This document shows positions 1 to 45,599 of a stretch of DNA of 45,599 bases, piece by piece. Made by a program: the position numbers and the translations under genes. The first letter of the stretch is position 1. Every line of letters begins with the position of its first letter. Origin of the DNA: Rikenellaceae bacterium (GTDB lineage: Bacteria; Bacteroidota; Bacteroidia; Bacteroidales; Rikenellaceae). The DNA lies in assembly GCA_030529085.1 (NCBI GenBank), contig JAUMXM010000001.1, positions 58,255 to 103,853 of the forward strand, written 5' to 3'. Below the pieces are notes generated by a model that had not been told where the DNA came from, did not search any database, and worked only from the letters and a program-made list of their open reading frames with translations.

Positions 1-22
1 GAGTGTGAAACCAATAAAGTAG
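1..22 (+). CDS. possible 3' end of nqrC (partial)
   Basis: Only the last few codons could lie in the window. In one frame the sequence reads to a TAG at 20-22, six bases before nqrD; in another frame it stays open to a TAA at 34-36 that would overlap the nqrD start. nqrC is expected here from the conserved gene order nqrABCDEF, but the fragment is too short to prove either the gene or the frame. Confidence 0.3.
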
Positions 23-28
23 AGAACA

Positions 29-658
29 ATGAGTAACAAGAATCTGAAATATCTGACCGGCCCGTTCTCGGCGAACAACCCGGTCATCGTGCAGATCTTG
101 GGTATCTGCTCGGCGTTGGCTGTCACCGTACAGCTCAAGCCTGCGATTGTGATGGCACTCTCGGTAACGGTTGTTACGGCTTTTGCCAACCTAGTGATGT
201 CGCTGCTGCGCACGGGTCTTCCCTCGCGTATCCGCATCATCGTACAGCTGGTGGTAATCGCAACGCTGGTAATTTTGGTAGACCAGGTCCTCAAGGCCTT
301 TGTCTATGATGTCTCGAAGCAGCTTTCGGTCTATGTCGGTCTGATCATCACGAACTGTATCGTGATGGGTCGTGTCGAGGCCTTCGCGTTGGGTAACGGC
401 CCCTGGGCTTCGTTCCTCGACGGTATCGGTAACGGTCTTGGCTATGGCGTGATCCTGGTCATCGTGGCCTTCTTCCGTGAGCTCTTCGGTTCGGGTACGC
501 TGTTTGGCTTCCGCGTGATCCCCGAGAGCATCTACATCGCCGAGGGCGGCTTCTATGCCAACAACGGTTTGATGCTCTTCCCGCCCATGGCGCTGATCAT
601 CTGCGGTTGCATCATCTGGGTACACCGCTCGAAAAATAAGGATTTACAGGAAAAATAG
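29..658 (+). CDS. nqrD: Na+-translocating NADH:quinone reductase subunit D
   Basis: This is an integral membrane subunit of Na+-NQR, the respiratory complex that oxidises NADH, reduces quinone and pumps Na+ across the inner membrane. The protein has 209 residues, the usual length, and is almost wholly hydrophobic with about six helices. C27 and C110 lie in membrane segments and match the cysteines that, with two in NqrE, hold an intramembrane iron centre in the Vibrio cholerae enzyme. The ATG at 29 is followed by a typical start ([13 protein letters not shown]). nqrE begins 11 bases after the stop, so the genes form one operon. Family assignment is secure. Confidence 0.97.
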
Positions 659-669
659 GAGGGTAGGAT

Positions 670-1278
670 ATGGAACTTTTGAACATCTTTATCAAGTCGA
701 TCTTTATCGACAATATGGTCTTCGCCTTCTTCTTCGGTATGTGTTCCTACATTGCCGTTTCGAAGAGCGTAAAGACGGCCCTCGGTCTGGGTGCTGCGGT
801 TACCTTCGTGTTGATTATGACCGTGCCCCTGAACTACTACCTGTATAACTATGTACTGAAGGCTGATGCCCTGGTGCCGGGTGTCGATCTGAGTTTCTTG
901 ACCTTCATCATCTTCATCGCTACGATTGCTGCCTTCGTGCAGCTCGTCGAGATGATTGTCGAGAAGTTCTCGCCGACGCTCTATAGCCAGCTGGGTATCT
1001 TCCTGCCGCTGATCGCCGTGAACTGTGCCATCCTCGGTGCCTCGCTCTTTATGCAGCAGAAGGTCGATGGTGGTGAGATTACGTCGGGTCTCGAGTCGCT
1101 GGTCTATGGTCTGGGTTCGGGTCTGGGTTGGTGGCTGGCTATCGTGATGATGGCTGCCATCCGCGAGAAGACCACCTATTCGCATATCCCCGCTGCACTG
1201 AAGGGCCCCGGTATCGCCTTTATCATCACGGGTCTGATGGGTATTGCCTTCATGATCTTCTCGGGTATTCAGTTTTAA
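670..1278 (+). CDS. nqrE: Na+-translocating NADH:quinone reductase subunit E
   Basis: This is the sister membrane subunit of NqrD; the two are homologous and pack in inverted orientation in the Na+-NQR complex. It has 202 residues and about six transmembrane helices. C25 (in FGMCSY) and C119 (in AVNCAI) are the counterparts of the NqrE cysteines that share the iron centre with NqrD. A purine-rich stretch (aggagggtag) just before the ATG at 670 is a good ribosome binding site. nqrF starts 22 bases downstream. Length, motif order and neighbours all agree with the family. Confidence 0.97.
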
Positions 1279-1300
1279 CCTTTAATAAAGAGATAGGAAT

Positions 1301-2563
1301 ATGACACAGACAATTCTTGTTGCAATCGTAGCCTTTCTGGTGGTTACCCTCCTTTTGGTGGGTCTGCTTCTCTTTGCAAAGGCCAAGCTGACTACGTCGG
1401 GTGCCGTGACGATTGATGTAAACGACGGTGATAAGGTCTTCGAGGCCGAGAGCGGTTCGACGCTTCTGGCTACGTTGGCCGACAATCAGATTTTCCTCCC
1501 CTCGGCTTGTGGTGGTGGTGGTGCTTGCGGTATGTGCAAGTGCCAGGTTATGGAGGGTGGCGGTGAGCTGCTGCCTACCGAGACCGGCTTCATCAACCGC
1601 AAGATGGCCAAGGAGCATTGGCGTCTGGGTTGCCAGGTGAAGGTGAAGGAGAATATGAAGATTCGCGTACCGGAGTCGGTACTGGGTGTGAAGAAGTGGG
1701 AGTGTGAGGTGGTTTCGAACCGCAACATTTCGACCTTCCTCAAGGAGTTCGTCGTGAAGTTGCCCGAGGGCGAGACGCTGAACTTCCGCAGTGGTGGTTA
1801 CATCCAGATCGACATTCCGCAGTACGATCAGATCAAGTTCTCGGATATGGATATCGACGAGCGTTTCCGTGGCGATTGGGACCACTTCAAGATGTGGGAC
1901 CTCGTTACGACCAACCCCGAGCCTACGTTCCGTGCCTACTCGATGGCTAACCACCCCGCAGAGGGTAACATCATCATGCTCAACATCCGTATTGCCACGC
2001 CTCCGTTCGATCGCGTAAATGGTGGCTTTATGAAGGTGAACCCGGGTATCTGCTCGTCGTACATCTTCTCGCGCAAGCCGGGTGATAAGGTGACCATCTC
2101 GGGTCCCTACGGTGAGTTCTTCCTCGATGAGAATCTGCCCGACACGCAGGAACTGATCTTCATCGGTGGTGGTGCCGGTATGGCTCCGATGCGCAGCCAC
2201 CTGATGCATCTGTTCAAGACCGAGAAGACGAAGCGTCCCGTTTCGTTCTGGTATGGTGCTCGTGCCCTGAAGGAGGCTCCCTATATGGATGAGTTCAACG
2301 CCATCCAGGAGGAGTTCCCCAACTTCAAGATGAACCTCGCACTCGACCGTCCCGATCCTGAGGCCGACGAGAAGGGTGTTCCCTACACGGCAGGTTTCGT
2401 ACACAATGTGCTGTATGAGAACTACCTGAAGAACCACGAGGCTCCCGAGGATTGCATTTACCTGATGTGCGGACCTCCGATGATGATCGGTGCCGTTGTG
2501 AATATGCTGGATAGCCTGGGTGTTCCGCCCGAGAATATCCTGTATGATAACTTCGGATCATAG
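1301..2563 (+). CDS. nqrF: Na+-translocating NADH:quinone reductase subunit F
   Basis: This is the electron-entry subunit: it takes a hydride from NADH to FAD and passes electrons to a 2Fe-2S cluster. One N-terminal helix (about residues 4-26) anchors it. A ferredoxin domain follows with cluster ligands C70, C76, C79 and C111, at the same numbers as in the Vibrio enzyme. Next come the FAD-binding motif RAYSMAN (about 210) and a ferredoxin-reductase NADH domain with GGGAGMAP and the C-terminal CGPPMM motif. The protein is 420 residues and ends YDNFGS, as is usual. It is the last gene of the operon; a large structured element begins five bases after the stop. Confidence 0.97.
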   Translation: MTQTILVAIVAFLVVTLLLVGLLLFAKAKLTTSGAVTIDVNDGDKVFEAESGSTLLATLADNQIFLPSACGGGGACGMCKCQVMEGGGELLPTETGFINRKMAKEHWRLGCQVKVKENMKIRVPESVLGVKKWECEVVSNRNISTFLKEFVVKLPEGETLNFRSGGYIQIDIPQYDQIKFSDMDIDERFRGDWDHFKMWDLVTTNPEPTFRAYSMANHPAEGNIIMLNIRIATPPFDRVNGGFMKVNPGICSSYIFSRKPGDKVTISGPYGEFFLDENLPDTQELIFIGGGAGMAPMRSHLMHLFKTEKTKRPVSFWYGARALKEAPYMDEFNAIQEEFPNFKMNLALDRPDPEADEKGVPYTAGFVHNVLYENYLKNHEAPEDCIYLMCGPPMMIGAVVNMLDSLGVPPENILYDNFGS

Positions 2564-2568
2564 TGAGA

Positions 2569-2688
2569 GCAGAACACTGAAAAACGCCTTTTAGGCGCTA
2601 ACAAAAAGGAGAAACGGATGTGCTTGCACAATTCCGTTTCTCTTTTTTTTGTTAGAGGATTTCGAAGAAATCTTTTTCAGTGTTCTGC
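2569..2688. other. 120-nt nested inverted-repeat element, predicted four-way junction
   Basis: Seen directly: a perfect 16-bp outer stem pairs 2569-2584 with 2673-2688. Inside it, with almost no unpaired bases, lie three hairpins. Arm 1 is 2585-2589 with 2593-2597 (5 bp, TTT loop). Arm 2 is 2598-2655, with 5 bp at its base (2598-2602 with 2651-2655), an A-T stretch, a 10-bp stem (2609-2618 with 2633-2642) and a tip of 4 bp closed by CTTG. Arm 3 is 2658-2663 with 2667-2672 (6 bp, GAA loop). Only 2656-2657 are unpaired at the junction. The element sits in the 3' untranslated part of the nqr message. Its function is unknown. It may be a structured RNA, a terminator, or a palindromic mobile element; no clear target duplication flanks it. 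Confidence 0.75.
2603..2650 (+). terminator. rho-independent terminator of the nqr operon
   Basis: A 10-bp stem (2609-2618 with 2633-2642) is followed by eight T (2643-2650) and preceded by five A (2603-2607). It is arm 2 of the larger junction. The plus-strand T tract makes it a good terminator for nqrF; the A tract would let it act on the other strand too. Confidence 0.8.
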
Positions 2689-2750
2689 CGAACGCCCCTC
2701 GAAGTCACGCCACGAAAGCGCAGCGTGTGGCGTAATTTCGGGTTGTAGTG

Positions 2751-2858
2751 GGGATAAGGGTAATTAAAGGTTTTTAAGGGTTATTAGGTGTGTAAAAAAG
2801 GCATCAAGATTCCTTGACGCCTTCGCCTTTAGTTATCTTTAATCACCCTTAATCCTCG
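2751..2858. repeat. two opposed arrays of 10-bp units around a terminator
   Basis: From 2751 the sequence falls into 10-bp steps, each carrying TTAAGGG or a variant (2751-2760, 2761-2770, 2771-2780, 2781-2790). From 2825 the same motif appears inverted (CTTTAGT, CTTTAAT, CCTTAAT), again at 10-bp steps. Positions 2756-2780 match the reverse complement of 2826-2850 at 19 of 25 bases, so the two arrays form an imperfect inverted repeat with a terminator hairpin between them. Related arrays occur at 8058-8093 and 8631-8720. The rest of the 2564-2864 gap holds the four-way-junction element and a 7-bp hairpin (2707-2713 with 2727-2733). Confidence 0.7.
2794..2823 (-). terminator. rho-independent terminator for the minus-strand HAD operon
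   Basis: On the minus strand an 11-bp stem with one mismatch (2813-2823 with 2798-2808) and a four-base loop is followed by a run of T (2794-2799 read in reverse). It lies about 40 bases after the stop of the HAD gene. Confidence 0.85.
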
Positions 2859-2864
2859 TTGCTC

Positions 2865-3455
2865 TTATGCCAGGAGTTTCGAGCGCAGCTCCCGGATGGT
2901 GCCCGGCAGATCCTTGCGGTTGAACCAGAAGCCCTCGATGCCCACCTGCTCGGCAGCCTCGACATTCTCCTTGCGGTCGTCGATGAAGATCGTCTCATGC
3001 GGCTCGAGTGCGTAGCGCTTGAGAAGCAGCTCGTAAATCTCTTTTTCGGGCTTGCAGACACCCTCCTCGCACGAAACAACCTCACCGTCGAAGTGGCGAT
3101 AGACGGGCACCTGGCGCAGGAAGGCGATAAACTCTTTCGACATATTCGAGAGGACATAGAGCTTGTAGCCCGCCTCTTTCAGCTCCTCGATCAGACGCTC
3201 GGTAGCCTCGATCGGCTCCTGCTTGTCGATGGCCAGCTGCAGGTACTCCTCGACCTTGGCCATCTCGCAGTTGTTCCATTGGCGGAGATCCTCCTTGACC
3301 TCCTCGAAGGAGCGTGTGCCGCGGTCGTATTCGTTCCAAAAGTGGGGCATCACCTCGTTGCGCACGAACGAGAAGAAGCGCAGAAAATCCTCGGTGCACT
3401 TTTTCGGGTCGCGCATAAAGACGACACCGCCGAGGTCGAAAACAATGTTTTTCAT
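2865..3455 (-). CDS. HAD superfamily hydrolase (subfamily IA, YihX-like)
   Basis: A 196-residue soluble phosphatase-like protein. The four HAD motifs are visible: nucleophile D7 in VFDLGGVV, the Ser/Asn motif in VLSNMS (about 107), the Lys in GVCKPEKE (about 140), and the acidic pair in IFIDDRKEN (about 162). The second Asp of the usual DxD is Gly, as in YihX-type members whose known substrates are sugar phosphates; the substrate here cannot be read from sequence. A helical cap lies between residues 15 and 85. It is the last gene of a three-gene minus-strand unit, starting one base after the stop of the methyltransferase gene, and is followed by a clear terminator. Confidence 0.88.
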   Translation of the reverse strand: MKNIVFDLGGVVFMRDPKKCTEDFLRFFSFVRNEVMPHFWNEYDRGTRSFEEVKEDLRQWNNCEMAKVEEYLQLAIDKQEPIEATERLIEELKEAGYKLYVLSNMSKEFIAFLRQVPVYRHFDGEVVSCEEGVCKPEKEIYELLLKRYALEPHETIFIDDRKENVEAAEQVGIEGFWFNRKDLPGTIRELRSKLLA

Positions 3456-3456
3456 C

Positions 3457-4221
3457 CTATTTCGTAGCTATAATAAACAGATCGAAAGCCTCCTCCGTGT
3501 CGGTCGAGAGGCGGTAGTCCTCCATCCGAATCGAGGTGGTCGCCTTGGGTGCTTCGGTGAGCAGCTTGCGGCGATTGAGTCGGTTGAGCAGATCGTAGGG
3601 CAGCTGCAACATCCAGCGCGGCAGGCGGTGTTGCAGGTCGAGGATGTCCCAACGGGTGATGCGGCGCACGCTCTCGCGGTTACGCTCGTAGTAGGCCATC
3701 ACCTTCTCGTTGCCCACCACGCCCCACACCTCGATTTTCGAGAAGTGGACCGAGAAGAGGTTCTTGAGTTGGTCGGCCGTGTATTCGCGCACGTGCCAGG
3801 GGTTGCGGGTCAGCGAGCGGGGCGCATTGGGGGTCGTGAGGATCACCTTGCCACCCGGGCGCAATACGCGAGCCATCTCGCGCGTCAGCTCGATATCCTC
3901 CTCGATGTGCTCGATGACCTGGAACGATACCACGCAGTCGAACTGCGCCTCGTCGAAGGGGAGGGGCGGAACCGTGGCCTGGCAGAACTCGACATTGTCG
4001 GGCAGGGTGTGGCCCGTGTCGGGCATATACTTATCGAGCGTGATGAACTGCTCGGCTTGCGGGGCAATCAGCTCAATGCCGTAGCCCGAGCCGGTGCCGA
4101 TCTCCAGCACATCGCCCCCGATCAGCTTCGCGGCCTCGTGGTAGGCCAACACCGAACGCTGAAAGACGAAGTTGTCCGAAGCCTCGCGCGAAACGCGCTC
4201 TGCGGTCTGCATCTTTGCCAT
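3457..4221 (-). CDS. class I SAM-dependent methyltransferase
   Basis: The protein has 254 residues with a Rossmann-type methyltransferase fold. The SAM-binding loop is VLEIGTGSGYG (about residue 40), the acidic end of strand 2 is in LDKY, and the VVSFQVIEHI motif near 100 is typical of the Methyltransf_11/UbiE-like group. The substrate is not evident; a small molecule or lipid is more likely than RNA or DNA. Its ATG (4219-4221) shares one base with the TAA of the upstream gene, which suggests coupled translation. No membrane segment or signal peptide is seen. Confidence 0.88.
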   Translation of the reverse strand: MAKMQTAERVSREASDNFVFQRSVLAYHEAAKLIGGDVLEIGTGSGYGIELIAPQAEQFITLDKYMPDTGHTLPDNVEFCQATVPPLPFDEAQFDCVVSFQVIEHIEEDIELTREMARVLRPGGKVILTTPNAPRSLTRNPWHVREYTADQLKNLFSVHFSKIEVWGVVGNEKVMAYYERNRESVRRITRWDILDLQHRLPRWMLQLPYDLLNRLNRRKLLTEAPKATTSIRMEDYRLSTDTEEAFDLFIIATK

Positions 4222-5057
4222 TACTGCTTGAGTTTAATACCCTCGTCGGTCATCTCCAGCTCGCCGCTCTTGAGGAGCATACCCACCGAGCGCTTGAAGA
4301 CCTTCTTGCTCATCTCGGTCATGCGGGCCACCTCGGCCGGGTCGCTGCTGTCGTTGAGCGGCAGGAATCCGCCGTTGGCCGTTAGCAGCTCGCGCAGGGC
4401 TACAACCGAGTCCTTGACCTGGGCCAGACCCTGCTGTTGGAGGCTGACATCGATGCGGTTATCCTCCGTAATGCGGCGCACCCAGCCACGGTAGCGGTCG
4501 CCAATCTCGACGCGGCGGAAGAGCTGGTTGCGGTAGATCATACCCCAGTGGCGGTTGTTGATGATCACACGGAAGCCGATGGGCGACTCCGAGGCGACCA
4601 ACACATCGACCTCGTCGCGCACCTTAACCGTGATGTCGAGGTTGTCGATGAAGCCCTTGAGCTTGTTCGAAGCGACACAACGACCCGTGATGCTGTCCTC
4701 GTAGGCGTAGACCACGTAGCTGTGGCCTGCGAAGATGCCACCCTGCTGGTTGCGGTTCGGCAGGAAGAGATCCTTGCCGTGAAGACCCCAATCGAGGAAG
4801 GCGCCATGTACGGTCTTGTCGACCACCTTGAGGTAGGCGGCTTCGCCTACGCGGATGGTCGGCTTTTCGGTCGTGGCCACCAGGCGGTCCTCCGAATCGT
4901 GGTAGACGAAGACCTCTTTCTGGTCGCCCACCTTGTCCGAGAGGGAGGTGTAGCGGTTGGGGAGCAGCACTTCGTTTTGCTCCTCGTCCTGAAGGTAGAG
5001 ACCGAATTCCGATGTGCGGCTGACGGTCAGTGTATAGTTGCGTCCTGCTTTGAGCAT
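4221..5057 (-). CDS. cvfB: CvfB/YitL-like S1 RNA-binding protein
   Basis: This 278-residue protein has the layout of CvfB proteins: tandem S1-like RNA-binding domains through about residue 210 (motifs such as SEFGLYLQ, GAFLDWGLHGKDLFLP and YRGWVRRITEDNRIDVSL), then a C-terminal winged helix (about 225-278). In Staphylococcus and Streptococcus the family affects virulence gene expression and binds RNA; its role in Bacteroidetes is unknown. I chose the ATG at 5055-5057. An in-frame TTG at 5085-5087 would add ten residues, but it lies inside the promoter -7 box (5085-5092), so it would not be in the message. Confidence 0.88.
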   Translation of the reverse strand: MLKAGRNYTLTVSRTSEFGLYLQDEEQNEVLLPNRYTSLSDKVGDQKEVFVYHDSEDRLVATTEKPTIRVGEAAYLKVVDKTVHGAFLDWGLHGKDLFLPNRNQQGGIFAGHSYVVYAYEDSITGRCVASNKLKGFIDNLDITVKVRDEVDVLVASESPIGFRVIINNRHWGMIYRNQLFRRVEIGDRYRGWVRRITEDNRIDVSLQQQGLAQVKDSVVALRELLTANGGFLPLNDSSDPAEVARMTEMSKKVFKRSVGMLLKSGELEMTDEGIKLKQ

Positions 5058-5084
5058 AGCTTTCAATAAATAAGTTTCAACAGA

Positions 5085-5092
5085 CAAAGGTA
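5085..5092 (-). promoter_or_regulatory. -7 element of the cvfB operon
   Basis: The minus strand reads TACCTTTG, a match to the Bacteroidetes TAnnTTTG element, about 28 bases before the chosen ATG. The -33 region is T-rich without a clear TTTG. It faces away from the uvrA promoter. Confidence 0.6.
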
Positions 5093-5125
5093 CGCTTTTT
5101 TCTCGAAAAACTCATAGGCGATGCT

Positions 5126-5155
5126 TTTGATTTCGCTCCGTGTGTTGTATCTTTG
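5126..5155 (+). promoter_or_regulatory. uvrA promoter
   Basis: TTTG at 5126-5129 and TATCTTTG at 5148-5155 fit the primary sigma promoter of Bacteroidetes, here with an 18-bp spacer. The start of uvrA lies about 57 bases downstream. Confidence 0.7.
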
Positions 5156-5211
5156 CATATTCGCCCCACGCGCAACGAAATAAATCGGAGTCGGGGCACG
5201 TTTAACGAGCA

Positions 5212-8040
5212 ATGATGAGGGACAAAATCGAAATCCTGGGAGCCAGGGCACACAACCTGAAGAGTGTCGATCTGGAGATTCCGCGCAACCGCCTGGTGGT
5301 GGTAACCGGACTCTCGGGGTCGGGTAAATCGTCGTTGGCCTTCGATACGATCTATGCCGAGGGTCAGCGCCGCTATATGGAGACCCTCTCGGCCTATGCG
5401 CGCCACTTTGTGGGGTCGATGGAGCGTCCCGATGTCGATAAAATCACGGGCCTCAGTCCTGTGGTCGCCATCGAGCAGAAGACCACCAACAAAAACCCCC
5501 GTTCGACGGTGGGCACCGTTACCGAGATCAACGACTTCCTGCGTCTGCTCTTTGCGCGCGCTTCGCGTGCCTACTCGCCCGTGACGGGAGAGCGGATGGT
5601 GCACTACACCGACGAGCGCATCGCAGCTTTGATCCGTGAGAGTTTCGAGGGGCGCAAGATTGCCCTCTTAGCCCCCGTGGTTAAGGGGCGCAAGGGCCAC
5701 TACCGCGAGCTCTTCGAGTCGCTGGCCAAGAAGGGTTACCTCTACGCCCGCATCGACGGCGAGATTCGCGAGTTCTCGTCGGGTATGCGCCTGGATCGCT
5801 ACAAGACCCACACGATCGATTTGGTGGTCGATCGCCTGCGTGTCACCGAGGAGTCCTCGGATCGCATCATGACCTCGCTCAAGGAGGCGATGCGCCAGGG
5901 CAAGGGTACGATGTCGGTCTACGACTACGGCACCGAACAGCAGCGCTACTATTCGCGCCACCTGATGTGTCCCTCGACGGGCATCGCCTTTGAGGACCCT
6001 GCCCCCCACACCTTCTCGTTCAACTCGCCGAAGGGCGCCTGTCCCCACTGCAACGGTTTGGGCGAAGAGGCGGTCTTCGACCTGGAAAAGATTATCCCCA
6101 ACCCCCAGCGTTCGATACGCGAGGGTGCCATCGAGCCCCTCGGCAAGCACCGCAACAACATGACCTTTGCGATGCTCGAGATGCTGGGTCACAAATACGA
6201 TTTTACGCTCGAAGACCCCATCGAGACACTCTCCGAGGCGGCGCTCAATGCTGTGCTCTATGGCGATGCGGAGCCTTTGACGGTCGATTTGAGCCGCTTC
6301 AGCTCCCCGGCGGGAGGTGTGCAGTTCCTCCAATGGGAGGGCGTTGCCGACTACATCGAAAACCTCGAAGAGGAGGACTCGAAGCGCGGCCAAAAGTGGC
6401 GTGGGCAGTTCTTCGTCTATCAAAAATGTTCCTATTGCGGGGGCTCACGCCTCAAGGATGAGGCGCTCCACTTCCGCATCGGGGAGGAGAATATCGCCCA
6501 GCTCTCAGCGATGTCGATTCTCGAATTTTCCGCCTGGATGGAGGGCATCGAGGGGCGCATGGACGAGAAGGAGCAGCGCATCGCCCGCGAGATTGTGAAG
6601 GAGATTCGCGAGCGCCTGCGCTTCCTGGTCGATGTGGGCCTGGGTTACCTCTCGCTCGACCGTGCCTCGCGTACCCTCTCGGGTGGTGAGAGCCAGCGCA
6701 TCCGCCTGGCAACGCAGATCGGCTCGAAGCTGGTCAATGTCCTCTACATCCTCGATGAGCCATCGATCGGCCTGCATCAGCGCGACAACCAGCGCCTGAT
6801 TCGCAGCCTCGAGGAGTTGCGCGATGCAGGTAACTCGGTCATCGTGGTCGAGCACGACGAGGAGATGATGCGCGCCGCCGACTACATCGTCGATGTGGGC
6901 CCCAAGGCGGGTCGCCGAGGGGGACGTATTGTCGCTTCGGGCAGCTTCGAGGAGATTCTGAAGGCCGACACGATTACGGCCGACTACCTCACGGGGCGTC
7001 GCAAGATCGAGATTCCGAAGGAGCACCGTGCCGGCAATGGGGAGTGTATTACGCTGCGCGGAGCACGTGGCAACAACCTCAAGGGGGTCGATGTCTCGTT
7101 TCCGCTCGGGAAGCTGATCTGTGTTACGGGTGTCAGCGGCTCGGGTAAATCGACCCTGGTGAATGAGACTCTGCGCCCGATTTTGAGCCAGAAGCTCTAC
7201 CGCTCACTCGACAGACCCTTGCCCTACGATGCGATCGAGGGGCTGGAAAAGATCGATAAGTTGGTCGTGGTCGATCAGTCGCCCATCGGCCGTACGCCGC
7301 GCAGCAATCCGGCAACCTATTCGAATGTCTTTACCGATATTCGCAAGCTCTTCGAGAAGACCCCCGATGCGCAGATTCGCGGCTACAAGGCGGGTCACTT
7401 CTCGTTCAACGTGCGTGGCGGCCGTTGCGAGACGTGTCGCGGTGCGGGTGTGCAGACAATCGAGATGAACTTCCTGCCCGATGTTTATGTGCGCTGCAAG
7501 GCGTGCGGTGGTAATCGCTACAACCGCGAGACGCTCGAGGTGAAGTACAAGGGTAAGACGATCAACGATGTGCTCAACATGACGATCAACATGGCGGTCG
7601 AGTTCTTCGAGCCGATACCAGCCATCTATCAGAAATTGAAGGCTATACAGGATGTGGGTCTGGGTTATCTGACACTCGGACAGCCCTGCACGACCCTCTC
7701 GGGTGGTGAGAGTCAGCGCATCAAGCTCTCCTCGGAGTTGGCCAAGGCCGATACGGGGCGCACGCTCTACATCCTCGACGAGCCGACGACGGGACTCCAC
7801 TTCGAGGATATTCGCATCTTGTTGGAGGGACTCAATAAGTTGGTCGATAAGGGCAATACGGTGATTGTGATCGAACACAACCTCGATGTGATCAAGGTGG
7901 CCGACCACCTGATCGATATCGGCCCCGAGGGGGGTAAAGCCGGTGGTCGCGTGGTGGCCGAGGGAACCCCCGAGGAGGTGGCCCGCTGTGCGGAGAGCTA
8001 CACAGGAGCATTCCTGGCGCAGATCTTCGCCCCGAAGTGA
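5212..8040 (+). CDS. uvrA: excinuclease ABC subunit A (UvrA)
   Basis: This DNA damage sensor of nucleotide excision repair forms a dimer that loads UvrB on lesions. It has 942 residues and two ABC ATPase modules. The first has Walker A GLSGSGKS (33-40), signature LSGGESQR (about 490) and [10 protein letters not shown]. The second has GVSGSGKST (about 640), [11 protein letters not shown] (about 830) and [10 protein letters not shown]. The C-terminal zinc finger is intact (C739, C742, C762, C765). The other zinc site keeps C253, C277 and C280 but has CPST where many UvrA have CPxC, so one ligand is missing. Two ATGs (5212, 5215) are adjacent and the true start could be either. No clear terminator follows. 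Confidence 0.97.
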
Positions 8041-8057
8041 TAAAGGGAACAAAAGGC

Positions 8058-8093
8058 ACCCTTAACTACCCTTAAAAACCCTTATCCCCCTTA
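8058..8093. repeat. array of CCCTTA units with about 10-bp period
   Basis: CCCTTA occurs at 8059, 8069, 8079 and 8088, so nearly one unit per DNA turn. On the opposite strand it shares the units GGATAAGGGT and TTTTAAGGGT (or close variants) with the array at 2751-2790. It fills most of the 85-bp gap between uvrA and ispF. Confidence 0.7.
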
Positions 8094-8125
8094 CAACAAA
8101 ACTATCAACCGAAAACCACAATACT

Positions 8126-8611
8126 ATGGCATACAACTTTAGAATCGGGCACGGATACGATGTGCATCAGCTCCGCGAGGGGTTGCGTTTGGTCTTGGGT
8201 GGGGTAGAGATCCCCTACACGAAGGGCTTTGTGGCCCACTCGGATGGCGATGTGGCGATTCACGCCGTATGTGATGCGTTGCTCGGGGCAGCTGCGCTGG
8301 GTGATATCGGCCTCCACTTCCCCGATACGGCAGCCGAATTTGGGGGTATCGACTCGAAAATTCTGCTGCGTCGCGTTGCGGAGTTGCTCCGCGAACGTGG
8401 TTATGCCATTGGCAATGTCGATTGCACGATCCGTATGCAACGACCCAAGCTTCGCCCCTATATCGACGCGATGCGCCACGCGATGGCCGATGCAATGGGT
8501 GTGGACGATGACCAGGTGTCGGTCAAAGCCACAACCACAGAGCATCTTGGCTTCGAGGGGCGCGAAGAGGGCGTCTCCGTAAGCGCCGTGGCGCTGATTT
8601 ATAAGGAGTAA
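8126..8611 (+). CDS. ispF: 2-C-methyl-D-erythritol 2,4-cyclodiphosphate synthase
   Basis: IspF makes the cyclic diphosphate intermediate of the MEP route to isoprenoids. The 161-residue length is normal. The metal-binding start motif is visible as GHGYDVHQL (D13, H15 after GHGY), then the substrate loop AHSDGDVAIHAVCDALLGA, with the family's DIGLHFPDT and the C-terminal KATTTEHLGFEGR (Glu and Thr of the nucleotide site). The ATG at 8126 gives the usual N-terminus. It lies 85 bases after uvrA on the same strand, without a recognisable promoter of its own. Confidence 0.96.
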   Translation: MAYNFRIGHGYDVHQLREGLRLVLGGVEIPYTKGFVAHSDGDVAIHAVCDALLGAAALGDIGLHFPDTAAEFGGIDSKILLRRVAELLRERGYAIGNVDCTIRMQRPKLRPYIDAMRHAMADAMGVDDDQVSVKATTTEHLGFEGREEGVSVSAVALIYKE

Positions 8612-8630
8612 ATCAATAGTTATTTATATC

Positions 8631-8720
8631 GGTCGCTATAAGTCCCTAGAGGTCGCTAGAGGTCGCTATAGGGACTTCCTTAGTCTTTCTTAATCTCCTT
8701 TAATTTCCTTTAGTACTCCT
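8631..8720. repeat. nine-unit 10-bp periodic array with an inner hairpin
   Basis: Cut at ten-base steps from 8631, the sequence gives GGTCGCTATA, AGTCCCTAGA, GGTCGCTAGA, GGTCGCTATA, then a GGGACTTCCT unit, then four units of the form TARTNTNCTT. GGTCGCTA appears three times in exact phase. A 9-bp inverted repeat pairs 8640-8648 with 8669-8677. The array fills the space between convergent ispF and the DUF4251 gene, where a terminator is expected. It could serve as one, but no T tract follows the stem closely. Confidence 0.7.
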
Positions 8721-8727
8721 CTCAACC

Positions 8728-9270
8728 TCAATAGAGTTGCGAGATGGTGCCGCTGTATTGTACATCGCTATACCAAGGATTCTTGATCGTGAGCTGGGCA
8801 CCACCCGTGCGCGAATAGATCTCGAAGATGAAGGTGTAGGTTGTGCCGCTGAAGAGCGACGAGGAGAAACTCACCATCCACCCCTCGTGGGTCTGCTCGG
8901 TGGTGAAGTGGTCGAGCGTGGGGATCGTGTAGTTCAAGACCGTAACGTAGTAGGGTGGGGTGTAGCCCTTGATGTAGGGCATGCAGATGTCAGCCATCGA
9001 GCCCCAGATGCCGATGTTGAATTCGGGATTCATAATCGAACGCATCGGACCTGCAGGCTGGCGTTGCATCGTCTGCGGGTTGAATTGGAAGTTGTGGGAG
9101 AGGACCAGCGAGTCGATCATCCGCTCGTAGGCAGCCAATCGCTCGGCACGCCGCTGTTCTCGTTGTTCGCGCCGCTCCTCTTTGGGCGAGCGCATCGTCT
9201 TTTGACCCACAACCCCGATGGTCGCCATGAGCAACAGGAGGGAGCCTAAAATAAAGAGTAATCGTTTCAT
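8728..9270 (-). CDS. DUF4251 family secreted protein
   Basis: A 180-residue protein with an N-terminal signal peptide (hydrophobic residues 4-20, no lipobox Cys) and an Arg/Glu-rich linker (about 27-48) before a beta-rich domain. Features such as NHPQ-like FNPQTMQ, a conserved PYYVTVLNYT segment and the closing NPWYSDVQYSG match, from memory, the DUF4251 family common in Bacteroidales. No function is known for this family, and no catalytic motif is visible. A weak -7-like TATAGTTG on the minus strand (9303-9310) is a possible promoter. Confidence 0.75.
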   Translation of the reverse strand: MKRLLFILGSLLLLMATIGVVGQKTMRSPKEERREQREQRRAERLAAYERMIDSLVLSHNFQFNPQTMQRQPAGPMRSIMNPEFNIGIWGSMADICMPYIKGYTPPYYVTVLNYTIPTLDHFTTEQTHEGWMVSFSSSLFSGTTYTFIFEIYSRTGGAQLTIKNPWYSDVQYSGTISQLY

Positions 9271-9329
9271 TGCGGTAACGTTTTAGTGCTACCGAATCGT
9301 TGCAACTATAGTGCCGAAGAAGAGGAAAG

Positions 9330-9364
9330 AAAAAAGAGCGACCCTCGTTTTCCGAGAGTCGCTC
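9330..9364 (-). terminator. terminator of the cupin gene
   Basis: A 12-bp stem with one mismatch (9353-9364 with 9336-9347, five-base loop) is followed on the minus strand by six T. It lies 25 bases after the cupin stop. Confidence 0.85.
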
Positions 9365-9388
9365 CATACGGTTGTTTCAGCTGCCCAA

Positions 9389-9736
9389 TTACTTCTTGAG
9401 GAAGTCGGCGCGCATCGGCGTGAAGCAGTCGATCAGCACACCTGCCTCGAGGCAGATAGCACCGTGAATCTGGTCGGGCTCCACGTAGTAGCCGTCACCG
9501 GCCACGAGCACCTTCTTCTCCTCTCCGATCGTCAGCTCGAACTTGCCGCTCACGATATACGAAGCCTGCGAGTGGTAGTGGGTGTGGGGGGCACCTACGG
9601 CACCCGTCTCAAACTTCACCTTGACGAGCATAATCTGACCGTCGTAGGCCATAATTTGGCGCGTTACGCCCTCACCTGCGGGCTCCCATTGCATCTCCTG
9701 CTCAATCTGATAGACCGAACTGCGTGTTTTCTCCAT
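9389..9736 (-). CDS. small single-domain cupin protein
   Basis: A 115-residue cytoplasmic beta-barrel protein of the cupin superfamily. Motif 1 is visible as H51-T-H53 with H55 and Q57, followed by the turn glycine G64; motif 2 has P87 and H91. Gln replaces the usual Glu ligand. Such small cupins bind a metal and act as sugar or small-acid binding proteins, isomerases or dioxygenases; in gut bacteria many sit with pectin genes (KdgF-like), but nothing around this one supports that. It is a single-gene unit with its own promoter and terminator. Confidence 0.85.
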   Translation of the reverse strand: MEKTRSSVYQIEQEMQWEPAGEGVTRQIMAYDGQIMLVKVKFETGAVGAPHTHYHSQASYIVSGKFELTIGEEKKVLVAGDGYYVEPDQIHGAICLEAGVLIDCFTPMRADFLKK

Positions 9737-9771
9737 AGTTGTTGTGTGTTAGATGTTTCCTGTTTGGAAGA

Positions 9772-9802
9772 CAAAGTTACGAATAAATCCGAATTCTCCA
9801 AA
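9772..9802 (-). promoter_or_regulatory. promoter of the cupin gene
   Basis: The minus strand has TTTG (9799-9802) and TAACTTTG (9772-9779) with a 19-bp spacer, a close match to the Bacteroidetes consensus, 36 bases before the ATG. Confidence 0.75.
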
Positions 9803-9813
9803 CTGCGCAGCGC

Positions 9814-11079
9814 CTATTTGGTGCTCTCGGTCACCTCTAACTTCACCAGCGGCTTGCCATTCTCGCTCACCGTGAATCCTGCTTTGCCTACGCCGATCTC
9901 AACATGCTTATCGTCGGCCTCGATCTTGATCTTGGCCTCCTCGGGCTTTGCCTCGGAGGTTGTCTCCGTGACGGGTACGTTGCCCTCGAGCTGCTTGATC
10001 AGTTCGTCGATGGTGATCTCCTCGCCGTTGAACTCGACCTTCTCCTCGAGCACCTCGCCCGTGAAGGCCTTCTCGATCGGGCTGCTCAGCTGGGGCACCG
10101 TCTGGCTGCGTATGGTAATCACGACGAGCAGTAGGAGCGAGATGAACCACAGGATCAGACCCACGAATGCCGTCTTGCCGTTGGGCTTGCGCGAGGCGAT
10201 CAGACACATCAGTACATAGATCAGAATCAGGATGGGAATCAGCACAAAGAGGATGGCCAGAATGGGCATCGAGAGGGGGATGTCTGTCGGCACGAACTCG
10301 TGCGATCCGATGCTCACAACCAGCATGCCGAGTGCTAAAGCGCAGGCCACGAGCACCAGGCCGAAGACCACCAAACCTGCGAAGAGCTTCATGAGCATCA
10401 GCAGAATCTTGCCACCCGTCGATACGGTCTCGGCCATCACCGCCTTGGCTTGGGCATCGGGGTCGTTCGAGGCAGCCGTCGAGGCGATGTTCTGCGCCGT
10501 GATCGGCTCGCCGTTCATCTCCAATTTTTGGCGTGCCGTGCGGGCTACGGGGACTGCAAACCACATGGCCAGGTAGCCAATCAGGAAGACTCCGAAGAGG
10601 TTGCCCATCACATCGCTCACCCAATGGAGGAAGGGGATGAAGTCGAGGCAGATGAGGAGTATCGGAGCAAACATCAGCAGGCGAATCCAGACGGGATCGA
10701 TATCGAAATATTTGCCGATGCCGGCACATACGCCACCCAGCTTTGCACGCTCCATGTCGCGGTAGAGGCGGCGCGGATAGCGCTCCGAGGCGGTGTGCTT
10801 GGGCTGTGCCTCGTCGCTCTTGTCGCTGATCTCCTCGGCCGAGCCCATCTGCTCGATGATGTTTTTGATGAGGGGCAGCTCCACGACTCGCGTGTTGTTC
10901 TGTGTCGAGAGAATCAGCTCTGCGATGCGCGCCTCGATGTCGGCCACGATCTCTGCGCCGTCGGCCGAATCCTTGTAGCTCTTTTTGAGGCTGTCGAGGT
11001 AGTTTTTCAGCTCGGCGTAGGCCTCGTTATCCATCGTGAAAGCAATCCCTGAGAGGCTGCATTTCTTTACTTCGTTCAT
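9814..11079 (-). CDS. PspC-domain membrane protein, long form
   Basis: A 421-residue inner membrane protein. Residues 1-85 form a small helical domain shared with the short PspC protein of the same operon (AFTMDNEAY, DIEARIAELI, IIEQMGSAEE). A PspC domain follows (about 105-165: RDMERAKLGGVCAGIGKYFDIDPVWIR in outline), then several more hydrophobic helices (about 225-325) and a charged, beta-rich C-terminal tail. The ATG at 11079 was chosen because a longer reading would run into the DUF2807 gene. It is the last gene of the four-gene minus unit. PspC proteins respond to envelope stress in proteobacteria; the role here is inferred. Confidence 0.82.
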   Translation of the reverse strand: MNEVKKCSLSGIAFTMDNEAYAELKNYLDSLKKSYKDSADGAEIVADIEARIAELILSTQNNTRVVELPLIKNIIEQMGSAEEISDKSDEAQPKHTASERYPRRLYRDMERAKLGGVCAGIGKYFDIDPVWIRLLMFAPILLICLDFIPFLHWVSDVMGNLFGVFLIGYLAMWFAVPVARTARQKLEMNGEPITAQNIASTAASNDPDAQAKAVMAETVSTGGKILLMLMKLFAGLVVFGLVLVACALALGMLVVSIGSHEFVPTDIPLSMPILAILFVLIPILILIYVLMCLIASRKPNGKTAFVGLILWFISLLLLVVITIRSQTVPQLSSPIEKAFTGEVLEEKVEFNGEEITIDELIKQLEGNVPVTETTSEAKPEEAKIKIEADDKHVEIGVGKAGFTVSENGKPLVKLEVTESTK

Positions 11080-11120
11080 AGCGTTGAATCGGGATAAATT
11101 ATTGATGCTTTGTTTGTTGG

Positions 11121-11960
11121 CTATCGGATGCTTCCGCCGCTCGAGGTTTTGCGCGTGATGTTCTTGCAGTTGCCCGAGTAGCGAATGGCACCTCCGCTTG
11201 AGGCCTGCGCCTTGAGTGTCTCGAGGCAGAGAATATCGGCATCGGCACCGCTCGAGCACGAGATATCATACTCCTTGACGGCCAGCTTCGATGCCTCCAG
11301 GTCGGCGGCCGAGCTCAGCTCCACCTCGCAGTAGATGGCGGCACCCTCCAGGTCGATGTTTGCTGCCGATGAGCCATCTACGTCGCACAGCTGCACGGCC
11401 AGCGTAGCCTCCACCTTGCCCGAGCTCGAAGCCTCGATTTCGCACTCCTTGCTCTTCACCTCGGCCTTCACCTTTCCGGCACTCGAACAGGCAATCTCGC
11501 ACGTCTCGGCCATCAGTCTGGTCGCAATTTGGCCGGCACTCGAGGCCGAGAGCTCCACCTCTTCGTTTTTGAGGAGCACTTGGCAGTCAATCACAGCTGC
11601 CGATGTGACTGTGAGCTCCTCCAAGCGGCCATGCGAAGGTACGGTAATCTCGACACGCACGTTCGAGAGGGTGCGAATCTCGCTATCGATGCCCAGCTGC
11701 AGGGTCTTGTCATAGACCTTGGCCGTCACCCACTCGATGATGTTGTCGTCGGCCTTGATCTGTACCTTGCCCTGCGCACCCTCGATGACGGTGACACGGA
11801 TGCCGCGCGAAGCCTTGATATTTTCGAAGGGGGCAACCGTGACCTCCTTATCTACATAGTTGCCACTTCCCTTGACGCGTGCCGGAGCTGCATCGGTGGT
11901 CTGTGCGCCAAAGATGACGACCGACAGGGCGATCATCCATCCAATGATATAACTCTTCAT
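11121..11960 (-). CDS. DUF2807 (head GIN) secreted beta-solenoid protein
   Basis: A 279-residue secreted protein with a signal peptide (about residues 1-24, cut near AAPA). The mature part opens with VAPFENIKASRGIRVTVIEG, typical of the DUF2807 'auto-transporter adhesin, head GIN' family. From about residue 125 it runs through repeats of roughly 20 residues with the shape C-E-I-x-x-SSAG-K-V, as expected for a beta-solenoid. Ser-Ser-Ala/Gly at each turn is striking. No lipobox is present, so it is probably periplasmic or loosely bound. It lies between the PadR gene and the long PspC gene, a common arrangement in Bacteroidetes. Confidence 0.82.
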   Translation of the reverse strand: MKSYIIGWMIALSVVIFGAQTTDAAPARVKGSGNYVDKEVTVAPFENIKASRGIRVTVIEGAQGKVQIKADDNIIEWVTAKVYDKTLQLGIDSEIRTLSNVRVEITVPSHGRLEELTVTSAAVIDCQVLLKNEEVELSASSAGQIATRLMAETCEIACSSAGKVKAEVKSKECEIEASSSGKVEATLAVQLCDVDGSSAANIDLEGAAIYCEVELSSAADLEASKLAVKEYDISCSSGADADILCLETLKAQASSGGAIRYSGNCKNITRKTSSGGSIR

Positions 11961-11972
11961 AGTCTTTTTGTT

Positions 11973-12308
11973 TTATTGCTCGCTTTTGCCGCGAATAATC
12001 TCAATTTGTCGTACCATATCCTCCCACACTTTGTCCCATTGGGCGAGGTACTCTTCGCCCTTCTCGGTCAGGGAGTAGAACTTGCGCGGAGGGCCTTGGG
12101 GTGACTCCTCCCAGCGGTAGGTCAGCAGGCCGGCATTCTTCTGTCGGGTCAGGATCGGGTAGAGTGTACCCTCGACCACAATCATCTCGGCCTCTTTCAA
12201 CTCTGCAATGATTCTCGGAGCATACGATGCACCACGCGACAGGATGGCGAGGATGCAGTACTCCAAGATTCCTTTGCGCATCTGTACTTTTACATTCTCT
12301 TCGGTCAT
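11973..12308 (-). CDS. PadR-family transcriptional regulator
   Basis: A 111-residue winged-helix repressor. Residues 8-80 show the PadR fold: the RKGILEYCILAIL helix, the YAPRIIAEL recognition region, the conserved EGTLYPILTR motif and the wing RKFYSLTEKG; the last helix (about 88-107) is the dimerisation arm. PadR proteins usually repress their own operon and release DNA on binding a small ligand or on a membrane signal. The gene lies three bases after the short PspC gene and 12 bases before DUF2807, so it is probably autoregulated at the operon promoter upstream of 12823. Confidence 0.92.
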   Translation of the reverse strand: MTEENVKVQMRKGILEYCILAILSRGASYAPRIIAELKEAEMIVVEGTLYPILTRQKNAGLLTYRWEESPQGPPRKFYSLTEKGEEYLAQWDKVWEDMVRQIEIIRGKSEQ

Positions 12309-12310
12309 AG

Positions 12311-12823
12311 CTATCGTTTGTTGGCGTTAAAGTCTTGAATGGGCTCCTCGGGTATTACGATCCACAGGATGACATAGACCCAGATCGAGAGTCCGCCGAA
12401 GAGCATAAAGAGGATGGTGACCAGGCGCACCAGGGTGCTGTCGACGCCCAGTTGCAGGGCCAAGCCGGAACAAACACCGGCAATCGAGCGGTCGTTGCGC
12501 GGACGGTAGAAGGGGCGACGTGTTGTGTTGTTTGTCGCCTCTGCGCTCTCGTTTTCGGGTTCACGTGCCGTTCCGAAATCTTCGGGGGCGCCAATCTGCT
12601 CCATCACCTCCTTTACGTCGGCGAGTGATACGACACGGTTCGATGTGGGGTGCTTGGCCGTAAAGAGTTCGGCTATGCGATGCTCGATGTCGCCCAGCGA
12701 ATCTTTGTCATCGGCAGGCAGTCGGTTTTCGATGCGTTTCAGATAGCTCTTCAATGTGCGGTAGGCATCCTCGTCGAGGGTGAAAGCTACCGAGCCGATG
12801 TTTACGTGGATGGTCTCTTTCAT
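12311..12823 (-). CDS. PspC-domain protein, short form
   Basis: A 170-residue protein, first gene of the four-gene minus unit. Residues 1-85 match the N-terminal domain of the long PspC protein (VAFTLDEDAYRTLKSYL, DIEHRIAELF, VMEQIGAPEDF). After a polar linker comes the PspC domain (about 108-165) with the characteristic IAGVCSGLALQLGVDSTLVRL and a membrane segment ending in VILWIVIPEEP. The paralogy between the two PspC proteins points to an ancient duplication inside this operon. Likely inner membrane, with the N-terminal domain in the cytoplasm. Confidence 0.85.
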   Translation of the reverse strand: MKETIHVNIGSVAFTLDEDAYRTLKSYLKRIENRLPADDKDSLGDIEHRIAELFTAKHPTSNRVVSLADVKEVMEQIGAPEDFGTAREPENESAEATNNTTRRPFYRPRNDRSIAGVCSGLALQLGVDSTLVRLVTILFMLFGGLSIWVYVILWIVIPEEPIQDFNANKR

Positions 12824-12868
12824 GGTTATTTAGGGTGTTGTTACGATGGTTTTATACTTTTTACAATG

Positions 12869-12902
12869 CAAATATACATCATATTTTGGTATTGTGCAAT
12901 AC
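12869..12902 (-). promoter_or_regulatory. promoter and candidate PadR operator of the PspC-PadR operon
   Basis: The minus strand has TATATTTG (12869-12876) with TTG (12897-12899) 20 bp upstream. A 6-2-6 inverted repeat (GTATTG, two bases, CAATAC at 12889-12902) covers the -33 element, a good place for a repressor. PadR control of this site is an inference. Confidence 0.65.
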
Positions 12903-12967
12903 AAAGAACTAAAAAAATGGCTAAAAAAGTGTGTTTTTTTTAATTGGGGGTGCTATACCTATTTTTA

Positions 12968-12998
12968 TTGTTATTTAAGGCGAAAAAATGTATCTTTG
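12968..12998 (+). promoter_or_regulatory. promoter of the GH2 gene
   Basis: TTG at 12968-12970 and TATCTTTG at 12991-12998 with a 20-bp spacer; the ATG follows 28 bases later. It is divergent from the PspC-PadR promoter. Confidence 0.75.
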
Positions 12999-13026
12999 TT
13001 GAGAGGTAACCATAAAACCAACTACG

Positions 13027-15810
13027 ATGAGACGATTCTTGACAACCCTCTGTGCCCTCATGGCGCTCTTTGTGGCTCGAGCCGACGAGCAGCGCATCTA
13101 CCTTTCGGGGCAGGGGGTAGGGGATACCCGTACCTGGGATTTTTACTGCACCGAGGGGCGTCGTAGTGGCTCCTGGCAAACCATCGAGGTCCCTTCGCAG
13201 TGGGAGCTGCAGGGTTTTGGCGAATATTGCTACGGCCGCTGGTACAAGGAGGGGCGCAAATCGCCGCCTCGCGAGGAGGGAATCTACCGCACTTCGTTCA
13301 CCCTGCCGCGCACGTGGCGTGGGGGTGTTGTCCGCCTTGTTTTCGAGGGTGTGATGACCGATGCGATGGTCAAGATCAACGGCCGTCCGGTGGGTGAAAA
13401 ACACCGTGGCGCCTTCTACGAATTTGCGTTCGATGTCTCGAATTCGGTACGCTACGGAGGGGCGAATCAGTTGGAGGTTACAGTTAGCAAAGAGTCTGAC
13501 GATAAGTCGGTTAATGCGGCAGAACGCAAGGCCGACTGGTGGATCTTCGGCGGCATCTTTCGTCCCGTCTACCTCGAATATTTGCCTGCGACCCACATTG
13601 TCGAATATGCCCTCGATCCGCGTGCTGATGGCTCGCTGCGAGGCACCTTGACCACCACACCGCTCGATGGGGGCACAATGCTCGAATTGACCCTCGATGG
13701 AGAGCGTGTCTTGCGCTATGCGTTGGAGGCCGGTACGGAGCATCCGATCGATGCCTCGTGGTGCAATATCGAGGCTTGGAATCCCGAAAATCCGAAGCGT
13801 TATCGCTTAGGGTTGCGCCTGCTGGATCCGCGTGGCAGAACGCTCCATGAGCGCGAGGAGATGATCGGCTTCCGTACCCTCGAGGTGCGTCCGCGCGACG
13901 GCCTCTACCTCAATGGCACGAAGCTTCTCTTGAAGGGCATCAACCGCCACTCCTTCTGGCCCGAGGGTGGCCGTACGACCAACGCCGCCATCAGCCGCCG
14001 CGACGGAGAGCTGATCAAGGAGATGAACATGAACGCCGTGCGAGTTCATTACGCCGCCGACCGCCACTTTATGGATGTCTGCGACTCGCTCGGAATCTTG
14101 GTTGTCAATGAACTTTGCGGTTGGCAGAACGCCTACAATACCGAGGTCGGAGCGCCCTTGGTCGAGGCGCTCGTCAAGCGTGATCGCAACCGCCCTTCGG
14201 TCATCATCTGGAGCAACGGCAACGAGGGTGGCTGGAACACCGCGCTCGATCCGCTCTTTGCCCTTCACGACCCCCAAAAGCGCCCTGTAGTCCATCCCTG
14301 GGCCGATTTTGGACCGATTGACACCCACCACTATCCTGCCTATCAGACGGGCGTTGCACGCTTTGCGAATGGCCAAAAACTCTTTATGCCGACCGAATTC
14401 ATGCACGGCATGTATGACCAGGGGCATGGTGCAGGTTTGGAGGATTTCTGGGCAAAATATACCGCTTCACCCCTCTTTGTGGGTGGCTTTATGTGGGACT
14501 TCTCGGACAACGCCGTGGTGCGTACCGACCGCCAAGGAGCACTCGACAGCGACGGCTCGAACGGCACCGACGGCATCTTGGGACCCCACCGCGAGAAGGA
14601 GGGCAGCTACTACACTGTGCGCGATGTCTGGGCGCCGATTCAGTTCGAGAATCTCCTGATTACCTCCTCGTTCGATGGGCGCATTCTGACTCGCAACGAC
14701 CACCTCTACACCTCTCTCGAGGCTTGTAATGGTCGCTATCGCCTGCTCTCCGTTACGGCCGATGAGGTGCAGGTTGTCGAGGAGGGTGCGTTGCAACTCC
14801 CTGCCCTGGAGCCCCGCTGTTCGGGCTATGCACGGATGGCTGTGTCGGAGGATTTCCACCGTGCCGACATCCTCGAAATTACGCTCTTCCACCCCTCGGG
14901 TCAGGAGATGGTACAACGCACCTATCCGGTCCAACGCGCCGCGAAATATATTCCTAAAATGAACAATTCGACTACTCCTCGAGCAGCACTCGAGACAACC
15001 GAAAAAGAGCTTGTTTTATCCGCTTCGGGGGTTGCGATTGCCTTCGATCGAACGACAGCCCGCATCAGTCGCATTGTGCGTAAAAACAGGTCGCTATCCT
15101 TTGCTGATGGCCCCCTCTTTGTAGGTATAAATGCCACCCTGCAGCGCCTTGAAGGCCGCATTGAGGGGGATCAGGCAGTCGTTACGGCCTACTACCTCGG
15201 AGCCGTTGATTCGATTCGCTACACGATGCGTCCGGACGGTCTTCTGCGGATGGAGGCTGTGGTGCTGAACAAGGCCAACGGAGGCAAGGGTTTCGATGAT
15301 GCTGTTGTTGTTCCGAATGTGACCAATTTGGGTTTTTCGTTCCGTTATCCCGAAGAGCTGGTCGAGGGGGTGAAATGGTTTGGTCGCGGCCCCTATCGTG
15401 TCTGGAAAAATCGCATTCGCGGCACCCAATACGGCCTCTGGGAGAAGGCCTACAACGACGCCTCGACCGGCGCCGCATTCGATCGCTTGGTCTATCCCGA
15501 ATTCAAGGGCTACCACGCCGATATGCGCTGGATGGAGCTCAAGACCAAGGAGGGCAAATTCCGCATCCATTCGGCCTCCGACGGACTCTTTATGCGCCTC
15601 TATACACCTTCGCAACCCGTTGACAATAAGAGCGGTATCACGGCCTATCCCGATTTTCCAGAGGGCGACATATCGTTCCTCTACGAGATTCCTGCCATGC
15701 GTTGCTTCAAGCCCATCAGCGACCATGGTCCTGCCTCCCAAGCTGGCCATGTGCGCATCAAGAAGGGTGACGAGGGTATTCGTATGGAGTTGCTTTTTGA
15801 TTTCCGCTAA
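13027..15810 (+). CDS. glycoside hydrolase family 2, beta-galactosidase-like
   Basis: A 927-residue exported enzyme. Residues 1-19 are a signal peptide without a lipobox, so it is probably periplasmic. The domain order is that of GH2: sugar-binding jelly roll (about 50-190), Ig-like domain (200-285), TIM barrel (290-560), then C-terminal beta domains including a LacZ-type beta-sandwich (about 690-927). The acid/base is E400 in WSNGNEGG and the nucleophile is E457 in PTEFMHGM, both in the right setting. Exact sugar specificity (beta-galactoside or other) is not decided by sequence alone. It has its own promoter and terminator and precedes the SusC operon by 200 bases on the same strand. Confidence 0.9.
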   Translation: MRRFLTTLCALMALFVARADEQRIYLSGQGVGDTRTWDFYCTEGRRSGSWQTIEVPSQWELQGFGEYCYGRWYKEGRKSPPREEGIYRTSFTLPRTWRGGVVRLVFEGVMTDAMVKINGRPVGEKHRGAFYEFAFDVSNSVRYGGANQLEVTVSKESDDKSVNAAERKADWWIFGGIFRPVYLEYLPATHIVEYALDPRADGSLRGTLTTTPLDGGTMLELTLDGERVLRYALEAGTEHPIDASWCNIEAWNPENPKRYRLGLRLLDPRGRTLHEREEMIGFRTLEVRPRDGLYLNGTKLLLKGINRHSFWPEGGRTTNAAISRRDGELIKEMNMNAVRVHYAADRHFMDVCDSLGILVVNELCGWQNAYNTEVGAPLVEALVKRDRNRPSVIIWSNGNEGGWNTALDPLFALHDPQKRPVVHPWADFGPIDTHHYPAYQTGVARFANGQKLFMPTEFMHGMYDQGHGAGLEDFWAKYTASPLFVGGFMWDFSDNAVVRTDRQGALDSDGSNGTDGILGPHREKEGSYYTVRDVWAPIQFENLLITSSFDGRILTRNDHLYTSLEACNGRYRLLSVTADEVQVVEEGALQLPALEPRCSGYARMAVSEDFHRADILEITLFHPSGQEMVQRTYPVQRAAKYIPKMNNSTTPRAALETTEKELVLSASGVAIAFDRTTARISRIVRKNRSLSFADGPLFVGINATLQRLEGRIEGDQAVVTAYYLGAVDSIRYTMRPDGLLRMEAVVLNKANGGKGFDDAVVVPNVTNLGFSFRYPEELVEGVKWFGRGPYRVWKNRIRGTQYGLWEKAYNDASTGAAFDRLVYPEFKGYHADMRWMELKTKEGKFRIHSASDGLFMRLYTPSQPVDNKSGITAYPDFPEGDISFLYEIPAMRCFKPISDHGPASQAGHVRIKKGDEGIRMELLFDFR

Positions 15811-15829
15811 TAAATTAGTAGTAAGTGTG

Positions 15830-15857
15830 GCCCCGCATCTTTCGGTGTGGGGCTTTT
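15830..15857 (+). terminator. terminator of the GH2 gene
   Basis: An 8-bp stem with one G-T pair (15830-15837 with 15846-15853, eight-base loop) is followed by TTTT and a T-rich stretch. It separates the GH2 gene from the SusC operon. Confidence 0.75.
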
Positions 15858-15909
15858 GTGTTTTTGTGTTGTCGTTTTTGATATTTTATAATCATTTGCG
15901 ATTATTTAG

Positions 15910-15941
15910 TTTGGAAAATTAAGCAAAAAATGCGACCTTTG
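15910..15941 (+). promoter_or_regulatory. promoter of the SusC operon
   Basis: TTTG (15910-15913) and GACCTTTG (15934-15941) are 20 bp apart; the -7 has G instead of T at its first place. The leader to the first ATG is about 65 bases and holds a 6-bp hairpin with a GAA loop (15975-15980 with 15984-15989). Confidence 0.65.
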
Positions 15942-16012
15942 CACCGCTTTAATCGCGCGCGTATTTAAACGTGTACGTGCGAAGCACGTTAAGAGGCTGC
16001 GTGAAACGAGCA

Positions 16013-18988
16013 ATGAAGAGATTCAAAACCAAAATAATTTCTATGCAACACAAACTAATCAAATCCCTGCTTGCGGTGTTTATGACGCTGTGTGCTGTGG
16101 TCGCTCAGGCCCAGAATGCACAGGTTACCGTGAGCGGTGTGGTGACGGGGGCCGACATCAAAGAGCCGTTGATCGGCGTGGCCATCGTTACCGAGGCGAT
16201 GACGGGTGTTACGACGGGTCTCGATGGTGACTACACCATTCAGGCCGAGGCGGGCACCAAGCTCATCTTCCAGTACGTCGGCTACCAGACGGTCGAGTGG
16301 ACTGTACCTGCGGGTCAGGCTGCTGTGACCTACGATCTGGAGATGCAGACCGAATCGACGGCTGTCGAGGAGGTTGTGGTGATTGCTTACGGTGTTCGTA
16401 AGAAGGGCACGGTGGCAGGCTCCGTATCGACGGTGAAGGCCGAGAAGATTGAAAGTACCCCGACGGCAGCCTTCGATCAGGCGCTGCAGGGTCAGGTACC
16501 GGGTCTGACGGTTCTCTCGAACACGGGTGAGCCGAGTGCATCGGCTGTGATGACCATTCGCGGTACGAACTCGATTAACTCGGGTACGGCTCCCCTTTAC
16601 ATCTTGGACGGTGTGCCCATCTCGAGCAGCGACTTCAACACGATCAATCCTGCCGACATCGAGTCGTTGTCGGTTCTCAAGGATGCATCGTCGACCTCGA
16701 TCTACGGTGCTCGTGCTGCCAACGGTGTGATCGTGATCACGACCAAGCGCGGTCGTATGGCCGATCGCCCCAACATCGAGTTCCGCACCCAGGTCGGTAT
16801 TTCGCAGATTGCCCACGGTAATTGGGATTTGATGAACACCGCCGAGCGTATCCAGTACGAGAAGGAGATTGGTATGACCGCAGGTCAGAACTACAACCTC
16901 CTGAGCCGCACGAATATCAACTGGATGAAGGAGGTATTCAACTCGGCTGCCATGTTGCAGAGCTACGAGCTCTCGATTTCGGGTGCCGACGAGAAGACCC
17001 ACTACTACATCTCGGGTGGTTACTACAGCCAGGATGGTACGGCCATCGGCTCGTCGTTCGAGCGCTACTCGTTCCGTACGAATATCGAGCGCAAGGCTAC
17101 CGATTGGCTCAAGGTGGGTACCAACACGATGCTCAACTACCAGCTCATCAGCCAGGCCGACGAGGGTAACTACACGCTTGTGACCCCCATCTCGGCTGCT
17201 CGCTTCATGCTGCCCTACTACAGCCCCTATCGTGCCGACGGCTCGTTGGCTTCGGTGAATGATGGTTCGTGGAAGGGTATTGGTCAGAATCCGCTGGAGT
17301 GGCTGGAGAACAACCCCACAAACTATAAGAAGTATAAGATCATCTCGACCGTCTTTGCTGAGGCTACGCCGATCGAGGGTCTGACGATGCGTTCGCAGTT
17401 CAGCGTCGATTACGGCCACACGACCGGTTTCGGTGTGTCGTATCCGAGCTATGGTCCCAACCTGGGTCAGGGTAGCGCTTCGCGTTCGTCGACCGATAGC
17501 TATACGCTTACCGTAACCAACACGATCAACTACCGCTTTATGAAGGGGTTGGACCACTCGTTCAACTTCATGGTGGGCCAGGAGGGTATCGACTACCACT
17601 ACGAGGCCTTCAGCTTGATGAGCAAGGGTCAGAACAACGATAAGCTGACCAACATTTCGACCGGTACGCGCGTAACCTCGTGGAGCGATACGACCGACTC
17701 GGACTATGGTTTCCTCTCGTTCTTCGGTCGTGGTGAGTACAACTACAAGAACCGCTACTACTTCGAGGCTGCCGCTCGTGCCGATGCCTCGTCGCGTTTC
17801 GGTAAGTCGCGCCGTTGGGCAGGCTTCTGGTCGGTAGGTTTCATGTGGAACCTCCGCAACGAGAAGTTCATGGAGTCCTCGTCGCGCTGGCTGACCAACG
17901 CCCAGCTGCAGTTCTCGACCGGTACGTCGGGTAACTCATCGATCCCCAACTACGAGCACTTGGCGCTCATCGTCGGTGGTCTGGACTACACGGGTGCTCC
18001 GGGTGTAACGCTCGCGCAGCCCGGTAACGAGAACCTGGGTTGGGAGAAGCCTTGGACGACCAACTTCGCCCTCCACGCCGGCTTCTGGAATCGCCTCAAT
18101 GCCGATCTGGAGCTCTACTACAAGCGTACGTCGGATATGTTGATGGAGGTGCCGCAGGTGTCGTCGGATAAGGGCTTCGGCTACTTCTGGGACAACGTCG
18201 GTGAGATGGTCAACATGGGTGCCGAGCTTTCGCTTTCGGCCTCGCTGATCGCTACCGAGAAGTTCAACTGGATGGTTAATGCCAACATCTCGTACAACCA
18301 CAACGAGATCACTGAGCTCTACAACGGTGTTCAGGAGTACGAGCGTTCGAATACCAATACGAAGCTTGTTGTAGGTCACCCCCTCGGCGAGTTCTACATC
18401 AACCGTTATGCCGGTGTGAATCCCGCCAATGGTGATGCCCTCTGGTACACGAAGGATGGCGAGCTGACCAACGAGCTGCGCGACAGCGACAAGGTGCTGG
18501 TTGGCAAGAGCTACTTTGCCCCCTGGCAGGGTGGTTTTGGTACCGCACTTTCGTGGAACGGTCTTTCGGTTTCGGCTCAGTTCAGTTGGGTTGCCGACCG
18601 TTGGATGATCAACAACGACCGCTACTTCGACGAGTCGAACGGTCGCTTTGCAACCTACAACCAGTCGAAGCGTCTGTTGAACCGTTGGAAACAGCCGGGT
18701 GATGTAACCGACATTCCGCGTCACGGTGTCTATACGGAGTTCGACAGCCGCCTGCTGGAGGATGCTTCGTTCCTGCGCCTGAAGAATGTGATGGTGAGCT
18801 ACTCGCTGCCCGAGAAGTGGCTGCGCAAGACCCGCGTCTTTAGCTCGGCCCGTATCTATGTGCAGGGTCAGAACCTGCTGACCTTCACGAAGTTCTCGGG
18901 TCTCGATCCCGAGGGTACGTCGAATATCTATGCGGCGCAGTACCCCATGTCGCGCCAGTTCACCGCCGGTCTCGACCTTAAATTCTAA
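16013..18988 (+). CDS. SusC/RagA-family TonB-linked outer membrane transporter
   Basis: A 991-residue outer membrane channel. A signal peptide ends at AQAQ; the start may be 16013 or the ATG at 16043 (MQHKLIK), which gives a more typical signal. A carboxypeptidase-regulatory-like domain comes next (VSGVVTGADIKEPLIGVAIV region), then a TonB-box-like VEEVVVIAYG, a plug domain (with IRGTNSINSG and PLYILDGVPI), and a 22-strand type barrel that ends in an aromatic-rich strand with terminal Phe (LDLKF). Together with the SusD six bases downstream it forms a lidded importer for oligosaccharides or peptides. The protease in this operon favours peptides or glycopeptides; that is an inference. Codon use suggests high expression. 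Confidence 0.95.
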   Translation: MKRFKTKIISMQHKLIKSLLAVFMTLCAVVAQAQNAQVTVSGVVTGADIKEPLIGVAIVTEAMTGVTTGLDGDYTIQAEAGTKLIFQYVGYQTVEWTVPAGQAAVTYDLEMQTESTAVEEVVVIAYGVRKKGTVAGSVSTVKAEKIESTPTAAFDQALQGQVPGLTVLSNTGEPSASAVMTIRGTNSINSGTAPLYILDGVPISSSDFNTINPADIESLSVLKDASSTSIYGARAANGVIVITTKRGRMADRPNIEFRTQVGISQIAHGNWDLMNTAERIQYEKEIGMTAGQNYNLLSRTNINWMKEVFNSAAMLQSYELSISGADEKTHYYISGGYYSQDGTAIGSSFERYSFRTNIERKATDWLKVGTNTMLNYQLISQADEGNYTLVTPISAARFMLPYYSPYRADGSLASVNDGSWKGIGQNPLEWLENNPTNYKKYKIISTVFAEATPIEGLTMRSQFSVDYGHTTGFGVSYPSYGPNLGQGSASRSSTDSYTLTVTNTINYRFMKGLDHSFNFMVGQEGIDYHYEAFSLMSKGQNNDKLTNISTGTRVTSWSDTTDSDYGFLSFFGRGEYNYKNRYYFEAAARADASSRFGKSRRWAGFWSVGFMWNLRNEKFMESSSRWLTNAQLQFSTGTSGNSSIPNYEHLALIVGGLDYTGAPGVTLAQPGNENLGWEKPWTTNFALHAGFWNRLNADLELYYKRTSDMLMEVPQVSSDKGFGYFWDNVGEMVNMGAELSLSASLIATEKFNWMVNANISYNHNEITELYNGVQEYERSNTNTKLVVGHPLGEFYINRYAGVNPANGDALWYTKDGELTNELRDSDKVLVGKSYFAPWQGGFGTALSWNGLSVSAQFSWVADRWMINNDRYFDESNGRFATYNQSKRLLNRWKQPGDVTDIPRHGVYTEFDSRLLEDASFLRLKNVMVSYSLPEKWLRKTRVFSSARIYVQGQNLLTFTKFSGLDPEGTSNIYAAQYPMSRQFTAGLDLKF

Positions 18989-18994
18989 GCGCTT

Positions 18995-20539
18995 ATGAAG
19001 AGATTTTTGAATAATATCCGCATTACCGCGACGCTCCTGGCAGCTACGATGCTGCTCTCGACGTCGTGTCTTGACAAGGAGCCCGGCTCGGCAATTCCCG
19101 AGGCTGAGGCTATGCAGGACTTCAACGATGCCAAGCAGTTCCTGATTGGTATCTATGCCAATATGATGGGTGGTTCTCTGTGGAGTGGTTACCTGACGAT
19201 CTTGCCCGATTTGCAGGCCGATATGGTCTATGCTGTCGATGGCTACTCGAATGTCTATGGTGACATCTGGCAGTGGAACATCCGTCCTACGAATGCCGAG
19301 ATCGAGGCTGTTTATGGCTCGCTCTACATGGTGATTGCCAACTGTAACTTCTTCCTCGAGCGCATCGACGCCGTGATCGCCAAGCAGACCGATGATGCTG
19401 CTATCACGGAGCTCGATACCTACAAGGGTGAGGTTTATGCCATTCGTGCTCTCTGCTACTCGGAGTTGCTGAAGAACTATTGCAAGGCTTACGATCCCGC
19501 TACGGCGCAGAACGAGCTGGGTGTGGTGATCCGCACCAAGTACTCGGAGCCCGAGGAGCAGATTCGTGCTTCGCTCTACGACTCGTATCAGTTTGTGTTG
19601 GAGGATCTCCGCGAGGCTGAGGAGCGTCTGGATCCCGCCAACGACTGGTATTGCTACCTGCGTATGTCGCACGGTCTGGTGTGCGCTTTGCGTGCCCGCG
19701 TTGCCCTTAATATGCAGGATTGGGAGTCGGCCATCAGCTACTCGTCGAAGGTGATCGACCACCCGCACGATATCTTCGCACTCTCGAGCACGAATGTAAA
19801 CTACACCTCGACTTCGTCCTACTTCGACTATATGTGGGAGTATGACCTGGCTACGGAGGTGATCTGGCAGATTGGCTTTACGACCACGTCGTTTGGTGGT
19901 TCTTTGGGTTCGATCTTCCTGAACATTACGACCGACTACACTTATTTCTATCCCGACTACGTGCCTGCACAGTGGGTACTCGACCTCTACACCTCGGGTG
20001 ATGGTCGCTACGATGCCTACTTCCAGCAGGAGCGCACGGGTTATGCCCACGGCCTGACCTGGCCCCTCTTGGTGAAGTACTTCGGTAACCAGGACTTCAT
20101 CAATACGGCCAACATCTTCCAGGTATCGATGCCCAAGCCCTTCCGCTTGGCCGAGCAGTACCTGATTCGTGCCGAGGCCTACTGCCGTCAGGCTACGCCT
20201 AACTACACGGCTGCTTCGAAGGATATGGCTACGCTGCGCGCAGCTCGTCTTTCGTCGGGTGGTGCTATGACGCTGACGGCCGATAACTGCATCGAGCAGA
20301 TTGCCAACGAGCGCGTACGTGAGCTCTATATGGAGGGCTTCCGTCTGAACGACCTGAAGCGTTGGGGCAAGCTCTACAAGAACGGCGAGGGTTTCACGCG
20401 TAAGCCGCAGACCTTGTCGCTCGAGGAGGGTAGCTCGCTCTCGATCAAGATGGACAATCCGCTCTTCGTATGGCCGATTCCGCAGCACGAGATTGAGTCG
20501 CCCGGTTCGCAGATTCAGCCCAACGAAAGCAATTTGTAA
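18995..20539 (+). CDS. SusD/RagB-family surface lipoprotein
   Basis: A 514-residue lipoprotein that closes over the SusC channel and binds the ligand. The signal peptide ends in the lipobox STSC (Cys about 26), followed by LDKEPGS, with acidic residues that fit surface export. The tetratricopeptide-rich SusD fold is visible in helical pairs such as EVYAIRALCYSELLKNY and LRMSHGLVCALRARVAL. The C-terminal part has the usual RLAEQYLIRAEAY and ERVRELYMEGFRLNDLKRWG motifs. It ends in a typical PIPQHEI...NPN-like segment. The start codon lies six bases after SusC. Confidence 0.95.
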   Translation: MKRFLNNIRITATLLAATMLLSTSCLDKEPGSAIPEAEAMQDFNDAKQFLIGIYANMMGGSLWSGYLTILPDLQADMVYAVDGYSNVYGDIWQWNIRPTNAEIEAVYGSLYMVIANCNFFLERIDAVIAKQTDDAAITELDTYKGEVYAIRALCYSELLKNYCKAYDPATAQNELGVVIRTKYSEPEEQIRASLYDSYQFVLEDLREAEERLDPANDWYCYLRMSHGLVCALRARVALNMQDWESAISYSSKVIDHPHDIFALSSTNVNYTSTSSYFDYMWEYDLATEVIWQIGFTTTSFGGSLGSIFLNITTDYTYFYPDYVPAQWVLDLYTSGDGRYDAYFQQERTGYAHGLTWPLLVKYFGNQDFINTANIFQVSMPKPFRLAEQYLIRAEAYCRQATPNYTAASKDMATLRAARLSSGGAMTLTADNCIEQIANERVRELYMEGFRLNDLKRWGKLYKNGEGFTRKPQTLSLEEGSSLSIKMDNPLFVWPIPQHEIESPGSQIQPNESNL

Positions 20540-20563
20540 TACGTCTAAACTTTTGTGAGTGAT

Positions 20564-21478
20564 ATGACAAAATATATCTTATCGGCATGTGTAGCTTTCG
20601 TAGCAGCCTTCTCGCTGACGGCTTGCGACGAGGAGTACACGACCTATGCCGGTCCCGAGTATGTGATGTTCGCCGATACGCTTTCGACGAACATGGTCTT
20701 GAGCGATGCGGAGTACTTCTCCGTGCCCCTCTCGGCTACCGTAGCGTGCGACTACGATCGTACGCTGGCTGTGGAGATTCTCGACGAGGGCAGCAATGCC
20801 ATCGAGGGTCTGCACTACACCCTCTTATCGAACACGATTACCATCCCTGCAGGTAAACTCGCCGGCGAGGTGCGTGTGAAGGGTAACTACGAGAACATCG
20901 AGGCGAGCGATTCGCTGGGTTTCCGTATGCGTCTGGTGATGCCCGAGGCCCTGGAGTGGGATCTCTACAAGGAGTGGACCGAGACGAAGGTGGTGATGTA
21001 TAAGAGCTGCCCGTTCGATATCCATAACTTCACGGGCTGGTGTATGCTTACCTCGCTCTTGTTGTACGATTATCCGGGTACGAACCCCTTCTACCAGCGT
21101 CTGATCAAGACCGAGGCACACCCCACGGAGCCCAACACGGTTATCCTGCGTGAGGCCTTCTACGATGGTTACGATGTGACGATTCGCTTCCAGACGGATG
21201 ATCCGGCCAACCCGCTGGTTCTTATGGATGAGGATCAGGTGCTGAGCGACGAGGCTTCGGTCTTCGGCCAGGTTTTGGGCGATAACCACATCCTCGGTGC
21301 ATCGAGCCCCTACTACAACTCCTATTTTAACGCTTGTCAGTCGTTTGTCGAGCTTTGGATCTCGGTTTATGTCGAGGATCTGGGCAAGCCGATCGGTTCT
21401 GTCGGTCAGTACTACAACATCCTGGAGTGGGTGAGCGACGAGGAGGCCGAGCGTTTGCAGCGCGAGGAGGGCTTGTAA
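20564..21478 (+). CDS. surface lipoprotein, DUF4984/Calx-beta-like
   Basis: A 304-residue lipoprotein. The ATG at 20564 gives a clean signal (MTKYILSACVAFVAAFSLTAC) rather than the GTG nine bases earlier. After Cys come DEE residues. Residues about 25-125 form a beta-sandwich that resembles Calx-beta/DUF4843 domains (FSVPLSATV, GLHYTLLSNTITIPAGKLAGEV). The C-terminal half (130-300) has the pattern I recall for DUF4984 proteins next to SusCD pairs, without a catalytic motif. It is likely an accessory ligand-binding lipoprotein on the cell surface, in contact with SusCD. Confidence 0.72.
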   Translation: MTKYILSACVAFVAAFSLTACDEEYTTYAGPEYVMFADTLSTNMVLSDAEYFSVPLSATVACDYDRTLAVEILDEGSNAIEGLHYTLLSNTITIPAGKLAGEVRVKGNYENIEASDSLGFRMRLVMPEALEWDLYKEWTETKVVMYKSCPFDIHNFTGWCMLTSLLLYDYPGTNPFYQRLIKTEAHPTEPNTVILREAFYDGYDVTIRFQTDDPANPLVLMDEDQVLSDEASVFGQVLGDNHILGASSPYYNSYFNACQSFVELWISVYVEDLGKPIGSVGQYYNILEWVSDEEAERLQREEGL

Positions 21479-21496
21479 AGATTGAGCAACGAAACA

Positions 21497-23923
21497 ATGA
21501 AGAAGACTATGAAATATTACATTTTCCGTTTGATGGCCTCGGTGGCACTCCTCTCGACGCTCTTTTGCAGCTGCTCGGAGGATGAAGAGCTGACCGCTCC
21601 CCACTTCCCGGAGCAGGTGACGGCTACGGTTGCCGCAGGTGACATCTACACGCTCCACATCGAGCCGAATACGGCTTGGACCCTCTCGCTTTCGACCGAG
21701 ACGGCGACCTATTTCTACCTCTTGGACGAGGGTTCGAAGGTCTATAAGATGCGTGGTGCAGCCGGTTCGTACGATGTTCAGATCGGTGTTGCCGATATTG
21801 AGGAGTTCGACACGGAGCGTAGCTGCGAGGTGAGCCTTACGCTGGGCGAGGGTTCGCTGCAGGAGACGCGCACGATTGCGATCCTGACGCGTGGCACGAT
21901 TAACCGCGATCTGCAGGTTTTTGCCGCAGCAACCTTTGATGAGGAGCTCTCCGACTTTGCGAAGGACGAGACCGAGAACTACATCTACGGCGAGCAGCCT
22001 GTTGCTGCCATCGACCTGGTGCAGAACATGAACGATGTCTATATTCACCGCATCGCTGTCGAGGCTAACCATCCTTGGGCTTTTGCCGGTGAGATTCCCG
22101 CTTGGCTCACGCCCAATGTGACGGTTGCCGATAAGGGCCGCACGGAGGTCTACCTGCGCACGGCACGTACGGCTTACCCCTTCGAGGATACGGTTGCCAA
22201 GATCTGCTTTAGCGATATGACCGTGGAGCACAATCCGACGCTGACCGATGTCGAGCTCGCGATTGCAATGCCCGGTTGCGCCGACTATGTGAGCCTGCAG
22301 CTGGGTGGTACGTTGAACTTCAACGACCTCGGCCAGTACAACAACGATGGCTCGTATGTTGATTCGGGTGCCATTGGTTGGGTACATGCTCCTATGGGCG
22401 CGCGCGTATATAAAGTAGCGGTAGAGAATGGCTACTGCTACGCTTCGGAGGAGAAGACCGCCTGGTTTACCGTAACCGAGGAGTTCGATGCCGAGGCTAC
22501 ACCCGAGGCTGGTATCTGGTCGCGTAAGGTGACCGTGAAGCCCGAGGCCAACACCGATGCAGCCCGCGAGGGTATGATCGTGGTTGTTCCGCAGTCAAAG
22601 GCTTCGGCTATCAAGGATCCCGATGCGGATCTCTTCAACGCCGATGGTACGGCGCTGCGTGCAGAGTATGCTGCCTACAGCTCGAAGATTCAGCAGGATG
22701 CTTATGTGAATGTCGATGAGCTGTCGCCCATCGAGATCGCTTCGCTTGAGGCACTCCAGGCTTATGGTGGTGATTTCGCTGTCCTGGAAGAGAACAGCTG
22801 GATCTGGTCGGAGTTCGATACCGAGCACGCTTTCCGCATGACCTATCCCTCGAACGACGCTTCGTATGGTGGTGATCTGAAGATCAACAAGCCTTTCGAT
22901 CGCGTGGAGATTGTCGGCTTCGACGGTAAGACGCTCCTCCAGACCAACGCTTACGACGGTACGGCGATGGGTGAGGATAAGAGCTGGGTAACGGTTCAGG
23001 CCAGCCCCTACTCGATTGCTACGCAGCGTCGCGTAACCTGCCGCTTGGGTGAGGAGTTCCCGAACACCTGCCCGGGTGATATGGGTGAGAATGAGGCCTT
23101 CCTCCTCTTCAAGGATGCCGAGGGCAATATTCTGGCGCTGATCTACTTCGTTCTTGACGAGAACTATAAGCCCGGTGGTGGTTCGGATTCCGATAGCGCC
23201 ATCTCTTTCGTTGATGCTTCGGTTGCTGCCCAGTGCGGTGCTAAGCTGGCCGAGATCGTGGAGGGTGACGCTGATTACAGCGCCGAGGATGCCGCTATGG
23301 GTGTTCTCCAGTTCCGCCTGACTTACACGAAGGCTGCTGCTTCGGAGCAGGTTTACCTGAATGTTCCCGATTATAAGATGGTTATCCCGCAGCAGGATTG
23401 GTTGTCGGTTGATGAGCCGGGCAACGGTACGATCCGCATCTCGATGGATACCGAGAGTGGTACGGGCTATGTAAACCTCTACAACGACCAGTGGATCGTA
23501 TTTGCTACGATTGTCTGCGTGGCCGACATCAAGGCCGATGACGCTTACGATCCGAACGCTCCCGTTACCTTTGTCGATTACGAGGCTGCCCAGGCATTGG
23601 GTGCACAGCTCTTTGCCATCCCCGCTACCGACGATGCTTACGACAAGGAGCTTGGCTCGAAGGGTGTAAATCAGTTCCGCCTGATTCTCCCGAAGGCCGG
23701 TTCGGTGGCTCTGCGTGTGCCGAACTACTACTTCGGTTACCAGTACTCGGGTGGTTGGCTTTCGTTCACCCCCGATTGGCCGGAGAATGGTGCTACGGAG
23801 GTGACCATCACGATGACGTCGACGGGTAGTTCGCGCCAGTCGACCTTCCTGACGCTCTACGAGAACATGAGTGATGGTACGATTTCGGCTCAGATCCAGT
23901 GCATCCTGACCAACGAAGAGTAG
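21497..23923 (+). CDS. large surface lipoprotein with tandem C-terminal repeats (DUF5003-like)
   Basis: An 808-residue lipoprotein. The ATG at 21497 is preferred to an upstream TTG; ATG 21509 is also possible. The signal ends in FCSC followed by SEDEE. The first 100 residues form a BACON-like beta domain (EPNTAWTLSLSTETATY). Most of the middle has beta-rich modules without known catalytic residues. At the C-terminus two copies of a domain of about 110 residues follow each other (about 570-675 and 690-805), each beginning FVD and running through GA-L-x-x-I, then QFRL, then a WLS/WLSFTP core. I recall similar proteins as DUF5003; that name is not verified. Probably a surface binding scaffold. 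Confidence 0.68.
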   Translation: MKKTMKYYIFRLMASVALLSTLFCSCSEDEELTAPHFPEQVTATVAAGDIYTLHIEPNTAWTLSLSTETATYFYLLDEGSKVYKMRGAAGSYDVQIGVADIEEFDTERSCEVSLTLGEGSLQETRTIAILTRGTINRDLQVFAAATFDEELSDFAKDETENYIYGEQPVAAIDLVQNMNDVYIHRIAVEANHPWAFAGEIPAWLTPNVTVADKGRTEVYLRTARTAYPFEDTVAKICFSDMTVEHNPTLTDVELAIAMPGCADYVSLQLGGTLNFNDLGQYNNDGSYVDSGAIGWVHAPMGARVYKVAVENGYCYASEEKTAWFTVTEEFDAEATPEAGIWSRKVTVKPEANTDAAREGMIVVVPQSKASAIKDPDADLFNADGTALRAEYAAYSSKIQQDAYVNVDELSPIEIASLEALQAYGGDFAVLEENSWIWSEFDTEHAFRMTYPSNDASYGGDLKINKPFDRVEIVGFDGKTLLQTNAYDGTAMGEDKSWVTVQASPYSIATQRRVTCRLGEEFPNTCPGDMGENEAFLLFKDAEGNILALIYFVLDENYKPGGGSDSDSAISFVDASVAAQCGAKLAEIVEGDADYSAEDAAMGVLQFRLTYTKAAASEQVYLNVPDYKMVIPQQDWLSVDEPGNGTIRISMDTESGTGYVNLYNDQWIVFATIVCVADIKADDAYDPNAPVTFVDYEAAQALGAQLFAIPATDDAYDKELGSKGVNQFRLILPKAGSVALRVPNYYFGYQYSGGWLSFTPDWPENGATEVTITMTSTGSSRQSTFLTLYENMSDGTISAQIQCILTNEE

Positions 23924-23960
23924 TAAAAGTGAATGAGTGAAAACTGAATACGTTAGAACG

Positions 23961-26597
23961 ATGAAATTATATAGAATTTTCGCAACAATGCTGCTGGCTC
24001 TCTGTGCGCCGCTGCTGATGGTGAGTTGTTCGGACGACGATGGCGTCGACAACCGCGAGCACGGCTACGGATATCTCCAGTTCAAGCTCTACAAGGAGGC
24101 TTCTGCACCCCAGTCGCGTGGTGTGCAGACCCCTCTGGAGTCGCTCACCGATGCTCACAAGGTGAAGGTGACGCTGCTCTACGGCGAGACGACCATCTCG
24201 CAGACGCTCAACCTGCAGTCGGCCGAGGAGGATGTAGCTGCTTACGGTCTGCGTACCGATAAGATTAAGCTGCTCACCGGTACCTACGAGTTGGCTACCT
24301 ACACGCTCTACGACAGCAACGATAACGCTATCTTCAGCGGCGCTCCCATCGGGGAGCGTCAGCTGGAGGTCGTAATGGGCGGCCTTACGATGTACGACAT
24401 TGCCGTTCCCGTAACGCCGCGTGGTCGTGCTACCTTCTCGATCAAGAAGGATCTCTCGGCCATCACGCGTGGTGTGGTGCGCGAGTACACCTTCGACGAG
24501 ATTGCCTTCGTAACGCTTAACGTGCAGCACACGGCCAACCTGCAGCAGACCAAGATCGAAAAGCTGCCCGCCGAGTTCTCGATTCACTTCAACGAGGAGG
24601 ACGACGTGGAGGATGGCTACCAGACCTCGTCGCTTAAGTGCGACTCGCTGGTTTGGATGATGGCCGGTGACTACAAGCTCCTCTCCTACGAGCTCTTCGA
24701 CAAGGGCAAGGTGTTGCTCGAGTCGAACACGAAGCCCCAGGAGTTGACCTTCACGGTGGCCGATAACACCACCACCGAGGTGGCTGTTCCCGTTGCCCTG
24801 CATGCGGCTGACGAGTACCTGAAGGACTACTACGCACTCTATGAGATTTGGCAGAGCCTCGATGGTCCGAATTGGTACTACGAGGGTGAGGATTACAACG
24901 TGGGTTGCAACTGGAATTTCAACTGCGATCCCGACCTGTGGGGTAACCAGCCCGGTGTGCAGATGCACCCCAACGGCCGTATTGCCCGCCTCGACCTGAG
25001 CGGCTTCGGCTTCAGCGGCGATCTTTCGCCCGCCATCGGTCAGCTTACGGAGCTTGTTGAGCTCTACCTCGGTACCCACAACGATGCCCAGATGAGCTAC
25101 GATCCGTCGCTCGATCTCTCGAAGTCGTTGGCCGAGCGTCAGCAGAACCGCCTGGAGAACCACAAGACCTACCTCCGCACGATTCACCCCGCAACGCAGA
25201 TGTCGGAGCCTTGCGCCCGCGCCTTGGCCGAGCACAACATCACGATTCCCGAGACGGCGCTCTACGCCACCCACAAGGAGTCGGATCTGATCGATGTGAA
25301 GACGGGTGCCATGCGTAAGATCGTGAAGCACGATACGACCCACGGTACGATCAACAACGGTCTGAAGTCGATTCCCGCCGAGATTGGTAACCTGAAGAAG
25401 CTTGCTTCGTTCTTCATTGCCAACTCGCTGATCGAGTCGCTGCCTGAGGAGATTGCCCAGCTGGAGAGCTGCACCGATTTCGAGGTTTACAACTGTCCGA
25501 AGATGACCTCGTTCCCGATGGCTGTTGCACAGATGCCCGAGCTGATTTCGGTCAACCTGGCAAACAACCGCCAGTGGTCGGCAGAGGAGGTTCTCAAGGG
25601 CCTCGATGCGCTGGCTACCGGTGCTTCGAAGGAGAAGATTCAGATTCTCTATATGCGCGAGAATCAGCTCGAGGAGCTGCCCATCTCGTTGGCTGGTATG
25701 CAGAAGCTCGGTCTGTTCGACGTAGCTTACAACAAGATTAAGAAGGTTCCCGCTTTCGGTAAGAAGTTCGCCCCGATCCAGCTCTATCTCGACCACAACC
25801 AGATCGAGGAGCTGCCTCGCGACGAGGAGGGTTACTTCTGCGCTTACGAGGATGTCGAGACCTTCTCGGTGACCTTCAACAAGCTCAAGAAGTTCCCCAA
25901 CATCTTCTCGGCAAAGAGCATCTATACGATGACCTCGGTAGACTTCTCGGGTAACGAGATTACGGGCTTCGAGGGCGAGGAGGATGGTACCTTCAAGGGT
26001 ATCAACGTACAGACGCTGACCCTCTCGCAGAACTACAACCTCAAGAAGTACCCCGCAGCTTTGTGGAAGGCCGGCTCGTTCGTCTCCTACATCGTACTGC
26101 GTGCTTGCGGCCTCGAGGAGTTCCCCGAGGGCTCGTTCTCGGGTGAGACGACCGTAAACCTCGTGTCGCTCGACCTCTCGTACAACAACCTCTCGGATAT
26201 GCCCCGCGAGTTCCACGCCGGCAACATTCCCTACCTCTACGGTTTGGATATGTCGTTCAACCGCTTCTCGAAGGTCCCCTTCGAGCCGCTCGATGCCGCT
26301 GGTCTTACGGTCTATGCACTCCGCTCGCAGCGCGATGCCGACGGTAAGCGTTGCTTGAAGCAGTGGCCTACGGGTATCTATCAGCACACGGGTCTGCGCG
26401 GCCTCTACCTCGGCTCGAACGACCTGCGTGAGGTAGATGATACGATTTCGACCCTCTGCTACTACCTCGACATCAGCGATAACCCGAACATTGTGTTCGA
26501 CGCTTCGGATATCTGCTATGCTTGGCAGGTAGGTGCCTATATCCTGATCTACGACAAGTGGCAGAATATCAAGAACTGTGATCCGATGCTCTACTAA
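23961..26597 (+). CDS. leucine-rich-repeat surface lipoprotein (DUF4458-like N-terminus)
   Basis: An 878-residue lipoprotein; the ATG at 23961 gives the signal ending in LMVSC, followed by SDDDG. Residues 25-290 hold two Ig-like modules of the type I recall as DUF4458 (YGYLQFKLYKEAS, then IAVPVTPRGRATFSI). From about 300 a capped LRR domain begins (LYEIWQSLDGPNWYYEG, then RIARLDLSGFGFSGDLSP), and LRRs of about 23 residues run to the end (LNLANNR, LPISLAGMQKLGLFDVAYNKIKKVP). LRRs bind proteins, so a host or dietary protein or another subunit is the likely partner. TRG follows the second Ig-like domain start (AITRGVV). Confidence 0.8.
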   Translation: MKLYRIFATMLLALCAPLLMVSCSDDDGVDNREHGYGYLQFKLYKEASAPQSRGVQTPLESLTDAHKVKVTLLYGETTISQTLNLQSAEEDVAAYGLRTDKIKLLTGTYELATYTLYDSNDNAIFSGAPIGERQLEVVMGGLTMYDIAVPVTPRGRATFSIKKDLSAITRGVVREYTFDEIAFVTLNVQHTANLQQTKIEKLPAEFSIHFNEEDDVEDGYQTSSLKCDSLVWMMAGDYKLLSYELFDKGKVLLESNTKPQELTFTVADNTTTEVAVPVALHAADEYLKDYYALYEIWQSLDGPNWYYEGEDYNVGCNWNFNCDPDLWGNQPGVQMHPNGRIARLDLSGFGFSGDLSPAIGQLTELVELYLGTHNDAQMSYDPSLDLSKSLAERQQNRLENHKTYLRTIHPATQMSEPCARALAEHNITIPETALYATHKESDLIDVKTGAMRKIVKHDTTHGTINNGLKSIPAEIGNLKKLASFFIANSLIESLPEEIAQLESCTDFEVYNCPKMTSFPMAVAQMPELISVNLANNRQWSAEEVLKGLDALATGASKEKIQILYMRENQLEELPISLAGMQKLGLFDVAYNKIKKVPAFGKKFAPIQLYLDHNQIEELPRDEEGYFCAYEDVETFSVTFNKLKKFPNIFSAKSIYTMTSVDFSGNEITGFEGEEDGTFKGINVQTLTLSQNYNLKKYPAALWKAGSFVSYIVLRACGLEEFPEGSFSGETTVNLVSLDLSYNNLSDMPREFHAGNIPYLYGLDMSFNRFSKVPFEPLDAAGLTVYALRSQRDADGKRCLKQWPTGIYQHTGLRGLYLGSNDLREVDDTISTLCYYLDISDNPNIVFDASDICYAWQVGAYILIYDKWQNIKNCDPMLY

Positions 26598-26601
26598 ACA
26601 G

Positions 26602-28242
26602 ATGAAAGCTATGAAGAAATATATTTGGATGATGCTCCTCGCAACGGCCTTCGTAGGTTGTTCGAGTGATGACAACACGGTTGATTTTTCGACCGACCGT
26701 GATCTGATTCAGGTCACCGAGGTTGGTGGCACGGAGCTGGTACAGATTGTAGCCGAGGGCGAGTGGACCGCTTCGACCGAGGATGCATGGATCGCCATCT
26801 CGCCCGCCAACGGTCGCGGTACGACGACCTGTAAGTTTTTGATCGACTCGGCCAAGACGGCCGATGCACGTCGTGCTACGGTGCGTATTCGCAGCAACGA
26901 GAGTTGGGAGTCGAAGGATATCACCGTCGAGCAGACGGGTTATCCCTACCTGATCGAGGTGGATAAGGAGTCGATCGAGGTTTCGAATTACGCCAAGAGC
27001 GAGCAGCGTACCTTCGATGTACGTGTACGCTCGAATGTCGATTTCGACGTGAAGATTCCGACCGATGCCTCGTGGCTTTCGAACGAGAAGTATTCGCTCA
27101 AACTCACGAGCGGTATTCGTCCGCGTGAGGTGGTAGTGCGCTTCAATTGGGACATCAACACCCGTCCCGAGGAGCGTCTGGCTGCCATTGAGTTCACCCC
27201 CAAGCAGGATGTGACGCTGAGCCGTCAGCAGGGCGTGAACGTCAAGCAGCAGGCTGCCGAGCCCATCGAGGAGGGTACGCGTGCCGGTGACTCGGTGGCG
27301 CTGTTGAGCATTGCTCGTACGCTCGATATGATGGAGTCGACGTGGGATAATGGTGAGCCGATGAACCTCTGGCAGGGCGTAACGCTCTGGGAAGAGGGTA
27401 TGGAGGGCTGCACCCCCGAGAAGGTGGGTCGCGTGAAGTATGCCCAGTTCTTCCTCTTCTATACCAAGGAGCCGCTGCCCTTCGAGGTACGCTACCTGAC
27501 GGCTGCCGAGGAGCTCTACATCTTCAGTAACGCCAACTCGTTCCTCTACAACCTCTCGACGGGTGAGTACATCTCGGAGCTGACGCAGCTGAAGCGTCTG
27601 ACCATCGGTGCTTATGGTCTTACCGAGCTGCACCCCTCGTTCACGAATTTGAAGAACCTGGAGTATCTGAACATCTGCTCGAACAACTTCCAGACGGTGC
27701 CCGACATCCTCACGAAGGAGAACTTCCCCAACCTGCGTGCCCTGGTGATGAACGCCAACCAGCGTGCTGCGGTCTATGACCTGAGCAACACGACGCGCAC
27801 CGACCTGGGTGGTTTCATCGACGAGGAGACCTTCCCGGTAGATCTGCTGAAGTGGGATCTCGATACGCTGGTGCTGTCGGTGAACCACCTGCAGGGTGAG
27901 CTGCCCGACCTGGCCGACGATCCCGATTTCCCCTACTACACGCAGCAGGAGATCGACGCTGTCGATACGCTTCCGCAGTACCTCGTGGATAACCGCATCA
28001 AGAAGGTAATGCCCTCGACGAAGCTCTTTGCCATCAACGCAAACCACTTCTACGGTAAATTGCCCGATTGGTTGCTCTACCATCCGGCACTCGACCTGTG
28101 GTTCCCCTATAGCCTGGTCTTCCCGCAGGATGGTCGCGCCAGCAATGGCCGTGCCGCGATGTTCGAGAACGAGCCGATGAATATGAACTACTATTACGAT
28201 ATCTATACGACCAAGACGAAGCCTACGGGCACGCCTGAATAG
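26602..28242 (+). CDS. BACON-LRR surface lipoprotein
   Basis: A 546-residue lipoprotein. Start may be 26602 or the ATG at 26611; the signal ends AFVGC, followed by SSDD. A BACON domain is clear at about 30-115 (VAEGEWTASTEDAWIAISP, then IRSNESWESKDITVEQTG); a second BACON-like domain spans about 118-215. After a linker with Gln and Glu a short LRR block follows (YGLTELHPSFTNLKNLEYLN) and a Leu-rich tail. BACON domains often bind mucin or glycoprotein or act as spacers. It starts four bases after the previous LRR gene and is a partial parallel of it. Confidence 0.8.
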   Translation: MKAMKKYIWMMLLATAFVGCSSDDNTVDFSTDRDLIQVTEVGGTELVQIVAEGEWTASTEDAWIAISPANGRGTTTCKFLIDSAKTADARRATVRIRSNESWESKDITVEQTGYPYLIEVDKESIEVSNYAKSEQRTFDVRVRSNVDFDVKIPTDASWLSNEKYSLKLTSGIRPREVVVRFNWDINTRPEERLAAIEFTPKQDVTLSRQQGVNVKQQAAEPIEEGTRAGDSVALLSIARTLDMMESTWDNGEPMNLWQGVTLWEEGMEGCTPEKVGRVKYAQFFLFYTKEPLPFEVRYLTAAEELYIFSNANSFLYNLSTGEYISELTQLKRLTIGAYGLTELHPSFTNLKNLEYLNICSNNFQTVPDILTKENFPNLRALVMNANQRAAVYDLSNTTRTDLGGFIDEETFPVDLLKWDLDTLVLSVNHLQGELPDLADDPDFPYYTQQEIDAVDTLPQYLVDNRIKKVMPSTKLFAINANHFYGKLPDWLLYHPALDLWFPYSLVFPQDGRASNGRAAMFENEPMNMNYYYDIYTTKTKPTGTPE

Positions 28243-28261
28243 TGTAAGGAGAGCATAGAAT

Positions 28262-30298
28262 ATGAAAAAGACCTATTTATATATCCTCGTAGCGCTGGCT
28301 GCCCTGACGGTGGTAAGCTGCGCCAAGGAGGAGGTGGTTCTTCCCAACGAGGAGCCGCAGGAGGAGCAGCTCAGCCCCTTTGCCGAGGGTGAGTTGTTCG
28401 TGAAGTTTGCCCCCGAGGTAGTTGATACCATCGAGGAGCAGGCCTTGACGCGCAGCGGTGCCCTGACGCGCAGTGGTGTGCCGACTGTAGATGAGATTTT
28501 GGAGCTGATCGACGGCTACGAGCTCGAGCGCGTCTTCCCCGTGGATGCCATGAACGAGGAGCGTACGCGTGAGGCGGGTCTGAACCGCTGGTATGTGGTA
28601 CGCTTCGGTGCCGAGCACTCGGCCGAGGAGGTTGCTTTGCGCCTTCAGAAGCTGGGTGAGGTACAGAAGATCGACTTCAACCGTACGATCAAGCGTGCCT
28701 ATACGGGCAAGGCTACTCCGCTGACGATGGAGCAGCTTCAGCGCATGACGGCTCCCGCAACGCGCGGTGTTGCGATGAACGACCCCCTGCTGCGCATGCA
28801 GTGGAACATGATCAACGACGGTTCGCTCCACACGCAGGGCGACGTTGCGAAGTTCATCAAGGATTCGGACGTGCAGGTCGAGCAGGCTTGGGAGCGTTCG
28901 ATGGGTGATGAGTCGGTGATTGTGGCTGTCCTCGACGAGGGCGTTTGCTTCGATCACCCCGACCTGAAGGACAACATGTGGATCAACCCTGCCGAGATTT
29001 TTAACTCGCACAAGGATAACGATGGCAACGGTTATGCCGGTGACTACTACGGTTACAACTTCGTGACCGATTCGGGTGTTATCTCGACCGATGCTTTCGC
29101 CGATTCGGGTCACGGCTCGCACGTGGCCGGTGTGATCTCGGCTACGAACAACAACGGCATCGGTATCAGCTCGATTGCCGGTGGTGATGGCCAGAAGGGT
29201 GGTGTGAAGATTATGTCGTGCCAGATCTTCTCGGGCAACGTAGGTAGCAACGGCTTGGCTGTGGTTCGCGCCATCAAGTATGCTGCCGACAACGGTGCTG
29301 TGGTGCTCCAGTGCAGCTGGGGTTATGTGTCGGGTTCGGCCAACATCTACGATTGGGGTGCTCAGGGCTTCGCTTCGCAGGAGGCTTGGGAGGCCGGTGC
29401 TCCGCTCGAGAAGGAGGCTTTGGACTACTTCACCCACACGGCAGGTTCGCCCAACGGTCCGATCGATGGCGGTATCGCTGTCTTCGCTGCCGGTAACGAG
29501 TCGGCCAACATGGCCGGTTATCCGGGTGCTTCGGAGGACTATGTATCGGTAGCTGCTACGGCTGCCGACTTCACGGCTGCCGTCTATACGAACTACGGTC
29601 TCGGCGTTCGCATTTCGGCTCCGGGTGGTGACCAGGATTACTACTACGACTATATCGATCCCGCCAACAACCACGGTACGGTTGGTTGCATCCTCTCGAC
29701 CCTGCCTCTGACCGTCAGCACGAGTGGCTACGGCTATATGGAGGGTACTTCGATGGCTTGCCCCCACGTTTCGGGTGTTGTGGCGCTCGGTATCTCGTAT
29801 GCAGCCCAGCAGCGTCGTCACTTCAAGGCTGACGAGCTGAAGGAGATGCTCTACGCTACGGCTACGCCGATCGACAGCTACCAGGCCGGCATGAAGCGTT
29901 ATGCGCGCTACACGGCCGAGATTGGCACGACGCAGCCGATGCAGATGGATCTGAATGGTTACCGCGGCAAGATGGGTAACGGTCAGGCCAACGCTGCAGC
30001 CTTCCTCGCTGCCATCGACGGCCAGGGTGTCGAGCTCGTCTTCCCGAACCTCTACATCGCGATGGGTGGTATTTCGGTAGTTTCGCCGGCCCGCTATTTC
30101 GAGGGTGGTGACGAGATGACCTACACGGTTTCGATCGAGAATACGGAGGTTGCCTCGTTCCGCCGAATGGAGCAGGTGTTCTACTTCCAGGGTCTGAAGA
30201 CCGGCTCGACGAAGGCCACTGTGACGGCTTCGAATGGTGCCTCGCAGGAGTTCGTCATCACGGTACGCCGTGCTGCCGACGATAACGGTTGGTTGTAG
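28262..30298 (+). CDS. S8 family (subtilisin-like) serine peptidase, surface lipoprotein
   Basis: A 678-residue lipoprotein protease. The signal ends VVSC, followed by AKEE. An inhibitor-like prodomain spans about 25-190. The catalytic triad is D225 (VLDEGVCFDHP), H284 (GHGSHVAGV) and S497 (GTSMACPHVSG), with oxyanion N412 (AAGNES). A C-terminal Ig-like or BACON-like domain spans about 595-678. The propeptide has a short tandem TRSGALTRSG (about 63-73), and ATRGVAMNDP (about 165) lies just before the mature domain begins, both plausible Arg processing sites. As a lipoprotein beside SusCD it is the probable enzyme that cuts captured protein for import. Substrate preference cannot be read from sequence. 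Confidence 0.93.
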   Translation: MKKTYLYILVALAALTVVSCAKEEVVLPNEEPQEEQLSPFAEGELFVKFAPEVVDTIEEQALTRSGALTRSGVPTVDEILELIDGYELERVFPVDAMNEERTREAGLNRWYVVRFGAEHSAEEVALRLQKLGEVQKIDFNRTIKRAYTGKATPLTMEQLQRMTAPATRGVAMNDPLLRMQWNMINDGSLHTQGDVAKFIKDSDVQVEQAWERSMGDESVIVAVLDEGVCFDHPDLKDNMWINPAEIFNSHKDNDGNGYAGDYYGYNFVTDSGVISTDAFADSGHGSHVAGVISATNNNGIGISSIAGGDGQKGGVKIMSCQIFSGNVGSNGLAVVRAIKYAADNGAVVLQCSWGYVSGSANIYDWGAQGFASQEAWEAGAPLEKEALDYFTHTAGSPNGPIDGGIAVFAAGNESANMAGYPGASEDYVSVAATAADFTAAVYTNYGLGVRISAPGGDQDYYYDYIDPANNHGTVGCILSTLPLTVSTSGYGYMEGTSMACPHVSGVVALGISYAAQQRRHFKADELKEMLYATATPIDSYQAGMKRYARYTAEIGTTQPMQMDLNGYRGKMGNGQANAAAFLAAIDGQGVELVFPNLYIAMGGISVVSPARYFEGGDEMTYTVSIENTEVASFRRMEQVFYFQGLKTGSTKATVTASNGASQEFVITVRRAADDNGWL

Positions 30299-30329
30299 AA
30301 AAAATCGGTGACGAAATTTTTTGGACACT

Positions 30330-31139
30330 ATGTACGTAACAAAAATGGGAAAGTGGTTGCTGGCTATGTTGCTTGTCATGATGGCAGGCAATGTAGTCGC
30401 GCAGCTGCAACTCATTCCGCAGGAGAAGTTGGATAGCGTGCGTTCACCCAAGGTGCTCGCCTCGGTTCCGATCTATTTTGCGGAGGGCACAATGCTCAAT
30501 ATGGGTGGCATCGAGGAGAATGCCGGTGTGTGGACGAAGACGGTAACGTGGACCAATGTGGGTCCCGAGCCGATGGTTGTGACGCGCATCGCTTCGACGT
30601 GTGGCTGCCTGAAGGGAGAGTTTCTACCTCGCCCCGTGATGCCCGACTCGACGGCCACGATTCGCGTGCGCTACAACCCGAAAGGACACCCGGGTGCGGT
30701 CTACCAGCGACTGTTTGTCTACACGAACAGCTCGGCCGACCACCCCTCGGTTGTCTTGACCCTGTGTGGTGAGGTGTATGGCGCTCCCGAGGTTGTCGAT
30801 GAGTATCCCGCATCGCTCGGTGCATTGCATCTGCGCAGTACCGAGGTGCGTTTTACGGCCGGTGATAAGCCGCAGGAGCAGGTGTTGCTCTGCGTAAATG
30901 GAGGTCGTGAGCCTTTGCGTCTTTCGACCGACACGCTGCTCACCTCGCCGGCATTGCGCATCGTCTGTCGTCCGCAGCGTTTGGCTCCGGGTGCCAAGGG
31001 CGAAATTGTGGTGCGATTCGACCCCTCGAAGGCCGTCTTTATCAATCCCACGATGCCGCTCTATATCGGAGGCTTGCGCTTGGCGCCGCGTCAGCGTGCC
31101 TTGACCGTACATGTTGGTACCAAACCCAAGAACGAATAA
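30330..31139 (+). CDS. DUF1573 domain protein
   Basis: A 269-residue exported protein. The ATG at 30330 is preferred to a TTG at 30321; ATG 30345 (MGKWLL) is also possible. The signal ends near VVAQ without a lipobox. Two beta domains follow. The first carries the DUF1573 motif (ASTCGCLKGEF, about 94-104), with two Cys and a TIRVRYNPKGHPG segment; the second is similar but weaker. DUF1573 folds like an Ig or MSP domain and may assist surface or periplasmic assembly. It sits after the protease, perhaps as a periplasmic partner of the complex. Confidence 0.8.
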   Translation: MYVTKMGKWLLAMLLVMMAGNVVAQLQLIPQEKLDSVRSPKVLASVPIYFAEGTMLNMGGIEENAGVWTKTVTWTNVGPEPMVVTRIASTCGCLKGEFLPRPVMPDSTATIRVRYNPKGHPGAVYQRLFVYTNSSADHPSVVLTLCGEVYGAPEVVDEYPASLGALHLRSTEVRFTAGDKPQEQVLLCVNGGREPLRLSTDTLLTSPALRIVCRPQRLAPGAKGEIVVRFDPSKAVFINPTMPLYIGGLRLAPRQRALTVHVGTKPKNE

Positions 31140-31154
31140 AAAAAATAGAAATAT

Positions 31155-31619
31155 ATGAAAAAGAACTGGTTTTATCTGATGATGATGCTCTTCGCCGTTG
31201 CCTTTGTAGGTTGCAACGACGATGATGAGACCTACGTGGAGCCGCAGCTCGATGTGACGATCCACAACCTCGCAGGTGAGTGGATGCTCAAGAGCTGGAG
31301 CAATGGTCAGGAGCTGACCGAGGGTACCTATCTCTACCTCAATTTGGTGCGTAACGATGCTACCTTCAAGCTCTACGACAACCTCAATAGCTTCCAGGCG
31401 GTGCTGACCACTGGTCGTTTTGCCCTCGCAACCGATCCCGAGTTGGGCGTTGTGATTCGTGGTGAGTACGACTACGGTGTGGGCGAGTGGAACCACCGCT
31501 ATATCATCACGAGCCTGACGGCTTCGGAGATGGTGTGGGTGGCCAAGGACGATACATCGGACGTATCGGTCTATGTCCGCGCGGAGATTCCTGCCGAGGT
31601 GATTGCCGAGGCTGAGTAG
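31155..31619 (+). CDS. small lipocalin-like surface lipoprotein
   Basis: A 154-residue lipoprotein, last gene of the operon. The signal ends FVGC, followed by NDDDE. The mature part has the short beta-strand order of a lipocalin-like or DUF5004-like barrel: the GEWMLKSW motif (about 43-50), then strands with LYLNLVRN and YRIVITSL-like elements. Such proteins bind small hydrophobic ligands or close a complex. No catalytic residues are seen. Assignment to the exact family is uncertain. Confidence 0.65.
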   Translation: MKKNWFYLMMMLFAVAFVGCNDDDETYVEPQLDVTIHNLAGEWMLKSWSNGQELTEGTYLYLNLVRNDATFKLYDNLNSFQAVLTTGRFALATDPELGVVIRGEYDYGVGEWNHRYIITSLTASEMVWVAKDDTSDVSVYVRAEIPAEVIAEAE

Positions 31620-31630
31620 TTTTTCGGATC

Positions 31631-31649
31631 GAGGGGAGTGATTCCCCTC
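31631..31649 (+). terminator. first of two tandem hairpins after the SusC operon
   Basis: A 7-bp stem (31631-31637 with 31643-31649) with loop GTGAT. No T tract follows. The next hairpin has the same loop sequence. Confidence 0.5.
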
Positions 31650-31657
31650 CGAAGAGA

Positions 31658-31692
31658 AAAAGAGGTTGGGTAGTGATTACCCAACCTCTTTT
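31658..31692. terminator. bidirectional terminator between the SusC operon and hutI
   Basis: A perfect 15-bp stem (31658-31672 with 31678-31692) with loop GTGAT. T tracts lie on both sides, so it can end the SusC operon on the plus strand and the hut operon on the minus strand. Confidence 0.9.
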
Positions 31693-31710
31693 GTTGTGTG
31701 TGATGGTGTG

Positions 31711-32955
31711 TTACCCGCGCCAGATTTCACCGCGCAGAATCGTGTGACGAATCAGGGGTGTGGAGTAGGCGTAGGTGAAGAACTCGGGCGACGAGAGGGG
31801 CTTGGTGAGGAAGAAGTTGGCCACTTTGCCCACCGTGATCGAGCCGAAATCGTGGCTCAGACCCATTGCGGCGGCACCGTTGAGTGTCGCGGCGTGGAGT
31901 GCCTCGGTCGGGGTCATGCGCATCTGCGTAGCGGCAAGTGCCATCACCATGCGCATATTACCCGAGGGGGACGATCCGGGGTTGTAATCCGAGGCGAGCG
32001 CTACGGCCAACCCTGCCGAAATCATCTTGCGTGCGGGCGGATAGCTCATGCCGAGGAAGAAGGCGGCACCGGGCAACATCGTGGGCATTGTCATCGCTTG
32101 TTGCAAGGCCTCGATTTCGGCTTCGCCCATGCGCTCGAGGTGATCTACCGACAGGGCTCCCTCCTCGACGCCCAGCTGCACACCACCCGAGATAGCCAGC
32201 TCGTTGGCGTGGATCTTGGCCTTCATCCCATACTCGGCACCGCGACGCATGATGCGGCGTGTCTGCTCGATTGTGAAGAAGCCCTGATCACAAAAGACAT
32301 CGACAAAGTCGGCCAGATTCTCCTTGGCTACGGCGGGAATCATCTCCTCGCAGACCACGTCGACATACTCCTCTTGGCGACCGATGTAGTTGCGTGCTAC
32401 GGCGTGTGCGCCGAGGAAGGTGGCGCGAATCTCGATCGGCTCGCTTTGGCGCAGACGACGAATCACACGCAACATCTTCAGCTCATCCTCGGTCGAGAGG
32501 CCATAGCCGCTCTTGATCTCGACCAGACCCGTGCCCATCCGCATAATTTCGTGCAGACGTTCGCGCGCCGCCTCGTAGAGCTCCTCTTCGGTGGCTTCGT
32601 GCAGGCGGTCGGCCGAATTAAGAATGCCGCCGCCACGGCGAGCAATCTCCTCGTAGCTCAGGCCGTGAATCTTATCAAGAAACTCCTGCTCGCGGCTGCC
32701 GGCATAGACCAGGTGGGTGTGTGAATCACAGAACGAGGGGAAGAGTGTTCCCCCCTCGGCATCCAGCACCTCGTCGAAGGGCTCCGTCTCGTCAAGTTCG
32801 CTCATCGACCCAAACGCTGCAATGCGCCCATCCTCGGCGATGAGGTAGCCCTCGTCGAGACGACCCAATCGATCCATCTCGGCTCCGGCGATGCGCTCAC
32901 GAGCTGCGGTGTCGATGCCGACAATTGTGCCGATATTTTTTACAAGCAATCTCAT
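31711..32955 (-). CDS. hutI: imidazolonepropionase
   Basis: HutI opens 4-imidazolone-5-propionate to N-formimino-L-glutamate, the third step of histidine breakdown. It has 414 residues and the amidohydrolase fold. The metal ligands H79 and H81 are in CDSHTHLVYAG; further ligands are in KIHANE (about 245) and DHLERM; the catalytic Asp is in ALASDYNPG. Its ATG overlaps the TGA of hutH (ATGA at 32952-32955), so translation is coupled. It is the last gene of the operon. Confidence 0.96.
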   Translation of the reverse strand: MRLLVKNIGTIVGIDTAARERIAGAEMDRLGRLDEGYLIAEDGRIAAFGSMSELDETEPFDEVLDAEGGTLFPSFCDSHTHLVYAGSREQEFLDKIHGLSYEEIARRGGGILNSADRLHEATEEELYEAARERLHEIMRMGTGLVEIKSGYGLSTEDELKMLRVIRRLRQSEPIEIRATFLGAHAVARNYIGRQEEYVDVVCEEMIPAVAKENLADFVDVFCDQGFFTIEQTRRIMRRGAEYGMKAKIHANELAISGGVQLGVEEGALSVDHLERMGEAEIEALQQAMTMPTMLPGAAFFLGMSYPPARKMISAGLAVALASDYNPGSSPSGNMRMVMALAATQMRMTPTEALHAATLNGAAAMGLSHDFGSITVGKVANFFLTKPLSSPEFFTYAYSTPLIRHTILRGEIWRG

Positions 32956-34436
32956 CGGTTCTCGCGCAGGAATTGAATCGAACGGGCAATGTGGGGATAC
33001 ATCATCTCATCGTTCTCGATGAAGGGTACCACGCGGCGATAGGCGGCGTGCAGCTCCTCGTTGATGGGCGAGGAGTGGAGCGGACGACGGAACTCGAGTG
33101 CCTGGGAGGCATTCATCAGCTCGATGGCCAACACACGCTCCGTATTCAAAACCACGCGCGCGAGCTTGGTGGCGGCATTCGAGCCCATGCTCACGTGGTC
33201 CTCCTGACCCTGCGACGAGGGGATCGAATCGACCGAAGCGGGCATACAGAGTCCCTTGGTCTGGCTTACGATCGAGGCGGCGGTGTATTGCGGAATCATA
33301 AAGCCGCTGTTCAACCCCGGCTTAGCCACTAAGAAGCTCGGCAGCGAGCGCGAGCCCGAGATGAGCTTGTAGGTTCTGCGCTCCGAGATGTTACCCAGCT
33401 CGGCCACAGCAATTGCCAGGAAGTCCATAGCCAGGGCAATCGGTTGGCCGTGGAAGTTGCCGGCCGAGACGATGATATCCTCCTCGGGGAAGACCGTCGG
33501 GTTGTCGGTTACGGCGTTGATCTCCGTCTCGAGCACCGATGTTACGTAGTCAATCGTATCCTTCGAAGCACCGTGTACCTGCGGAATGCAGCGGAACGAG
33601 TAGGGGTCTTGTACGTGCTGCTTGGGGTGGGCGATCAGCTCGCTACCCTCCAACAGGCGGCGCATCGTGCGGGCGGTCGTGAGCTGTCCCTTGTGGCCAC
33701 GAACGAGGTGTACCTCATCACCAAAGGGCTCGATGCGGCCATCGAAAGCGTCGAGCGAGAGGGCGGCAATGCGGTCGGCCCAGGCACTCAAATCTTGTGC
33801 CTTGAGGAGCGACCAAACACCGTAAGCACTCATGAACTGTGTGCCGTTGAGCAGTGCCAAACCCGCCTTCGACTGCAGCTCGATCGGCTCCCAGCCGAAC
33901 TTCGCAAGAATCTCGCTTGTGGGGTAGATCTTTCCCTCGAACTCCACCTCGCCCAGGCCGAGCAACGGCAGCGAGAGGTGGGCCAGGGGTGCCAGGTCGC
34001 CCGAGGCTCCGAGCGAGCCCTGCTGATAGACGACGGGCAGGATGTTGTGGTTGTAGAAGTCGATCAGGCGCTCGATGGTCTTGAGCTGTACGCCCGAGTG
34101 GCCATATGAAAGCGACTGAATCTTGAGCAGCAACATCAGGCGCACGATCTCGTTGTCGACTCTCTCGCCCGTACCGCAGGCGTGCGACATGACGAGGTTC
34201 TTTTGCAGCTGAGCCAGCTGTGCGCGGTCGATCGAGATGTTGCAGAGTGAGCCGAAGCCGGTCGTTACACCGTAGATAGGCTCCTTTTGGTTCTCCATCT
34301 TGCGATCGAGGTACTCGCGGCAACGCACGATGCGCACCTTGGCATCCTCGCTCAGGTCGAGGTGCATCTTCTTGTCAATGATTTCGCGGACACGGTCAAT
34401 CGAGAGGTGCTCCGCCGAGATATGATGAATTTCCAT
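32952..34436 (-). CDS. hutH: histidine ammonia-lyase
   Basis: HutH removes ammonia from histidine to give urocanate. It has 494 residues with the ATG at 34436 (an upstream TTG at 34466 would add ten residues and overlaps hutU). The cofactor MIO forms from A144-S145-G146 in GSLGASGDLAPLAH. Other family features: YGVTTGFG (about 54-61), NGTQFMSAY, and the conserved QDHVSMGSNAA near the C-terminus. It starts 22 bases after the hutU stop and overlaps hutI by 4 bases. Confidence 0.96.
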   Translation of the reverse strand: MEIHHISAEHLSIDRVREIIDKKMHLDLSEDAKVRIVRCREYLDRKMENQKEPIYGVTTGFGSLCNISIDRAQLAQLQKNLVMSHACGTGERVDNEIVRLMLLLKIQSLSYGHSGVQLKTIERLIDFYNHNILPVVYQQGSLGASGDLAPLAHLSLPLLGLGEVEFEGKIYPTSEILAKFGWEPIELQSKAGLALLNGTQFMSAYGVWSLLKAQDLSAWADRIAALSLDAFDGRIEPFGDEVHLVRGHKGQLTTARTMRRLLEGSELIAHPKQHVQDPYSFRCIPQVHGASKDTIDYVTSVLETEINAVTDNPTVFPEEDIIVSAGNFHGQPIALAMDFLAIAVAELGNISERRTYKLISGSRSLPSFLVAKPGLNSGFMIPQYTAASIVSQTKGLCMPASVDSIPSSQGQEDHVSMGSNAATKLARVVLNTERVLAIELMNASQALEFRRPLHSSPINEELHAAYRRVVPFIENDEMMYPHIARSIQFLRENR

Positions 34437-34458
34437 CGTTTTCCAAGTAGGTTTTGTG

Positions 34459-36471
34459 TTATTCAAGATATTGTTTGATCAGCTCCTCGTCGGCAAAGTT
34501 CGGGAGGGTGACCTTGAGGTTGGGCGTGCGCTCCATCTCGCGACGAATCGCCTCGACAGCACCCTCGTTGCGGGCCCACGAGCGACGCGCGATACCGTTG
34601 TTTACATCCCACAGCAGCATGCGTTCGATGCGGGTGTCGGCCTCCGTCGTACCGTCGATGACCATACCGAAGCCACCGTTGATCACCTCGCCCCAACCAA
34701 CGCCGCCACCGTTGTGGATCGAAACCCACGTAGCACCGCGGAACGAGTCGCCGATGACATTCTGGATTGCCATGTCGGCCGTGCGGTTCGAGCCGTCGTA
34801 GATGTTCGAGGTCTCGCGGTAGGGTGAGTCGGTACCTGATACGTCGTGGTGGTCACGACCCAGCACGATGGGTGCCGAGATGCGACCCTCGCGAATTGCC
34901 TTGTTGAAGGCCAGCGCGATTTTGGTACGACCCTCCGAGTCGGCGTAGAGGATGCGGGCTTGCGAACCTACGACCAGACGGTTGGGACCCGCCTCGCGAA
35001 TCCAACGGATGTTGTCCTCCAGCTGGCCGCAAATCGAGGCTGGAGCCGTCTGACGAATCTCCTCCAAAACGTCGCCTGCAATCTGATCCGAGAGGGCCAA
35101 ATCCTCCGCCTTGCCCGAGGTGCAGACCCAACGGAAGGGGCCAAAGCCGTAGTCGAAGAACATCGGGCCCATGATATCCTGCACATAGGAGGGGTAGCGG
35201 AACTTACCGCCGCGTGCCACCACATCGGCGCCGGCACGCGAGGCCTCCAGGAGGAAGGCGTTGCCGTAGTCGAAGAAGTACATGCCACGCGCCGTGAGGC
35301 GGTTGATGGCGTCGACCTGGCGGCGCAACGAGGCCTGCACGCACTCGCGGAAGCGCTTCGGCTCCTCGGCCATCATCTTGTTCGAAGCCTCGTAGCTGTA
35401 ACCAACGGGGTAGTAACCACCGGCCCATGGGTTGTGCAGCGAGGTTTGATCCGAGCCTAAATCGACCTGAATCTCCTCCTTGGCCAGTCGCTCCCACAGA
35501 TCGACAATGTTGCCCACGTAGGCCATCGATACGATCTCCTTGGCAGCCACGGCCTCGCGGATGCGGGGGATGAGCTGATCCAAGTCGGTGTGCAACTCAT
35601 CGACCCACCCCTGCTCGTAGCGTTTCTCGGCGGCCTTGGGGTTAATCTCAGCCACGACCGAAACGACCTGCGAGATGTTGCCGGCCTTGGGCTGTGCGCC
35701 CGACATGCCGCCCAGACCCGACGATACGAAGAGCATACCGCGCGGTGAGGTTTGACCCTCCTTGTAGCGCTTGCGTGCAGCGTTCATTACCGTGATGGTC
35801 GTTCCATGCACGATGCCCTGCGGGCCGATATACATATAGGAGCCGGCCGTCATCTGACCATACTGCGAAACACCCATGGCGTTCATGCGCTCCCAATCAT
35901 CGGGCTTCGAGTAGTTGGGGATCACCATACCGTTCGTAACAACAACACGCGGCGCCTCCTTGTGCGAGGGGAAGAGTCCGAGCGGATGGCCCGAGTACAT
36001 CACCAGGGTCTGCTCGTCGGTCATCTCCGAGAGGTACTGCATCGTCAGGCGGTACTGGGCCCAATTCTGGAAGACGGCACCGTTACCACCGTAGGTGATC
36101 AACTCGTAGGGGTGTTGTGCCACCGCCTTGTCGAGGTTGTTCTGGATCATCAGCATAATAGCTGCGGCCTGACGCGAACGGGCAGGATACTCCTCGATCG
36201 GGCGCGCCTTCATCTCGTAGTCGGGGCGGAGGCGATACATATAGATGCGTCCGTAGCGACGCAACTCCTCGGCAAACTCCTTGGCCAAGGTCTTGTGCTG
36301 ACGCGCGGGGAAGTAGCGCAGGGCATTCTTCAGTGCCAGCACCTTCTCCTCCTCGCTTAGGATGGCCTTGCGCTTCGGAGCGTGGTTGATTGTCTTGTCG
36401 TAGGGTTTCGGGGCGGGTAACTGTTCGGGAATACCGCCGCGAATATCATCTTGAAACTCTTGCAGTGTCAT
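34459..36471 (-). CDS. hutU: urocanate hydratase
   Basis: HutU converts urocanate to imidazolonepropionate with a tightly bound NAD+. It has 670 residues with the ATG at 36471; an upstream TTG is not needed. This is the long form found in Bacteroidetes and animals, while the proteobacterial enzyme has about 555 residues. The YGGNGAVFQNWAQY and MYSGHPLG motifs, SSGLGGMSGAQ and the QTSLHNP...GYYPVG segment are typical, as is HNGGGVGWGEV near the C-terminus. It starts one base after the stop of the FTCD gene. Confidence 0.96.
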   Translation of the reverse strand: MTLQEFQDDIRGGIPEQLPAPKPYDKTINHAPKRKAILSEEEKVLALKNALRYFPARQHKTLAKEFAEELRRYGRIYMYRLRPDYEMKARPIEEYPARSRQAAAIMLMIQNNLDKAVAQHPYELITYGGNGAVFQNWAQYRLTMQYLSEMTDEQTLVMYSGHPLGLFPSHKEAPRVVVTNGMVIPNYSKPDDWERMNAMGVSQYGQMTAGSYMYIGPQGIVHGTTITVMNAARKRYKEGQTSPRGMLFVSSGLGGMSGAQPKAGNISQVVSVVAEINPKAAEKRYEQGWVDELHTDLDQLIPRIREAVAAKEIVSMAYVGNIVDLWERLAKEEIQVDLGSDQTSLHNPWAGGYYPVGYSYEASNKMMAEEPKRFRECVQASLRRQVDAINRLTARGMYFFDYGNAFLLEASRAGADVVARGGKFRYPSYVQDIMGPMFFDYGFGPFRWVCTSGKAEDLALSDQIAGDVLEEIRQTAPASICGQLEDNIRWIREAGPNRLVVGSQARILYADSEGRTKIALAFNKAIREGRISAPIVLGRDHHDVSGTDSPYRETSNIYDGSNRTADMAIQNVIGDSFRGATWVSIHNGGGVGWGEVINGGFGMVIDGTTEADTRIERMLLWDVNNGIARRSWARNEGAVEAIRREMERTPNLKVTLPNFADEELIKQYLE

Positions 36472-36472
36472 A

Positions 36473-38167
36473 CTATCCGATTTTTTGTTCAACAAGTGCG
36501 AGGATCTCCTCCTCGGCTTTCATCACCTCGCAGGCGATGCGGTCGGCCTCGGCAGTCAGCTCCTCGGCCTTCGTTTTATCCTTCAATCCGGCGGCATTGA
36601 TGCGCACGTTGAGTCTTGCACCCAACACAGCGCTGCGAGCAGCCAAAGCACCCACACCGGCATCCGAAACCGAGTTCGGGTTGCCCTCCTCGGCCATGGC
36701 GCGCACGAGCGGCATCACCTTGGCTGCCGCCTGCATCGTGCGCAGGGGAACCTCCGTGGCGTAGAGTGTGGCGGCCTGCAGCGCCTCGCTGCGAGCGGCC
36801 TTCTCCTCGTCGGTCGTCTTGGGCATGGCAAAGACTGCCATGATGCGGTTGAAGGCCTCGGTGTCCTCATCTACGAGGTAGAGCAGCTCGGCCATCAAGG
36901 CTTGACCCTGCTCGGCGTAGTTCGAGAAGTGCTCCCACTTTTCGTCCCAACCAGCCTTGTGCGACGAGAGGTTGGCTACCATTGTACCCAGGGCTGCACC
37001 CAGGGCGCCCATGTAGGCCGAAATCGAGCCACCACCCGGGGCGGGTGACTCGCTGGCCGTCTCCTCGGCGAAGCCTTTGCACGTCAGGTCGATCAAGCGG
37101 TTCGAACACTTCTCTTCGATGAGGTATTCGATCACCTTCTCGCGCGGATTGAAGGGCTTCAGGTCGTCCAATCCCATCGACTTTATGGCCAGGCGGATGA
37201 TCTCCTCCTCGGTGATGCCCACCGAGCGGTGCTGCTTCTTGAGGAAGTAACGACCCGCCTCCAGAAGAGCGCGTTTGGGAACAAGACCGACGATCTCGGT
37301 GCCCGTCACACGCACACCGCGAGCATCGGCCTTGCGGCACACCTCGTCGAAGGCGACGTGGAGCGGCGTGACAGCAATGTCGGTCAGGTTCATCGAAACC
37401 TGTGCAATGCCGTACTCGTCGATAAACCAGCCAATGCCCTTCGTGGCCTTGAGCGAGCCGGGCTTCATGACGGGGTTGCCCTCCTCGTCGCGGACGATTT
37501 TGCCCGTGATGGGGTTGCCCTCGCGTACGGGGCGCCCCTTCTCGCGTACATCGAACGCAATGGCGTTGGCGCGGCGTGTCGAGGTGGTATTGAGGTTGAA
37601 GTTTACGGCAATCAGGAAGTCGCGTGCACCCACAGCCGTAGCACCGGCGCGAGCAGCCATCTCGTCGTAGGCACCACCAAAATCGGGCGCCTTTTCGGGT
37701 GTCGAGAGCTTCTCGGGCAGCGCTTCATACTCGCCGGCACGGCAGACGGCCAGATTCTTGCGCTCGGGCTTGTAGGCGGCCGCCTCGTAGCAGTAGGTCG
37801 GAACGCCCAACTCGCGGTAAATGCGCTCGGCGAGCTTGCGTGCCAGAGCGGCACACTCCTCGAGCGTGATGCCTGCGATGGGGACCAGCGGCAAGACATC
37901 GGTGGCACCCATGCGGGGGTGCTCGCCCTTGTGGTGGCGCATATCGATTACCTCCGATGCGCGTTTAACCCCCTGGAAGGCGGCTTCCACAACCGCCTCA
38001 GGCTCACCTACAAAGGTGACTACTGTGCGGTTGGTTGCTTCGCCCGGATCAACATCGAGGAGTTTGACGGGGGCTGCCGCCTCGATGGCATTGGTAATCT
38101 CGCGGATCACCTCCTTGTTGCGTCCCTCGCTGAAGTTGGGGACACATTCGATAAGTTGTAAAGCCAT
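36473..38167 (-). CDS. ftcD: bifunctional glutamate formimidoyltransferase / formimidoyl-THF cyclodeaminase
   Basis: This fused enzyme moves the formimino group from formiminoglutamate to tetrahydrofolate, then releases ammonia to give methenyl-THF. It has 564 residues. The transferase half (1-330) begins with LIECVPNFSEG and has the catalytic His in KGEHPRMGATD (H83, matching H82 of the porcine enzyme). The cyclodeaminase half (about 345-564) begins with SPAPGGGSISAYMGALGAAL. It leads the hut operon, so histidine carbon ends as glutamate plus a one-carbon unit; no hutG or hutF is present here. It starts at ATG 38167. Confidence 0.96.
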   Translation of the reverse strand: MALQLIECVPNFSEGRNKEVIREITNAIEAAAPVKLLDVDPGEATNRTVVTFVGEPEAVVEAAFQGVKRASEVIDMRHHKGEHPRMGATDVLPLVPIAGITLEECAALARKLAERIYRELGVPTYCYEAAAYKPERKNLAVCRAGEYEALPEKLSTPEKAPDFGGAYDEMAARAGATAVGARDFLIAVNFNLNTTSTRRANAIAFDVREKGRPVREGNPITGKIVRDEEGNPVMKPGSLKATKGIGWFIDEYGIAQVSMNLTDIAVTPLHVAFDEVCRKADARGVRVTGTEIVGLVPKRALLEAGRYFLKKQHRSVGITEEEIIRLAIKSMGLDDLKPFNPREKVIEYLIEEKCSNRLIDLTCKGFAEETASESPAPGGGSISAYMGALGAALGTMVANLSSHKAGWDEKWEHFSNYAEQGQALMAELLYLVDEDTEAFNRIMAVFAMPKTTDEEKAARSEALQAATLYATEVPLRTMQAAAKVMPLVRAMAEEGNPNSVSDAGVGALAARSAVLGARLNVRINAAGLKDKTKAEELTAEADRIACEVMKAEEEILALVEQKIG

Positions 38168-38195
38168 ATGATAGAGTTTTGTAATTCCAATACTT

Positions 38196-38226
38196 CAAAT
38201 ATAGCCGATATTTCCCGATTTTGCAA
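38196..38226 (-). promoter_or_regulatory. promoter of the hut operon
   Basis: On the minus strand TTG (38224-38226) and TATATTTG (38196-38203) are 20 bp apart, about 28 bases before the FTCD start. It is back to back with the LOG promoter, with about 10 bp between the -33 elements. No HutC-like regulator lies in the window. Confidence 0.75.
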
Positions 38227-38236
38227 CCCTGCGGCC

Positions 38237-38267
38237 TTGCTTTTCTTGCTATTTTAATGTAGTTTTG
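38237..38267 (+). promoter_or_regulatory. promoter of the LOG-family gene
   Basis: TTG (38237-38239) and TAGTTTTG (38260-38267) with a 20-bp spacer; the ATG follows 21 bases later. Confidence 0.7.
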
Positions 38268-38288
38268 TAAAAATGAACTCTGTAGATT

Positions 38289-39404
38289 ATGATTCCCGAA
38301 TACCGAGAAATTGAGTCGCGCGAAGCGTGGGAGGAGCTGCTTGCGCTCGGCGGCACCTTGCGACACTATGCCTTTCAGGCCATTCGCTTCGATGATCGTG
38401 CTGCGGCTTGCCGCTTTACCGACTGCCTCTTTTTTGGGTGTAGAATCCCCGAATCGATGCGCGACGTGATGGAGGAGGATTGCTTTGTCTTCCCGGCGAT
38501 TCCGCGCCCCTTCAAGGTCTTTCCGCCTGCACTCTACGATGCCGATTCGCTCTATTCGGGCTATGATCCGACCGACGAGCGTACCTTCGAGGATTGCTAC
38601 GACACGCGTGTCTATCGCCACTATATCGAGTCGGGGAAGCAGGCGACGTGTGTGAGTGAGACCCTCTCGCGTACGCTGCACGACCATGCCATTAGTCGCT
38701 CCCTGCATGAGTTGCTGGCTGCCTACGACGAACGTCAGGTGGTTGCCATTATGGGTGGACACGCACTCTCACGTACCGATTATATGTTTCTTAAGGTTGC
38801 TCGTATCAGTAAACATCTGGCCGAGGCCGGCTGCTTGATGATGAGCGGAGGTGGCCCGGGTGCTATGGAGGCGACCCATCTTGGGGCTTGGTTCGCAGGG
38901 CGTAGCGATGAGGAGCTGATGATGGCCGTCGATGAACTCTCGGTCGCCCCCTCGTTCCGCGACGAAGGGTGGTTGGCATCGGCCTTCAAGGTGCGTCGTC
39001 GCTATCCGCGTCTGACGGAGGTGGAGAGTGTCGGCATCCCCACCTGGTTCTATGGCCACGAGCCGGCAACCCCCTTTGCGACTCATATTGCCAAATATTT
39101 CGACAACAGCATCCGCGAGGATGGCCTGTTGGCGTTGGCCAAGGGTGGTGTGATCTTCTCGCCCGGTAGCGCTGGTACGATGCAGGAGATCTTCCAGGAT
39201 GCGGCCCAGAATCACTACAAAACCTTTGGCTTTGCTTCCCCGATGGTCTTTCTCGATAGCGAGTATTGGACGCGACAGATTCCTGCTTACCCCCTGCTCG
39301 ATACGATGATGGAGCGCGGGCGGTATAAGAATTTGCAGCTTTCGCTGACCGACGATGAGTCGTTTGTGATCGATACCATTTTGAACTTCATTGCGCAAAA
39401 GTAG
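38289..39404 (+). CDS. LOG-family nucleosidase/phosphoribohydrolase-like protein
   Basis: A 371-residue cytoplasmic protein. The Rossmann-like LOG domain occupies about 145-370, with MGGHALSRTDY, the MSGGGPGAMEA loop (about 193-203) and PGSAGTMQE (about 295), a variant of PGGxGTxxE in which the second Gly is Ser and x is Ala; the catalytic Glu is kept. Residues 1-145 are an extra N-terminal domain found in a subset of LOG proteins such as PpnN-like nucleotide nucleosidases. Activity on purine or pyrimidine nucleotides is therefore plausible but unproven. No terminator is evident; the stop is followed by an eight-G tract (39413-39420). Confidence 0.82.
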   Translation: MIPEYREIESREAWEELLALGGTLRHYAFQAIRFDDRAAACRFTDCLFFGCRIPESMRDVMEEDCFVFPAIPRPFKVFPPALYDADSLYSGYDPTDERTFEDCYDTRVYRHYIESGKQATCVSETLSRTLHDHAISRSLHELLAAYDERQVVAIMGGHALSRTDYMFLKVARISKHLAEAGCLMMSGGGPGAMEATHLGAWFAGRSDEELMMAVDELSVAPSFRDEGWLASAFKVRRRYPRLTEVESVGIPTWFYGHEPATPFATHIAKYFDNSIREDGLLALAKGGVIFSPGSAGTMQEIFQDAAQNHYKTFGFASPMVFLDSEYWTRQIPAYPLLDTMMERGRYKNLQLSLTDDESFVIDTILNFIAQK

Positions 39405-39501
39405 CGCGCGGTGGGGGGGGTGGATCGGTATTTTTAGATCTTTTCTTTTTTGCTTTTTTATTGGAATATTAGCCCTAATCTCGTTTAAAATACAATATTT
39501 G

Positions 39502-39533
39502 TTTGCATAAATAAATAATTGTATATAACTTTG
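39502..39533 (+). promoter_or_regulatory. promoter of the small orphan gene
   Basis: TTTG (39502-39505) and TAACTTTG (39526-39533) with a 20-bp spacer, in an AT-rich stretch, 32 bases before the ATG. It is the best consensus match in the window. Confidence 0.75.
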
Positions 39534-39565
39534 GAATCGAAAAAAACAATATAATTGGTTATTGT

Positions 39566-39877
39566 ATGGATTCCGATAGTTGTATGCACACTGCAATCGA
39601 ATGTCATATTGGTCGAATGCATTGCGAAAAGGGTGAGCTCTACCTGTTCCACCCCTCCAATCCGCAATGCCCGTCGCATGAGAGCCTTTGGGCGGTACTT
39701 TTTGACTGGGACGAGGAGGGGCTTTTGCTCGAATCCAGTTCGGTCGATCTGCAAAATTTCAGCCGTTGGCATCTGTTGCCGACCGAGTATCGTTATGTGC
39801 GTTGTGCCACGCGGGACGAGTTGCGCGATTATGCCTATAACCTGTCGCGCTACGACCATTTGCACTGCTCGGAATAG
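39566..39877 (+). CDS. small Cys-rich protein of unknown function
   Basis: A 103-residue protein that I do not recognise. It has no signal peptide or membrane helix. Six Cys (C6, C13, C20, C35, C80, C101) and many His and aromatic residues may suggest a metal site or disulfides. The N-terminal third is less GC-rich than its neighbours. The open frame is bounded by a consensus promoter (39502-39533) and a strong terminator (39891-39919), so it is very likely expressed as a single-gene unit. Confidence 0.7.
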   Translation: MDSDSCMHTAIECHIGRMHCEKGELYLFHPSNPQCPSHESLWAVLFDWDEEGLLLESSSVDLQNFSRWHLLPTEYRYVRCATRDELRDYAYNLSRYDHLHCSE

Positions 39878-39890
39878 CCATAAAAACGTT

Positions 39891-39919
39891 AAACGACCCA
39901 ATTTTTCGGTCGTTTTTTT
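39891..39919 (+). terminator. terminator of the small orphan gene
   Basis: An 8-bp stem (39891-39898 with 39908-39915, nine-base loop) followed by T to 39919. The tna promoter begins ten bases later. Confidence 0.85.
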
Positions 39920-39928
39920 GTTGTGTTG

Positions 39929-39959
39929 TTGCGCGGATTCCCATAAATGATTAACTTTG
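39929..39959 (+). promoter_or_regulatory. tnaA promoter
   Basis: TTG (39929-39931) and TAACTTTG (39952-39959) with a 20-bp spacer. The leader to the tnaA ATG is about 60 bases. Confidence 0.7.
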
Positions 39960-40025
39960 TTTGGAGTCTATGTTTGCCGCTCGGTGGCGAGAGGCGATAA
40001 ATATTCATCGAAAAAAAAGTATTGT

Positions 40026-41405
40026 ATGGAATTACCGTTTGCTGAATCGTGGCGCATCAAGATGGTGGAGCCCATTCGTAAGAGTACGCGCCAGGAGCGC
40101 GAAGCGTGGCTCAAAGCGGCCAATTATAATGTATTTCAATTGCGTGCCGACCAGGTCTATATCGATTGCCTGACCGACTCGGGTACGGGTGCCATGAGCG
40201 ACCGTCAATGGGCGGCGATGATGATGGGCGATGAGAGTTATGCAGGCTCGCTCTCCTTCTTTCATCTCAAGGAGACCATCACGCGCCTGACGGGGTTGGA
40301 TTATGTGATCCCGACCCATCAGGGCCGTGCAGCCGAGAATGTGCTCTTCAGCCACCTGGTCAAGGCGGGCGATGTGGTGCCGGGCAACTCCCACTTCGAT
40401 ACGACCAAGGGTCACATCGAGAGCCGCAAGGCGATGGCCCTCGATTGCACAATCGACGAGGCGAAGAATACCCAGCTCGAGCACCCCTTCAAGGGCAATG
40501 TCGACCCCGCAAAGTTGGAAAAGGCCCTCGCCGAGCACCACGAGAAGGTCCCCTTTATCATCGTGACGATCACGAACAATACGGCCGGTGGTCAGCCCGT
40601 ATCGATGGCCAACCTGAAAGCGGTGCGCGCGATTGCCGACAAGTATGGCAAGCGCGTGGTCTTCGATTCGGCCCGCTTTGCCGAGAATGCCTACTTTATC
40701 AAGACGCGCGAGGAGGGCTATGCTGAGAAGACGATCAAGGAGATCGTCAAGGAGATGTACGACCTGGCCGATGGTATGACCATGTCGGCCAAGAAGGACG
40801 GTATTGTCAATATGGGCGGCTTTATCGCTACGCGCCACGAGGATTGGTACGAGGGTGCCAAGCGTTTCTGCATCCCCTTCGAGGGTTACCTGACCTATGG
40901 CGGTATGAATGGCCGCGATATGGAGGCTCTGGCGGTGGGCTTGGACGAGAATACCGAGTTTGACAATCTCGAGACCCGCATCCGTCAGGTGCAGTACCTC
41001 GCGGCCCGTCTCGATGAGTTTGGAATCCCCTATCAGCGCCCCGCAGGTGGGCACGCCATCTTCGTAGATGCCTCGAAGGTTCTGACCCGGGTGCCCAAGG
41101 AGGAGTTCCCGGCGCAGACGCTCACCGTTGAGCTCTACCTCGAGGCGGGTGTGCGTGGTTGCGAGATTGGCTACATCCTGGCCGACCGCGATCCCATCAC
41201 GCGCGAGAATCGCTTTGGTGGCCTCGATCTGTTGCGCCTCTGTGTTGCCCGTCGTGTCTACACGAACAACCACATGGATGTGATTGCCGTCGCCCTGAAG
41301 AATGTCTTTGATCGCCGCAATGAGATTAAGCGCGGTATGAAGATCGTATGGGAGACGGAACTGATGCGTCACTTTACGGTGAAGTTGGCGCGTGCCGACG
41401 AGTAA
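40026..41405 (+). CDS. tnaA: tryptophanase
   Basis: This PLP enzyme splits tryptophan into indole, pyruvate and ammonia. It has 459 residues from the ATG at 40026, the start used by Bacteroides-type tryptophanases (MELPFAESW). The PLP Lys is K257 in MSAKKDG; DSGTGAMS (51-58), PTHQGRAAE and DSARFAENAYF are conserved. Where tyrosine phenol-lyase has the Arg-containing MERG motif, this protein has CEIG, as in tryptophanase, so the Trp assignment is favoured. Indole is a signal in the gut. A gene for a PepSY membrane protein begins seven bases after the stop. Confidence 0.93.
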   Translation: MELPFAESWRIKMVEPIRKSTRQEREAWLKAANYNVFQLRADQVYIDCLTDSGTGAMSDRQWAAMMMGDESYAGSLSFFHLKETITRLTGLDYVIPTHQGRAAENVLFSHLVKAGDVVPGNSHFDTTKGHIESRKAMALDCTIDEAKNTQLEHPFKGNVDPAKLEKALAEHHEKVPFIIVTITNNTAGGQPVSMANLKAVRAIADKYGKRVVFDSARFAENAYFIKTREEGYAEKTIKEIVKEMYDLADGMTMSAKKDGIVNMGGFIATRHEDWYEGAKRFCIPFEGYLTYGGMNGRDMEALAVGLDENTEFDNLETRIRQVQYLAARLDEFGIPYQRPAGGHAIFVDASKVLTRVPKEEFPAQTLTVELYLEAGVRGCEIGYILADRDPITRENRFGGLDLLRLCVARRVYTNNHMDVIAVALKNVFDRRNEIKRGMKIVWETELMRHFTVKLARADE

Positions 41406-41412
41406 AAAAAAG

Positions 41413-41988
41413 ATGCCTATGAAAGTCGCCGCAACCAAGCTCCGTACCTGGAGCCGTACGATTCACCGCGAGCTCTCCTTCTTCTTCTCGGGAATGGTGC
41501 TGATCTATGCCGTTTCGGGCCTCTATATGAACCACCGCGATACGATTAATCCCCACTACACGGTGACCCTCACCGAGCGCGTTGTGGAGGGGTTACCTTC
41601 GCAGGCCGACTTTACGCGCGCCGATGTGGATGCCTTGATGGCGGAGTTGGAGGTGGGCGAGCGCTATACGAAACACTACTTTCCGCGCGAGCATCAGCTG
41701 AAGGTCTTTCTGAAGGGTGGCTCGTCGCTTGTGGCCAATGTTGCGACGGGCGAGGTTGTGTATGAATCGCTCAAACGCCGCCCGCTTGTCAGTCCGATGA
41801 CAACCCTGCACTACAATCCGGGCAAGTGGTGGACCTGGTTTGCCGATGCTTTTGCTGTGGCGCTCATTGTGATTACGCTAACGGGCATTTTAATGCTCAA
41901 GGGTAAGCGCGGTCTTTGGGGGCGTGGTGGTATTGAATTGGTGGCCGGCATCCTGCTTCCCGTTCTCTTGTTGCTGCTCTGCCAATAG
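41413..41988 (+). CDS. PepSY-domain membrane protein
   Basis: A 191-residue inner membrane protein; the ATG at 41413 was chosen over an in-frame GTG at 41392 inside tnaA. It has an N-terminal helix (about 22-41), a soluble PepSY-like domain (about 45-125) with the PHYTV and GEVVYES segments, then two further helices (about 134-155 and 170-190). Its helices and the HRE and HYNPGKWWTW motifs recall the PepSY_TM group. Such proteins may assist iron or protein handling at the membrane; a link with indole production is an inference from position only. Confidence 0.78.
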   Translation: MPMKVAATKLRTWSRTIHRELSFFFSGMVLIYAVSGLYMNHRDTINPHYTVTLTERVVEGLPSQADFTRADVDALMAELEVGERYTKHYFPREHQLKVFLKGGSSLVANVATGEVVYESLKRRPLVSPMTTLHYNPGKWWTWFADAFAVALIVITLTGILMLKGKRGLWGRGGIELVAGILLPVLLLLLCQ

Positions 41989-42000
41989 GCGAACGAGTCG

Positions 42001-42044
42001 AAAAGAAGCACCCCTTCTCAAAATCGAGAAGGGGTGCTTCTTTT
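42001..42044. terminator. bidirectional terminator between the PepSY gene and the esterase
   Basis: A perfect 19-bp stem (42001-42019 with 42026-42044, six-base loop) flanked by A and T tracts on both sides. It ends both convergent units. Confidence 0.92.
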
Positions 42045-42057
42045 GTGGCGTTGCGAC

Positions 42058-42990
42058 CTATTCGGCTTTGGGCGCGAAGATGAATTGCAACGGAATGTCG
42101 AAGCGGCGCTTCCACGAATTCTCGTCGTGGTGGTGGCCGGCAAAGACGCGACTCTGGTAGTTGTTGTCATTCCAGCCGTGGCTGTGGAAGAGCGAGTCGA
42201 CCTTCTGCTGGTAGTGGGGGTAGAGCGAATCGAGCGTCTGATCGCCACAATCCATGTAGATCTTTACGCTGTTGGGGGTCGGCTGGTGCTCGGCGATGTA
42301 GTCGCGCAGCGCCTTTGACCATACGGGAGCCGCCTCGGCAATTTGGTCCAGCGAGGCAATCACCATCGGGGTGTGGGTCGAAAGACAAGCAGCTGCACCA
42401 AACACTTCGGGATATTCGCAGATGGCGTAGAGCGAAATCAGACCACCGGCACTCGAGCCTGCCGTGGCGGTATGGGCGGCATCCGGGTAGGTGGGGTAGT
42501 GGCTGTCGATAAAGGGCTTCAGCTCCTCGACCAAGAATTTCAGGTAGTCGTCCGAACGAAAATCTGCAGCTTGGGTGTTGTAGCGTTGAAGCTCTTCGCT
42601 CGGCAGGTAGTCGAAGACGCGACGCGGCATGTAGTCGAAGAGACGTGTCGAGTCGCAATTATCGATGCCTACCACGATGAAGGGGGCCGTGCGCTTGTCC
42701 GAAATTACAGCGTGGGCCAGCGAATCGATCTCCCAGCTTTGGTTGTTCCACGAGGTGGCACGGTCGAAGAGCATCTGTCCGTCGTGCATGTAGAGCACGC
42801 CGTAGCGCTCTTTGGGGTTGTAGTCCTCGGGAAGCCATACAAGCACATCACGGGGCGTGAAGTGGCTCGTTTCGAAGGCGGGGTAGTAGTCCAGGTGTCC
42901 ATACTCGGCCTTTTGGGGTGCTTGGGGTTGCTCGGCGCATCCCACAATCAGGAGTGCGAGCAACAGGGGTAAAAAAGTTTTCATATGCAT
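42058..42990 (-). CDS. esterase-family (alpha/beta hydrolase) lipoprotein
   Basis: A 310-residue exported hydrolase of the esterase D/Fes group. The signal ends LLIVGC (Cys about 18), a lipobox followed by AEQPQ, with little acid, so an inner-face location is as likely as the surface. The nucleophile is in GSSAGG (TAGSSAGGLISLY, about 180), and the His may be in AGHHHDENSW near the C-terminus. The YMHDGQMLFD motif (about 80) is typical of the family, whose members hydrolyse siderophore or carbohydrate esters. The start may be 42990 or 42984 (MKTF). A weak -7 (TACCTTTA, 43024-43031) lies upstream. Confidence 0.85.
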   Translation of the reverse strand: MHMKTFLPLLLALLIVGCAEQPQAPQKAEYGHLDYYPAFETSHFTPRDVLVWLPEDYNPKERYGVLYMHDGQMLFDRATSWNNQSWEIDSLAHAVISDKRTAPFIVVGIDNCDSTRLFDYMPRRVFDYLPSEELQRYNTQAADFRSDDYLKFLVEELKPFIDSHYPTYPDAAHTATAGSSAGGLISLYAICEYPEVFGAAACLSTHTPMVIASLDQIAEAAPVWSKALRDYIAEHQPTPNSVKIYMDCGDQTLDSLYPHYQQKVDSLFHSHGWNDNNYQSRVFAGHHHDENSWKRRFDIPLQFIFAPKAE

Positions 42991-43122
42991 AACAGGTTTA
43001 TATGATAAATCATCTTTATTAGATAAAGGTAGCAACTTTTTTGTTAAAAAGAGCGATATTTGTGAAAGGATTTGCCCTTTTGCGTGTCTAAAGAGGTAGA
43101 AACCTACTAAAAACAAAAACGG

Positions 43123-43614
43123 ATGGAACACATCGAAGAGCAATTTACGGAGCTGGTGAGAAAGCATCGGCAGACGATCTACTCGGTCTGCTACTTTTTC
43201 TCCAAAGACCGCGAGGAGGTCAATGACCTTTTTCAGGAGGTCTTGATCAATCTCTGGAAGGGGTTTGCCTCCTTTCGGGGCGAGAGTGAACTCAAAACCT
43301 GGATTTGGCGCGTGAGCCTGAATACCTGCAGCAACCAGGAGCGAAAGAAGCGCAGTCGTGTAGAGACGGTACGCCTTTCGATCGACATCGACCTCTACAA
43401 CGATGACGATATCCACAGCAAGCAGATTCAGCGTCTTTACGAGCGTATCAACCGACTCGACCGCTTCGATAGAGCCATTATTCTCCTTTGGCTGGAGAAT
43501 ATGAGCTATCAGGAGATAGCCGACGTGGTCGGAATCTCGCTCGCGGGTGTTACTACTCGTTTGTTCCGCATCAAGGAACAACTCAAATCAATGTCGGACA
43601 CGCAAAACAAGTAG
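43123..43614 (+). CDS. ECF-type RNA polymerase sigma factor
   Basis: A 163-residue sigma-70 factor with region 2 (about 12-80: VCYFFSKDREEVNDLFQEVLINLW and SELKTWIWRVSLN, the core-binding and -10 region) and region 4 (about 105-158: a helix-turn-helix in YQEIADVVGISLAGVTTRLFRIK). Region 1 and most of region 3 are absent, as in all ECF factors. The gene starts at ATG 43123, and a membrane protein gene starts two bases after its stop, the usual layout of a sigma/anti-sigma pair. I cannot name a target promoter. Confidence 0.93.
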   Translation: MEHIEEQFTELVRKHRQTIYSVCYFFSKDREEVNDLFQEVLINLWKGFASFRGESELKTWIWRVSLNTCSNQERKKRSRVETVRLSIDIDLYNDDDIHSKQIQRLYERINRLDRFDRAIILLWLENMSYQEIADVVGISLAGVTTRLFRIKEQLKSMSDTQNK

Positions 43615-43616
43615 CC

Positions 43617-44213
43617 ATGAAGGAGCAAAAGATCGATTTGGCCGAGTTGCAGGAGTTGAAGGAGCAATTTGGCTTGTTGAATAAAAAATTGGAGAAGCAG
43701 CAAATCGTCACCGATGAGCTGATCAAGGAGTCGATGAGCAAGCAGCTCTCGCACGTCGAGCGGTGGTACCAAAACCGCATCCGCACGGCAACAATCGCCG
43801 CACCCATTGTCGGTATCTATTTCATCCTGCACTACTATCCGCTCGGGATAGCTTATTGGTCGCTTGGTGTGATTGTGATTTTGGCGGGCTTGCTGGAGTA
43901 TTTTCTCCACAAGCGGAGCTATCGCGCCCTCGACCCGAAGGGCCTCCCCTCGATGTCGATGACCGAGGCTACGGAGCGCGTCCTGCGCCACAAGCAGATG
44001 GTAACGACCACCAACCGAATTATGGCTCTGCCGCTTATCGCCATCATTGTATGGGTGATTCTCATCGCCGGTGATTTTACGTTGAGATGGAAAGTTATAG
44101 CCATCACCTGCTTTGCAATGGGTGTCTCGCTCTTGTGGGGCTACGCCTTGCAACGCAAGAATCGTAAGCATCTCGAGGAGGTGCTGAGACAGATCAAATC
44201 CCTACGTGAGTAG
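43617..44213 (+). CDS. four-helix membrane protein, possible anti-sigma partner
   Basis: A 198-residue protein. The first 55 residues form a charged, heptad-like helix (LAELQELKEQFGLLNKKLE), a likely coiled coil in the cytoplasm. Four membrane helices follow (about 58-76, 80-99, 130-150, 155-175) with a short basic tail. It begins two bases after the ECF sigma gene and no other partner is near, so it is a candidate anti-sigma factor or membrane sensor. It lacks the zinc HxxxC motif of ZAS anti-sigma factors and the FecR fold; the role is an inference from position. Confidence 0.7.
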   Translation: MKEQKIDLAELQELKEQFGLLNKKLEKQQIVTDELIKESMSKQLSHVERWYQNRIRTATIAAPIVGIYFILHYYPLGIAYWSLGVIVILAGLLEYFLHKRSYRALDPKGLPSMSMTEATERVLRHKQMVTTTNRIMALPLIAIIVWVILIAGDFTLRWKVIAITCFAMGVSLLWGYALQRKNRKHLEEVLRQIKSLRE

Positions 44214-44229
44214 TGTGCCCGATCGGAAG

Positions 44230-44261
44230 AAAAAAGGAGTCAAGCGATTGACTCCTTTTTT
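44230..44261. terminator. bidirectional terminator between the sigma operon and the transporter
   Basis: A 13-bp stem (44230-44242 with 44249-44261, six-base loop), with A and T tracts at its ends so that it works on both strands. Confidence 0.9.
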
Positions 44262-44290
44262 TTGTGGGTTGCGATCTTAAAAGTTTGTTG

Positions 44291-45599
44291 CTACAAGGGG
44301 AAGAGCAGCAAGGTTGCAAAGAGGTTGGCGAAGAGGATGATGAAATTCATCGGCAGGCCAATTCGTGCAAAGTCCGAAAAACGGTAACCTCCCGGGCCGT
44401 AGACAAGCATGTGGGTCGGCGAGCCGATGGGAGTGGCAAAGCTCGACGATACGGCAACCATCAGCGCGATGCAGAAGGTGAGCGGATTTGCATCCAGATT
44501 GACCGCTGTCTGAAAGGCAATCGGGTAGAAAATAGCGGCGGTGGCGGTGTTACTCGTAACCTCGGTGATAAAGGTGCTCACCAGGCAGATGCCAAACAGG
44601 GCTAAGTAGGGGTTGCCGTCGCATACGGTGAGAATTCCCTGCGATATCCACTCGGCGATGCCCGTCTCCTGGATGGCTGTTCCGAGGCTGATGCTTCCGG
44701 CGAAGATCATCAGCAGGCTCCAATCGATGCTCTCGCGGGCCTGCTTGATCGTGCAGAAGCGACACCCGATCATGGCAAAGGCGGCAAGAAAGGCGGCCTG
44801 CAACAGCGAGAGGTAACCCAGCGAGGAGACCACCACCATTGCAATCAGAATCAGCGAGGAGTAGAATGTCCTGATGTCGGGCTTGCGGAAGGAGTCATTC
44901 TCGATTTCGTGCAGATCGCTGCTCGAGATTTTGGTGGGTTTGAATTTCGGCGAGCACTCCAACAAGAGGGTATCGCCGGCTTTCAGCTCCACTTCGCGCG
45001 GACTCCCTTTGACCACCTCGCCTTGGCGGGCAATAGCCACAAGGACCACCTGGTTGTCATCCTCAAAGGTGCTGTCGCACAGGCGTTTTCCGAGCAGTGA
45101 GCTCTTGAAGCCTACGCTTATCATGCGCAATTTGCGGTTTTTCGCTACGTCGTCCAGCGAGTAGATGTGGTGCGTGGCATTCACCAGGCCGTGTGCCTCG
45201 CGCAGGGTCAGGATTCGCTCAATGTCGCCCGAGAAGATCAGGCGGTCACCGCCGAAAATAAACTCCTCGTCGTCGACCGGGGTGATCACCTCTCTGTCGT
45301 GGCGGATGATCTCGACCAGATGGCCTCCATCTACCTTGTTCAGGCCGGCCTCCGCGATGCTCTTGCCGACCAAATCCGACATGGTGGGAACCATGAGTTC
45401 GACGGTATAATCGGTGGTCTCCTGCAGGGCATCTTCGGGCGATACACGCACCGGAATCAATCGACTCAAGGCAAGAACCGAGAGTACACCCACGGTCAGG
45501 CAGAAGAGGCCGACAAGGGTAGGGGCGAAGAGCCCCATGGTGATGCCTGTTTCATCGGCATAGAAAGCCGAGATGAGCATGTTTGGGGCAGTGCCGATC
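44291..45599 (-). CDS. SLC13-family permease with TrkA-C domains (5' end outside the window)
   Basis: The frame stays open to the edge; the sequence before the first ATG reads IGTAPN, the conserved motif of the DASS/SLC13 (citrate, succinate or sulfate) transporters, so the N-terminal half lies beyond 45599. Visible parts are an N-terminal membrane segment, two TrkA-C (RCK_C) cytosolic domains (about 48-210), and then the C-terminal membrane half with the repeat motif SNTATAAIFYP and the second IGSPTH motif. Such proteins use Na+ or H+ to take up dicarboxylates or sulfate; substrate is not clear. Na+ coupling would fit the nearby Na+-NQR, but that is an inference. Confidence 0.9.
   Translation of the reverse strand, partial: IGTAPNMLISAFYADETGITMGLFAPTLVGLFCLTVGVLSVLALSRLIPVRVSPEDALQETTDYTVELMVPTMSDLVGKSIAEAGLNKVDGGHLVEIIRHDREVITPVDDEEFIFGGDRLIFSGDIERILTLREAHGLVNATHHIYSLDDVAKNRKLRMISVGFKSSLLGKRLCDSTFEDDNQVVLVAIARQGEVVKGSPREVELKAGDTLLLECSPKFKPTKISSSDLHEIENDSFRKPDIRTFYSSLILIAMVVVSSLGYLSLLQAAFLAAFAMIGCRFCTIKQARESIDWSLLMIFAGSISLGTAIQETGIAEWISQGILTVCDGNPYLALFGICLVSTFITEVTSNTATAAIFYPIAFQTAVNLDANPLTFCIALMVAVSSSFATPIGSPTHMLVYGPGGYRFSDFARIGLPMNFIILFANLFATLLLFPL

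Follow-up and report, generated by a model that had tools for sequence, protein, structure and literature searches.

Glycans are the imports of most SusC proteins studied so far, and far less has been learned about the harvest of protein at the cell surface of commensal Bacteroidales than about their use of glycans. The structures of RagAB of Porphyromonas gingivalis and of BT2263-64 of Bacteroides thetaiotaomicron contain bound oligopeptides (PMC7782687), and peptides cleaved by gingipains form the cargo of RagAB (PMC11817032). Likewise, stable utilisomes made of SusCD, lipoproteins and enzymes are known (PMC7618045). A 2025 paper on RagAB raises the question of whether this importer cooperates with peptidases and with molecules that bind protein at the surface, be they free or attached (PMC11817032). 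The nine-gene operon described here, from an Alistipes-like gut bacterium, is a genetic candidate for such a RagAB-type importer with surface binders and a peptidase. It lies within a stretch of 45,599 nucleotides, which was analysed as a whole and is referred to as the window.

Gene content and layout of the operon

The operon spans positions 16043-31619, and all nine open reading frames (ORFs) were found on the + strand when the window was checked. Its features are as follows.

15910..15941, + strand: candidate promoter of Bacteroidales type with one mismatch (consensus match only)
16043..18988, + strand: gene 1, SusC, a RagA-type TonB-dependent transporter with the NNDRYF segment (domains, PDB relatives, motif)
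18995..20539, + strand: gene 2, lid lipoprotein of SusD/RagB type (domains, PDB relatives)
20564..21478, + strand: gene 3, DUF4984 lipoprotein with weak similarity to DUF4843 (domain match)
21497..23923, + strand: gene 4, fast-evolving lipoprotein with three similar C-terminal segments, whose relatives have a BACON-like N-terminal region
23961..26597, + strand: gene 5, lipoprotein with two DUF4458 stretches and leucine-rich repeats (domain match)
26602..28242, + strand: gene 6, lipoprotein with BACON domains and leucine-rich repeats (domain match)
28262..30298, + strand: gene 7, S8 subtilase lipoprotein with a Peptidase_S8_N domain; residues D225, H284, N412 and S497
30321..31139, + strand: gene 8, DUF1573 protein with an uncertain start codon (30321, 30330 or 30345) (domain match)
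31155..31619, + strand: gene 9, small Lipocalin_4-like lipoprotein (domain match)
31658..31692, + strand: terminator-like hairpin after gene 9 (consensus match only)

The sequence-only reading had described nine same-strand genes with gaps of 4-37 bases, which the ORFs and the measured gaps confirm. With the ATG starts that give signal peptides, the gaps are 6, 24, 18, 37, 4 and 19 bases, with 15 bases before gene 9; the DUF1573 gene is preceded by 22, 31 or 46 bases, as set by a start at TTG 30321, ATG 30330 or ATG 30345. Domain searches also agree with its list of products, namely SusC/SusD, two leucine-rich repeat (LRR) lipoproteins, a repeat lipoprotein, an S8 protease, a DUF1573 protein and a small barrel. 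Gene 1 was identified as SusC/RagA by TIGR04056 (787 bits), TIGR04057, PF13715, PF07715 and PF00593, and gene 2 as SusD by PF07980 and PF14322 (SusD_RagB); the pair shows the N-terminal extension, plug, barrel, SusC/RagA signature and adjoining SusD/RagB lipoprotein of a SusCD/RagAB-type transporter. Gene 4 gave no Pfam match above its cut-off; BACON was matched in 13 of 36 aligned gene 4 members, the window member not being among the 13, and the mutual resemblance of its three C-terminal segments was seen by profile comparison. The match of gene 9 to Lipocalin_4 (24.0 bits) lies barely above the cut-off of 22.4, and genes 3, 4 and 9 had no useful match among solved structures in the PDB sequence comparison. 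Rfam and tRNA scans of the window returned no matches.

The protease is the sole enzyme within the operon, as had been claimed earlier, and no glycosidase domain, other glycan-degrading enzyme or carbohydrate-binding module was found above cut-off in the nine genes, so that the locus does not class as a polysaccharide utilisation locus. The protease carries a lipoprotein signal, and no second S8 was detected in the assembly, which is 85% complete. Its catalytic Asp/His/Ser and oxyanion Asn, which mark an S8 subtilase, are kept in 70/70 aligned operon copies, window included.

The nine genes likely share one transcript, as judged from sequence features. The earlier description of an operon running from one promoter to one terminator holds insofar as a candidate promoter and an end hairpin were found; both are consensus matches only. 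In 21 of 69 sequences the strict promoter consensus (-33 TTTG / -7 TAnnTTTG) stands upstream of SusC, whereas simple shuffles gave a mean of 0.38. A terminator-like hairpin, again a consensus match only, also precedes the operon at 15829-15854. Terminator-like matches in the whole stretch (13 vs 11.4 in shuffles) and sigma-70-like matches (6 vs 8.3) are not above shuffles, and hence the hairpins count as consensus matches only.

Relation of the transporter to RagAB

The best solved relative of the SusC is RagA (589 bits), followed by the dextran SusC (384 bits). For the SusD it is RagB, at 61 bits versus 51 for the next, which is a small margin at low similarity. The segment N893-F898 of RagA, NNDRYF, is described in one paper as contacting the peptide substrate and as absent in SusC (PMC11817032). 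It is identical in the window SusC, and the form NND[RH][YF][FY] is present in 80/80 aligned operon SusCs, that is, the window and 79 others (73 from the 80 named loci, seven being dropped as cut or broken, plus six additional). It was found in 0 of the 12 other full SusCs of the same genome. This segment and the position of RagA and RagB as nearest solved structures by sequence place the pair in the RagAB subgroup. The earlier analogy with RagAB-like peptide uptake therefore gains sequence support, since RagA is the closest solved relative and shares NNDRYF with the window SusC, and peptide uptake is the best-supported reading of these sequences. NND[RH][YF][FY] offers a simple candidate sequence marker for peptide-type SusCs. 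The contact role comes from one paper, and NNDRYF may mark common RagA ancestry and not the substrate.

As a DNA pattern NNDRYF was rejected, as its 34 matches in 33 of 295 genomes are at background level (39 for the reversed control). Six of the 30 matches checked by reading frame lie in SusC genes: four in this operon type (window, G258, G078, G182) and two in stand-alone SusCD pairs (G189, G105). Of the four further matches, one lies on the operon contig of G121. A longer pattern matched the window only, because the flanking residues vary.

Conservation of the gene set and its neighbours

Gene order is kept in 80/80 named loci (the closest 80 of 162), for the genes that each fragment can show, and hence the arrangement is not due to chance; all nine genes are clean in 50 of the 80. 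S8, DUF1573 and lipocalin genes lie downstream of gene 3 in 20/20 family genomes looked at, of which at least four overlap the named loci, so that not all are independent. Of 250 genomes sampled across the family, 125 have the DUF4984 gene, and DUF4458 was found in 10/10 DUF4984-positive versus 0/20 DUF4984-negative genomes tested of the same genus. SusC is the most conserved gene (median identity 71%), and the protease (58%) and SusD (60%) are about equally conserved. Gene 4 evolves fastest, its median identity being 27%, while genes 1-3 and 5-7 range over 52-71%.

No named nine-gene locus of sufficient length lacks the protease. However, it is not obligatory, since three distant genomes (G078, G121 and G182) carry genes 1-3, a BACON lipoprotein, DUF4458/LRR and further LRR genes with no S8, DUF1573 or lipocalin gene beside this SusCD-DUF4984-LRR set. 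Among 20 other contexts examined, the protease and a lipocalin-like gene stand behind a different SusCD pair in 10, and protease genes of this family occur without SusC within the 18-20 kb examined in 9. The protease family (PF16361) was rejected as an operon marker, being present also in 13 of 20 operon-free genomes of the same genus.

The neighbouring GH2 and hut genes probably do not belong to the system. The upstream GH2 gene (13027-15810) was rejected as a part of the locus, as only 4 of the 58 loci whose upstream stretch exceeds 3 kb contain it there. Convergent hut genes for histidine utilisation adjoin the operon (31714-38167) and at first seemed to give functional support. Judged by the listed coordinates, at least 5 of the 125 operon genomes have HutH some 12-13 kb away from gene 3, and hut genes are found in 2 of 20 downstream flanks; the histidine-utilisation link was rejected.

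Readings of the locus and known systems

A RagAB-like transporter, a protease and putative binding lipoproteins recur in the same order, and hence the locus looks dedicated to capturing, cutting and importing protein fragments. It is reasonably probable that the nine genes specify a RagAB-type importer for peptides, together with a surface protease and protein-binding lipoproteins that belong to it; by analogy, this would best be read as the protein counterpart of the glycan utilisome. The sequence basis covers gene content, conserved order, the RagA-type SusC, intact protease residues and lipoprotein signals; from it we infer the substrate, surface exposure, a physical complex, association of the lipoproteins with SusCD, the order of steps and the roles of genes 3, 8 and 9. 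Capture of a protein or glycoprotein would fall to the LRR and BACON lipoproteins and the product of gene 4, all presumed to sit at the cell surface. The lipid-anchored S8 protease, once its N-terminal domain (presumably a propeptide) is released, would cut the captured protein beside the transporter. The SusD/RagB lid would then close over oligopeptides, SusC would import them via its RagA-like NNDRYF segment with TonB energy, and peptidases encoded elsewhere would complete the job. The SusCD core probably bears the DUF4984 protein as a small accessory, and the DUF1573 and lipocalin-like proteins probably help the protease to fold, to be anchored or to be controlled. Counting against this reading are the protease-less loci of the three distant genomes, the glycan cargo of most SusCs studied, the chance that NNDRYF reflects descent shared with RagA, and the low similarity of the SusD to RagB.

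Small barrel inhibitors encoded beside proteases are a known analogy for the lipocalin-like protein. A more tentative extension, which we would sooner doubt than accept, is a 'peptide utilisome' in which SusC2D2 would hold the S8, the LRR/BACON receptors and gene 4 on its rim, and would bind, cut and take in proteins with little peptide lost to neighbours. S8 and the lipocalin-like protein would form a transferable module joined to at least two distantly related SusCD lineages, with the small barrel as protease inhibitor or chaperone, and gene 4 would vary according to which protein is captured, or in response to pressure from phages or antibodies.

Three other readings have to be weighed. The protease might cut glycosylated protein such as mucin, with SusCD importing glycopeptides. 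BACON domains have been proposed to bind carbohydrate or mucin, and a similar proposal exists for the BT4240-50 locus; however, the peptidase there is M60-like and not S8, the operon has no glycosidase or carbohydrate-binding module above cut-off, GH2 is rarely linked, and the SusC has the RagA segment, all of which make this reading unlikely. It is still harder to accept that the protease serves to mature or turn over lipoproteins encoded in the operon itself while SusCD imports a glycan, a cofactor or a single nutrient. The protease is constant in sufficiently long nine-gene loci, is conserved to the degree of SusD, and has family members accompanying a second SusCD type, although the three protease-less genomes and the protease genes lacking a nearby SusC favour such a role.

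An apparatus for adhesion or competition, in which LRR/BACON proteins attach to surfaces of the host or of bacteria, cleavage of these is the task of the protease and uptake is secondary, seems very improbable. BspA-type LRR lipoproteins of Bacteroidetes can bind host proteins, and the rapid divergence of gene 4 would suit this role, but the strong conservation of SusC fits uptake as the core function and the nine genes contain no toxin, immunity or secretion domain. Besides the sequence support for the earlier peptide analogy, the new points of the analysis are the fast gene 4, the protease-less version, the protease and lipocalin-like pair elsewhere, and the B. theta match.

Among the known systems, RagAB supplies the nearest solved relatives of both SusC and SusD and the identical NNDRYF; the operon here adds an S8 protease expected at the surface, a DUF1573 protein and five more lipoproteins, and its SusD, at 61 bits, has little similarity. 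BT2261-2264 of B. theta (SusCD and two small lipoproteins), for whose complex we know of no protease, has a SusC that is a far weaker match to the window SusC (119 bits). It shares accessory proteins and, in the BT structure, an oligopeptide ligand (PMC7782687). The levan and dextran utilisomes of B. theta similarly combine a SusCD core, a binding lipoprotein and a surface enzyme from one locus (PMC7618045), but their substrates are glycans and their enzyme is a glycoside hydrolase instead of a protease. They have four outer-membrane components; the present system would have up to eight if all its lipoproteins sit there. The BT4240-50 mucin locus joins a surface peptidase, SusCD and a surface binding protein (PMC11992087), but with an M60-like metallopeptidase, glycosidases and CBM32, in place of an S8 protease and no carbohydrate enzymes.

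The earlier remark on similar Bacteroides gene sets with no assigned role agrees with the literature searched, which gave no assigned function for BT0207-0213 of B. theta. At annotation level only, and by gene order, this locus matches genes 2-8: SusD, DUF4984, two genes not named, BACON, S8 peptidase and DUF1573, as annotated in a paper whose expression table includes this counterpart (PMC10434189). In a screen of B. theta protease mutants, the BT_0212 mutant still cleaved EspB, which shows only dispensability for EspB cleavage (PMC6282197). The operon has an annotated counterpart in the tractable B. theta, where this mutant already exists (PMC6282197).

Layout of the operon and type of transporter

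In the source assembly (1.9 Mb, 85% complete), nine + strand genes (16043-31619) lie between terminator-like hairpins at 15829-15854 and 31658-31692. The nine-gene, one-way set claimed by the sequence-only reading is borne out by these genes and their named domains.

Genes of the operon in order (domains by Pfam and NCBIfam)
Gene 1, +, SusC/RagA
Gene 2, +, SusD/RagB
Gene 3, +, DUF4984
Gene 4, +, repeat protein, unassigned by Pfam and NCBIfam
Gene 5, +, DUF4458 and LRR
Gene 6, +, BACON and LRR
Gene 7, +, Peptidase_S8_N and Peptidase_S8
Gene 8, +, DUF1573
Gene 9, +, Lipocalin_4

Lipobox-type signal peptides are seen by inspection in genes 2-7 and 9 of the window, and a simple ad hoc rule finds a lipobox in 50, 49, 50, 50, 50, 50 and 49 copies of these genes, respectively, in 50 full nine-gene loci, as well as in 22/50 copies of DUF1573 and 3/50 of SusC. 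The mature products of genes 4, 5 and 9 begin with C-SEDEE, C-SDDDG and C-NDDDE, acidic starts that resemble the surface-export signal of Bacteroidetes.

A short palindrome, ACGTGC-GAA-GCACGT (about 15970-15995), lies in what is presumably the operon's 5' leader. The gene upstream is tied to the operon in close relatives only (4/58 loci), and the cluster downstream, convergent with the operon, was rejected as support for its function since this neighbourhood is a local matter.

Flanking genes in the window
13027-15810, +, GH2 beta-galactosidase-like gene
31714-38167, -, histidine-utilisation cluster: amidohydrolase (probable imidazolonepropionase), histidine ammonia-lyase type, urocanase and formiminotransferase-cyclodeaminase

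The analogy with RagAB, previously drawn without database searches, finds sequence support in both halves of the transporter. RagA is the nearest solved structure to the SusC (589 bits), followed by the dextran SusC 8aa4 (384), whereas the BT2261-64 SusC, at 119 bits, falls far below RagA; for the SusD it is RagB (61 bits; next 51). According to a 2025 paper, the RagA segment N893-F898 contacts substrate, is kept in all RagA types and is missing from SusC (PMC11817032). Counted on the alignment, NNDRYF is residues 873-878 of the RagA chain, or 893-898 once 20 residues are allowed for a signal peptide; all six are identical in the window SusC, and the dextran SusC does not have them. A further alignment, which omits 7/80 loci lacking a usable SusC, compares the window with 79 more operon SusCs, of which 69 have NNDRYF, five NNDRYY, four NNDRFY and one NNDHYF; none of 12 other full-length SusCs of the source genome has such a segment. 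A DNA pattern of the NNDRYF type stands at background over 295 genomes of the order, and of the six matches found in SusC frames, four belong to operons of this type and two to SusCD pairs that stand alone. The common NND segment would fit shared ancestry with RagA or a shared substrate alike. INNDRYF also occurs in the SusC of stand-alone SusCD-sized pairs from two other genomes (L185, 9186-13970; L186, 10713-15201), which are perhaps nearer RagAB relatives.

Conservation and divergence of the nine genes

Genome contigs scanned with gene 3 yielded 162 relatives; the conservation counts cover the 80 closest matches among them. The nearest named ones by gene 3 are Rikenellaceae/Alistipes genomes (up to 76% identity), many of which come, by their titles, from ruminant guts. 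A single order on a single strand is found in 80/80 of these best loci; 50 have all nine genes, one more has nine with broken frames, and 29 stop early at a fragment end (0-285 bases past the last gene seen), two of which also start inside the operon. The same nine genes in the same order are present in G258, G008 and G368, three genomes that belong to two further families. Likewise, S8, DUF1573 and lipocalin lie downstream of gene 3 in 20/20 family genomes, at least four of them also among the 80 loci. DUF4984 occurs in 125/250 genomes of the family versus 7/393 sampled across the order; DUF4458 occurs in 8/393 order genomes, including the same seven. In 30 genomes of the same genus, the first entries of the lists of the 250 with and without DUF4984, DUF4458 is found in 10/10 positive versus 0/20 negative genomes. 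Gain or loss affects the operon set as a whole.

The median identity to the window for genes 1-9 is 71, 60, 58, 27, 55, 52, 58, 33 and 46% (50 full loci). Gene 4 is the divergence outlier, with a length of 547-824 aa across these loci. The Pfam BACON profile is matched by 13/36 aligned gene 4 relatives and not by the window copy. Its segments 380-560, 560-690 and 690-808 are mutually similar (E-values 1e-10 and 1e-15 between adjacent segments and 4e-5 between the first and the third), in a comparison that is rough because the profiles were built from the same rows. The gene 4 product has the position of a putative surface binding protein.

The protease and its lipocalin-like neighbour

Asp225, His284, Asn412 and Ser497 are invariant in 70/70 protease copies including the window, and no other S8 gene was found in this incomplete assembly. 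At least one match to PF16361 is present in 10/10 operon-positive and 13/20 operon-negative same-genus genomes. Outside the operon 43 matches were counted, and the 20 stretches examined hold 21 of these. SusC, SusD, S8 and a lipocalin-like gene are collinear on one strand in 10/20 stretches, which makes a second type of SusCD locus with a protease in Alistipes-like genomes.

Stretches with the second arrangement
L188, L190, L191, L193, L195, L196, L198, L200, L203, L205

A gene of 767-1060 aa, 27-41% identical between loci, lies between SusD and S8 in 9/10 of them; it was not seen in L196, and four scanned copies gave no Pfam match above cut-off. The SusC is 27-29% identical to the operon SusC (eight compared), and all eight checked are without the NND (RagA) segment. 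The lipocalin-like gene adjoins the protease on the same strand in 12/20 stretches and on the opposite strand in one more; Pfam assigns Lipocalin_4 to 7/7 scanned of those 12, with four scores over the curated cut-off and three under it. A BLAST match in L189 taken as lipocalin-like proved fimbrillin-like and was left out of the counts. Since S8 and lipocalin-like neighbours recur behind another SusCD type, the protease and small barrel are a recurrent module going with different SusCD pairs.

Proposed mechanism and published systems

For this observed and conserved set of parts, the LRR/BACON lipoproteins would capture substrate, the surface S8 would cut it, and the RagAB-like SusCD pair would import the oligopeptides. 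The substrate, the location at the surface and the assembly into a complex are suggested by analogy with RagAB and BT2263-64 (PMC7782687) and with glycan utilisomes (PMC7618045). Counting against the peptide-uptake reading is a version of the locus without S8, DUF1573 and lipocalin in three genomes (G121, G078 and G182).

Protease-free loci
L022, 5785-18857
L023, 1697-15010
L024, 6640-18254

A third LRR lipoprotein with weak DUF4458 similarity ends the locus in G121 and G078 (the two annotated), and in L022 and L023 it takes the place expected for S8, DUF1573 and lipocalin. NNDRYF is retained in the SusC of all three genomes. PF16361 is found elsewhere in the genomes of G121 and G182 and not elsewhere in that of G078; hence at least one genome with a protease-free locus seems devoid of this protease family.

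The sequence-only reading mentioned similar Bacteroides sets without an assigned role, and an annotated counterpart is listed for B. theta: BT0207-08 (SusD, DUF4984) and BT0211-13 (BACON, S8, DUF1573) match operon genes 2-3 and 6-8, each in the same order (PMC10434189). Searches of open-access papers, whether on domain names, locus tags or the topic, turned up no function for it. The expression fold changes listed for these genes adjoin values of 0.084-0.57, presumably P, and are not significant (PMC10434189), and BT_0212 is among several protease mutants keeping EspB cleavage (PMC6282197). SusCD loci with a peptidase are already known, with M60-like enzymes (PMC11992087), whereas the operon described here carries an S8 protease.
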